Program-made: the position numbers and the translations under genes
Shown here: piece after piece, positions 1-39,779 of the stretch
How the letters are laid out: each line of letters opens with the position of its first letter
Position numbering within the stretch: the stretch's first letter is position 1
Origin: a virus
Reading direction: 5' to 3' (one strand)
Length of the DNA stretch: 39,779 nt
IMG/VR virus record: IMGVR_UViG_3300031236_000021
Coordinates: 1 to 39,779 of that record
The notes under the pieces: model-generated
Told to the model about the DNA's origin: nothing
Seen by the model: only the letters and a program-made list of their open reading frames with translations
Databases searched by the model: none

Positions 1-74
1 GATGCCGTGCGCTCTGATACCGCTCGCGGAACGCTGACTAAGATCCGAGGATACCCGCTCTTGTGGTGGCAGCC

Positions 75-760
75 CTCGGGAGGTCTCACCGATCGGTAAG
101 GTCTCTCGGGGCGGACTTCGCAGCGTGGCTCCTCGCGGAGGGGCTCCGCTCGGGAGGTCTCACCGATCGGTAAGGTCTCTCGGGGCGTCGCCTTCGGCCG
201 GCTCACGCTCGAGGACTGGGCCCTCGGGAGGTCTCACCGATCGGTAAGGTCTCTCGGGTGATGGGCGCGGACGAGCATGCGGGTCTCCGTGGTAAGGGCT
301 CGGGAGGTCTCACCGATCGGTAAGGTCTCTCGGGGCGCAGCCGGAGTAATTGCCCGGCACAAGCGCACCGCGGCTCGGGAGGTCTCACCGATCGGTAAGG
401 TCTCTCGGGACGAGATGACGACCCACGGGAGACTACCAAACGCGCGCTCGGGAGGTCTCACCGATCGGTAAGGTCTCTCGGGAGCGGGGGCGACGGCGGC
501 AACCCGGGCGGTTACGGCGCTCGGGAGGTCTCACCGATCGGTAAGGTCTCTCGGGGGCCCCCTGACCCTTCCGCGGTCATGAGGGCGGGAGCCTCGGGAG
601 GTCTCACCGATCGGTAAGGTCTCTCGGGTCGCCCGACGCTCGGACGATGGGCTCGGGAGGTCTCACCGATCGGTAAGGTCTCTCGGGAGCTCAAGGCGAC
701 GAGGGGCAGTCTCGGGAGGTCTCACTCGGGAGGTCTCACCGATCGGTAAGGTCTCTCGGG
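75..760. CRISPR. CRISPR-like array, 10 perfect 36-base repeats, no cas genes
   Basis: Ten identical 36-base repeats start at 75, 149, 223, 299, 374, 447, 520, 593, 652 and 725. Intervening sequences are unique: 38, 38, 40, 39, 37, 37 and 37 bases for the first seven, then 23 and 23. A truncated 14-base repeat (711-724) abuts the last full repeat. Each repeat has a central perfect palindrome, ACCGATCGGT, flanked by two directly repeated AGGTCTC blocks, with CTCGGG at one end and TCGGG at the other. The form fits a CRISPR array. Against it: the ends are not the usual GTTTC/GAAAC type, the outer blocks are direct rather than inverted, two intervals are only 23 bases, and no cas gene is in the window. 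An iteron, operator or partition-site array is the main alternative. Confidence 0.5.
711..724. repeat. Truncated array repeat
   Basis: The first 14 bases of the 36-base array unit occur here and run straight into a complete unit at 725, without a spacer. This looks like a recombination or slippage scar at the gene-proximal end of the array. The 59-base spacing from 593 to 652 and from 652 to 711 is the same, so the last units may have been copied by tandem duplication rather than by spacer acquisition. Confidence 0.8.
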
Positions 761-762
761 AT

Positions 763-769
763 GAAGGAG
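763..769 (+). promoter_or_regulatory. Ribosome binding site deciding start at 778
   Basis: GAAGGAG lies eight bases before the ATG at 778, which favours that codon over the in-frame GTG at 769 that overlaps this site. It begins only two bases after the last array repeat ends, so the 5' end of the message probably contains or abuts array sequence. Confidence 0.6.
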
Positions 770-777
770 TGCGAGTG

Positions 778-2361
778 ATGCTCACGCCAGTGAACCAGAC
801 CGACGTGGACGACGGCTACGACGCGCTCGCGCTGACCGTGCGCGCGAGGATCGCGAACGTCACGCAGTCCCAGGAGCCGGTCTTCGCGACGAGCGTCGAC
901 CCGAAGGCGCTCTGGGGCCACTTCCTCCACAACCTGCCCGAGGATCGGCGCCAGCACTACAACTGCCGGGCGTGCGCCAAGTTCGTCGAGACCTACGGCG
1001 GTCTCGTCACGATCGACGAGTCCGGCCGCGAGTGGCCGCTCGTCTGGTCGCTGTCCGTTGCAGTCCCCGAGGCGTTCAGCCGCGCGTGGGCGGACCTCGC
1101 CGCGCTCTCGGTCGCCGGGTCCGTGACCAGCGTCTTCCTCTCGCCCGACGCCGTCTGGGGCCAGCCCGAGACGCCCGACAAGAAGCGCGGCGTCACTTGG
1201 CGCCACCTCTCCGCCGCGAACTTCCGCGCCTTCCGCCACCCGCTCCTCACGGCGGGGCAGAAGATGGCCGAGCTGCGCGAGGAGCGGAAGATGCTCCTCG
1301 GCGCGCTGCGCGACTTCCCCAAGTCGCTCGTCGACGAGGCGGTGCGCGTGCTTCGCTCGGACGCGCTCAGTCGCTCCGAGAAGGCGCTCGCAGTCGCGGA
1401 GTGGTTCGCGCAGCGCCACGGCGAGAACTCGGGCCAGACCTGGCGCGCCGTCGCGGCGGCACCCACCGGATTCTGTCACGTCCGCTCGACCATGATCGGC
1501 ACGCTGCTCGAGGACTTGAAGTCGGGGCTCGGCTTCGAGGCCGTCTCGCGCCGCTGGGGCGAGAAGATGCACCCCCTCCAGTATCAGCGCCCGCAGGCTG
1601 CCCCGAGCGTCGATCAGGTCCGGGTGGCGGAGGAGACCGTGGAGAAGCTCGGCGTCGCGCGCTCGCTCAAGAGGCGGTTCGCGCGGCTCGAGGACGTGCC
1701 GGAGTCGGCTCGGATCTGGCAACCGAAGCCCGCGGCTCCTTCCCAGGCCGGAGCGTCCGGCGTCTTCGGCCACCTCCTCCACGCGCAACAGGCGCCCAAG
1801 CTGGTCCTGCCGTCACAGAGGATCACGTGGGACAAGTTCCGGCGAACCGTCCTCGAGACGGCGCGAACGCTCGAGGTCGAGTGCCCGCGAGTCGGCGCCT
1901 ACTACGGGCTCGTGACGGCGGAGGATCCCGACGCGCCGCCGATCCTCCAGTGGGACGGAGACCCGCGTTGTCCCGTCTCGTGGTATTTCTACCCCGGCGG
2001 ATCGGCCGCCAGCCGTTGGGGGATCTCGGCGGACTGGCAACCCGTCGCCGCCGTCTTCGAGTCGCCGCACCAGTGGCACCACCCGGAGCGGTTCCGGCAC
2101 CAGCCGTGGAACGCCCTCTTCGCCGTCTCGGCCATGCACGACCAGGAGCACCACGGGCGCGGCCTCGCGCTGTTCCCGGAGAACCTCCGCGCCGAGCTGC
2201 ACGGGATCAGGTCCGTCGTCGAGGCGCACTCGAAGACCGGCACGATCACGGGCGCCGGGACGGCGAACGGGCTCGCGTTCGCGTTCGGCGGCACGCATTC
2301 GAGCGAGGTCACGGTGCGCGTCGACGGCACGGACCGCTACACGATCGACAGGAGGGACTGA
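778..2361 (+). CDS. Conserved phage hypothetical protein
   Basis: A 527-residue protein of unknown function. Near the N-terminus a CxxC pair (NCRACAKF) follows the segment HFLHNLPEDRRQHY, possibly a metal site. The middle is helical and charged. The C-terminal third has a motif reading FPENLRAELHGIRSVVEAHS followed by a Gly/Thr-rich stretch, a pattern I recall from uncharacterised phage proteins, without known activity. The ATG at 778 is chosen over a GTG at 769 because of a well-spaced GAAGGAG. It is the first gene after the repeat array, reads away from it, and is followed three bases later by a small basic gene. It has no signal peptide or membrane segment. It could be an early-expressed protein; no function is assigned. 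Confidence 0.85.
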   Translation: MLTPVNQTDVDDGYDALALTVRARIANVTQSQEPVFATSVDPKALWGHFLHNLPEDRRQHYNCRACAKFVETYGGLVTIDESGREWPLVWSLSVAVPEAFSRAWADLAALSVAGSVTSVFLSPDAVWGQPETPDKKRGVTWRHLSAANFRAFRHPLLTAGQKMAELREERKMLLGALRDFPKSLVDEAVRVLRSDALSRSEKALAVAEWFAQRHGENSGQTWRAVAAAPTGFCHVRSTMIGTLLEDLKSGLGFEAVSRRWGEKMHPLQYQRPQAAPSVDQVRVAEETVEKLGVARSLKRRFARLEDVPESARIWQPKPAAPSQAGASGVFGHLLHAQQAPKLVLPSQRITWDKFRRTVLETARTLEVECPRVGAYYGLVTAEDPDAPPILQWDGDPRCPVSWYFYPGGSAASRWGISADWQPVAAVFESPHQWHHPERFRHQPWNALFAVSAMHDQEHHGRGLALFPENLRAELHGIRSVVEAHSKTGTITGAGTANGLAFAFGGTHSSEVTVRVDGTDRYTIDRRD

Positions 2362-2364
2362 GCC

Positions 2365-2631
2365 GTGAACCGCCGCATCGCCCGCAAGATCGCCAAGCGG
2401 ATCAACGCCGGAGCCCAGTGCCCGCGTCGCCACGGTCGCGGCTACACGGAGGCCACGCGCTACCGGGCGCATCACAAGCTCGTGCCGCACCAGACCGGTG
2501 GCGTCGTCGAGTCGTTCGACTACGGGCGAGGTCTCGCGGAGATCCTATGGGACTTGTGGTGGAGCGCGTGGAGGGCTACGGCTGGAAGCGCAAGCTTACC
2601 CCGTGAGCAAGTCGCACATCGCCCCGAGTAG
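2365..2631 (+). CDS. Small basic hypothetical protein
   Basis: An 88-residue protein starting at GTG 2365, with AGGAGGG about nine bases upstream inside the end of the previous gene. The N-terminal half is very rich in Arg, Lys and His (RRIARKIAKR, then RRHGRGYTEATRYRAHHK), suggesting nucleic-acid contact. The C-terminal half has a Trp-rich stretch (LWDLWWSAWRA) that could be amphipathic. No family was recognised. Its 3' end overlaps the convergent ATP-grasp gene by 36 bases, so the exact C-terminus is less certain than the N-terminus. It probably forms one unit with the upstream 527-residue protein. Confidence 0.6.
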   Translation: MNRRIARKIAKRINAGAQCPRRHGRGYTEATRYRAHHKLVPHQTGGVVESFDYGRGLAEILWDLWWSAWRATAGSASLPREQVAHRPE

Positions 2632-3558
2632 CTCGCCCGGCTCGAAGGCGTCGGCGGTCCACAGGAACAGGCCCTGCACGTTCGTCTCCAGCGCCACGTA
2701 GCGTCCCTCCGGCGTCACGATCAGGTCCGCAGTCCCCATGGCGAGCCCGAGCGCCCGGTGCCACGCGACGATCTTAGCCTCCACGTCGGCAGGGAGGGCG
2801 TGCCGCGTATGGCGCACCGAGCAATAGGCGTGGCGGTAGTCGACGAGTGCCCGCGGGTCGTTCTGCGAGTCGATCTCGCACGCGAACACGCGGTCCCCGA
2901 GCACTGTCGCACGGATCTCGCAGCGCTTCGCGATCTTCTCCTGAAATATGCCAGGGCAGTGGGCGACCGCCGTGATCTGCGGGAAGCGCTCGGGCGTGAT
3001 CTCGGAGGTGAAGATCGCTGGGAGCTCGCCTGGTGGGTCGGCCGGGGTCCGCTGCCTCGATGCGAAGGCCTTGTAGATGCTCGGTTGCTCAGCGCAGAAG
3101 GCGAGCGCCTTCACTGGATCGTTCGTGATGAGCGTGCGAGGTATCTCGAGGCCGCACGCGCGCGCGACCTGAATCTGGCGGATCTTGCCCCATCCGGCGT
3201 CGGTCAGCGTCGCGGCCGCGATCGGGTTCACCCATCGTCGGTCCTCGAGGGCCTGGGCGAGGCCGACGAGGCACTGTAGCGCCTCGTTGACCGCCCACCA
3301 TCGATCCGTGAGCGGAGGTGGGTCGGGATGCGGCCACCGCCGTAGCCAGACCGTCTCTGCGTCGTCGAGGTCGAAGCCGCCAGCGGCGCGATCGATGACG
3401 GCCGTCATGTCGGCTCCCGCATCGAAGCGCACGGAGAGGCGTGCGCGCTGGGGGAGCTCGGAGAGGTCGAGGACATCCACGCGCTTACCGCGGCGGCGTA
3501 GTTCGGCCGCTACGGGCGCGACGTGGTCGTCCGTGGGGCTTCCGATGATGAGGATCAT
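2596..3558 (-). CDS. ATP-grasp ligase, graspetide synthetase (MvdC/MvdD) type
   Basis: A 320-residue ATP-grasp enzyme of the kind that makes ester or amide crosslinks between side chains of peptides (microviridin/graspetide synthetases). Visible landmarks in order: VWLRR at 70-74, NP at 111-112, K125 and Q128, GLEIPRTLITNDP at 136-148, K163, IFQEKIAK at 204-211, CEIR at 213-216, IDSQ at 229-232, DYR at 240-242 (a D-x-R motif, which in graspetide synthetases contacts the precursor), DLIVTPEG from 278, and metal-site E291 and N293. Length fits the family. The start codon overlaps the stop of the 1,180-residue fibre-like gene as ATGA, so the two are translationally coupled, pointing to that protein as the likely substrate. 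RimK-like glutamate ligation is the alternative; the VWLRR and IDSQ...DYR motifs favour graspetide chemistry. Confidence 0.85.
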   Translation of the reverse strand: MILIIGSPTDDHVAPVAAELRRRGKRVDVLDLSELPQRARLSVRFDAGADMTAVIDRAAGGFDLDDAETVWLRRWPHPDPPPLTDRWWAVNEALQCLVGLAQALEDRRWVNPIAAATLTDAGWGKIRQIQVARACGLEIPRTLITNDPVKALAFCAEQPSIYKAFASRQRTPADPPGELPAIFTSEITPERFPQITAVAHCPGIFQEKIAKRCEIRATVLGDRVFACEIDSQNDPRALVDYRHAYCSVRHTRHALPADVEAKIVAWHRALGLAMGTADLIVTPEGRYVALETNVQGLFLWTADAFEPGELLGAMCDLLTG

Positions 3559-6500
3559 ATTGAGAACCGGAACACTTGGCCGCTCGCCCCGGCAGCTCCG
3601 GCCGTCGGGGCGTCGGGTCCTAGGAATCCGGCCGGGTTGTAGGCGGCACTACCGGCGCCGCCTGTCGCTGTGATGGTCCCCGCCGAGATCGAGGAGCCAG
3701 ACGCGCCGTAGACCAGGATCACGAGGCCGCCCGCGCCGCCACCGCCTCCGCCCGAGTTACTGCTGTCGTTCGTGCCCTCGAGCGTGCCGCTACCGCCGAA
3801 CGCGGCGCCGCCGTTGGCCGTGATGGCGGCCCCGGAGTCAACGATCAGCGTGCCCACCGCGAGGTAGACGACTCCGCCGCCGCCTCCGCCGGACCCGCTG
3901 TAAATGAAGCTGCCGGATGGGACGGTCTGCCCGAGAGTGCACCCCCCATTGCCCCCTCCCCCCCCGCCGCGGAACTGCGATAGGATCCCCTCAACGAAGC
4001 TCCCACCGAGTTGAGCCCACGTGAGGCCGTGCGGCGATCCGACGGCGCCCGTGGTCGGCGTCGACGTGCCGCCCGCGCCTCCGGCCGACGTTCCGCCGAC
4101 CTTGTAGGCCTGGCCGCCAGCTCCGCCCGCGCCACCCCATCCGTTCGTGGCGTTGCCGCCAGCGACCCCGACCTCGGTGGCGTTGGCGCCTGAGATCAGC
4201 CAGCCGTTCTCGCCGTTCGCGCCACCCCCGAGATCGCCGGCTGGCGCACCCGCTCCGCCAAAGTTCGGCGTCGTGGCTGAGGACCCGTTGTTGAAAATCA
4301 GCCCCGAGGTTGGCAGCGTGCACGTGCCGGTGCAAAAGATCATGAAGCCGGCCGTATTGAGCAGGTATGGGACGCCGGCGCCGTAGGTCGCCGGGAACGT
4401 CATCGAGGTGTAGTAGACGGTGCGCGTCAGCGTATAGACGCCGCTCGCGTAGGAGCAGCCCGCGACCGCGCTACCGTTGAAGTCCGCCGCTCCGTCGCTG
4501 CCGTCGCCCCAGAATCCTCCGGCCGTCGTCGTGCCATTCGATCCCCAGGTGACGGTGCCGTCGCCGTTCGATATCGGGACCTGGCCATTGGTGCCGTCCT
4601 TCCCGTTGCATAGCTCGCCGCCCCAGGCGTAGGTGTTCTGCGCCGTGTAGTTGAGGAGCAGCGCCGCTTCGTCGGAGAAGGACCCGGTCGCCCCGGCGTA
4701 GTCCCACTCGCACGTCGTAGTCGATCGGTTGAGCCAGACGAAGCCGTTCTTGGGGAGGCCGTTCTGTCCAGGCGTCCCCACCGAGAGCGACGCCGGGAAG
4801 ACGGCGCAGACCGTCGTGGGGATCGTATCGGGCGTCGGGCCCTGGGTGCCGGCCTGGATCGCCTTGATGTCCTGGTTGGGGGCGTGGAGCGCCCACCCGC
4901 CGCGCCCGACCCCGCCAGAATACTGCCCGACTCCGTCGCCTCCGCCCTCCGAGGTCTCCGCCGTGCCGCTCGACTGATCGTTGAACGCGGCGAGGACGCC
5001 CGAGATCGGCGTGGGCGCGTTGTATGCGGCGAGTTGTGCCGGCGAGAGCCCGGTCGTGTATCCGCGGGTGTCGGGTCCGTTGCAAGCGACCGCGCGCGCG
5101 AGGAGGCCCGAGGATGCGACCTCAAGCGGCGATCGGACGAAGCCACGGTCGAAAAAGATCGTGGGGCCATTGCTTGGCGTGGCTCCGACCCCATTTATTA
5201 CATACCCTGGGCCATAGTTAATGTCTTGGATGACCTTTACCAATCTAGGGATCGTGAACCCGTTCGACCGAGGGAGATAACCTCCGACTCCACCGCCTCC
5301 ACTCGCTGGGTTGTCGCCGCCAAGCCCACCCAACCCGCTACCACCAACCTGATAACCTCCGACTCCACCGCCTCCACTCGCTGGGTTGTCGCCGCCAAGC
5401 CCACCCAACCCGCTACCACCAACCTCTGATCCCGTGGCCACCGCAACGCTAGGAGGATTGCCAAGCGTGAGACCGCCGAACGTCGTGAGCGGAGGCAGCG
5501 CTACGTAGTTGGATGTCGTGTAGCTTCCGCCGGGATTGGATGTCGTGTAGCTTCCGCCGGGACCGACCGTTGGATTGAGTTCTCCGCCCTTGATGTCTCC
5601 GAATTCGAAAACGGGCTTGGTGCCGTCGGCGAGTGCCGCCGCCACTGGCTTGCTACCAGCAGCGTCGTCTGCGGATCCGTATTCCTTCCCTTGATCCTTA
5701 GCGGATCCGTAGTCCTTACCCCCGTCCTTGCCAGCGTCCTTACCGCTTGCCGATCCATCCTTTCCGCTGGCTCCGTAGTCCTTGCCCCCGTCCTTGCCGC
5801 CGTCCTTCCCTCCATACTTGCTGGGCGTCCTGTATGGAGTCGTCACGTCAAACGGGACCGCGGTCTCCCACTTCCTGAGCCCGACGAGTTGCCCCGAGAG
5901 GAAGGGGTGTTGGTCGTTCAGGTCGTATCGGAAGAGCGTCTCGACAAGGAGCGGGCCGCCGGCCGTGGTGGGCACCCACGTGCCGGCCGTCTTGAGGGGC
6001 GCGTCGAACCCGTCACCGTCGATCGGCTGGAGGACGTTCCAGTGCGCGGCGTTGACCGGCTCTGCGTCCTGCGTCGTCGCGATCAGGTGGATGTCCGACG
6101 CCTGTCCGACTGAGTGGCCGCCGAAGCCGCGGCGCGACGTGACGCCGAAGACGCTCTGCACGCCCTGCGTCGAGGGCGGCGGCCCGCTTGTCGTCGTGGG
6201 CGTCGCGCCGGTCACCTCGCTAGGATCGGGCGCGTCGCCCGTGCCGGTCGCCGTGCGGTTCGTGGGCGGCGGCGGCGGCTGGCCGGCGACCTGGTCGACG
6301 ATCACGCCGTAGCCGGCCTGCCCGTCCACGTCGAGGCCGATCTGCCACGCGATCCCGCCCGAGAGCGGCGGCGTCTTTGAGTTGCCGGGCGGGACGCCGC
6401 CGAACGGGAGGAGCCCGGTGAGCGGCAGACGGTAGATCCGGTCCGACGACTGGAGCCTGGCGCGGCGCAGCGGGTCCAGCGCGCCGGCCGGCGTCACGTC

Positions 6501-7097
6501 GTGCTCGACCGTGCCGAGCGAGCCCTCCTGCGCGCCGCCATTCCAGACCGCGACGAGCTGCGTCGACGCCGGCACCGCGGCGATCTGCTGCTGCGTCGTG
6601 TCCGAGAACGGCACGAGGACGACCTGCGTTCCGGCTGGCAGCTGGCCGCCCGACACGGAGACCTTCTGCTGCAAGACGCCCGTATCCGCGATCCAGTCTC
6701 CGGGCGTCGTCGGATCCTCGTGGATCGCCGGCAGCGCGTAGACGCTCCCCGCGACCTGTGACTTGTAGGGGTCGGAGGGCGTGCCCGAGGGCGCCTCCTG
6801 GATCACGCCGGCGAACGCTCCGCCCCAGTAGGGCGCGAGGCGCTGCTGGCCGTTGGGGTCCGCGCCGCCCGACGCATACCACACGGCGCGGTCGATCTCG
6901 TAGCCGACCGAGTTCGGCTCGTCCGGCACGAGGCCGCCCGGTCCGTCGCAGATCAGTAGGAATCCGGTCCCCGGGTCGCGTCCGTGCGAGCGCGCGCACT
7001 TCGTGACGAGGATCTGGTCCGACGGCCACGTCGTCCCTGGCAGCGGGTGGTGCTGCGCTGCGTAGACGCCCTCCTCGTCGACGATCAGGTAGGCCAT
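3555..7097 (-). CDS. Large glycine-rich tail fibre-like protein with internal Lys-Asp repeat segment
   Basis: A 1,180-residue virion-type protein. Residues 1 to about 420 form a non-repetitive N-terminal region, probably for tail attachment, with a proline/threonine-rich linker near 280-315. Residues about 427-480 are a low-complexity run with eight KD and one KE dipeptides separated by Gly, Ser, Ala and Tyr. Two copies of GGSYTTSN follow near 512-529, then a perfectly duplicated 25-residue Gly-rich unit at 558-607. The C-terminal half resembles phage fibres, with Gly-rich blocks such as GGGGGGAGGLVILVYG and several cysteines. The 427-650 segment uses visibly more A/T-rich codons than its flanks. 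The gene lies last among the tail genes and overlaps the ATP-grasp gene by 4 bases. A receptor-binding fibre is the best guess; its modification by the ATP-grasp enzyme is inferred. Confidence 0.75.
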   Translation of the reverse strand: MAYLIVDEEGVYAAQHHPLPGTTWPSDQILVTKCARSHGRDPGTGFLLICDGPGGLVPDEPNSVGYEIDRAVWYASGGADPNGQQRLAPYWGGAFAGVIQEAPSGTPSDPYKSQVAGSVYALPAIHEDPTTPGDWIADTGVLQQKVSVSGGQLPAGTQVVLVPFSDTTQQQIAAVPASTQLVAVWNGGAQEGSLGTVEHDVTPAGALDPLRRARLQSSDRIYRLPLTGLLPFGGVPPGNSKTPPLSGGIAWQIGLDVDGQAGYGVIVDQVAGQPPPPPTNRTATGTGDAPDPSEVTGATPTTTSGPPPSTQGVQSVFGVTSRRGFGGHSVGQASDIHLIATTQDAEPVNAAHWNVLQPIDGDGFDAPLKTAGTWVPTTAGGPLLVETLFRYDLNDQHPFLSGQLVGLRKWETAVPFDVTTPYRTPSKYGGKDGGKDGGKDYGASGKDGSASGKDAGKDGGKDYGSAKDQGKEYGSADDAAGSKPVAAALADGTKPVFEFGDIKGGELNPTVGPGGSYTTSNPGGSYTTSNYVALPPLTTFGGLTLGNPPSVAVATGSEVGGSGLGGLGGDNPASGGGGVGGYQVGGSGLGGLGGDNPASGGGGVGGYLPRSNGFTIPRLVKVIQDINYGPGYVINGVGATPSNGPTIFFDRGFVRSPLEVASSGLLARAVACNGPDTRGYTTGLSPAQLAAYNAPTPISGVLAAFNDQSSGTAETSEGGGDGVGQYSGGVGRGGWALHAPNQDIKAIQAGTQGPTPDTIPTTVCAVFPASLSVGTPGQNGLPKNGFVWLNRSTTTCEWDYAGATGSFSDEAALLLNYTAQNTYAWGGELCNGKDGTNGQVPISNGDGTVTWGSNGTTTAGGFWGDGSDGAADFNGSAVAGCSYASGVYTLTRTVYYTSMTFPATYGAGVPYLLNTAGFMIFCTGTCTLPTSGLIFNNGSSATTPNFGGAGAPAGDLGGGANGENGWLISGANATEVGVAGGNATNGWGGAGGAGGQAYKVGGTSAGGAGGTSTPTTGAVGSPHGLTWAQLGGSFVEGILSQFRGGGGGGNGGCTLGQTVPSGSFIYSGSGGGGGGVVYLAVGTLIVDSGAAITANGGAAFGGSGTLEGTNDSSNSGGGGGGAGGLVILVYGASGSSISAGTITATGGAGSAAYNPAGFLGPDAPTAGAAGASGQVFRFSI
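5276..5425 (-). repeat. Perfect tandem duplication, 2 x 75 bases, inside the fibre gene
   Basis: Bases 5276-5350 and 5351-5425 are identical, giving two copies of a 25-residue Gly-rich unit containing GLGGLGGDNPASGGGG. Perfect identity at the DNA level implies a recent duplication. The unit sits in the A/T-richer part of the fibre gene. Confidence 0.95.
5509..5562 (-). repeat. Perfect tandem duplication, 2 x 27 bases, inside the fibre gene
   Basis: Bases 5509-5535 and 5536-5562 are identical and encode two successive nine-residue units, GGSYTTSN plus one residue. The Ser/Thr cluster would supply hydroxyl groups of the sort used as donors in ester-linked graspetides. Confidence 0.95.
5660..5820 (-). 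repeat. Lys-Asp repeat segment of the fibre gene
   Basis: This stretch encodes residues about 427-480 with imperfect repeats of the form GGKDGGKDYG and SGKDGSASGKD, ending KEYGSADD. Codons vary between copies (GGC/GGG/GGA, GAC/GAT, one CAA and one GAA), so selection on the peptide rather than recent slippage seems to maintain it. Alternating amine and carboxylate side chains are what an amide-forming ATP-grasp ligase could join. Confidence 0.85.
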
Positions 7098-7104
7098 GCG
7101 CCTC

Positions 7105-9357
7105 CTAGGATATGTTGCGGAACAGGAGGTTTCTACTCGCCTGCGACATGAGGCCCTCGACCGTGGGCGGCGGGACGACGCCGCGAGCCCTGAGAGTTGT
7201 GAAGCACCCGTCGGCGGTGAACGTGTGCTGGACCTGCTGGAGCGAGCCCACGGGCATGACGGTGGGCGAGAAGCCGATCGTCATGTCGCCCTCGTAGTGG
7301 TCGAGCATGGTGTTCATGTAGCAGGCGAACACCGAGACGGCGAAGTCGGCGAGCTCCGTCTGGTTCACGGGGACGAGCCGAGTCGGATCGCCCTTGAGCG
7401 GCCCCGTCGTCTGGAAGCAGGAGAGGAGGTCGCTCCGCTGCGTGTCGTCCCACGCGAACCGCGCGAGCGCCGACGCGGGCATGGGGTGGAACTCCTTGGT
7501 CGGGGCTCTCGGGGTCACGGCGTTGGCCGGAGCGCCGAGCCGATCGAGCGCCTGTGCGACCGTGACCTTGAACGGGTGGAGCGCCTTGGGTCCGTTGGGG
7601 CCGGCGGGGATCGCGGAGAAGATCAGCGCGACTCGGTGCGTGAGGAGCTTCTGCGCCTGAGACCAGAAGGCGAACGTCGTCCCGTGGTAGAGCTCGCCGA
7701 TCGCGTTCGACGGCAGGTTCCAGACGAGGCCCATGTGGACGTCGGCCGCGTGCTTCACCTTCGTCATGTCCTGCGCCATGCCGCTGAAATAGAAGACGCC
7801 GTTCGTCGCGTCGTAGACCTGCGTCTGAAATGGCGCGACCGTCGCCTGCGAGATCGGGAACGGGGAGACGTTGTAGGGCCCCGGGTTCTCGGCGTAGGTC
7901 TTCTGGCCGCTCGGGAAGACTTGCGTGTTCGGGTTGTTCGGCGGCACGGAGTTTACGATCCACCCGAAGGCGTCGTCCGTCGAGAAGCCGGGGCCGCGCG
8001 GGCGCTGGACGTGGTCCGCGTAGACGGTCGCCGTCTGGTAGGTCCCTGTCGCGGCGTCGAGGAGCCCCACGCGCTCCGCTTTGATCGAGCCCGGGAGGCA
8101 CTGACGAGCGAAGATCGGGTTCAGCTTGTAGAGCGTGCGGAAGTAGTTCCTGAGCGCCTGGCACCTGAGCGCCCAGGACGCGTTCGCGCCGACGCCCGTG
8201 CCGTGGTCCGAGACGTAGGTGCCCTCGAGCATCTCGGAGAGGAGCGGCGACGCGGACCGGACTCCGCCCGGGCCCTGGAGGAGGAGCTTCCTCGAGATCG
8301 GGGTCCACGCTTGCGGCGTCCCTGGCGGAGCGTCGTTGAGCGAGGCTATGGCCTGGAGGAAGGCGCTGGTCGGGACGAGCGTGTTCTGGACGCTTGGGTC
8401 CGTCTTCGACGGGTAGGGGATCGACTGGTCCGTGACCGGGATCACGTTGATCATGGTCGGCGTGTTGTCGGTCCCCCAGGTCACGTCGTCGCCCACCGTC
8501 GAAGCGTTGCCGGTAGGTCCGGGCGGTCCCTCCCACGAGTCGGCGCGAACCTCGACCCGGCGCGTGAGGCGCACGAGGCCGGCGGTCGGCGCCCGGTTCG
8601 CCATGGAGATCCAGCGGAGCAGGCCCTTCCATTCGAGCGAGTAGGCGCTGACGATCGGGTCCACGGTCGACTTCTCGGCGCCCAGGAACGCGTTCACGAG
8701 CTCGATCGCGCCGTCGTCCGCGACGCGGATGTCGAGCCCGCCGAGCGCCCCGAGCGCCTGCGCGATCGCCATGTGGCCCATGGCGTCGACGAAGACGTCG
8801 TTCGGTATGAAGGACGTGCGCTGGTTCGCGAGGAAGCGGAGCGTGATCGGCGGGAAGTCGTGGCCGGTGCAGGCCTGTTGGAGCACGTCTTGTGCGATCT
8901 CGAAGGCGTTCCAGGGCGTCTGCTCCTTCTTGAGCGACGAGGGAACGAAGGTCCAGTTCTGGATCGTGGGCGGCTGCGCGGCCTGCGGCTGGAGGTCGTT
9001 CTGGAGCTGGCGGAACGTGCCCGACTGCGCCTTCAAGTTGTAGTTGGAACGGACCTGCCCGAACGGCAAGTAGAAGCGCACGTCGGTGAAGATCACGCCC
9101 CGGATCAGCGCGTCGTTTGTCGCCTCCTCTCCGACGACGTAGACGCGCTGGATCGTCTTCGTCTTGCCCGAGGCGTCGGTCATGGTGATCGACGTCTCGC
9201 GCGGGCCGGCGAGGATCTTGGCCGCGTCCTGCACCGAGAAGAGCCACGTGATGCTCGGGGCCTGCACGCCCAGTGTCTGCGTCCACGTCTTGGGTCCGAA
9301 GCCGTCCGTGTAGCAGACGACGTTACCGACCTTGAGCGAGGCGACGGTCGCTGTCAT
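7105..9357 (-). CDS. Tail/baseplate structural protein, function inferred from position
   Basis: A 750-residue protein without signal peptide or membrane segment. The first 130 residues are a beta-rich region (TWTQTLGVQAPSITWLFSVQDAA, then a segment reading GKTKTIQRVYVV and RGVIFTDVRFYLPFG). The middle is helical, with a long stretch about a GHDFPPITLRFLANQRT segment, and the C-terminus ends in another mixed region. No enzymatic motif was found. It lies between the 724-residue tail protein and the fibre gene, where hub or baseplate components usually sit, and is separated from them by only a few bases. Baseplate hub or distal tail protein is inferred from gene order only. Confidence 0.7.
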   Translation of the reverse strand: MTATVASLKVGNVVCYTDGFGPKTWTQTLGVQAPSITWLFSVQDAAKILAGPRETSITMTDASGKTKTIQRVYVVGEEATNDALIRGVIFTDVRFYLPFGQVRSNYNLKAQSGTFRQLQNDLQPQAAQPPTIQNWTFVPSSLKKEQTPWNAFEIAQDVLQQACTGHDFPPITLRFLANQRTSFIPNDVFVDAMGHMAIAQALGALGGLDIRVADDGAIELVNAFLGAEKSTVDPIVSAYSLEWKGLLRWISMANRAPTAGLVRLTRRVEVRADSWEGPPGPTGNASTVGDDVTWGTDNTPTMINVIPVTDQSIPYPSKTDPSVQNTLVPTSAFLQAIASLNDAPPGTPQAWTPISRKLLLQGPGGVRSASPLLSEMLEGTYVSDHGTGVGANASWALRCQALRNYFRTLYKLNPIFARQCLPGSIKAERVGLLDAATGTYQTATVYADHVQRPRGPGFSTDDAFGWIVNSVPPNNPNTQVFPSGQKTYAENPGPYNVSPFPISQATVAPFQTQVYDATNGVFYFSGMAQDMTKVKHAADVHMGLVWNLPSNAIGELYHGTTFAFWSQAQKLLTHRVALIFSAIPAGPNGPKALHPFKVTVAQALDRLGAPANAVTPRAPTKEFHPMPASALARFAWDDTQRSDLLSCFQTTGPLKGDPTRLVPVNQTELADFAVSVFACYMNTMLDHYEGDMTIGFSPTVMPVGSLQQVQHTFTADGCFTTLRARGVVPPPTVEGLMSQASRNLLFRNIS

Positions 9358-9360
9358 GGG

Positions 9361-11535
9361 TTAGCCCGTCACGAAGGACGGCGCGGGCGTGCCGCCCGAG
9401 TCGCCGCCTCCCGTCGTCACCGGGATCCCCGGGCTCGATCCGCCTCCGCCGGTCGTGCTGGATCCGCCGCCGGCCGTCGCGACGTTCACGGCGACCCAGA
9501 GCAAGTCCTCGTTCAGCTCCGCGTAGGTGAGCGGCTGCGTCTGGATCCCCTGTTGCGGGATCCCCTTGATCCGGTTCGTGACCTTGGGCGTGGCGTTCCT
9601 GAGCGGAACCCAGCCCGGCCCGAGCGACGGCGGCGTCACGAAGCGCGTCAGGTCGTAAGTCCCGGTCTTGTAGATCGCCTGGATCACGCGCGTCATGGTC
9701 GAGCGCGGGAGGCCCTGCTGCACGAGGTAGGCGTGCGGCGTCCCCGCGAACGCCGCGTCCGCGCGCACGCCGAGATCGTTCACGTTGCCCTGCGTGTAGA
9801 GGAAGTTGACGACGTTCGCCGAGTAGGCGCGGATCTGCCCGTCCGCCGTGACCTGGTTCTTCGTCCGGTCCGTCTTCTCGGAGAGAATCACGAGCTCCGA
9901 GCCCTGGCCGAGCGCGAACTCCTGGACGAGGACTTGGTAGAGGAGCGGCTTCACATGGCTGACCCAGTAGGCGTAGCAGTCCGTGACGTTGTCCTTGTCG
10001 AAGTAGGCCTGGTAGTTGAAGAGGAGCGTCACAGGCTTGACGGCCGGCGTAGCCGAGGCCTGCGTCCCCGGACCGCTGCCCGCGATCGTCCCCGGGTTCG
10101 GGAGACTGCCCGAGGAGTTATCCTGCGTCGTGAGCGGTCCCGGGTTCGACGCCTGGGCGCTCTGGGGCGCCTCGCCATTGGGACCGAGGAGCGACGAGAC
10201 CGCGGGCGGCTCCGGTGTGTCGTCGAGCTCCTGGAACGAGACGCCGACGACGATCGTGTCCCCGCGTATGTTGGGGTCGTTGAGGTAGGGCGCGGCGGCG
10301 AGCGACTGCTGCTGGATCAGCTCCTGGTAGACGAGCGTGTAGTCGACCCGGTCCTGCTGCTCCTTGTATTCGACCGTGGGCGTCGTGAGGAGGTAGCAGT
10401 CCTGGCCGACGGTGAGCGGACCGCCCTGGCTCGCCGCGAGATTCGGGAGCGTGGTCGCCTCGGCGTAAGCCTGTCCTCCGTTCGTCGAGTCGAGGAAGTT
10501 CGCGAGCGCGCTGTTCGCCGACCCATACTGCGAGCCAGCCATGGTCCGCACGCAGGAGCCTCGGATCGTGACCGTCCGCATCTTCTGCGGGCCGTAGAAA
10601 ATGTTCACGTCGGAGTCGAGGCGCCCGAAGACGTGCTGGCCGTAGGTGCGCGTGAACCTGAGCACGGAGAGGTCGTTCGGGTCCGACTCGTCGCGCGCCG
10701 TGATCGCCCACTGACCGACGATCATGGACGTGCTGCCCGACGGTCCCGAGAATGCTCCGTTGAGCGTCAGCGACGTGTCGGACGACGGCGGCGGCGAGCC
10801 CGAGACGGTGTAAGACGTGCCTGGCTGCGACCCGAACCAGACGACGGTCCCCGGCGCGATCTGGAGGAACGAGGTCCCCGAGCCCGTGACGCTCGTTCCG
10901 GCGACAGTGACGAGGCCGCCCACGGGCCCAGCGTTGGCGAGGAGCGAGAGCCGGTAGGCGACGTAGGAGTCGATCTGCGAGAGGAACTGGTTCCGCGCCA
11001 GCGCCGACGGGACCTGAGTCCAGACGCCAGAGACGGTCGCGACGAGGCGCTGGTTCAGGTCGAAGTGGAAGGACACGTCGACCTGCCGCCGACCCGCCGC
11101 CGGGCCGTAGGTGTCCGTGTAGTTCGGAGGGCGCCCGACCTTGACGCGGAACTCATAGCCCCGCGCCTCGCCCGAGTTCGGGAAATCGCCCAGCTTCTGG
11201 CACGTGGGCTCCGCGGAGAAGCCCATCTGCTCCTGCGTCGCGCCGTCGGTCGTCGACGGGTCGAAGATCTCGACGGCGTTGCCGACGCCCCACGAGACGG
11301 TCAGCTTCTGGTAGCGCATGCGCAGCGCCGACTCGACGGCCTGGCACGCGGCGTTCAGCGCGTTGAAGTCCGTCGTCGCGTTGCCGGACGGCACGACGCG
11401 CACGACGAAGCGGCAGACGTATTCGGCGTCGTCCTCGGTCGTGACGAAGTGGAACGCGTCCAGCACCTCCGTGCCGTGCGTCGGCGCCGAACCGCCGATC
11501 GTCTCCGAGCCGTAGACGAAGTAGTCGGGTATCAC
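9361..11535 (-). CDS. Large tail structural protein with inserted beta module
   Basis: A 724-residue protein starting at a GTG that overlaps the stop of the tape-measure-like gene (GTGA). Residues around 200-272 hold a beta module (VTVAGTSVTGSGTSF...GTSYTVSG...SDTSLTLNGAFSG) that recurs in the 255-residue connector-like protein at 16680-17447. A Gly/Ser/Thr-rich linker region lies around 440-500 and the last 50 residues are again Gly/Ser/Thr/Pro-rich, so the C-terminus is probably flexible. No catalytic motif or transmembrane segment is visible. Position directly after the tape-measure candidate and before the hub candidate suggests a tail-tip, baseplate or distal tail component. Confidence 0.7.
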   Translation of the reverse strand: MIPDYFVYGSETIGGSAPTHGTEVLDAFHFVTTEDDAEYVCRFVVRVVPSGNATTDFNALNAACQAVESALRMRYQKLTVSWGVGNAVEIFDPSTTDGATQEQMGFSAEPTCQKLGDFPNSGEARGYEFRVKVGRPPNYTDTYGPAAGRRQVDVSFHFDLNQRLVATVSGVWTQVPSALARNQFLSQIDSYVAYRLSLLANAGPVGGLVTVAGTSVTGSGTSFLQIAPGTVVWFGSQPGTSYTVSGSPPPSSDTSLTLNGAFSGPSGSTSMIVGQWAITARDESDPNDLSVLRFTRTYGQHVFGRLDSDVNIFYGPQKMRTVTIRGSCVRTMAGSQYGSANSALANFLDSTNGGQAYAEATTLPNLAASQGGPLTVGQDCYLLTTPTVEYKEQQDRVDYTLVYQELIQQQSLAAAPYLNDPNIRGDTIVVGVSFQELDDTPEPPAVSSLLGPNGEAPQSAQASNPGPLTTQDNSSGSLPNPGTIAGSGPGTQASATPAVKPVTLLFNYQAYFDKDNVTDCYAYWVSHVKPLLYQVLVQEFALGQGSELVILSEKTDRTKNQVTADGQIRAYSANVVNFLYTQGNVNDLGVRADAAFAGTPHAYLVQQGLPRSTMTRVIQAIYKTGTYDLTRFVTPPSLGPGWVPLRNATPKVTNRIKGIPQQGIQTQPLTYAELNEDLLWVAVNVATAGGGSSTTGGGGSSPGIPVTTGGGDSGGTPAPSFVTG

Positions 11536-12212
11536 GTGCCACCGTTCCAGGTGAGCCCGAAGGCGGCGGAGGTCGGGTGCTGCTCCCGGTTCATGCGATC
11601 GATCCGCTGCTCCTGCTCATAGCCCTGCTGCTGGATCTGGTTCTGGAACGCGAGCGCCTGGTTCAGCTCGTCGTCGGAGGCGACGTAGCCGCCCTTGGCT
11701 AGGCTCCCGTAGACGCCCTGGAGGTTCGCCGTCGCTCGATCGCGCGGGATCTCGATCGCGTCCTTCGCCGCGTTCATCTGGGCGACGAGTATGTCGCCCA
11801 GCACCGGGATCTTCCCGACGGTCGACTCGACGAACGAGGAGAGGCCGCCCGTGATCGCCGCGTCGGCGAGGACTCGGCTCGACCCCGTCGCGGCGCCGCG
11901 CACGTTCCGGATACCCTGCGACGCTCCTTCGAACGTCTTCATGCCCACGTCTGCCACAGCGCCGATCCCCGCCGCCGCGCCTTCTGGCAGCCCCAGCGCC
12001 GACGACACCGCCTGGCCGATCTTTCCGCCACCACCGCCCGGCTCGAGCCCCGCGGACGACCCAGCCGGTCCGCCACCGCCGCCCGCGGCGCTCGCCCCGC
12101 TCCGGGTCAGTTCCTGCTGGAACCGCCGCGCCGTGTCGCTGATCCGGCGGTCGAAGTCTTGCCAGAACGAGTCCGGGATCGCGAGGTCGAGCTTGATCTG
12201 TTCGTCCGCCAC
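11532..12212 (-). CDS. Short tape-measure-like tail protein
   Basis: A 226-residue protein. The first 35 residues are charged and helical (DSFWQDFDRRISDTARRFQQEL), followed by a Gly-rich linker (40-65), then a long Ala/Gly-rich, weakly hydrophobic stretch (about 65-155, including GKIPVLGDILVAQ) and a Gln-rich helical tail (QNQIQQQGYEQEQRIDRM). This composition and its place after a small chaperone-like gene and before large tail proteins resemble a tape measure, but the protein is far shorter than usual. Using the rule of about 1.5 angstrom per residue it would span only about 34 nm. Its start lies four bases after the 92-residue gene ends. It could instead be an inner tail or pilot-type protein. 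Confidence 0.55.
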   Translation of the reverse strand: MADEQIKLDLAIPDSFWQDFDRRISDTARRFQQELTRSGASAAGGGGGPAGSSAGLEPGGGGGKIGQAVSSALGLPEGAAAGIGAVADVGMKTFEGASQGIRNVRGAATGSSRVLADAAITGGLSSFVESTVGKIPVLGDILVAQMNAAKDAIEIPRDRATANLQGVYGSLAKGGYVASDDELNQALAFQNQIQQQGYEQEQRIDRMNREQHPTSAAFGLTWNGGT

Positions 12213-12216
12213 GGCG

Positions 12217-12495
12217 TCACCTCTCCCCGCGAAGAAACCGGCGCCCCGCGACGGTCAGCGGATCCTCGGCGCGCGGGGCCTCCTGGCGCATGGCGCTGAT
12301 CGCCCGCGCGAGGCGATCGGCGCGCTCCTGCTCGACCGTCTCCGCGGCGACCCCGAGGGCGACGTGATCCGAGTCCGAGAGGCGCATGAAGCGGTCCAGG
12401 TCGAAACGCCCGCCCTGGAGGAGGAAGCGGCGGAAGAACCCGACCCGGTTCGGGTCAGGGAGCTCAGCGGCCCTCGTCTCGGCAGACTCGCTCAT
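12217..12495 (-). CDS. Small tail assembly chaperone-like protein
   Basis: A 92-residue acidic and helical protein. The ATG at 12495 is preferred over an upstream in-frame codon because it overlaps the stop of the 197-residue gene as ATGA. It contains a stretch reading FFRRFLLQGGRFDLDRFMRLSDSDHVALG, followed by a helical Arg/Glu/Ala-rich C-terminus. Its size, and its place between a tube-like protein and the tape-measure-like protein, match tail assembly chaperones, but no diagnostic motif or frameshift site was recognised. The role is therefore positional. Confidence 0.6.
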   Translation of the reverse strand: MSESAETRAAELPDPNRVGFFRRFLLQGGRFDLDRFMRLSDSDHVALGVAAETVEQERADRLARAISAMRQEAPRAEDPLTVAGRRFLRGER

Positions 12496-13085
12496 GCGCT
12501 CAGGTTCCCCAAGAGGTCGCATGAAAGGTCCCGGAGCGACGCGTCCATGCCGACCTGGGCAATGAACAGGTGCTCGAGCACGGCGTCGACTCGGAGGTCG
12601 GCCTCGAGCTTGGGCGCGAGCATGAACGACGGCGCGTAGACGAGGACCGACGGCGCGCCCTCGTAGTCGTCCGCGACGAACAGGAGCTCGCCGTTGCCGG
12701 ACCCGAGCGCCGTGGGTGGCAGCACCTGCCCCGGCGCGACGTTCCGCCCCGGGAGCGGCAGCGACAGGACGTTGGCGCCCTGATAGCCTCCCGCGCTCGT
12801 GGACGACGAGGCGTAGAGGAGGTTCAGGATCGTCTTGTCGAACTGCTCGAGCACGGCGACGAGCGCCGCCGAGTAGCGCCCGCCATATGTCGAAGCCTTG
12901 TCGCGACCGTAGGCCTCGGAGTTCCCGAAGGCGTAGGACTGCTCGCGCACGAGCCGCGCGCGCGTCGTGAATCCGACAGGGACGCCGCCATAGGGGTAGG
13001 TGCCCGACGATATGCCCGCCTGCGTCGGCCCGATCACGAACCGACCGGCGAGCTTGAGCACCTGCGTCGGGTCGAGCCCCGCCAT
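12492..13085 (-). CDS. Candidate tail tube protein
   Basis: A 197-residue protein beginning MAGLDPTQVLKLAGRFVIGPTQ. The ATG at 13085 shares one base with the upstream stop (TGATG), so the longer upstream reading is rejected. The N-terminal part (GRFVIGPTQAG...GGVPVGFTTRARLVREQSYAF) and the C-terminal part (LRVDAVLEHLFIAQVGMDASLRDLS) have the mixed beta/helix look of tail tube subunits. It is followed by the chaperone-like and tape-measure-like genes, the usual order after a tube gene. No sheath gene was recognised nearby, so a contractile tail is not supported. Assignment is by position and general appearance. Confidence 0.5.
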   Translation of the reverse strand: MAGLDPTQVLKLAGRFVIGPTQAGISSGTYPYGGVPVGFTTRARLVREQSYAFGNSEAYGRDKASTYGGRYSAALVAVLEQFDKTILNLLYASSSTSAGGYQGANVLSLPLPGRNVAPGQVLPPTALGSGNGELLFVADDYEGAPSVLVYAPSFMLAPKLEADLRVDAVLEHLFIAQVGMDASLRDLSCDLLGNLSA

Positions 13086-14815
13086 CAGTTCACCGGGTCG
13101 CCGATCGTGCCGGGCTGGAGCGTGAGCGACCCGTCGGCGACGCTGTCCGTGTAGGTCGTGGCCGAGTTGTTCGCTATGTAGGCCACGAGGTAAGGCTGAG
13201 CGCTCGCCGCCGACGCCGAGCCGACGCCGCCCGTGAGCGCGCGCGTCCTGTAGATACCGCGCGCCGTCGTGCCGCCGGGACCAGTCGGGATCCCGGTCCA
13301 CGAGATCGAGTTGCCGCTGACCGTCTGGGCTATGTTCGACGCCGGCCCAAGCGCCGACTCGCCCGCCGCCGTCACGAACGTGACGTAACCGACGTGGCCG
13401 CCGTTCGTGACCGTCGTGCCCGAACCGGAGTTCGCGAGCGTCGCAGCGGCGACCGGAGCGGCTGGGAGCACAGCCGACGGGAGCCAGTAGCCAGGGAACA
13501 TGAGCCTGATCCAGTTCTGGACCTTCGACGGAGTCGACGGCTCCGAGTCGACGGCCTGGAAGGAGTCGTTGACGATCCAGTTAGTCGAGCCGCCGCCGGC
13601 CCAGAACAGCTTGCCGCCGACGGACGTGAACGCAGACCAGCAGAAGTCGTCGATCCTGGCCGTCCCGCTCACGACCGTGACGGCGATCGTGACGGCGAGC
13701 CCGGCCTCCTCGAAGTTCTGCGCCCAGAGGTTCTTGTTGAGCGTCGGGAGGAGGAGTTGCCAGTCCGACGCGCCCGACGAGACGGAGACGGACTTCGTGC
13801 CGACCGTCACCGTCATGGATCCGGACCAAGAGCCGATCGAGCCGTTCCAAGCGAGCCGCTCGAGGTAGGCGGTGAGCGCGAGCTGCCCGGCCGTGTTGTT
13901 GGGCGCGATCTGCTGCGTGATCGTGGCGGAGGCCGTGAACTCGAGCGACGCCGGGGACGAGCCCTCGATCGCGCACGCCCGGTAGTAGTTCACCTGGTCG
14001 ACCTGCACGTCGGAGACGCTGCCCGCCGTGAACGTCCAGGACGTGATCGCCGTCGGCGCCGCCGCCGTGCCCGAGAACTGCGAGAAGGAGGGGTTCTGAA
14101 TCAGCGCCGTCGTCGTGTCGCCCGTGACGCCCGTGAGGCCGCCCGGAGCGACGAGCCCCGAGCCATAGCCCGCAGCAAACCACGTGAGCGCGTCACGGAA
14201 CGGCTGGCCCTGGACGAGGAACTGCTCTTGACCCGGGAGCGTGCCCGTCTGGTTGTCGGCGGTCACCTGGAACGTGACCGTCTCGGCGAAGTCGTTCTCG
14301 ATCGGGAAGCCGAAGCGGTCGACCGTGAGCCGGTAGATCGCTCCGTTGCCAACGTTGCCGCTCGCTGCGGTCGCCGTCCCGCGCGTCAGGTTACGCGACT
14401 GGACGAGCGGTGCGGACGCGAATCCGGCGGTGTTCGGCGTGGTGTTGCTGTTCGCCATGAACTGATAGAGGAGCGGGATCACGCTCGTCGCCGCCGTCGG
14501 CGGGACGCCCGTGCTGGTCGACGACGCGGCGCCGGAACCCGTCTGGTTGATCACCTTGCCGAGCTCGGTGAAGATCGGTGCGAACATGGCACTAGCGCTC
14601 GCGAGCGCTGCACTGAACTGCGCGCGCACGCTCGTCTCGCCCTGGTTGAACGCGTTCGCGTCGAACGTGTCGAGCGGGATACCGTCGGAGAGGATCACGG
14701 CCTCCTGCGTGAGGAAACCTTCCGCCGACGACGAGACGAGGCTCAGTCGCTGGTCTTCGACGAGCTGCACCGCCTCGCTGAGCCGAAGGCCGCTTTGCCA
14801 GAAGGTGGCGGTCAT
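13085..14815 (-). CDS. Virion surface protein with carbohydrate-binding-like and fibronectin-like regions
   Basis: A 576-residue protein. Residues 1-90 are helical (SGLRLSEAVQLVEDQRLSL...). A middle jelly-roll-like region starts around NPSFSQFSGTAAAPTAITSW and continues through a segment resembling carbohydrate-binding modules (SLEFTASATITQQI...LTAYLERLAW...SWSGSMTVTVG). The C-terminal 110 residues look like a fibronectin or Big-type domain (YVTFVTAAGESALGPASN...TTARGIYRTRA...TTYTDSVADGSL). Such domains decorate phage heads, necks and tails and bind host glycans weakly. The gene overlaps both neighbours by one to four bases. A tail- or neck-associated adhesion protein is likely; a tail sheath is not supported by any motif. 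Confidence 0.65.
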   Translation of the reverse strand: MTATFWQSGLRLSEAVQLVEDQRLSLVSSSAEGFLTQEAVILSDGIPLDTFDANAFNQGETSVRAQFSAALASASAMFAPIFTELGKVINQTGSGAASSTSTGVPPTAATSVIPLLYQFMANSNTTPNTAGFASAPLVQSRNLTRGTATAASGNVGNGAIYRLTVDRFGFPIENDFAETVTFQVTADNQTGTLPGQEQFLVQGQPFRDALTWFAAGYGSGLVAPGGLTGVTGDTTTALIQNPSFSQFSGTAAAPTAITSWTFTAGSVSDVQVDQVNYYRACAIEGSSPASLEFTASATITQQIAPNNTAGQLALTAYLERLAWNGSIGSWSGSMTVTVGTKSVSVSSGASDWQLLLPTLNKNLWAQNFEEAGLAVTIAVTVVSGTARIDDFCWSAFTSVGGKLFWAGGGSTNWIVNDSFQAVDSEPSTPSKVQNWIRLMFPGYWLPSAVLPAAPVAAATLANSGSGTTVTNGGHVGYVTFVTAAGESALGPASNIAQTVSGNSISWTGIPTGPGGTTARGIYRTRALTGGVGSASAASAQPYLVAYIANNSATTYTDSVADGSLTLQPGTIGDPVN

Positions 14816-15357
14816 GTCGAGCCTCCGAAGAACTTCTTCGCCATGTCCAGGATCTGCCGGCGCTCCTCGTCCGTCACGAATACGAACGGGCGCGGCGGGA
14901 CCGTCACCGTGTAGCTCCCGGCCTTGCGGATCGCCGAGAACGCGCGCCTGACCGCGGTCTTCCGGTCACCCGACAGCGACCGGATCCACGCGTCGAGCGC
15001 GCGCTTGTCGACGGTGATCGTCTTCGTGCCGCCGCGCTGCACGTCCGAGGCGTAGGCGACCGTGCTGCCGACCGTGACCGTGTCGCCGTCGACGCGGTAG
15101 CTGATCGAGCCGCGGAGCCTGCCCGTGTCGATCGCTGCGGGCCGGTCCTGGAACCGACGCTCCGGCGGGTTCCGGCCGGCGGCGAGGTCGGCGAGGATCC
15201 CGGCCTTGTTCGGGACCGAGCGCGGCGCCCAGGACTGACCGCCTCGACCCTGCGAGCGGAACGTGCCCTGGATCTTCCCGGTGAGGAAGACGCCGATGGC
15301 GTTCATGAGGTCGCGCGGGTCTCGGGACTTCTGCCGAATCTCGCTGAGCGTGGTCAT
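14812..15357 (-). CDS. Phage virion morphogenesis protein (Mu gpG-like)
   Basis: A 181-residue protein starting at ATG 15357, which overlaps the upstream stop as ATGA. It has the pattern of the Mu gpG/HK97 gp10 type tail-completion family: an N-terminal helix (DPRDLMNAIGVFLTGKIQGTF), a basic middle with DTGRLRGSISYRVDGDTVTVGSTVAYASDVQRGG, and a C-terminal PPRPFVFVTDEERRQIL. Members help join the tail to the head or finish the tail. The central motif (L..SI.y...D.v.vGs...YA..hq.Gg) and the terminal PxRPF are the diagnostic parts. Confidence 0.8.
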   Translation of the reverse strand: MTTLSEIRQKSRDPRDLMNAIGVFLTGKIQGTFRSQGRGGQSWAPRSVPNKAGILADLAAGRNPPERRFQDRPAAIDTGRLRGSISYRVDGDTVTVGSTVAYASDVQRGGTKTITVDKRALDAWIRSLSGDRKTAVRRAFSAIRKAGSYTVTVPPRPFVFVTDEERRQILDMAKKFFGGST

Positions 15358-15788
15358 GGCGCGAAGCCGACCTCCACGGTCATGACGCCGCCGTCGACCG
15401 CGCACGTCAGCACGGCGACCTGGCCCATGTTCCGCCGCCGCGCCTCGAGCACGTAGTCGCGCGCCGCGTGGTAGCAGACGAGGTCCAGGTCCGACCCGAG
15501 GAAGACCGTGTTCGTGAACTTGACCGGCCACTTCTTCCGCGACGCCGGAGCCGCGAGCGCGGGAAGCGGACCTGGGCTCTGGACCGGGCGCGCGCGCGGA
15601 GCCGTCTTGAAGTCGTTGGGCGGGTCGGTCTCGTGGCCCGAAGCTCCGGCGCTCTGGGCGGTGACCGTGCCCGTTGCCGGCGCGGCGAGCAGCAGCTTCT
15701 TCACCGCCGACTCGAGCACGTCGCGCGTGAGAGCGACGGCGCCGCCTGCGTATCCTGCGTGCTTGAGCGGAACGGCGGCGTCGACCAT
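15354..15788 (-). CDS. Small connector-region hypothetical protein
   Basis: A 144-residue protein; ATG 15788 gives MVDAAVPLKHAG and is chosen over longer upstream readings that would overlap the preceding gene heavily. It has an Ala-rich helical N-terminal half, a proline-rich linker (about 70-90), and a C-terminal beta/helix region (KKWPVKFTNTVFLGSDLDLVCYHAARDYVLEARRR). No family was recognised. It sits in the head-tail connector gene run, immediately before the gpG-like gene with an ATGA overlap, so a structural or assembly role is plausible. Confidence 0.65.
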   Translation of the reverse strand: MVDAAVPLKHAGYAGGAVALTRDVLESAVKKLLLAAPATGTVTAQSAGASGHETDPPNDFKTAPRARPVQSPGPLPALAAPASRKKWPVKFTNTVFLGSDLDLVCYHAARDYVLEARRRNMGQVAVLTCAVDGGVMTVEVGFAP

Positions 15789-15799
15789 GCTGCGTCCTC

Positions 15800-16678
15800 C
15801 TAGATCGTCACGGTGAGCGTCGCGGGCAGGTAGACGAGCCCGGCCTGCGCCGTCTGCCGCGAGCTCCACGCGTTGGGTGCGGGCGTCCCGGGCGGCGAGC
15901 CGTTCGTGCCCGTCTGTGGGTCCGTCGTCACGTCGTAGGCCCAGAAGAATGCGTAGGACCACTGCCCCGAGCCCGGCGAGTCGGTGAACGTGACGCCCGC
16001 CGCGAACGCCGCCGCCGTGCCAGGAACGAACGTTCCGCCAACGGGGCTCGTCGCCGGGACCGCGCCCGAGGTGCGGACCCACGTGTAGCCGACGAGATCG
16101 TAGCGGTTGGGCGGCGCGGACCACGAGGCGGTCACTGTTCCGCCGCCGCCGCTCACCTCTTTCAGGCGCTGGACCGGCGCGAAGTCCGGCAGTGACGGGA
16201 TCATGGTCGCAACGATCTCGAGGACGCGGACCGCGTCGGCGCCGCCCATCTTCCCCGCGGCTCCCGTCTGCTGACCGACCGCCGTGCGCGGGCGCGCCGT
16301 GAGCCCGATCGCGTTCCAGATCTGCGACTTGACGAGCGGCTCGATCTCGAGGATCCCTCGGTTCCGAGACGAGCCCAGGTTGTCCCGGTTGCCGCCCACG
16401 ATCGCCGCTCCGCCCGGGACCTCAGACGGGTTCGACGTGAAGATCGCGAGCTCGAAGCGCTGCTCCTCGATCAGGTCGGCCGGGTGCTCGACCTGGTCGC
16501 GGCTACTGCTCACGCGGACGAGCGCGAAGGGCGGCTGCTGGTCGACGTGGAAGAAGTCCGGCGGCGCCGGGTCGACGAGGACGCGCGAGAAGACGGGCTC
16601 CTCGTTCCACGTCGGCCACGCGAACTGGTTCGGGGACAGGATCCAGACGAGGTTCTGGACGAGCTGCTGGGCGTTCAC
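15800..16678 (-). CDS. Tail completion-like protein with C-terminal fibronectin-like domain
   Basis: A 292-residue protein beginning at GTG 16678 (MNAQQLVQNLVWIL). The first 160 residues resemble the small tail completion or terminator proteins that read out virion-dependent sizes (PPFALVRVSSSRDQVEHPADLIEEQRFELAIFT). The remaining 130 residues look like a fibronectin type III domain (GTVTASWSAPPNRYDLVGYTWVRTSG...QWSYAFFWAYDVT), an appended surface domain common on phage structural proteins. It follows the 255-residue connector-like gene by one base. The exact role is inferred from position. Confidence 0.65.
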   Translation of the reverse strand: MNAQQLVQNLVWILSPNQFAWPTWNEEPVFSRVLVDPAPPDFFHVDQQPPFALVRVSSSRDQVEHPADLIEEQRFELAIFTSNPSEVPGGAAIVGGNRDNLGSSRNRGILEIEPLVKSQIWNAIGLTARPRTAVGQQTGAAGKMGGADAVRVLEIVATMIPSLPDFAPVQRLKEVSGGGGTVTASWSAPPNRYDLVGYTWVRTSGAVPATSPVGGTFVPGTAAAFAAGVTFTDSPGSGQWSYAFFWAYDVTTDPQTGTNGSPPGTPAPNAWSSRQTAQAGLVYLPATLTVTI

Positions 16679-16679
16679 G

Positions 16680-17447
16680 TCACCACCCCCAGTCGCCCTC
16701 GACGCCGCCGCCCGCGGGGCTCGCGTCGCTCGGTCCGGGCGAGAGGATCGATATGTCGCCCCAGCGTTCCGTGTCCGTCGAGGGGAGCCGCGCCGGCCCG
16801 ACCGACGGCGTGAAGACGCTGTCGGTGTAGGGCGCCGCCCATGCGCCGTCGCCCCTGTTGTGCAGCACCATGTCGAGGCGCTTGCGAGCGAGGCGCCACG
16901 CCGCCTCGACCTCAGCCTCGGGCCAGGGATTGCCGCGGCCGGGGTCGTAGAGGTAGGCGACGACGAGCGCGACGCCGGCCCACACGTCGCGGTTGAGGGT
17001 GGGGTTGCTCCCCGGCGTCGACGTGCTCTGCGTCACGTCGTCGTAGACGAGGTCCGTCGCGTCCTGGAACTCCGCCTGCGCGTCGAAGACGGCCTGCTGG
17101 AGCGCCTGGTAGTTGATCGACGGCAGAACGGCGCCGACGCTCGCGGCCGTGACGCCCGCGTAGGCGCTGTAGAGCGTGAGCGCCGTGTCGCTCTGGACGC
17201 TCGCCACGACGTAGTTGCGGCCCGGCTGGCTCGCGAACTGAATCACGATCCCGCCGAACGTCTCGACGAGGCCCTGGAGGCCGCCCGTGACGAAGTTCGT
17301 CCCGGAGCCGACGACGGACGCGGAGCCGCCGGTCACGGTCACCGTGCCGGGCAGCGCCGTCGCCTTGATCCCGCCCGTGTTGTCGGCGTTCGAGAGCGCG
17401 ACCAGCCTGGCGGACGAGAGCCGGAGCATGCACTCGATGATCAGCAC
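16680..17447 (-). CDS. Head-tail connector-like protein with inserted beta module
   Basis: A 255-residue protein starting at GTG 17447, preceded by a strong GGAGGTGA. Residues about 31-102 carry a beta module (VTVTGGSASVVGSGTNF...GRNYVVASVQSDTALTLYSAYAG) also present in the 724-residue tail protein. The rest is helical (NYQALQQAVFDAQAEFQDATDLVYDD...RDVWAGVALVVAYLYDPGRG...EVEAAWRLARKRLDMVL), which matches the general look of gp36/DUF1320-type head completion proteins that bind below the portal. The family call is tentative; the location between capsid and tail genes supports a connector. Confidence 0.6.
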   Translation of the reverse strand: MLIIECMLRLSSARLVALSNADNTGGIKATALPGTVTVTGGSASVVGSGTNFVTGGLQGLVETFGGIVIQFASQPGRNYVVASVQSDTALTLYSAYAGVTAASVGAVLPSINYQALQQAVFDAQAEFQDATDLVYDDVTQSTSTPGSNPTLNRDVWAGVALVVAYLYDPGRGNPWPEAEVEAAWRLARKRLDMVLHNRGDGAWAAPYTDSVFTPSVGPARLPSTDTERWGDISILSPGPSDASPAGGGVEGDWGW

Positions 17448-17482
17448 GAGTCACCTCCGGTCTCCCGCCGACGACGCGGCGA

Positions 17483-18331
17483 CTACTTGCCCTCGGGGAG
17501 CCGCCCCGCGCCGCCGGACACGTCCTTCGTGCGCGGACCACCCACGACCTTGCCGCCCTGGCGCACCATGACGTCCTGCGCGCCGCTGATCTGGGGGCTC
17601 GACTTGGACAAGTCTTCGAGCGCCGCCTCGGCTCGCTTCTGGGCCTCGGACTTCTCCTCGAGCTTGCCGCCCTTGCCGGTCTCGAACTCCCGGGCCGGGT
17701 CGGTGCCGAACGTCGCGTCGTTGCCCTCGAGCTCGCGCTTCGCCTCGGCCTCGGCGAGCCGGATCGTCTCGCGGGCCTCCTCGACGGTGATGTAGCGCGC
17801 GATGATCTTTGTGTCCTCGTAGACTGGCTTTATGTCGAGGAGATCCTTGAGCGGCACGTCGCCGTTCACGGTGCGGCCCGCGACCTCGCGCGGCGGCAGG
17901 ATCGTCTCCGCGCGCGTGACGGGGTCGACCGAGATCATGCCCGAGTTCGAGGAGTTGATGCGCTTGACGCCCGTGAGCACGCCCTTCTTGCTGTAGGTGA
18001 AGCGCGCATACTCGAACTGGAGCTTCGTCTTCACCTCCTTCACCTGATCGTCCGTGAGCACGGCGATCATGCCGTGAAAGAAGACCTGCTGCGCGTCGAC
18101 GCCTTGGCCCTGCCAGACGAACGAGCGGCGACCGAAGCACGCGGGCCCGACGCCGATCTGGAAGTCGAGGTGGTCCCACGGCAGCGGGCTCGCGTCGGTG
18201 CCCTTCCTGATCGAGCACAGATACTTCTTCGTCTTCGCGTCCGAGTGCTGCGGCTTCTTGACGACGATGTCCGCGAGCATGTCGGCGGCGGGCGCCCTCG
18301 TCGGCGCGACGGTCGTGGCGACTTCGGTCAC
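17483..18331 (-). CDS. Conserved virion-region hypothetical protein
   Basis: A 282-residue protein starting at GTG 18331, which overlaps the upstream stop as GTGA; upstream readings in this frame are low-complexity shadow sequence. Residues about 20-160 are a mixed beta region (KKYLCSIRKGTDASPLPWDHLDFQIG...QQVFFHGMIAVLTDDQVKEVKTKLQFEYARFTYSKKGVLTGVKRIN), and residues 180-240 are a charged helix rich in Glu and Ala. The C-terminus is flexible and basic. No family was recognised. Its place after the capsid gene and before the connector genes suggests a head or neck component. Confidence 0.7.
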   Translation of the reverse strand: MTEVATTVAPTRAPAADMLADIVVKKPQHSDAKTKKYLCSIRKGTDASPLPWDHLDFQIGVGPACFGRRSFVWQGQGVDAQQVFFHGMIAVLTDDQVKEVKTKLQFEYARFTYSKKGVLTGVKRINSSNSGMISVDPVTRAETILPPREVAGRTVNGDVPLKDLLDIKPVYEDTKIIARYITVEEARETIRLAEAEAKRELEGNDATFGTDPAREFETGKGGKLEEKSEAQKRAEAALEDLSKSSPQISGAQDVMVRQGGKVVGGPRTKDVSGGAGRLPEGK

Positions 18332-18639
18332 TTGCTGGCTCCCTTGGAAACGGTCTTGAACGCGTCGAGCGACTGGATCGCGGCGACGATCCCGCCGTGG
18401 GCGATCCCGAGCTCGCGGGCCGCGCGCGACTTGGCGTAAGCCCCGGTCGTGTTCGGAGGGTGCTCCGCGTCGAACGTCTGCTGCGCGGCGAGCAGCGTCG
18501 CCTCGAGCGCGGCGAGCACCTTGTCGTCGACCGTCGCGAGGATCTCGGCGCACGTCGGCTTCTTCGGCGCGGCGGCCGGAACCAGCGCCGGGGCGCTGGG
18601 CGTCGAGACGACGGCGGGCGTCGGAGTCTGATCGGGCAC
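18328..18639 (-). CDS. Small Ala/Pro-rich hypothetical protein
   Basis: A 103-residue protein starting at GTG 18639 with AGGAGA about ten bases upstream. The first 25 residues are Pro/Ala/Thr-rich and probably disordered; the rest is helical (CAEILATVDDKVLAALEATLLAAQQTFDAEH, then RAARELGIAHGGIVAAIQSLDAF). It overlaps the next gene as GTGA. No family was recognised; it is probably a minor virion or assembly protein. Confidence 0.6.
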   Translation of the reverse strand: MPDQTPTPAVVSTPSAPALVPAAAPKKPTCAEILATVDDKVLAALEATLLAAQQTFDAEHPPNTTGAYAKSRAARELGIAHGGIVAAIQSLDAFKTVSKGASK

Positions 18640-18683
18640 GTTCGCGTTCTCCTGAATTGCGGCGCCCGGAATCGCACCGGGAA

Positions 18684-18708
18684 TCTCGAGCTTATGAGGC
18701 TCGCGAGA
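18684..18708 (-). terminator. Hairpin downstream of the capsid gene
   Basis: TCTCG and AGC pair with GCT and CGAGA around a TTATGAG loop, with a two-base bulge. It lies in the 120-base gap after the major capsid gene. There is no T-tract on the leftward strand, so it may attenuate transcription or protect the capsid message rather than act as a full intrinsic terminator. Confidence 0.35.
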
Positions 18709-18733
18709 TACTGTTTCTCCACGCCGCGGCGAG

Positions 18734-18753
18734 GGGCCGCTTGATGGCGGCCC
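18734..18753 (-). terminator. Hairpin just after the capsid gene stop
   Basis: GGGCCGC and GCGGCCC form a perfect seven-base stem around a six-base loop, six bases past the capsid stop codon. No T-tract follows. Two hairpins in the only sizeable gap of the leftward late operon suggest that capsid transcripts are made or kept in excess over downstream genes. Confidence 0.4.
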
Positions 18754-18759
18754 GGTGCA

Positions 18760-19743
18760 TCACTGAACCCCGCACCATGCGGTCGGGAGGTTGAGGCCGA
18801 TCGCTCCGCGCGAGCGAACGTAGAGCTTGAAAACGTCAAACTCGCGCGCCACGTCGGAGTTGCCCGGCTCGGCGACGACTTCCTTCGGGGCGACACGCTC
18901 GAGCCAGAACGGGGCCTTGGTCTTCGCCGTCGTGGCGCAGATCGCCCAGTTGTTCGAGGTGATGCGAGGGTTGGGGATCGCGATCACCTTGATGTCCGCG
19001 TCGAGCACGATGTTCGTCGGGGCCGCGTTGCCGCTCGCCGCGACGACGAACTGCTGCGACAGCGCCTGCCGGAAGTTGAGGTAGTTGGCGCTGTTGAAGA
19101 GGATCGCGACCTCGCGCTGGACGTCGCCCGGGTTGAAGTAGGGCTGGTTCTCCTGGTTCAGGAACGACGCCATGCGGCTCATGCCGTTGACGAGGTCGTT
19201 GATTATCGCCTGGGCCGAGCCGACGCCCGAGGTCGGCTGGATGTTCCCGCCCGCGACGCCGAAGCGGTTGTTGCCGCTGCCGTCCGTCGTCGAGAACCAC
19301 GCCGCGCCGTCGGGCGCGGTCGGGAGCTGAGGCTGCATCTGGATCGCGTCGACCGTCGTGCCGCCGGTCAGCATCCAGTAGAAGTGCCGCTCCTTGAGCA
19401 TGGCGAAGGAGACGGCGCTCTCCATCACCCGCTCCATGATCATCTTCGTCTGGTCGTCCTCGATCGAGACCTGCGAGATCTCGACGCCGACGCCGAACTT
19501 CCAGGAGCGCTGCGGGAAGAGGTTCGTGAGGAACTCGTCCGACGGGATCGCCTCGCCTTCGTTCCAGAACCGCGCGACGGGCGCGGCCTGCGGGTAGGCG
19601 AACATCTCGCTCGCCATGGTCGAGCCCACCGACATGACCATGACCTTGCCGAGCCTAGCGTCGACCTGCGTCTCCTCCGCCGAGTAGTTGCTGAAGAAGT
19701 CGACGCGGAGCTTGGGGAACGCGAAAAGGGAGTTGACTCTCAT
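18760..19743 (-). CDS. Major capsid protein (Mu gpT-like)
   Basis: A 327-residue protein with the features of the Mu gpT-type major head subunit, an HK97-fold shell protein: N-terminal arm, then MVMSVGSTMASEMFAYPQ, the segment GVGVEISQVSIEDDQTKMIMERVMESA, a long loop region, and GDVQREVAILFNSANYLNFRQALSQQF followed by the C-terminal P-domain-like part (KAPFWLERVAPKEVVAEPGNSD...DVFKLYVRSRGAIG). No cysteine-rich or low-complexity insertions are present. It follows the decoration-like gene by nine bases and the protease/scaffold gene further upstream, the standard order. A 120-base gap with hairpins follows it. Confidence 0.85.
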   Translation of the reverse strand: MRVNSLFAFPKLRVDFFSNYSAEETQVDARLGKVMVMSVGSTMASEMFAYPQAAPVARFWNEGEAIPSDEFLTNLFPQRSWKFGVGVEISQVSIEDDQTKMIMERVMESAVSFAMLKERHFYWMLTGGTTVDAIQMQPQLPTAPDGAAWFSTTDGSGNNRFGVAGGNIQPTSGVGSAQAIINDLVNGMSRMASFLNQENQPYFNPGDVQREVAILFNSANYLNFRQALSQQFVVAASGNAAPTNIVLDADIKVIAIPNPRITSNNWAICATTAKTKAPFWLERVAPKEVVAEPGNSDVAREFDVFKLYVRSRGAIGLNLPTAWCGVQ

Positions 19744-19752
19744 GGCGCTGCC

Positions 19753-20310
19753 TCAGTTCCCGCGCGAGCGCGCGTCGTAGGAGTCCGTGAAGATGTCGTA
19801 GATCGCCGTCGTGGTGGTCGCCGAGTAGAACTTCGTGATCGTCCCGATCGGGTGGTCCGTCGAGGTCTGCGTGTTCGTCGCATCCGCGATGTTGTCGGAC
19901 GGCGTGTAGACCTTCGTGCCCTGGTCGACGACCGTGCCGTTGAGCGACCCGTTCGCGAGCGTGAGCGTGACCTGCATCCAGGTGAACGCGCCCATCTCGA
20001 CGATCGCCTGGTTCGCCGCGCCGGCCGGAGCCGTCGAGACGTTGCCGGGAGCGATCTGCGGAATCGGGAGCGACTGGAGGTTGTAGCCGTCGAGGATCGG
20101 GTTGCTGCCGGGGATACCACCCTGGACCGTGACGCCCAGTGCGATCGTGCCCGAGCCGGCGACCTTCTTCTTCAGGTAGCCGGTCGACGCGTCGAACATG
20201 ACGATCGAGCCCACGTAGAGCTGGATCGCGTTGTCGATCACGTAGGCCTTGGTCTGGCGCGGGCCGAGGCCGCTCCAGTTGACCTTCGAGTCTCCGGTCA
20301 AGTTCGCCAT
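19753..20310 (-). CDS. Head decoration-like protein
   Basis: A 185-residue beta-rich protein (KAYVIDNAIQLYVGSIVMFDASTGYLKK...GTIALGVTVQGG...AIVEMGAFTWMQVTLTLANGS) lying between the protease/scaffold and the capsid gene. In Mu-like and other head modules this slot usually holds a decoration or head-stabilising protein of similar size (DUF2190-like). The repeated short beta strands and lack of enzyme motifs fit. The gene starts three bases before the protease gene ends and precedes the capsid gene by nine bases. Confidence 0.65.
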   Translation of the reverse strand: MANLTGDSKVNWSGLGPRQTKAYVIDNAIQLYVGSIVMFDASTGYLKKKVAGSGTIALGVTVQGGIPGSNPILDGYNLQSLPIPQIAPGNVSTAPAGAANQAIVEMGAFTWMQVTLTLANGSLNGTVVDQGTKVYTPSDNIADATNTQTSTDHPIGTITKFYSATTTTAIYDIFTDSYDARSRGN

Positions 20311-20313
20311 GGT

Positions 20314-22020
20314 TCAGCTCGCCTTCCCGTTCTTCGCAGCGGCCGCGAGCCGCGCCTTGCGGCGGTAGTAGTCGATCGTCCCGCACTCGGGGTTGACCGA
20401 GGGCGTCCCCTCGCAGACCTCGAAGAACGACTCCGGGTCGGCGCTGCGGAGGAAGTGGTCGCCCTGCGCCATGAACTGGCCGTAGAGCTCGTTGATCCGC
20501 TGGTTCGCGCCGGGGATCGCCCCGAACGTCTCGAGCGCGCGCTTCTTCGCGGCCTCGTGGGGCGAGAGCACCTGCGGCGAGAACGTGCCGAAGGCGCCGA
20601 AGGTCTCGGGGCCTCGCTGCGTGAGGCTGAGCCCGACCTTGACGGACTCGAGGAGCTTGCCGACCTCGGGCTCGCCGCCGTCGACCGCCGCCTTGAAGAC
20701 CGCCGCCTCGAACATCTCCGAGACGACCGGGACGCCCATGTCGACGAGCGCCTTCTTCGCCTTGGCGACGATCGCGCCGGCCGCGTCTCGCCGCTTCATG
20801 CGGTCGACCTCGGCCTTGAGCCCGAGGATCGTCTGGTCCTTCACCGCGAGCGCGGCGAATGTCTCGGCGCCGATCGGCGCGGGCGGGACCGCCTGCATGA
20901 CCGCGGGCACCGGGTCGGGCCCGCGCGACGCCGCCTGGTGCGTCTCGCCGGACTTGTCGGCCTTGTCCTGCTTCTTCTCCTGCTTCTCGAGCTCGGGCGT
21001 CGCTTCGGCCGACTCCTTCGGCTCCTCGGTGCCGCCAGCCTTCTCGGTGTCGGCCTTCGCGTCCTTACCGGTCGCAGAACCCTTGAGCCGATCCTCGAAC
21101 TTCGACATCATCATGTCGAAGCACTTCGAGACCAGGGCCTCCAGCTTCTCGTCCGTGGAGGGCTCCTTCTTGTCCTTCGTGTCAGCGGGCATGTCGCCCT
21201 CCTTCGTGGCTTCGTGGTTCTCGCGCTTGGCCGCGTCGCCGACCTCGCCGACGCGCTTGGCCGCGATCTCGCCCTTGTTCGCCATGGACCGCGCCACGGC
21301 GTAGGGCTCTCGCGCGCCCTCGTAGTTGAGCGGCGCCGTGCTGACGCCCATGAACGTCTCGACGCCGCCGCGCCAGACCTGCGGAGCGGAGAACCTGCTC
21401 GCCCAGGACTCGAACGCCTCGACGAGCTGCGGAGCGAGGCGCTCGCGCACGTTGGGGTAGCGGAAGGACGGCATCTTGTCCTTCAAGAGAGCGAGCGCCG
21501 AGAGCTCGTCCGGCGTCTCGATCGACATCTCGACGCTGCGGAACTGGTAGTCCTTGGCCTTGTTGAAGGCGTCCTCGGACTCGTAGACCTTGTCGCCGAA
21601 CAGAGTGACCCGCGGCTCCTCGCCGGGGTTGACCGCCGCGCGCCCCATGTGCGTGAGCCGATAGGTGCCGACGGCCTCCGGCTGGTCGAACTGATGGCGG
21701 AGCGTGAGGAGCGGCTTTTGGTTCAGCGTGAGCCGCGCGTGGTGCTTCTCGAAAGCGCGCTGGAGCCACTCCGGCCCACGCGCCTCGCGCACGCCCGCCT
21801 TGACGGCCGGGTCGGTCTCGCGGATCTCGGAGAAGAACGGGAGCCCGCGCACGACGACGGTGCCATCGGGCTGCTTCTCCGCCTGGACGACGCCCGACGC
21901 GAGCGGAACGCCGAACATGTCGGGTTCCGCGGTGTCGACCTGCGTAGCGCTCGTGGGCACGAGGGATAGGAAAGCAGCATTCGCGTGCTTGGAATATGAA
22001 CTGATCAGGTGTAGGATCAC
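20314..22020 (-). CDS. Head maturation protease fused to scaffold (Mu gpI/Z-like)
   Basis: A 568-residue protein. The first 250 residues look like a prohead protease region (FGVPLASGVVQAEKQPDGTVVVRGLPFFSE...EKHHARLTLNQKPLLTLRHQF...MGRAAVNPGEEPRVTLFGDKVYESEDAF). Residues about 265-365 are very Lys/Glu/Asp-rich and disordered, and the remainder is helical, as in a scaffold. This matches the Mu gpI protease/scaffold arrangement; the catalytic residues were not assigned. The listed start is a GTG at 22020 without a clear ribosome site; GTG 21960 or ATG 21918 are alternatives. It diverges from the ribbon-helix-helix gene, so the start also decides the size of the divergent control region. Confidence 0.75.
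   Translation of the reverse strand: MILHLISSYSKHANAAFLSLVPTSATQVDTAEPDMFGVPLASGVVQAEKQPDGTVVVRGLPFFSEIRETDPAVKAGVREARGPEWLQRAFEKHHARLTLNQKPLLTLRHQFDQPEAVGTYRLTHMGRAAVNPGEEPRVTLFGDKVYESEDAFNKAKDYQFRSVEMSIETPDELSALALLKDKMPSFRYPNVRERLAPQLVEAFESWASRFSAPQVWRGGVETFMGVSTAPLNYEGAREPYAVARSMANKGEIAAKRVGEVGDAAKRENHEATKEGDMPADTKDKKEPSTDEKLEALVSKCFDMMMSKFEDRLKGSATGKDAKADTEKAGGTEEPKESAEATPELEKQEKKQDKADKSGETHQAASRGPDPVPAVMQAVPPAPIGAETFAALAVKDQTILGLKAEVDRMKRRDAAGAIVAKAKKALVDMGVPVVSEMFEAAVFKAAVDGGEPEVGKLLESVKVGLSLTQRGPETFGAFGTFSPQVLSPHEAAKKRALETFGAIPGANQRINELYGQFMAQGDHFLRSADPESFFEVCEGTPSVNPECGTIDYYRRKARLAAAAKNGKAS
21989..22017 (+). promoter_or_regulatory. Candidate promoter of the rightward accessory block
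   Basis: TTGGAA at 21989-21994 and TAGGAT at 22012-22017 are separated by 17 bases, a fair sigma-70-type pair. A transcript would start at about the ATG at 22025, giving a leaderless or very short leader message. AGGA inside the -10 could alternatively be a ribosome site. The palindrome CTGATCAG lies between the two boxes at 22001-22008, where a repressor would block RNA polymerase. Confidence 0.4.
22001..22008. promoter_or_regulatory. Palindromic operator candidate
   Basis: CTGATCAG is a perfect eight-base palindrome located between the -35 and -10 elements of the candidate promoter for the adjacent ribbon-helix-helix gene. Short symmetric half sites are typical of these regulators, so autoregulation is plausible. 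Confidence 0.3.
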
Positions 22021-22024
22021 CCGA

Positions 22025-22261
22025 ATGAAGGCGGATCAATTGGAGGCGAGCGTGCTCAACGGTGTCCGGCCGCAGGAAGGTGAAGAGAAGAAGTCGACGA
22101 CGCAGCTGACGATCGCCGTGCCGACCTCCATGGCCGTCGATATCTCGCGGCGCGTAAAGGCCAAGCGTCGCGACGATCCCTACTTCTCCCGGAACGACCT
22201 CATGCGCAAGGCGCTCGGCGAGTATCTGTCGCGCCACCCGTTCAACGGAGACGAATCGTGA
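22025..22261 (+). CDS. Ribbon-helix-helix (CopG/Arc-type) regulator
   Basis: A 78-residue protein. Residues about 25-70 fit a ribbon-helix-helix DNA-binding fold: a beta strand (TTQLTIAVPTSMAVDIS), a first helix with basic residues (RRVKAKRRDDP), and a second helix after YFSRNDLMRKALGEYLSRH. Such proteins dimerise and bind short operator repeats. It is the first gene of the rightward accessory block, with a candidate promoter and palindrome directly upstream, and overlaps the next gene as GTGA. Control of the block, and possibly of the divergent head operon, is inferred from position. Confidence 0.75.
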   Translation: MKADQLEASVLNGVRPQEGEEKKSTTQLTIAVPTSMAVDISRRVKAKRRDDPYFSRNDLMRKALGEYLSRHPFNGDES

Positions 22262-22302
22262 GCAAGAAGAAGTCGCGAATCGTGAGCAAGAAGAAGTCGC
22301 GA
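22252..22302 (+). repeat. 24-base tandem duplication spanning a start codon
   Basis: The sequence around the GTG start at 22258 is duplicated 24 bases downstream, giving the N-terminal repeat SKKKSRI then VSKKKSRK. Two equivalent GTG starts (22258 and 22282) result, and only the first overlaps the upstream stop codon. Confidence 0.85.
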
Positions 22303-22641
22303 AAGAGCATTCCGGTTCTCGTCGATCGAGTCTCCGTGACGCCACAGCAACCAATGCCTGACGCACAGCCTCTCGTCTATCCCGACCTCGACGAGATCGA
22401 CAAGAAGCTGTCGCGGCGCGACGACGCATTGCCGTGGTCGTTCCTCGACGTGCTTCGGACGGCTCTGTTCATCTTCGGTCGCACCAATGCCGCCGTGGCC
22501 GAGATATGCGAGGCGTTCGCGCTGTGGTCGAAGCAGACGGAAGCGTTCCGGGACGAGACTCCGTTCCTGACGCTCTGCCGGGGTAACCCGACGATCAATC
22601 CTGGGATCTTGAAGCCCAGGGGAGGCTATCTCGGACCGTGA
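22258..22641 (+). CDS. Small hypothetical protein with basic repeated N-terminus
   Basis: A 127-residue protein. Its first 17 residues are a duplicated Lys/Arg run (SKKKSR twice) produced by a 24-base tandem duplication that also doubles the start codon. The rest is mostly helical (YPDLDEIDKKLSRRDDALPWSFLDVLRTALFIFGRTNAAVAEICEAFALW), ending in a Gly/Pro-rich tail. No family was recognised; the basic N-terminus suggests nucleic-acid contact. It overlaps its neighbours on both sides as GTGA. Confidence 0.65.
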   Translation: MSKKKSRIVSKKKSRKSIPVLVDRVSVTPQQPMPDAQPLVYPDLDEIDKKLSRRDDALPWSFLDVLRTALFIFGRTNAAVAEICEAFALWSKQTEAFRDETPFLTLCRGNPTINPGILKPRGGYLGP

Positions 22642-23075
22642 CCACCTCTGACAAGCGGCGCGACCCGCGCAACGAGCGCGAGGAACTCCTCGCCGCCATG
22701 ACGCTGCCCGCGCGCAAGACCATGCTCGCGCTGGCCGGCACGCCGAGCGCTGCCGCCGACTGGTATAACCGCGTCGCCGACGTGCGAGCCGCGCTCAAGG
22801 TCGGCATCGAGGTCATGGAGGCGACGGCTCGCATCAAGAATGCGCGCTCCGTCAAGCTGACCGGCACCAACGACGCGCAGGCGACACGTGACCGGATCGA
22901 AGCTGACGCGGCCATGCAGGGCGCCATGTTCGCGCTGGGGACGATCACGGCGCTCGAGTGCGCGCTCAACTGCATCGAGAAGATGCACCCCGAGTTGACG
23001 ATCAAGGCACGCGCCACGGAGGATCCGCCCCAGAACGGGACGGAGAACCGAATCCGGCGCATGGAGCTCGATTGA
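22638..23075 (+). CDS. Helical hypothetical protein
   Basis: A 145-residue protein starting at GTG 22638 overlapping the previous stop. It is almost entirely helical (NEREELLAAMTLPARKTMLALAG, RVADVRAALKVGIEVMEATARI, DAAMQGAMFALGTITALECALNCIEKM), with a short charged C-terminus. It has no recognised family, signal or membrane segment. It is followed by the next gene with a TGATG overlap. Confidence 0.65.
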   Translation: MTTSDKRRDPRNEREELLAAMTLPARKTMLALAGTPSAAADWYNRVADVRAALKVGIEVMEATARIKNARSVKLTGTNDAQATRDRIEADAAMQGAMFALGTITALECALNCIEKMHPELTIKARATEDPPQNGTENRIRRMELD

Positions 23076-23329
23076 TGATTGAGTCGTTCAAGAGGGCAAT
23101 CGCAGAGCATCAGATCGTCAACGGAGTACTCACGCTGGTCGCCATCAAGATCGAGACCGGATACGGAAGCATCACGGTGGCCAGATCCGACATACCCAAG
23201 CTCGTGAGCGCCATCCAAGAATTCATGAGTCCGCCGCCCGAAGTGATCGGGACGCCCGTTCCGACAAGCGCCGAAGTCCGATCGTCTCAGCCGTGGGGTT
23301 TTTCCTGGCCGTGGGGCAAGAAGAAATGA
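23075..23329 (+). CDS. Small hypothetical protein
   Basis: An 84-residue protein from ATG 23075, sharing one base with the upstream stop. The first 55 residues are a compact mixed fold (IESFKRAIAEHQIVNGVLTLVAIKIETGYGSITVARSDIPKLVSAIQEF) and the C-terminus is Pro-rich, ending in an aromatic, Lys-rich tail (WGFSWPWGKKK). No family was recognised. Confidence 0.6.
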   Translation: MIESFKRAIAEHQIVNGVLTLVAIKIETGYGSITVARSDIPKLVSAIQEFMSPPPEVIGTPVPTSAEVRSSQPWGFSWPWGKKK

Positions 23330-23553
23330 CCGAAGCGCAACTCCAGGCCGCGCTTGACGAGTCGCGGGCGCTCACGCTGGCGCTGATCGAGCGGCTCAAC
23401 GAGAAGCTCGCGCCGGGGTCGTTCGTGCCGCTGCTGACGAAGGAAGACGTGACGAAGATCCTGCACGGTGCAGAGGTCATGCAGAAGCGGTTCGCGAGGG
23501 AGCGGGAAGAACGGGCGCGCGGCCTCGTGCTGCCGCCGGGAGCGAGGACATGA
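23326..23553 (+). CDS. Small coiled-coil-like hypothetical protein
   Basis: A 75-residue protein from ATG 23326, which overlaps the previous stop as ATGA; the longer upstream reading is rejected for that reason. It is charged and helical (EAQLQAALDESRALTLALIERLNEKL, then EDVTKILHGAEVMQKRFAREREERARG), consistent with a short coiled coil. No family was recognised. It overlaps the Acb2-like gene by four bases. Confidence 0.6.
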   Translation: MTEAQLQAALDESRALTLALIERLNEKLAPGSFVPLLTKEDVTKILHGAEVMQKRFAREREERARGLVLPPGART

Positions 23554-23774
23554 GTCCGGGGATCGACGGCGAGACGCTCAAGAACTGGTTCACCTACCAC
23601 GCACCGACGGACACGCAGCTCGCCGACTACGCCGAGATCCGAGCGGCCGGGCTTGAGTTCGCCCGTATGATCGTCGCTCACACGCCCGCGAGCGCGGACC
23701 AGACGGCGGCGCTGCGCAAGGTCCGCGAGGCCGTCGCGACGGCGAACATGTCGATCGCCTGCGGTGGCAGGTGA
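23550..23774 (+). CDS. Acb2/Tad1-like nucleotide-sponge anti-defence protein
   Basis: A 74-residue protein with the hallmark pattern of the small Acb2-type family (DUF7681): WFTYHAPTDTQLADYAEIRAAG, then FARMIV...TPASADQTAALRKVREAV and ANMSIACG. Characterised members are hexameric proteins that bind and hide cyclic nucleotide signals used by CBASS and Thoeris-type defences, so that effector proteins are not activated. Conserved Tyr, His and Arg residues of the family are present here. It lies in the rightward block of small overlapping genes (ATGA with the previous, GTGA with the next), a sensible place for an early anti-defence gene. The family call is from recognition of the motif; ligand range is unknown. 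Confidence 0.8.
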   Translation: MSPGIDGETLKNWFTYHAPTDTQLADYAEIRAAGLEFARMIVAHTPASADQTAALRKVREAVATANMSIACGGR

Positions 23775-23875
23775 CGACCACCGCTGAGAAGATGTGCGGG
23801 TGGTGCGGCAAGAAGTTCACCGGATCCTTAATGGTTGAGGACCACGACGACCACGTTCGGAAGGGCGCCAAGTGA
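23771..23875 (+). CDS. 34-residue zinc-finger-like protein
   Basis: A short gene from GTG 23771 (overlapping the previous stop) to TGA 23875 (overlapping the next GTG start). The product has CGWC near residue 9 and HDDH near residue 24, a C2H2-like spacing suited to one zinc ion, and a basic tail (VRKGAK). Both junctions are four-base overlaps like those of neighbouring genes, which is the main support for it being real. Confidence 0.55.
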   Translation: MTTTAEKMCGWCGKKFTGSLMVEDHDDHVRKGAK

Positions 23876-24666
23876 GCGAGACGATCAAGCTCGAGGGGAT
23901 CAGCTACAAGTCGCTCACGCTCCTCAACGACTCCGTGCTCGTCCGCGCCATGGCCCGCGAGGAGGTCCGCGCGTCGGGGCTCGTGCTGCTGCACAGCCAG
24001 CACCCGGAGCATGTCTCGGGCGACACGTTCTACGGCGAGGTCGTCGCCGTCGGTCCCGGATCGCTCGTGCGCGAGGGACCGAAGCCGGAGGTCGTGGCGG
24101 CGTTCGTGCGCGAGACGGCAGACAAGATCATTGATCGCGACGCTGATAACGGCTGCACGCCCGGCGATACGTTCTACACGATCGCGAGGCGGCTCGAGTC
24201 TTTCGTTCGCGACTTCCTCGAACAGCGCCGATCCTTCTGCCGCGTCCCGGTGCCGTGGCAGGTCGGCGACCAGGTGCTCTGCCGGCAGGGGCACGGCCCG
24301 GAGATCGACTGTCGTGAGGGGCGGTTCCATATCGTCGAGCGAGCCGGCGCCTACGGCCACGGCATCATCGCGGCGTGGGCGAAGGAGCACGTCCACTGCT
24401 GGCACCAGGTCGGCGGTGTTCGTGGCTCCGAGCCGCGCCTCGCGCGATGCGCATGCGGTCGCGAGACCTACATCGACACGCGGCTCCCCGCCTGCACCGA
24501 GTGCCCGCCCGGCGAGCGACTCGCCGAAGCAGTGCTCGGCGGCAAGCACGTCTACGACATGAAGATCCCCGACGCTCCGACCGCGCACGAGTTCGACCCG
24601 GACCGCCCCAGCGGCTTCGCCGCCGGCGAGATGATGCCCGAAGCGGACGACGGGAGGGACGATTGA
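23872..24666 (+). CDS. GroES-like co-chaperonin with insertion and C-terminal zinc ribbon
   Basis: A 264-residue protein. Residues 13-63 match the first half of a GroES fold (LTLLNDSVLVRAMAREEVRASGLVLL...YGEVVAVGPG), and residues 124-158 match the second half (VPVPWQVGDQVLCRQGHGPEIDCREGRFHIVERA). Between them, residues about 65-123 are an extra helical insertion not found in GroES. A zinc-ribbon-like region follows (C193, C195, C208, C211; also C176 and H178). Ordinary GroES proteins are about 95 residues. Phages such as T4 carry their own co-chaperonin (gp31) to fold capsid proteins on host GroEL; a similar role fits the capsid genes nearby. The zinc module could add a binding partner. Confidence 0.7.
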   Translation: MSETIKLEGISYKSLTLLNDSVLVRAMAREEVRASGLVLLHSQHPEHVSGDTFYGEVVAVGPGSLVREGPKPEVVAAFVRETADKIIDRDADNGCTPGDTFYTIARRLESFVRDFLEQRRSFCRVPVPWQVGDQVLCRQGHGPEIDCREGRFHIVERAGAYGHGIIAAWAKEHVHCWHQVGGVRGSEPRLARCACGRETYIDTRLPACTECPPGERLAEAVLGGKHVYDMKIPDAPTAHEFDPDRPSGFAAGEMMPEADDGRDD

Positions 24667-24716
24667 TCGAACACCGCCACTGCCGCCATCGGATCACCGA
24701 GGAGCGTTGCCGGTGA
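24663..24716 (+). CDS. 17-residue Cys/His-rich micro-gene (tentative)
   Basis: A reading frame from TTG 24663, overlapping the GroES-like stop as TTGA, to TGA 24716, which overlaps the next ATG as TGATG. The product is MIEHRHCRHRITEERCR, with two Cys and three His. It fits the overlap chain of the block but is too short to prove; the next gene could simply start 50 bases after the GroES-like gene. Confidence 0.25.
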   Translation: MIEHRHCRHRITEERCR

Positions 24717-25057
24717 TGACCTCGTGCGCGTGCGGCGGCGTGCCGACCCACGGAGACGTGTGCTGCTGGTGCTGGGTCGTCGAGCTCACCCGGCCGCTCG
24801 CCGAGGGCCACACGGAGTGCATGCTCGCGGCGCGGCGTCTCGGTCCGATCAAGACGCGCTTTCGGTCGGCGCAGCAGGCGGTCCTCGACGGGTGCCTCGC
24901 CGTGATCCATAGCAGCGACGCCGTGCCGATCCGGTCCATGAGCGTCGACGTGGCAGAGGCGGCGCGCCGGCACCCCGATCGGATCGTCTCCATGATCCTG
25001 GCGAAGCTCGTGAGCGGACTGACGGCTGAGATCCGGAGCAGGGTCAAGGTCTCGTGA
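24716..25057 (+). CDS. Small Cys-rich hypothetical protein
   Basis: A 113-residue protein from ATG 24716. The N-terminus is cysteine-rich (SCACGGVPTHGDVCCWCW), likely a zinc site with CxC and CCxC; the remainder is helical and charged (FRSAQQAVLDGCLAVIHSS, VAEAARRHPDRIVSMILAKL). No family was recognised. It overlaps the next gene as GTGA. Confidence 0.6.
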   Translation: MTSCACGGVPTHGDVCCWCWVVELTRPLAEGHTECMLAARRLGPIKTRFRSAQQAVLDGCLAVIHSSDAVPIRSMSVDVAEAARRHPDRIVSMILAKLVSGLTAEIRSRVKVS

Positions 25058-25380
25058 CGCCGTGCCCTCTCTGCCCAAGCGGCGAGTCCCGTGGCGTCGG
25101 ATCGTTCGGACAAGTGCTGTCGTGCACGGCGTGCCTCGACGGAGCGCGAGCCGCGGAAGTCGTCCGCGCCAAGAAACGCGAGGCGCGCGGCGGAACGTGC
25201 GACGCGTGCAAGAAGCGTCCGGGCACACTGCTCGGCGGATCGAACTTGACGCCGACCGGCGCCTTCAAGTCGGAGGCGCTCTGCATTGACTGCTCCGCCG
25301 CCCGAGTGACCGCAGACCTCGACCGAGCGGCAGATGCGTTCAAGCACTTCAACGACGACGCGAACCGGGAGCCGCTGTAG
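25054..25380 (+). CDS. Small zinc-ribbon-like protein
   Basis: A 108-residue protein starting at GTG 25054, overlapping the previous stop. Four pairs of cysteines are visible: CPLC near residue 4, CTAC near 24, CDAC near 49 and CIDC near 77, a pattern suited to two zinc ribbons. It may bind nucleic acid or act as an adaptor. It follows two other Cys-rich products in the same block, so zinc-binding proteins are clustered here. Confidence 0.65.
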   Translation: MTPCPLCPSGESRGVGSFGQVLSCTACLDGARAAEVVRAKKREARGGTCDACKKRPGTLLGGSNLTPTGAFKSEALCIDCSAARVTADLDRAADAFKHFNDDANREPL

Positions 25381-25381
25381 C

Positions 25382-26215
25382 GTGGACGACGAGATCCGCC
25401 GCCTCACCGTAGCCGTCGAGCGCGCCTGGCAGGGCCGCTACTGGGTGCTCGTGCGGCCGATCAGCCGCAGCCAGGAACCGAGCGAGATCTTCCACGCGGA
25501 CGCCGTGCCCATGCTGCGGAGGGTGACGGCGCACCGAGGCGACGCGCGCGAGGCCGTGTGGGCGCTGCCCGTCGTCACGATCGAGGAGCTCGAGCACCGC
25601 TTCCGCGGGCAGGATCTCGTGCGGCAGCTCTGGTTCTGCGCGTGGGACCGAGTCAACGCGCGCCAGTGCCTCCTCCCGTCCACAGGACTCAGGATCGAGC
25701 GCGTCTCAGATGGATGGCCGGAAAAGGACGTGCTACCGGCGCAGCGGGTCCGCCCGCTGACCGTCGTCCGGTGCGAGCGGTGCGACCACTTCTTGCCTCG
25801 GGTGTTCTCCTCGCTGGAGGAGCTCGGCCAGGGCATAGAGGGCGCAGACTTTCAAATCCTGATCGCAGAACTGCGGTGGGCCGTCAACGACGTCCGCGAC
25901 GAGCGCGCGGCCAGCGCATTTCGTCGCGCGCTCGACGTTCACCCGAGCGCGGGAGGCGGCGATGTGATGGTCGGACGCGCGAACCCGAGTCGAATGCACC
26001 GCTCCGGCGCCCGAGCTGGTGACCTCGTCGATGTTACTGAGGGTGGCCCGGAGGAAACGCGCTTCCGATCCGGAACCTACCGAGCTCGAGTTCGCGAAGT
26101 CTTCAACGACCACGAGATGAGCGTCTACCCGGTTGAGCTCGAAGCACTGGTTGAGCCCGGCTCACCGAACCTCACGCTCGCGGACGGAGACGAAGTGCGC
26201 CTCGTGCGACCCTAG
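25382..26215 (+). CDS. Hypothetical protein with a CxxC pair, last gene of the rightward block
   Basis: A 277-residue protein from GTG 25382, two bases after the previous stop. A central VRCERCDHFLPR pair could bind metal with residues elsewhere. The N-terminal part is mixed alpha/beta, and the last 75 residues look like a small beta domain (RAGDLVDVTEGG...GTYRARVREVFND...DGDEVRLVRP). No family was recognised. Its stop codon shares the palindrome CTAG with the stop of the convergent gpF-like gene. Confidence 0.65.
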   Translation: MDDEIRRLTVAVERAWQGRYWVLVRPISRSQEPSEIFHADAVPMLRRVTAHRGDAREAVWALPVVTIEELEHRFRGQDLVRQLWFCAWDRVNARQCLLPSTGLRIERVSDGWPEKDVLPAQRVRPLTVVRCERCDHFLPRVFSSLEELGQGIEGADFQILIAELRWAVNDVRDERAASAFRRALDVHPSAGGGDVMVGRANPSRMHRSGARAGDLVDVTEGGPEETRFRSGTYRARVREVFNDHEMSVYPVELEALVEPGSPNLTLADGDEVRLVRP

Positions 26216-27138
26216 CGATACGCCCCGCTACGCGACGGCCGACGCCCGAAGCCAGGCGCGAACCGCGCCGCGATCGGCGGAGAGCGGAACGAGTCCGGCA
26301 CGTCGTCGAACGTCGGGACCGCGACGCACCTGCAGCTGAACCCGCCTGGAGGGCTGTATTTGTCCCAGACAGGATCGTCGACGCGCGCCACGAAGCCGTC
26401 CAGCGCCGCGTGGTTCTCGCCGTTGTCCTGCGGGCGCCCGCTCCGCACGTTCGCGTCTCCGGCCGTCTCGAAGCGAAGCGCGATGGGGATCCCGGCTCGG
26501 TTGACCTTCTCCGCCTCGCGGAACCTGCCCGCCGTCGTCGCCGTGTTGAACGTCGTCCGAACGACGGTCTCGGCGTAGGCGCTGGGCCAGTCCCACTCCG
26601 TCACGAGCTGCTGCACGATCTTCGGCGTCGGCGTCCCCTCGCGCAGGCCCGAGACGAGCCGGTCCTTCACGCGCGCCGCGACCTCGGCGTCGGCGGCCTT
26701 GGCGAGCGCGAAGCCGTGCGCGTAGAACAGCGACCCGTCGCCGAGTCGCACCGCTCCGTAGGCGTGCTCGACCTCGAGGCCGGCGGACTTGAGCGCCTCT
26801 GCCCCGAACGGGTCGCGCGACTCCAAGTCCTCGATCGCCGCCGCGAACGGGACGGCCGGGACTTCGTCCGGGATCTGGAGCGCGAACTCCTCCGGCACGG
26901 GCGTCTCGCGCGAGCGAGAGAGGATCTCGACTCGGCCCGAGAGGTCGGCCGCCGCGCTGAGTCGCGAGAGCGCCGCGGAGAGCCGCTGGAGCGCGGCGAG
27001 GTGGTCGTGCTCGCGCGTCGCGCTCGTGAGCCGCTCCGCATGCGCCGTGGCCAGCGACTCGATCGCCGCTTGCGCCTCGCGCTCGGCCCGCTTCGCCTCA
27101 GACTTGAGCGCGCGCTGGAAACGAGCGACGGCGTTCAC
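26212..27138 (-). CDS. Head morphogenesis protein (Mu gpF / SPP1 gp7-like)
   Basis: A 308-residue protein. The GTG at 27138 is chosen because it overlaps the upstream stop as GTGA; a GTG at 27156 would extend it by six residues. The N-terminal half is a long charged helix region, and the C-terminal half carries the family signature: YAETVVRTTFNTATTAGR, later NHAALDGFVA, and DDPVWDKYSPPGGFSCRCVAVP. Such proteins are injected or head-internal minor capsid proteins, encoded beside the portal. Here it is separated from the portal gene by two virion-like and two small genes. Confidence 0.85.
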   Translation of the reverse strand: MNAVARFQRALKSEAKRAEREAQAAIESLATAHAERLTSATREHDHLAALQRLSAALSRLSAAADLSGRVEILSRSRETPVPEEFALQIPDEVPAVPFAAAIEDLESRDPFGAEALKSAGLEVEHAYGAVRLGDGSLFYAHGFALAKAADAEVAARVKDRLVSGLREGTPTPKIVQQLVTEWDWPSAYAETVVRTTFNTATTAGRFREAEKVNRAGIPIALRFETAGDANVRSGRPQDNGENHAALDGFVARVDDPVWDKYSPPGGFSCRCVAVPTFDDVPDSFRSPPIAARFAPGFGRRPSRSGAYR

Positions 27139-27479
27139 CGCGGCGCTTCGACCCACGTCGAGCCTGACGTGACGACGGCGACGCCGAGCCTCCGCGACGC
27201 GGCCTGCTCGGACTCGCGCTGGGCGAGCTCGAGATCCGAGATCCTCGCCGCGAGAAAGCGCACGACCTGCACCCGCATGCGCTGATCGGAGACGACGGGC
27301 GCCAGATCCGCGACGAGCGCGTCCCAGCTCGCCGCGTTGGAGCGCGCCTGCGCGGACTCGCCCGCGTCCATGGCGAACGTCTTCGGCCCGTCGACCCGCA
27401 GCGGTCGTCCGAGCGCGTAGAAGAACGGGACCGCGGCGAGGATCCCGGCGACGAAGATCGCGGCGAAGGTCTTGGTCAC
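27135..27479 (-). CDS. Small membrane-anchored protein
   Basis: A 114-residue protein from GTG 27479, which overlaps the previous stop. An N-terminal hydrophobic helix (FAAIFVAGILAAVPFFYALG, residues 4-23) is followed by a charged region and a C-terminal helix (RMRVQVVRFLAARISDLELAQRESEQA). This single membrane segment with a coiled tail is reminiscent of spanin or holin-accessory proteins, but no family motif is visible and no lysozyme-like gene was found nearby. Membrane anchoring is the safe part of the call. Confidence 0.6.
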   Translation of the reverse strand: MTKTFAAIFVAGILAAVPFFYALGRPLRVDGPKTFAMDAGESAQARSNAASWDALVADLAPVVSDQRMRVQVVRFLAARISDLELAQRESEQAASRRLGVAVVTSGSTWVEAPR

Positions 27480-27709
27480 AGGTTGAACGTCGGGTCGTTG
27501 ACGACCGTCACCGGCGTGCTCGGTGTGATCGCCAGGACGTTTCCGACCGCGATCCCGGAACCTGCCGGAGAGCAGAAGACGTAGCAGTTCGTGAGCGCGC
27601 CACCGACCGTGATGCCTACCGTCGCCTGACAAAAGACTCCAGGGATCGTTGGGTGAAGGAACACGTTGCCAGGGACGAGCGACGAGAGGAGCGCTTGATA
27701 GGGGTTCAT
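27476..27709 (-). CDS. Small hypothetical protein
   Basis: A 77-residue protein starting at ATG 27709 with AAGGAGA a suitable distance upstream. It is beta-rich with three cysteines (PGVFCQATVGITVGGALTNCYVFCSPAG) and a repeated Val/Thr/Pro pattern toward the end. No family was recognised. It lies between the large fibre-like gene and the small membrane protein. Confidence 0.6.
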   Translation of the reverse strand: MNPYQALLSSLVPGNVFLHPTIPGVFCQATVGITVGGALTNCYVFCSPAGSGIAVGNVLAITPSTPVTVVNDPTFNL

Positions 27710-27753
27710 TCAGTCCGTCTCCTTGATAATGCTTTGACGTTGTAGGTGATTCC

Positions 27754-30483
27754 TCAATCAGGGGTGACCGTGACGCCGTTCCCGAACGGCGTCACGGTCA
27801 CCGTGCAGGTCACGGATGTCGGGACGAGGGTCGCCCACGCCGGAGCCACCAGGATCGCCACAGCCGTGCTCGTGACGCTCGTGCTCGTCGTTCCGGCCGT
27901 GAGCGTGTCGGCGCCCGAGTTCACGGAGGACTCGTCGGTGATCGCCGCGGCGGAGGCGGTGACCGTGCCTGCCTTGTTGACCGCGCTCACGGAGAAGGAC
28001 CCCGTGGCCGTCGAGTAGTTGGTTCCGTCGGTAGCGACCACGTTGTAGTAGACGATGCACCCACCGCCAGAGCCGCTCTTCGGAACGTTGAGCGTCGTGA
28101 TCGTCGTGGCCGTGGCCGTCGTGGTCGACATCGTCACGGAATGTCCGGCGATGAACAGGCGGTCGCCGAGGGTCTGGGCCGTCGAGCCGGAGGCGAGGGT
28201 GAACCCGGTCTGGAGGTGGAAGTTCGACGTGCCCGTCCCGGTCGGGATCCCCGTCGTCAGGAGCAAACCGCCTCCTGCCGCATTCGACCCCGATCCGGCG
28301 CCGCCCGTGATCTGCGCGAGCCCGGGGGTTGCCGCCCCTCCGTTCAGCGTGAGGGAGGGCCCGCCCATGGACGTGCCGGACGCGCCGGCCGAGAGCGTGA
28401 TCGTGCCCCCGGAGCCGGTGGTCGTCGCGCCCGCGCCTCCGCTCCCTGCCGTGAGGGAGATCGCGCCGCCGTTCCCACCAGCGTTAGAGAACCCGTTTGA
28501 CGCCGCGCCGCCAGCCCCGGTGGTCAACGACCAACCGCCACCAAAACCTCCTGTGTTAGGAGCGATGAAGGAGGTTCCGCTTGAGGCTCCGCCTGCTCCA
28601 GTCGTGCTGGAGAGGGCGCCGCCGTTACCTGCCACCGCGCCGCCCGTGGACGTGGTTGCCTGCCCGGCGCCGGTCGCAAGAGTGAGTCCTCCGCCGTTAT
28701 AGGTCGTTATGCTGCTCGTCGACGGTGGGCCGCTCCCGGACTGGATCGTGATGAGGCCGCCTGCTCCGCCGCTCGTCGGCTGCGTGGTCTGGATCGTGAC
28801 CGCCCCCGAGGCGCCGGACGTGGAGCCGCCTGCTCCGCCCGAGATCGTGACCGCCGTCCCGGCGCTCGTCGTCCCCTGGCTGGCGCCGGACAGGAAGAAC
28901 GTCTGGTCGCTCGGCCCCAGGACGTGCGGCGCCGCTGCCGTGAACGCCCCGAGTCCCGAGACCCACGAGATCGTTCCTGCCGTCGTGACGGGAGTCCCGT
29001 TGCCGACCGAGAGGCCGCTCGCGGCGATGAAACCGGCGACGTTGCTCGTGTTGCTGTTCCCGACGTAGAGGGTGTTCGCAGCCCCGCGCGAGAGGGTCAC
29101 GTCCGTCCCAGCGCTGCCGGGGCCCCAGGCGGTCAACCCGCTCACGAGCACCTTGTAGCGATCGAACGAGTCACCAGTGACAAAGCTCTGGATCGCCACA
29201 TTCGAGGCGGACGCAGAGGAGACCTGGTAGCCGGACGCTCCGTAGGTGAGGAAGTTGCCTCCGTTGTCTATGTAAAATTTCGCCGTGGTGCCTGCCGAAC
29301 CCGCGAAGCCTTCGATGAAGTAGTTGCCGCCGGACCCAAGGGCCGCCTCCGTGCGCGCGATGTAGAGGTCACAGCTCGAAGCTGTGTAGATAGACGACAC
29401 GTTGTAGATCGTTGTGAGCGAGAGCGACTCGTATGCAGCGGACGACGACGAGGTCGGATGAAACTGGGGCGCCAAGCCGATAAACGGAACTGATCCCGAC
29501 GTGGTCGTGATGCCGGAGCCCAGCGTCTGGAAATTCATGGACTCTGGGACGGCTCCGTCCTGGAGTCCTACGTTGACGGTCCCAGACTCGTATTGGATGT
29601 AACCGTCGGACGCCCCGTTGAATAGCAATTGGGACCCGGCGAGGTCTATGTTCGTGCCACCCGTTGCGTTTCCATTCGTCAGCACTTGCGCTAGAGTGAG
29701 CGACCCACCGCTCCCGCCGAGCGAGTGCCACGCCGCACCGTAGAAGCCCTCGATCGTTCCGGCCGACGTGTTGACGTAGAGGGGAACGCTCCCAGTGAGA
29801 AGAACGCCCGGAGTCCCAGTCGCGACGCCCGCACCGCCCTGAGTCGAGAGGAATCCGTATGTTGATGTCGTTGACGCAGCCCCCGTGCCGGCGAGGAAGT
29901 TGCCGCCCTCAATCGTGCCGTTGCTGTCGCCGACCGTGCCATCTCCCACGAGCGCGACGGAGCCGGTGGACCACGAGAGGTCCCATGTGTTACTGCTACC
30001 GTTCTGGAAGATAATCCCGGCGGTCGTAGTGTTGTTAAGGTAGAGTGCGGCTGTGCTCGTAAGCGCCCACGCCTGCGAAAGCTGCTCGATCGCGTTGCGG
30101 ACAAATACGTCGCCGTTCGAGACCTGAAAGAAGACGTTGGCCGAGTCGTCGGTGACGTTGAGCATGGTGCCGGCGGAAGGGGCGGCCACCGCGAGGCCAA
30201 CCGACGGGGCGGCCGTCCCCACGCCAAGCCCCGCAAACTGGGGCGTGCTCGTCGTGTCGATCCCCTGAGGAGCCGAGAGCGTGACAGCTCCCGTGGACGA
30301 GCTCGCGATGATCTCGTGGGCTGTTCCCGTGATCGAAGTGACCCCGCCTCCGCCTCCGCCGCCGGATCCGCCCTGGGCGGGACCGAATCCTCCGAAAGAG
30401 CCGGCTTGAACCGCCGCCGCGCCTGCCCAGCACGCGAGGACGAACGTCGCGAGGCACGACCAGAACTTCGTCTGTCGGCGCAT
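27754..30483 (-). CDS. Large fibre-like protein with an export-type N-terminus
   Basis: A 909-residue protein. The N-terminus has a basic start (MRRQTK), a hydrophobic core (LATFVLACWAGAAA) and a possible cleavage site after VQA, like a Sec signal or signal anchor; the following segment is Gly-rich. The body is built of beta repeats seen in phage fibres, with a Gly/Thr/Ser-rich repeat region (about 560-780) of units such as GGAGGSTSGASGAVTIQT. The C-terminus is beta-rich and Thr/Val-rich. It sits between the portal and gpF-like genes rather than with the tail genes. A surface fibre or head fibre is likely; the signal-like N-terminus is unusual for a virion protein and may direct export or membrane anchoring. 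Confidence 0.7.
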   Translation of the reverse strand: MRRQTKFWSCLATFVLACWAGAAAVQAGSFGGFGPAQGGSGGGGGGGVTSITGTAHEIIASSSTGAVTLSAPQGIDTTSTPQFAGLGVGTAAPSVGLAVAAPSAGTMLNVTDDSANVFFQVSNGDVFVRNAIEQLSQAWALTSTAALYLNNTTTAGIIFQNGSSNTWDLSWSTGSVALVGDGTVGDSNGTIEGGNFLAGTGAASTTSTYGFLSTQGGAGVATGTPGVLLTGSVPLYVNTSAGTIEGFYGAAWHSLGGSGGSLTLAQVLTNGNATGGTNIDLAGSQLLFNGASDGYIQYESGTVNVGLQDGAVPESMNFQTLGSGITTTSGSVPFIGLAPQFHPTSSSSAAYESLSLTTIYNVSSIYTASSCDLYIARTEAALGSGGNYFIEGFAGSAGTTAKFYIDNGGNFLTYGASGYQVSSASASNVAIQSFVTGDSFDRYKVLVSGLTAWGPGSAGTDVTLSRGAANTLYVGNSNTSNVAGFIAASGLSVGNGTPVTTAGTISWVSGLGAFTAAAPHVLGPSDQTFFLSGASQGTTSAGTAVTISGGAGGSTSGASGAVTIQTTQPTSGGAGGLITIQSGSGPPSTSSITTYNGGGLTLATGAGQATTSTGGAVAGNGGALSSTTGAGGASSGTSFIAPNTGGFGGGWSLTTGAGGAASNGFSNAGGNGGAISLTAGSGGAGATTTGSGGTITLSAGASGTSMGGPSLTLNGGAATPGLAQITGGAGSGSNAAGGGLLLTTGIPTGTGTSNFHLQTGFTLASGSTAQTLGDRLFIAGHSVTMSTTTATATTITTLNVPKSGSGGGCIVYYNVVATDGTNYSTATGSFSVSAVNKAGTVTASAAAITDESSVNSGADTLTAGTTSTSVTSTAVAILVAPAWATLVPTSVTCTVTVTPFGNGVTVTPD

Positions 30484-30485
30484 GG

Positions 30486-30992
30486 TTAATCAACTCCCGA
30501 GGTCAGCTCGTCCACGCGTATGATCGGCACCGCCGTCGTCGTCCCGACGGAGAAGTTGATCGCGGAGGGCGTCACGCCCGACACGTTGCCGATCGTGCTC
30601 GTCGCGCCGCCGGCTCCGCTCTGAGTCACCGACCCCGGCTGCGCGCTGTTCCGAGTCCCCCAGACGAACGTGAACGTCTGACCGCCGGTCAGCGCCGTCC
30701 CCGAGTTCATGGCGGAGGTGAACGTGTGCGTGCCGTCCGTCTCGACGATCGAGAACGTGCTCGTCGTCGCGAGGACGACCGAGATCCTGATCGCGCTGGC
30801 GCTCGTCTTGAGCGTCAAGTTCGTCGTGAAGATCGACGTGCCGCCCGTGACGCTGGGTATGTTCCAGCCGCTCGCGATCGGTATGAAACCACCGCCGCTC
30901 TGCGCGTGGACCGGGCGCGCCTCGCGCAGGTCCCTCAGCGCCGTGAAGCACATGAACGCGACGACGGACGCGGCGAGCCAGTTCCTGCGCAT
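30486..30992 (-). CDS. Small surface-like protein with an export-type N-terminus
   Basis: A 168-residue protein from ATG 30992, with GGAGGT shortly upstream. The first 30 residues read as a signal peptide (MRRNWLAASVVAFMCFTAL, with AQ at a plausible cleavage position), and the rest is Thr/Ser/Gly-rich beta sequence (GGTSIFTTNLTLKTSASAIRISVV). It ends two bases before the fibre-like gene, so the two are probably co-translated and may interact. The copy of the TAGACT motif at 31012-31022 lies just upstream. No family was recognised. Confidence 0.65.
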   Translation of the reverse strand: MRRNWLAASVVAFMCFTALRDLREARPVHAQSGGGFIPIASGWNIPSVTGGTSIFTTNLTLKTSASAIRISVVLATTSTFSIVETDGTHTFTSAMNSGTALTGGQTFTFVWGTRNSAQPGSVTQSGAGGATSTIGNVSGVTPSAINFSVGTTTAVPIIRVDELTSGVD

Positions 30993-31011
30993 CGGGACCT
31001 CCGGTGTCCGG

Positions 31012-31022
31012 CGAGTCTACAC
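31012..31022 (-). promoter_or_regulatory. Copy of the conserved GTGTAGACTCG motif
   Basis: On the leftward strand this reads GTGTAGACTCG, about 20 bases before the 168-residue gene. The same core, GTAGACTCG followed by NCGG, precedes the methyltransferase and portal genes. TAGACT with a preceding TG resembles an extended -10 element, so it is proposed as a phage promoter. Confidence 0.45.
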
Positions 31023-31092
31023 GCTCGGGCGGTTCGCGGGAAGCGCGTTCACGGGCCTTGAAGACGGAACCTGTCGGCGAGCTCCTGGTCCG

Positions 31093-32595
31093 TCACGCCG
31101 CCGCTCCCATCTTGTCGCCGACCGCGCGACCGCCCTCGCCGATCGGCGCCTCGTCTCCGTCGGGTTCGGACCAGGACTGCCCGCCGTCGACGCCGAGGCC
31201 CTGCACGACGGGCTCCGGCCACTGGAGCGCCTGCTTGAGCGCGTTCGGCGGCGACAGCTTGAAGATCGTATAGAAGTCCTCGAGCCGGACCGGCACCTTG
31301 AGCTTCCACGCGAGCTCGAAGACCTTGAGCATCTGCTCCACGTCGCGCTGCTCGCGGCCCTTGAGCTGGAGTCGCGAGAGACCGCAGTCCGCGAGACCGA
31401 GCTCGGCGAGGTTCTCCTGGTTGTGCTCGACGAGGAAGCGACCAACCGTGTCCGACCACGTCTCCTCGAGCGGCGTGCGCAGGTAGGCGACCTGATCGTC
31501 CTGCGAGCCCTCCTCGACCTTGGCGCTCGAGTAGCCACCGTCGCCGTCGCCCGCGCCCGTCGGCTGGAGCGCGGCGAGGATCCTCTGTCTCATGGCGTTG
31601 TCGAGATACTTCGTCCACTCCATGAGCCAGCGCATGCCCTCGCTGGGCATGTCGACCATGTTGATCGTCGAGCCCTCGTCGAGCGCGATGAAGTTCTCGG
31701 CGCGCATGGTGCGGACGGCCTGCACCGTCTGCTGGAGCACGGACGCCTGGTTCGCACCCTTCGCCATGCCGTCCCGAAGCGCCTTCGCCGTGATCGTGAG
31801 GAAGCCCTGCCCGAACCGCTCCGCCGCCTGCATGGCCCAGCGGATCAGCTGCGACTTCATCCAGCTGTAGGCGAAGAGTTCGTCGGCGAGCGCGTAGCCG
31901 TAGCCGAACCCCCATTCGCGCGTGTCCGAGACGTGCTGAATCCAGTGGTCGAAGGGCGCGATCTTCTCCAGGTCCGTGTAGTAGCTCGCGCGCGCGTTCG
32001 ACAGAAAGCCGGCGTGGAACTGCCACTTGAAGCGACCGAACGGCCCGGCGTCCGCTCCGCGCTGCGTGATCTTCGCCTCGCCGTCTGCCGCCGGGACGCT
32101 CGCGGGCGAGCCGTAGGGTCTCGCCGACACGGCCTCCCCGTCGCCGAGATCCTGCACGAGCCGAAAGCGCCGCTTGTCCGCGTCGCGCACCTTCGCGACG
32201 ACGGTCCACCACCGCGGCTTGTCGTCGCCGATCGTGAGCAGCCGGCGCTCGGGGTAGAGCCGCCCCCACGTGCAGCCGAGGTGCGCGGAGCGCGAGAGGT
32301 TGTAGAGGCTCTGCGCGAAGCCGCGCTGCTCCTTCGTCAGATCCTCCATGACCCGCGCGTGGAGGCGCCCTCGGTCGTCGTCCTTCTTCGGCTTCCAGGT
32401 GAAGTCGTGCCCGACGATCGCGCGCTGGAGCACGTCGCATGCGCCAGAGATGACGAGGTCGCGGGACTGCTTCTCGTAGACCTCCGGATCCTGCGCCAAG
32501 CCCCAGGATGGGTCCCAGAGGTAGATCTGCGCCAGGAAGGCCGCCGTGTTCGTAGCATAGGTAATTTGCTGGGCCGACCCGAGGACCGGGAACAT
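31093..32595 (-). CDS. Portal protein (Mu Gp29-like, DUF935)
   Basis: A 500-residue protein from ATG 32595 with the features of the DUF935/Gp29 portal family: an N-terminal region with DVLQRAIVGHDFTWKPKK, the segment WWTVVAKVRDADKRRFRL, a central FGQGFLTITAK...AENFIALDEGSTINMVDMP, then SEGMRWLMEWTKYLDNAMRQRILAALQP and EHNQENLAELGLADCGL. The portal forms the ring at the packaging vertex to which TerL and connector proteins bind. It follows the large terminase, separated by an inserted cargo cassette. A partial second copy of its N-terminus lies at 33175-33312. Confidence 0.85.
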   Translation of the reverse strand: MFPVLGSAQQITYATNTAAFLAQIYLWDPSWGLAQDPEVYEKQSRDLVISGACDVLQRAIVGHDFTWKPKKDDDRGRLHARVMEDLTKEQRGFAQSLYNLSRSAHLGCTWGRLYPERRLLTIGDDKPRWWTVVAKVRDADKRRFRLVQDLGDGEAVSARPYGSPASVPAADGEAKITQRGADAGPFGRFKWQFHAGFLSNARASYYTDLEKIAPFDHWIQHVSDTREWGFGYGYALADELFAYSWMKSQLIRWAMQAAERFGQGFLTITAKALRDGMAKGANQASVLQQTVQAVRTMRAENFIALDEGSTINMVDMPSEGMRWLMEWTKYLDNAMRQRILAALQPTGAGDGDGGYSSAKVEEGSQDDQVAYLRTPLEETWSDTVGRFLVEHNQENLAELGLADCGLSRLQLKGREQRDVEQMLKVFELAWKLKVPVRLEDFYTIFKLSPPNALKQALQWPEPVVQGLGVDGGQSWSEPDGDEAPIGEGGRAVGDKMGAAA

Positions 32596-32730
32596 GCTGC
32601 TGCCTCGCTGACCGACGAGTCTACGCCAGCGGTGGGCGGGCGTCTACCGGAAGGCCTTCGGTCGGTTGAGCCCGAAGCCGGCAGGCGTCACGCTCGCTCG
32701 CGCGCCGAGCGAGGGCATGAGCGGCAGACC
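32591..32730. repeat. Direct repeat, copy A (portal start, gap, TerL end)
   Basis: About 140 bases nearly identical to 33308-33444. The copy spans the portal start codon, the 50-base gap with the GTAGACTCG motif, and the last codons of a large terminase fragment. Most differences are single bases and one three-base insertion. Together with copy B it brackets the cargo gene. Confidence 0.95.
32616..32624 (-). promoter_or_regulatory. Copy of the GTAGACTCG motif before the portal gene
   Basis: Leftward reading GTAGACTCG followed by TCGG, 21 bases before the portal start codon. It belongs to the set of four near-identical motifs preceding leftward genes and is also present in the duplicated copy at 33330-33338. 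Confidence 0.45.
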
Positions 32731-32790
32731 CGCGGCGATCAGCCGTGCGTGCGACTCGGCACAACGAACGTAGTCCACCGCATCGGGCAT
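32644..32790 (-). pseudogene. Large terminase C-terminal remnant
   Basis: A 48-residue frame from ATG 32790 whose last 27 residues match the true terminase C-terminus (LPLMPSLGAR.SVTPAGFGLN with RPK.FR). The preceding residues diverge (DAVDYVRCAESHARLIAAG, compare DSVDCLSYAARIVVEELTAG). It is a degraded duplicate left by the event that inserted the cargo gene, not a functional gene. Confidence 0.85.
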
Positions 32791-32797
32791 GCGACGA

Positions 32798-33178
32798 TCA
32801 CGCTACCTCGCGAACGAGGTGGAATAGTCCGGTCGTCTGCATCGCCGGAAGATCATCACTCCTGATCGTCGTGGAGACCAGGACATCGATCTTGAGTTTC
32901 GGGAAGCACTCGCGAGCCGCACGCTCCGCATCAAACACTCGGAACGTGAGCCCCTTATCACGGCGCGAGACAGCGACCGTGACATAGTAGGTGCCGTCCG
33001 AGAGCACTGTCTCGTGGATGGCCCATACATCGGTCTCCGTCTCCAACTGCTTCGACATGATCAGGCCCGGCGTGCTCCAGCGCTGTGCACTTTCGCTCGA
33101 GAAAGCACGGTCTGAATCGGGGGACAAGACGGTGCTGGCCTGGGGGGCATTGTCGTTCGTGCCCTGGTTGAGAATCAT
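32798..33178 (-). CDS. Cargo gene (moron candidate) between terminase and portal
   Basis: A 126-residue protein of unknown function. ATG 33178 overlaps the stop of the 45-residue portal remnant as ATGA; an internal Met at residue 41 (MSKQLETETDVW) is an alternative start, and the first 40 residues look disordered. The core is mixed alpha/beta (DVWAIHETVLSDGTYYVTVAVSRRDKGLTFRVFDAERAARECFPKLKIDVLVSTT). It is bracketed by duplicated terminase-end and portal-start sequences, has its own copy of the GTAGACTCG motif upstream, and is visibly less GC-rich than its neighbours, all signs of an acquired cargo gene. Confidence 0.7.
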   Translation of the reverse strand: MILNQGTNDNAPQASTVLSPDSDRAFSSESAQRWSTPGLIMSKQLETETDVWAIHETVLSDGTYYVTVAVSRRDKGLTFRVFDAERAARECFPKLKIDVLVSTTIRSDDLPAMQTTGLFHLVREVA

Positions 33179-33312
33179 GTCTGGCCTCCCATCGGCGGCG
33201 CGACCTCGAGTGGACGAAGGACGATTGAGATGACGAGGTCGCGGGACTGCTTCTCGTAAACTTCCGGATCGCTGGCCAGGGAAAAGGACGAGTCCCCCGT
33301 GATCGGAAACAT
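33175..33312 (-). pseudogene. Portal N-terminal remnant (45 residues)
   Basis: A short frame from ATG 33312 that begins MFP, as the portal does, and contains SDPEVYEKQSRDLVIS, matching the portal segment QDPEVYEKQSRDLVIS. Residues between are deleted and the sequence then diverges. Its stop overlaps the cargo gene start as ATGA, so it may now act as a leader frame for translational coupling of the cargo gene. Confidence 0.8.
33227..33272. repeat. Second copy of a portal-internal segment
   Basis: About 46 bases closely matching 32447-32492 within the portal gene. It shows that the portal remnant is a deleted duplicate rather than a chance similarity. Confidence 0.9.
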
Positions 33313-33444
33313 GCTGCCTCGCTGACCGACGAGTCTACGCCAGCGGTGGGCGGGCGTCTACCGGAAGCCCTTCGGTCGGTTGAGCCCGAAGCCGGCAGGC
33401 GTCACGCTCGAGCGCGCGCCGAGCGAGGGCATGAGCGGCAGACC
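33308..33444. repeat. Direct repeat, copy B (portal start remnant, gap, TerL end)
   Basis: About 137 bases matching copy A at 32591-32730. This copy includes the authentic 3' end of the large terminase gene. Because the promoter-like motif lies inside the repeat, the duplication supplied one copy to the cargo gene and left one for the portal. Confidence 0.95.
33330..33338 (-). promoter_or_regulatory. Duplicated GTAGACTCG motif before the cargo gene
   Basis: Identical to the motif before the portal gene, inside direct repeat copy B, 18 bases before the 45-residue remnant frame and about 150 bases before the cargo gene. Confidence 0.45.
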
Positions 33445-34875
33445 CTCGCCGGCGGTCAGTTCCTCGACGACGATCCTCGCGGCGTAAGAGAGGCAGTCGA
33501 CGGAATCGTCGTCGTCGTCCGAGTCAATCGAGAAGCGGAAGACCTGGCGCTCGAACGCCGCGAGGAAGTCGTGGCGGAACTCGTGACCGTCCGTGCGCCT
33601 CGGGATCGCTATGTTCGAGCGCTCCCACATGACGGCAGCGTGGAGCGAAGCGCGCGTCCACTTGTCCTGGGCGCCCGGGTTGACCGTCGTGAAGTTCACG
33701 CCCTCGGACTCGAGGAACGAGATCAGATGCTTCGACGTGGCGTTGTCCTCGACGTAGGCGCAACAGCGCCAGTAGTCGCACGCGCGGCGAATCGCCTCGA
33801 GCACCTCCACGCCCTCGATCCTGCGCATGTCGAGGTCGAGCAGAACGAGCTTCCCACGCGGAGTGACGCCCCACGCCGCCACGGCCGTGTGGTCGGCGCT
33901 CGTCTTCTTCGATGTGGCCGTGTCGACGGTGAGGAACCGCATCATGTCGCCCAGTCGGACGATCTCAGAGCCGTCGTCGATCTCGTAGGTTCCGTCCAGC
34001 GGGTCCTGACCGGGCTCGACGAGGAGCTCGTAGCGGGCCTCATCGCCACGACGAAACAAGCCGCCCTCGAGCGGAGAGGGGTGCTGCTGGAACTGAGCCG
34101 CCCAGAACTTCTCGAGCACGGTGACCCTGTGCGCGTTCAGGGCGTCAGCGCTGTATCGTTCGGGCCAGAGCGCCTCGCCCGGGCGACGACCGAGGATGTC
34201 GTTTCGCTCCGCAAGCGCCGGGAAGTTGAAGTGCTCCCATGACTCGAGGCCCTTCGCGAAGAGATCGAGGAGTTGGCCCATGAGGTCGCGCTCGTGCCAC
34301 CGCTGCTGCAAGACAACGATCGCTCCGCCCGGCTCGAGTCTCGTCCGGGCCGACGACTGGAAGTTCTCGTAGACGCCCTCCCGCGTCACGTCCGAGAGCA
34401 CCTCCTTCCACTGCTTGTGCGGGTCGTCGTAGATGAGGAGGTCGGCGCCCTTGCCCATGACGGCTCCGTCCGCGCCGGACGTTTGCATACCGCCTCGGCG
34501 TCCGACGATGTCCCATCGGTTCGCCGCGTGGGAGTCCTGCCTCACCTTGACGCCGAAGATCCACCCGTGCTCCGTGAGCAGGTCTCGAACTGCCCGCCCC
34601 CACTGCGCCGCGAAGTCGCTCTCATAGGAGACGAGTATCACTCGCTTGTCCGGGAACAAGCCCAAGAACCAAGCGACGAAGAACTTGGAGCACAGTTCTG
34701 ATTTCCCATGTCTTGGTGGAATCGATATCAAGACGCGCTTCTTCCGGCCCGCAGCGACCTCAACGAGGAGTCGCTCGAGCTTCGCGAGGTGGCGCGGGAC
34801 CTGATACCAGCCGCCCGTGGCGTAGCGCGCGAAGGCGCTAGGGCTGAGCCTCGCCGCTCTGATCGGGTCGAGCAT
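33358..34875 (-). CDS. terL: Large terminase subunit (ATPase and nuclease)
   Basis: A 505-residue DNA packaging motor. The ATPase has a Walker A motif PPRHGKSE (53-60), Walker B LLIYDDP (146-152) and a coupling segment LQQRWHERD (189-197). The C-terminal RNase H-like nuclease shows LTVDTATS with Asp 318, VEDNATSKH with Glu 376, and an acidic stretch (SDDDDDSVDCLSYA) that would carry the third metal ligand. Length is normal for the family. Its start overlaps the small terminase gene by 38 bases. The last 27 codons are duplicated downstream at 32644-32724. Confidence 0.95.
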   Translation of the reverse strand: MLDPIRAARLSPSAFARYATGGWYQVPRHLAKLERLLVEVAAGRKKRVLISIPPRHGKSELCSKFFVAWFLGLFPDKRVILVSYESDFAAQWGRAVRDLLTEHGWIFGVKVRQDSHAANRWDIVGRRGGMQTSGADGAVMGKGADLLIYDDPHKQWKEVLSDVTREGVYENFQSSARTRLEPGGAIVVLQQRWHERDLMGQLLDLFAKGLESWEHFNFPALAERNDILGRRPGEALWPERYSADALNAHRVTVLEKFWAAQFQQHPSPLEGGLFRRGDEARYELLVEPGQDPLDGTYEIDDGSEIVRLGDMMRFLTVDTATSKKTSADHTAVAAWGVTPRGKLVLLDLDMRRIEGVEVLEAIRRACDYWRCCAYVEDNATSKHLISFLESEGVNFTTVNPGAQDKWTRASLHAAVMWERSNIAIPRRTDGHEFRHDFLAAFERQVFRFSIDSDDDDDSVDCLSYAARIVVEELTAGEGLPLMPSLGARSSVTPAGFGLNRPKGFR

Positions 34876-35386
34876 CCACCACCTTCACGACAGAGCCTTG
34901 CACCGCGTCGAGGAGCTTCGTCGTCGCCTCAGGGTCGGACAGGATCTTGGCCACGTCGTCCGTGAATGCGCAAGCCGCCCGGTGCTCGACCTTGCTCTCC
35001 GCCTTCGTGGGCGCGTCGAGGCCGGCGACCTTCGCGCGACGCTCGGCGATCTTGAGCAGGATCTCCATGTAGCGGCCTCGAGCCCGGTCCTGATCCGGGC
35101 TCGTCGCCATGAGCCACTTCCGCAAGCGCGTCTCGTCGGCGTCGAGCGCGGCGAGCTCGCGCGCTTGGATCACGTCAACCTTCTCGGCGTGACGCCGCTT
35201 CCAGTCGGATCGGATCAGCGCGACGGCCTCGGAGACGGACGCCTCGGAGAGACCAAGCTTCTCCGCGATCTGGAACTGCGGGATCCGGAGGAGGAGCAGC
35301 TCTGACACGTCGAGCCGGCGCTTGATTAGCTCGTTCTTCTTAGCCGCCTTCGACGCGGAGTTCGGCTTGGCGCGCGGGCTGGTCAT
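34838..35386 (-). CDS. terS: Small terminase subunit-like DNA-binding protein
   Basis: A 182-residue protein from ATG 35386, overlapping the upstream stop as ATGA; longer upstream readings are shadow. A basic N-terminus (SPRAKPNSASKAAKKNELIKRRLD) leads to a helix-turn-helix (LLLLRIPQFQIAEKLGLSEASVSEAVALIRSDW, about 30-62) and then long helices (ALDADETRLRKWLM...YMEILLKIAERRAKVAG) for oligomerisation. Small terminases recognise the packaging site and regulate TerL. Position directly before the large terminase supports the call; the family motif is general. Confidence 0.75.
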   Translation of the reverse strand: MTSPRAKPNSASKAAKKNELIKRRLDVSELLLLRIPQFQIAEKLGLSEASVSEAVALIRSDWKRRHAEKVDVIQARELAALDADETRLRKWLMATSPDQDRARGRYMEILLKIAERRAKVAGLDAPTKAESKVEHRAACAFTDDVAKILSDPEATTKLLDAVQGSVVKVVDARPDQSGEAQP

Positions 35387-36162
35387 GCGAACAGTGTAGC
35401 AGCCCTCGAGACGCGAGGCGTGACCGGCATGGCCTCGTAGCGCTTCCCGTCGAGCTCCATGCCGAGCTCGGTACGGTAGGCAGCCGACTGCTTGAAAAAG
35501 AACGCGACTCCGCTCTCGGCGCAACGATCGCGAATATCCCGAGCCCAAACGTGGTCCATGGGACGGTAGCCCTTGCCGCTCTCGCCGCCGACGATCGCCC
35601 ACGCGATCCCGTCGAGCGATAGCGACGGGACAGGTCCGAGTAGCGGTTCGAGCGACAGGAACTTGACCGGCGCCGGCGTCTCGCGGAGCACGTCCGCCCG
35701 CCAGACGTATGCGTCGCTCTCGATCGATACTCCGAGCCAGACGTGCGGCGGAAACTCGCTGCGCCACGAGCCGCTCAGCCACGACGCGACGTAGTCTCGC
35801 ATGCGCTCGGGGCGCTTAGTCAACACCTGGTAGTCGTGCTGGCATTCTCGCGCCATCGTCTCGAAAACACGGTCGACCTGGACGTCCGTGAAGTCCTCGT
35901 GGAACAGGTCGCTCATGGAGTTCACGAAGACCCTTCGGGGCCTCAGCTCGCCAGAGACCTCGTCAACCACGGGCTTCCACCTCGCCGGCTCCGAGAGGCG
36001 GTGCGGCTTGAACGTCGGCGCGAATCCATTCGGGAACGCCTTCCCCTCAAACTTCGACGCTATTACCTCTGCATAGCAGTGCTTGCACCCAGGGCTGATC
36101 TTGGAGCAGCCCGTCATTGGATTCCACGTCGTGTCAGTCCAACGGATCTTGGTCTTTTCCAC
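35383..36162 (-). CDS. Phage Gp37/Gp68 family protein (DUF5131)
   Basis: A 259-residue protein starting MEKTKIRWTDTTWNPMTGCSKISPGCKHCYAE. The three cysteines (C-x6-C-x2-C) resemble an iron-sulphur or radical-SAM-like site. Further conserved features are VFVNSMSDLFHEDFTDVQVDRVFE, the repeated QVLTKRPERM, PPHVWLGVSIES, FLSLEPLLGP, and IVGGESGKGYRPM followed by CAESGVAFFFKQ, all typical of the family. Members are widespread in phages and their reaction is not established. It overlaps the small terminase gene as ATGA. A role in DNA modification or nucleotide chemistry is possible but unproven. Confidence 0.9.
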   Translation of the reverse strand: MEKTKIRWTDTTWNPMTGCSKISPGCKHCYAEVIASKFEGKAFPNGFAPTFKPHRLSEPARWKPVVDEVSGELRPRRVFVNSMSDLFHEDFTDVQVDRVFETMARECQHDYQVLTKRPERMRDYVASWLSGSWRSEFPPHVWLGVSIESDAYVWRADVLRETPAPVKFLSLEPLLGPVPSLSLDGIAWAIVGGESGKGYRPMDHVWARDIRDRCAESGVAFFFKQSAAYRTELGMELDGKRYEAMPVTPRVSRAATLFA

Positions 36163-36183
36163 CTTGTCCTCGGCCCAGACTAA

Positions 36184-37359
36184 CTACTTCAGGGCACCGC
36201 TTCCAGGTTCTTTGCCGGATTCCAGCGCGAGTTCCGTCCAGCGCTTCCTGATCATGTCGCACCACTTCGGCTGCTGCTCGACGCCGCGCCAGACGTTACC
36301 GGCGGTGTGCGTTGCAAGCAGGGAAGCGCCGCTTCCGGCGCAGGGGTCGTAGACGATCTCGCCGTCGTGAGCCATGCACAGGAACACCGCGTACGTGGCC
36401 GGGTTCTTGGCCCAGCTCATGTCATTGCGGCGCGACGCCAGCCCCTCGTAGAACGAGAATGGCCGGTCGTCATTCGTCAGCCGCAGGTCGTACGCGCGCG
36501 CCGGCCCGGGACGGCACTTCGCCCCGCGCCCCTCGCCGCGCCGCAGGACGTACACGACCTCGTGGATCAGGCACGGCCACTCGGGCCGCGCCCAACCGCG
36601 CGCCTGCCCCGAGAACGCGAGCGTCGAGACACCCCAGAGCGGCGCGTCGCCCACGCGCTCGCCGATCCAGCGCAGCCCCGTCGCGCCACGCGCCCAGATC
36701 ATGGCGAGCCGCACGTCGGGCGCCGGCTCCCACGGCGCGTAGTCGACGTCGAACGGTGGGTCGAGGATCAGGACCGTCGGCTTGTCGTCGCCCAGGAAGG
36801 CCGCGACGGCGCCCGCGTCCGTCGAGTCCCCGCAGAGCAGCCGGTGCGGGCCGAGCTCGTAGACCTCGCCCGGCACGCTCACAGGGATCGCCGGGACCTC
36901 GCCCGGGCCTTCGTCCGTGCCTTCGTCCGTGCCTGCCTCCGCGAGCAGCGCCTTGAGCTCGTCCTCGCTCCACCCGAGCCCAGTCACGTCCACGTCGTCC
37001 GCCTGGAGCGACAGCATGACCTCGCGCAGCCCCGCGTCGTCCCACTCGCCGCCGAGTTGGTTGTCCGCGAGCATGAGCGCCCGTGCCTCCTTCGCGCTGA
37101 TCTCGAGGAAGCGCACGGGCACGGACTCGCACCCGAGCTTGAGTGCCGCCTCGAGCCTGCCGTGCCCCGCGATCACCTGGCGGTTGGCCGCTCGCGCGAG
37201 GATCGGGGCTCCGAAGCCGAAGCGCTGGATCGAGGACGCTACCTCGTCGACCTTGTGGCGGCGCGGGTTTTTCGGGTCGGGCTTCAACGTCGAGGGGTGG
37301 ACGTATTCAGCGGCGGGAGCGGCCGGGGCTTGTTTCTTCGGCGCTTTTCGTTCGGACAT
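36184..37359 (-). CDS. ParB-like domain fused to beta-class DNA methyltransferase
   Basis: A 391-residue protein. Residues about 20-103 are a ParB/sulfiredoxin-like domain (LKPDPKNPRRHKVDEVASSI, then VIAGHGRLEAA and LMLADNQLG). The methyltransferase follows: VYELGPHRLLCGDST, motif IV as LILDPPFDVDY (DPPF in place of the common DPPY), and near the end the SAM-binding motif YDPCAGSGASLLAT and RGVEQQPKW. Motif IV before motif I is the beta-class order (N4-cytosine or N6-adenine). Phage versions protect DNA from host restriction. A copy of the GTGTAGACTCG motif directly precedes its ATG. No matching restriction gene was seen. Confidence 0.9.
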   Translation of the reverse strand: MSERKAPKKQAPAAPAAEYVHPSTLKPDPKNPRRHKVDEVASSIQRFGFGAPILARAANRQVIAGHGRLEAALKLGCESVPVRFLEISAKEARALMLADNQLGGEWDDAGLREVMLSLQADDVDVTGLGWSEDELKALLAEAGTDEGTDEGPGEVPAIPVSVPGEVYELGPHRLLCGDSTDAGAVAAFLGDDKPTVLILDPPFDVDYAPWEPAPDVRLAMIWARGATGLRWIGERVGDAPLWGVSTLAFSGQARGWARPEWPCLIHEVVYVLRRGEGRGAKCRPGPARAYDLRLTNDDRPFSFYEGLASRRNDMSWAKNPATYAVFLCMAHDGEIVYDPCAGSGASLLATHTAGNVWRGVEQQPKWCDMIRKRWTELALESGKEPGSGALK

Positions 37360-37365
37360 GCCCGC

Positions 37366-37377
37366 CGAGTCTACACC
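37366..37377 (-). promoter_or_regulatory. GTGTAGACTCG motif before the methyltransferase gene
   Basis: Leftward reading GTGTAGACTCGG. Only about eight bases separate TAGACT from the ATG, so if this is a -10 box the message would be leaderless or nearly so. It is the best-preserved copy of the motif. Confidence 0.5.
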
Positions 37378-37525
37378 GCGCGGGCGACGGCGTCACAAGT
37401 CTAGAGTCGGCTGCTCTACGAGTCAAGCCCCCCGATTCGTGACGCAACGCGCCGCAGCCCGGGCTGCGGCGGCAAGTCGGTCATGGCTCGGCCGGAACCC
37501 CCCCCCTCAGACCCGGAACTCCCCC

Positions 37526-37548
37526 CCGGAACCTAATTAGGGTTCCGG
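37526..37548. repeat. 23-base palindrome, first copy
   Basis: CCGGAACC and GGTTCCGG flank the centre TAATTAG. An identical copy lies at 37755-37777, and both are preceded by a run of C. Several further half sites (GGAACC or GGTTCC) lie between them. Confidence 0.9.
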
Positions 37549-37740
37549 TTTGCTTAAGTTTAAACAATTCAACATGTTACCGCATATCTACCTGGAACCC
37601 GGAACAAAGCTCCCATCCGGGGCCAATAGAATACACATCATCTCTTCCCCGTATTCTCTCAGGGTCAAGGATAGGTTCCGAGGTTCCGGACATGTCTACA
37701 CAAGCAATTACACAACAATGTTTTACAAAAACAGTAACCT
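37549..37740. other. AT-rich non-coding segment, candidate replication origin
   Basis: This roughly 190-base segment is strikingly AT-rich against a GC-rich genome and is bracketed by two identical palindromes. It contains extra GGAAC/GGTTC half sites near 37594, 37600, 37674 and 37681 and A/T runs that would melt easily. It lies next to the replicative helicase gene. Iteron-like sites plus an AT-rich unwinding region are features of phage and plasmid origins. A 65-residue rightward frame here is not supported as a gene. A promoter region or small insertion element is the alternative. Confidence 0.45.
37694..37701 (-). promoter_or_regulatory. Divergent copy of the GTGTAGAC motif
   Basis: Leftward reading GTGTAGAC followed by ATG rather than TCG, inside the AT-rich segment. 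It may be an additional promoter for the leftward genes but is less well conserved than the other copies. Confidence 0.3.
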
Positions 37741-37754
37741 CTACTGAAACCCCC

Positions 37755-37777
37755 CCGGAACCTAATTAGGGTTCCGG
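37755..37777 (-). terminator. 23-base palindrome, second copy, containing the helicase stop codon
   Basis: Identical to the palindrome at 37526-37548; here the stem extends to CCCCGGAACC/GGTTCCGGGG. The last codons and TAG stop of the helicase gene lie inside it. In the leftward message it would form a strong hairpin right at the stop codon, so it may act as a terminator or RNA-protection element as well as a binding site. Confidence 0.5.
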
Positions 37778-39495
37778 GGTTGCGGCTTTCCGGCGAGGCA
37801 GAATGCCCGGAGGACCGTGAGCGCGTCGACGCAGAGCGAGGGGTGGCGCTCGAGAGCCCATGCCGGTTGCTCGCGGAGGAAGACCCGGCCCTCAGGCTGC
37901 TCGACCTTCGGGTCAATGTCGACCGGGATGCAGCGCCGCGCGAGGTCGCCCTTGATCTGGAGGTTGTTGCCCGTCGCGGCGAGCACCGGGAGCCGGACCT
38001 CGAGCGTCCTCGTCTTCCCGAGCTCGCGCGCGCGGAACGTGGGAGCGGTGAGCGCGGCGGCGAGCACGTCGGAGCCGAGCGCGTGCTCCAAGTTGTCGAG
38101 GAGCGCGAGCGGTGCGCCTTCGGCCCCGAGCGCGAGGAGGGACTTGCGCTCCTCGCTCGGGTCCTTCTCGGGCGGCGAGACCGCGACCTGGCGCCCGAAC
38201 GCGCATGCTGCGGCGACCTGGACGACGAGGCCCTTGCCCGACGCCGCGACCGGGCCGCGCACGGCGAAGAGCGGCACGTTGCCCTCGATCGCTGGGCGCG
38301 CCACGAGCGAGAGGACGAGCGCGAGCGCAGCGCTCTGGTCGTAGAAGTCGACGAACGGGAACTCCGAGAACGGGACCAAGAGCCTCCCGAGCGCCGACTC
38401 GGCGTCCTCGCGCGTCGGGGCCTCGGGGACAGACGGGTAGCTCCGGTGCGGGTCGAGCGCGACGAAGACGCCCGACTCGTCCCAGCCGTCGTGCGAGAGG
38501 ATCCGGCCGCCCGAGGTCATGCACGGAGCCTCGGCCATGGTGCGGATCTCGCGGAGCGACCAGGTGCCGCGGGCCATGAGCGCGCTCACGACGGTCAGGG
38601 GCGGCTTGCTCGGGACCGGGCTTCCGTCGCGGCCCGAGCGCGTCCACGCGACGTTCTCGGACAGGAGCTCGAGGAGCGTGGGTGCGGGGAGCGACTCGAG
38701 GGTCGCCTGGTGCTGGCCGCGTCGGACCCTGACGAGCTGGCCGCCCCGGTGGAAGACCGGGGCGCGGCGGACGAGGAGCGCCCGCTCGGCGGCCCGCGTC
38801 ATGGCGGCCACGTCGTGACCGTCGTGGATCTCGGGTAGTTCGCGCCCCGACTCGACCGGTCCCGAGCGCTGGAGGAGCTCGTCTTGGAGTCGCGCCGCCT
38901 CGACGATCTTCGAACGCACCTGCGAGAGCTCTCGGATCGTCTGCGCGTGGTGGGGAACGCTCCCTATTGGGCACGCGCAGTCCATGAGCTGGGCGAGCTC
39001 GACCGGGCCGCAGATCCTCCTCGCGACGAGGTCGGCCGGGACCGACTCCTCGGCCACGCCGCGCGCTATGGCGTCGCCGGCCGCAGCGAAGACTGAGCCC
39101 ATGAGCGCCGAGTAGAAGTCGCCCGCGTCCGCGTCCCTTCGGGCGAGGGCGTGGGCGCCCGGGTGGACGACGGCCGCCGCGGCGACGCACCGCTCGGACT
39201 CGAGGCTGTGAGGCGGCACGCGCCGAAGGAGCGCGTCGTTCGTCACGGGTCCCGGACTGCGTTCGGGCGCCCGGGCCGGGAGCGCGTCCGACCGGATCGC
39301 CGCTTCGAGCATGGCGTAGAGATCCTCGGCTGGTCGCCCCGAGCGCCGGGCGAGCTCCTCCATGGCCTCGGCCTTCTCAGGCACCGCCCGCATGGCCCGC
39401 ACGGCCGAGAGCGCGGCCCGGACGCGCTGCTCGGAGACCTCGGGGGGCGACGTGGGCAGGAGGTCGCCGAGCGCCTCGTGGAACGCGGATTTCAT
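37762..39495 (-). CDS. Replicative helicase/primase-like ATPase with DnaB-N-like region
   Basis: A 577-residue protein from ATG 39495. Residues about 1-75 are helical. A segment beginning RRVPPHSLESERCVAAAAVVHPGA (near 90-115) resembles the N-terminal domain of DnaB, which normally binds primase. The C-terminal ATPase has a Walker A-like GPVAASGKG, a Walker B-like LALLDNLEHALG, the sensor-like LAATGNNLQIKGDLARRCIPVDID and RVFLRE, as in D5/SF3-type phage and plasmid replication helicases. A DnaB-N-like region joined to such an ATPase is not the standard arrangement. The gene adjoins the candidate origin and has a 12-base inverted repeat upstream. Confidence 0.75.
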   Translation of the reverse strand: MKSAFHEALGDLLPTSPPEVSEQRVRAALSAVRAMRAVPEKAEAMEELARRSGRPAEDLYAMLEAAIRSDALPARAPERSPGPVTNDALLRRVPPHSLESERCVAAAAVVHPGAHALARRDADAGDFYSALMGSVFAAAGDAIARGVAEESVPADLVARRICGPVELAQLMDCACPIGSVPHHAQTIRELSQVRSKIVEAARLQDELLQRSGPVESGRELPEIHDGHDVAAMTRAAERALLVRRAPVFHRGGQLVRVRRGQHQATLESLPAPTLLELLSENVAWTRSGRDGSPVPSKPPLTVVSALMARGTWSLREIRTMAEAPCMTSGGRILSHDGWDESGVFVALDPHRSYPSVPEAPTREDAESALGRLLVPFSEFPFVDFYDQSAALALVLSLVARPAIEGNVPLFAVRGPVAASGKGLVVQVAAACAFGRQVAVSPPEKDPSEERKSLLALGAEGAPLALLDNLEHALGSDVLAAALTAPTFRARELGKTRTLEVRLPVLAATGNNLQIKGDLARRCIPVDIDPKVEQPEGRVFLREQPAWALERHPSLCVDALTVLRAFCLAGKPQPRNPN

Positions 39496-39513
39496 TCAGG
39501 GCCTCGAAGACGC

Positions 39514-39559
39514 GACCGCGCGGCCCAGTCACCCGCTACGGAGACCAGGCCGCGCGGTC
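39514..39559. promoter_or_regulatory. 12-base inverted repeat upstream of the helicase gene
   Basis: GACCGCGCGGCC at 39514-39525 is perfectly complementary to GGCCGCGCGGTC at 39548-39559, with a 22-base loop. It lies 19 bases before the helicase start codon. It could be a repressor operator, or an RNA hairpin in the leader that limits helicase translation. The remaining gap up to 39676 shows several GAACG/CGTTC words but no clear gene. Confidence 0.5.
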
Positions 39560-39676
39560 CTCTCAAGGGACGTTCCGTTCGTGCGTCGCGAACGCCTCGT
39601 TCCTGGTAGCGGTCCAGTCCGTGGCGCTTCTCGGGACCGAACGTTACCGCGGGATCGTTTCGTCGTCTACTTCCGT

Positions 39677-39779
39677 TCAGTGAGACGAACGAACCATTGA
39701 CGCCAGAAGGTCGTTACGTCCACGCGCGGCTTTCGCGGTCTTCTTGAGCTTGAGCTCGGACTCGTCAGAAGACGCCGCC
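39677..39779 (-). CDS. C-terminal end of a leftward gene, cut by the window edge
   Basis: A frame entering from the right edge reads to a stop at 39677-39679. The 33 visible residues are charged and Lys/Arg/Ser-rich (SSDESELKLKKTAKAARGRN, then DLLASMVRSSH). Composition fits the disordered tail of a protein, but the fragment is short and no family can be named. Confidence 0.4.
   Translation of the reverse strand, partial: AASSDESELKLKKTAKAARGRNDLLASMVRSSH

What the first reader, a model, noticed from the sequence alone, without database searches (positions are those of the whole stretch)
2596..7097. Phage fibre gene translationally coupled to a graspetide-type ATP-grasp ligase: a possible self-crosslinking virion fibre
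Seen: a 1,180-residue fibre-like gene overlaps by ATGA a 320-residue ATP-grasp gene whose motifs (VWLRR, NP, GLEIPRTLITNDP, IDSQ...DYR, E291/N293) match graspetide synthetases. Known: these enzymes join Ser/Thr/Lys side chains to Asp/Glu side chains in short precursor peptides. Inferred: the fibre is the substrate and carries the core internally, in its Lys-Asp and Ser/Thr repeat region. Crosslinked rings in a fibre would give mechanical or protease resistance. I know of no described phage virion protein modified this way, though I cannot search.
Basis: partly seen in the sequence, partly recalled or inferred. Interest (0 to 1): 0.9.

Follow-up and report, generated by a model that had tools for sequence, protein, structure and literature searches.

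The report
Phage tail operon with graspetide-type ligase
A tailed-phage genome fragment carries, directly behind and overlapping its tail-fibre-like gene, an intact enzyme of the family that ties peptide side chains together (graspetide synthetases), in the position where other members keep their small substrate gene; it may cross-link the fibre, but nothing here proves that the fibre is the substrate.

Summary
Window 2596-3558(-) encodes an intact 320-aa ATP-grasp ligase overlapping by ATGA the 1180-aa Gly-rich, fibre-like gene 3555-7097(-), and phage genes lie on both sides. The ligase belongs to the graspetide-synthetase (MvdD/MdnC, TIGR04187) fold and sequence family. It keeps all 16 residues invariant in a 34-sequence alignment, and its model (pLDDT 90.6) matches MdnC best (Z 31.4; RimK 23.2). 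It is a long, isolated branch, scores below the curated NCBIfam cut-offs, and has no close viral relative. In 88 relatives surveyed, the ORF closely preceding the ligase was small in 75 (35-200 aa); those that could be read are precursors. Here that slot holds the fibre, and no leader-bearing precursor was found in the window. This supports the fibre as substrate by position only. Against it: no known leader motif in the fibre; 4-bp overlaps are routine in this genome; GGKDGGKD repeats occur in 12 other viral records, none with a ligase match; the fibre's Lys-Asp spacing (mostly i+5) is not the KxxxD that a related enzyme, CorB, cyclises. Best reading: an active graspetide-type ligase acting on a co-expressed tail protein, most likely the fibre (confidence 0.4). 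Main rival: a moron acting on a precursor outside the contig.

The parts
2596..3558 (-). 320-aa ATP-grasp ligase of the graspetide-synthetase (MvdD/MdnC, TIGR04187) family; all 16 residues invariant in 34 aligned relatives are kept, including R73, K163, R216, D240, R242, D278, E291, N293; departs at near-invariant W241Y, P294V, Q297L
3555..7097 (-). 1180-aa fibre-like protein, 20.4% Gly, no detectable relatives; overlaps the ligase start by ATGA
5664..5819 (-).
5601..5615 (-). fibre residues 495-499 PVFEF, the only match in the fibre to the loose leader motif Phhx(1,2)h; 1.6 matches expected by chance, so not evidence
5509..5562 (-). perfect 27-bp x 2 tandem repeat in the fibre gene (PGGSYTTSN x 2)
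5276..5425 (-). perfect 75-bp x 2 tandem repeat in the fibre gene (VGGSGLGGLGGDNPASGGGGVGGY)
3558..4262 (-). Gly-rich C-terminal part of the fibre (residues about 946-1180)
7105..9357 (-). 750-aa protein, next gene upstream in the tail operon, no relatives found
9361..11535 (-). 724-aa tail-region protein; one stretch resembles the tail-fibre-like gene 16680-17447
769..2361 (+). 530-aa phage protein (phrog_1735, 1.4e-91; matches in 484 phage records), convergent; shows that phage DNA continues beyond the ligase

Best explanation
The last gene of this phage's tail operon is a working enzyme of the graspetide-synthetase family. It uses ATP to phosphorylate an Asp or Glu side chain and joins it to a Ser/Thr (ester) or Lys (amide) side chain of a target protein. 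The target is a tail protein made from the same operon, most likely the fibre-like protein immediately upstream, whose gene sits where relatives keep their precursor. Intramolecular or inter-chain links would then stabilise the flexible fibre before or during assembly. Shown here: enzyme family, intact catalytic residues, gene order, absence of a recognisable precursor in the window. Inferred: activity, substrate, site (the Lys-Asp stretch is the best candidate but weak) and benefit to the virion.
For: Family and fold: TIGR04187 4.7e-56, MdnC 1.6e-28, model pLDDT 90.6; graspetide synthetases fill the top ranks, Z 26.7-31.4, above RimK 23.2. All 16 invariant residues kept. Position: of 88 relatives with upstream DNA, 81 have a same-strand ORF ending within -60..150 bp of the ligase; 75 of those are 35-200 aa, and the two over 500 aa are a near-identical pair of an unrelated gene with a 97-98 bp gap. 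Those read individually are precursors, several overlapping the ligase by 8-13 bp. In the window that slot is filled by the fibre, and none of the ORFs judged coding looks like a precursor. Phage origin: phrog_1735 gene beyond the ligase; codon use inside the range of the phage genes. Chemistry precedent: CorB, also TIGR04187, makes five Lys-Asp isopeptide bonds in a 22-kDa precursor (PMC13097080); ThfB cyclises whole proteins and cross-links pre-assembled chains (PMC12291112); a leader still works when placed C-terminal to the core (PMC13003496).
Against: No leader motif of either type seen in relatives is present in the window. PVFEF in the fibre is a chance-level match. KD repeats occur without a ligase match in 12 of 12 other viral records. 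The fibre's Lys-acid spacing is i+1/i+5, not KxxxD. 4-bp gene overlaps are routine in this phage. The tree end branch is long (1.13), so specificity may have drifted. No second phage with the pair was found.
Confidence: 0.4

Rival explanations
1. A moron: the phage carries a graspetide synthetase that acts on a small precursor encoded elsewhere in the phage (off this 39.8-kb fragment), unrecognised in the window, or supplied by the host. The product would be a secreted or signalling peptide that benefits the lysogen or infected cell, and the place behind the fibre is only a convenient late-operon end.
For: All viral-record relatives that could be read are such cassettes, e.g. Leptospira phage KF114876 with an unannotated 106-aa precursor overlapping the ligase. 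The window is a linear record that may be a fragment. The ligase is the last gene of the minus-strand run, 235 bp from the convergent phage gene 769-2361, a usual site for morons (general knowledge).
Against: No precursor-like ORF, leader or core was found in the window, whereas relatives nearly always keep a small ORF next to the ligase. A ligase without its precursor nearby would be an exception in the family.
Confidence: 0.33
2. The ligase modifies another protein: a different virion protein of the operon (such as the 750- or 724-aa proteins) or a host protein, in the manner of RimK, by a single ligation or amino-acid addition and not by a cross-link.
For: RimK-like and R2K ATP-grasp enzymes occur in phages and are thought to modify host proteins (PMC7824862; BFVD hits). 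The ligase is divergent, with P294V, Q297L and W241Y at near-invariant positions.
Against: It resembles graspetide synthetases clearly more than RimK in sequence (RimK profile E = 0.15) and structure (Z 31.4 against 23.2).
Confidence: 0.2
3. The gene is a recent or decaying acquisition without function in the virion.
For: No second phage carries it, and it has a long branch.
Against: Reading frame and all 16 invariant residues are intact, codon use fits the phage, and it is not close to any bacterial donor (at most 35-39% identity).
Confidence: 0.07

Closest known systems
Corallotide synthetase CorB (graspetide group 15, TIGR04187; PMC13097080)
   Same: Same profile family; acts repeatedly on a large substrate and forms Lys-Asp isopeptide bonds
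   Different: CorA is a dedicated precursor with KxxxD sites and oxygenase partners; the phage fibre is a 1180-aa presumed structural protein with i+5 spacing and no partner genes
Microviridin macrocyclases MdnC/MvdD (PDB 5ig9)
   Same: Fold, catalytic residues, pre-ATP-grasp domain; best structural match
   Different: Small precursor with PFFARFL leader; no such precursor found here
Fuscimiditide synthetase ThfB (PMC12291112)
   Same: Shows in engineered constructs that a graspetide synthetase can cyclise whole proteins and cross-link chains
   Different: Engineered substrates that carry leader and core; its natural substrate is a peptide
Graspetide cassette of Leptospira phage vB_LalZ_80412-LE1 (KF114876)
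   Same: Ligase relative (29% identity over the aligned part) on a phage genome
   Different: Has a canonical 106-aa precursor beside it; not in a tail operon
HK97 capsid chainmail (own knowledge) and Gram-positive pilus isopeptide domains (PMC12617251)
   Same: Covalent side-chain links that harden a structural protein
   Different: Autocatalytic, no ligase; the survey of intramolecular isopeptide bonds found none in the viral structure set BFVD

Membership tests
Graspetide synthetase (ATP-grasp, MvdD/MdnC type) | ATP-grasp fold with MvdD pre-ATP-grasp domain | tested here: met
   Pfam PF21068 29.3 bits (gathering 27); Foldseek and VIA top ranks are all graspetide synthetases
Graspetide synthetase (ATP-grasp, MvdD/MdnC type) | Conserved catalytic and nucleotide-binding residues | tested here: met
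   16 of 16 invariant columns kept in 34 sequences
Graspetide synthetase (ATP-grasp, MvdD/MdnC type) | Score above a curated NCBIfam subfamily cut-off | tested here: not met
   TIGR04187 190.3 against 350; TIGR04184 160.7 against 475; TIGR04185 149.8 against 425: a relative outside the named subfamilies
Graspetide synthetase (ATP-grasp, MvdD/MdnC type) | Makes side-chain ester or amide links | not testable with these tools
   needs protein chemistry
Canonical graspetide gene cluster | Short precursor with leader motif next to the ligase | tested here: not met
   no leader hit in six frames, no precursor among the ORFs judged coding; applies to the window only, the phage genome may be incomplete
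Corallotide-type Lys-Asp substrate | Repeated KxxxD sites | tested here: not met
   no KxxxD in the repeat stretch; spacing is i+1 and mostly i+5
RimK-type ligase | Closer to RimK than to graspetide synthetases | tested here: not met
   RimK profile E 0.15; Z 23.2 against 31.4
Phage tail fibre | Homology or fold of a known fibre | tested here: inconclusive
   no matches; single-sequence model of the N-terminal 420 residues unusable, pLDDT 32; placed by operon position and composition only

The most novel reading that the evidence does not exclude
A phage virion fibre that is covalently cross-linked through side chains by a dedicated graspetide-type ligase encoded in the tail operon: a large structural protein in place of a small peptide precursor, recruited to the enzyme without a recognisable leader.
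Probability: 0.3. Interest if true: 0.85.

Novelty: new variant of a known kind. Interest (0 to 1): 0.58.

Why it matters
Graspetide synthetases are described as makers of small peptide products. A member built into a virion operon would extend the family to structural proteins, give phages an enzymatic way to harden fibres, and offer a natural tool for cross-linking proteins that may not need a short leader. The question of whether viral structural proteins are enzymatically cross-linked becomes testable with two genes. No paper in the searched library describes such a case, and a survey of intramolecular isopeptide bonds found none in BFVD (PMC12617251).

Tried and rejected
Close relatives of the ligase, fibre, 750-aa protein and terminase in viral contigs: none. 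Ligase in bacterial genomes by single sequence: none. The 724-aa protein in 396 genomes of the Blastocatellia relative's phylum and 195 of the Archangium relative's: none, which shows little without a positive control. Fibre, 750-, 724- and 576-aa proteins against 50,697 phage records: none. Leader profiles YDxxxQ and PFG[VIL]E[FY] against six frames: nothing above noise, although the first also picked out ORFs directly upstream of the ligase in relatives not used to build it (L049, L056, L057, L091). PVFEF as leader: chance. 101-aa protein 12217-12522 with GFFRRFL, reminiscent of microviridin PFFARFL: no proline, no core, 8.7 kb away; set aside. AlphaFold of fibre residues 1-420 from single sequence: unusable. 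Phage record MT835913, a tblastn hit, looks like bacterial chromosome (neighbouring autotransporter-like, cytosine methyltransferase and integrase-like ORFs) and was not counted as phage.

Full report
What is there. The window is an IMG/VR virus record of 39,779 bp with terminase, Mu-type portal, head and neck genes and a run of tail-region genes on the minus strand. The last two genes of that run are a 1180-aa Gly-rich protein (3555-7097) and a 320-aa ATP-grasp ligase (2596-3558), overlapping by ATGA. A convergent phage gene (769-2361, phrog_1735, found in 484 phage records) lies beyond the ligase, so the ligase is flanked by phage DNA on both sides; its codon use lies within the range of random same-size samples of the phage genes.

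The enzyme. Sequence profiles place it with graspetide synthetases: TIGR04187 4.7e-56, MvdD 4.7e-47, MvdC 9.8e-44, all below the curated subfamily cut-offs, and the Pfam MvdD pre-ATP-grasp domain above its cut-off. The best PDB match is MdnC, 1.6e-28. An AlphaFold model from 35 sequences (pLDDT 90.6) matches MdnC at Z 31.4 and other graspetide synthetases at 26.7-30.9, with RimK at 23.2. All 16 residues invariant over 34 aligned relatives are kept; it departs at three near-invariant ones (W241Y, P294V, Q297L). In a tree of 95 ligases it is a long isolated branch (1.13), with Blastocatellia enzymes nearest by path and 35% identity to an Archangium enzyme; other myxobacterial enzymes reach 36-39% over the aligned part. 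It is therefore a graspetide-synthetase relative outside the named subfamilies.

The context test. Relatives were collected from viral contigs, phage records and bacterial genomes. Of 88 ligases with enough upstream DNA, 81 have a same-strand ORF ending within -60 to 150 bp of the start; in 75 it is 35-200 aa, in four 213-254 aa (three of these are repeat-bearing precursors), and in two, near-identical, an unrelated gene over 500 aa with a 97-98 bp gap. Only some of the small ORFs were read one by one. Those were precursors, with leaders such as KPFGVEFLE or RYDPEVQLWV and Thr/Glu/Asp cores, several overlapping the ligase by 8-13 bp. In the window the same slot is held by the fibre. This is the strongest argument that the fibre is the substrate, and it is positional only.

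The arguments against. Leader profiles find nothing in the window. The loose Phhx(1,2)h leader motif (PMC8939145) occurs once in the fibre (PVFEF, 495-499), where 1.6 would be expected by chance. The Lys-Asp stretch is a real enrichment, but GGKDGGKD occurs in 12 other viral records, with no ligase match in any of them (some of these hits lie in very short ORFs and may not be coding), so it can exist for other reasons. Its Lys-to-acid spacing is +1 and mostly +5, not the KxxxD cyclised by CorB (PMC13097080). Gene overlaps of 4 bp are common in this genome.

Feasibility. CorB, also TIGR04187, makes five Lys-Asp isopeptide bonds in a 22-kDa substrate; ThfB cyclises whole proteins and cross-links pre-assembled chains in engineered constructs; a leader works C-terminal to the core. 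So a graspetide-type enzyme acting on a large protein is chemically plausible. A survey of intramolecular isopeptide bonds found none in the viral structure set BFVD, and no paper in the searched library links graspetide synthetases to virions.

Verdict. Observation confirmed; enzyme family well supported; substrate claim plausible but unproven (about 0.3 for a cross-linked fibre, 0.4 for the wider reading that a tail protein of the operon is the target). The main rival is an ordinary moron whose precursor lies off the fragment. The decisive experiment is a two-gene co-expression with mass spectrometry.

Noticed in passing
window 63-761: Ten copies of a nearly perfect ~36-nt direct repeat (CTCGGGAGGTCTCACCGATCGGTAAGGTCTCTCGGG) spaced mostly 73-76 bp, directly before the phrog_1735 gene; CRISPR-like array or iterons/partition sites (internal palindrome ACCGATCGGT), no cas gene seen, no exact match in viral contigs.
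   Followed up: partly
window 33175-33312 (-): A 45-aa ORF (MFPITGDSS...DPEVYEKQSRDLVIS) repeats the N-terminal part of the portal protein 31093-32595: a partial portal duplication.
   Followed up: no
window 27754-30483 and 30486-30992 (-): Two Gly/Ser/Thr-rich proteins with signal-peptide-like N-termini lie between the portal and head genes, an unusual place for exported proteins; the larger resembles the fibre only in composition.
   Followed up: partly
window 5276-5425 and 5509-5562: Perfect 75-bp and 27-bp tandem duplications inside the fibre gene: recent expansion of Gly-rich repeats, or an assembly effect.
   Followed up: no
L003:9505-9822 (KF114876.1, Leptospira phage vB_LalZ_80412-LE1): Unannotated 106-aa graspetide precursor (three Thr-rich, acid-ended cores) overlapping the annotated RimK-like ligase: a canonical graspetide cassette on a phage genome.
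   Followed up: partly
L002 (MT835913.1, 'Bacteriophage sp.'): Record labelled phage but looks like sphingomonad chromosome: its precursor region scores identically to the Sphingomonas parapaucimobilis locus L074 in the leader search and it carries a repeat-bearing graspetide cassette.
   Followed up: partly
window 12217-12522 (-): 101-aa tail-region protein with a GFFRRFL segment resembling the microviridin leader PFFARFL; probably coincidence.
   Followed up: no
L013 (Blastocatellia) 4778-10161: Cluster of three ligases with five small precursors sharing PFG[VIL]E[FY] leaders but very different cores, followed by a peptidase-ABC transporter-like gene.
   Followed up: no
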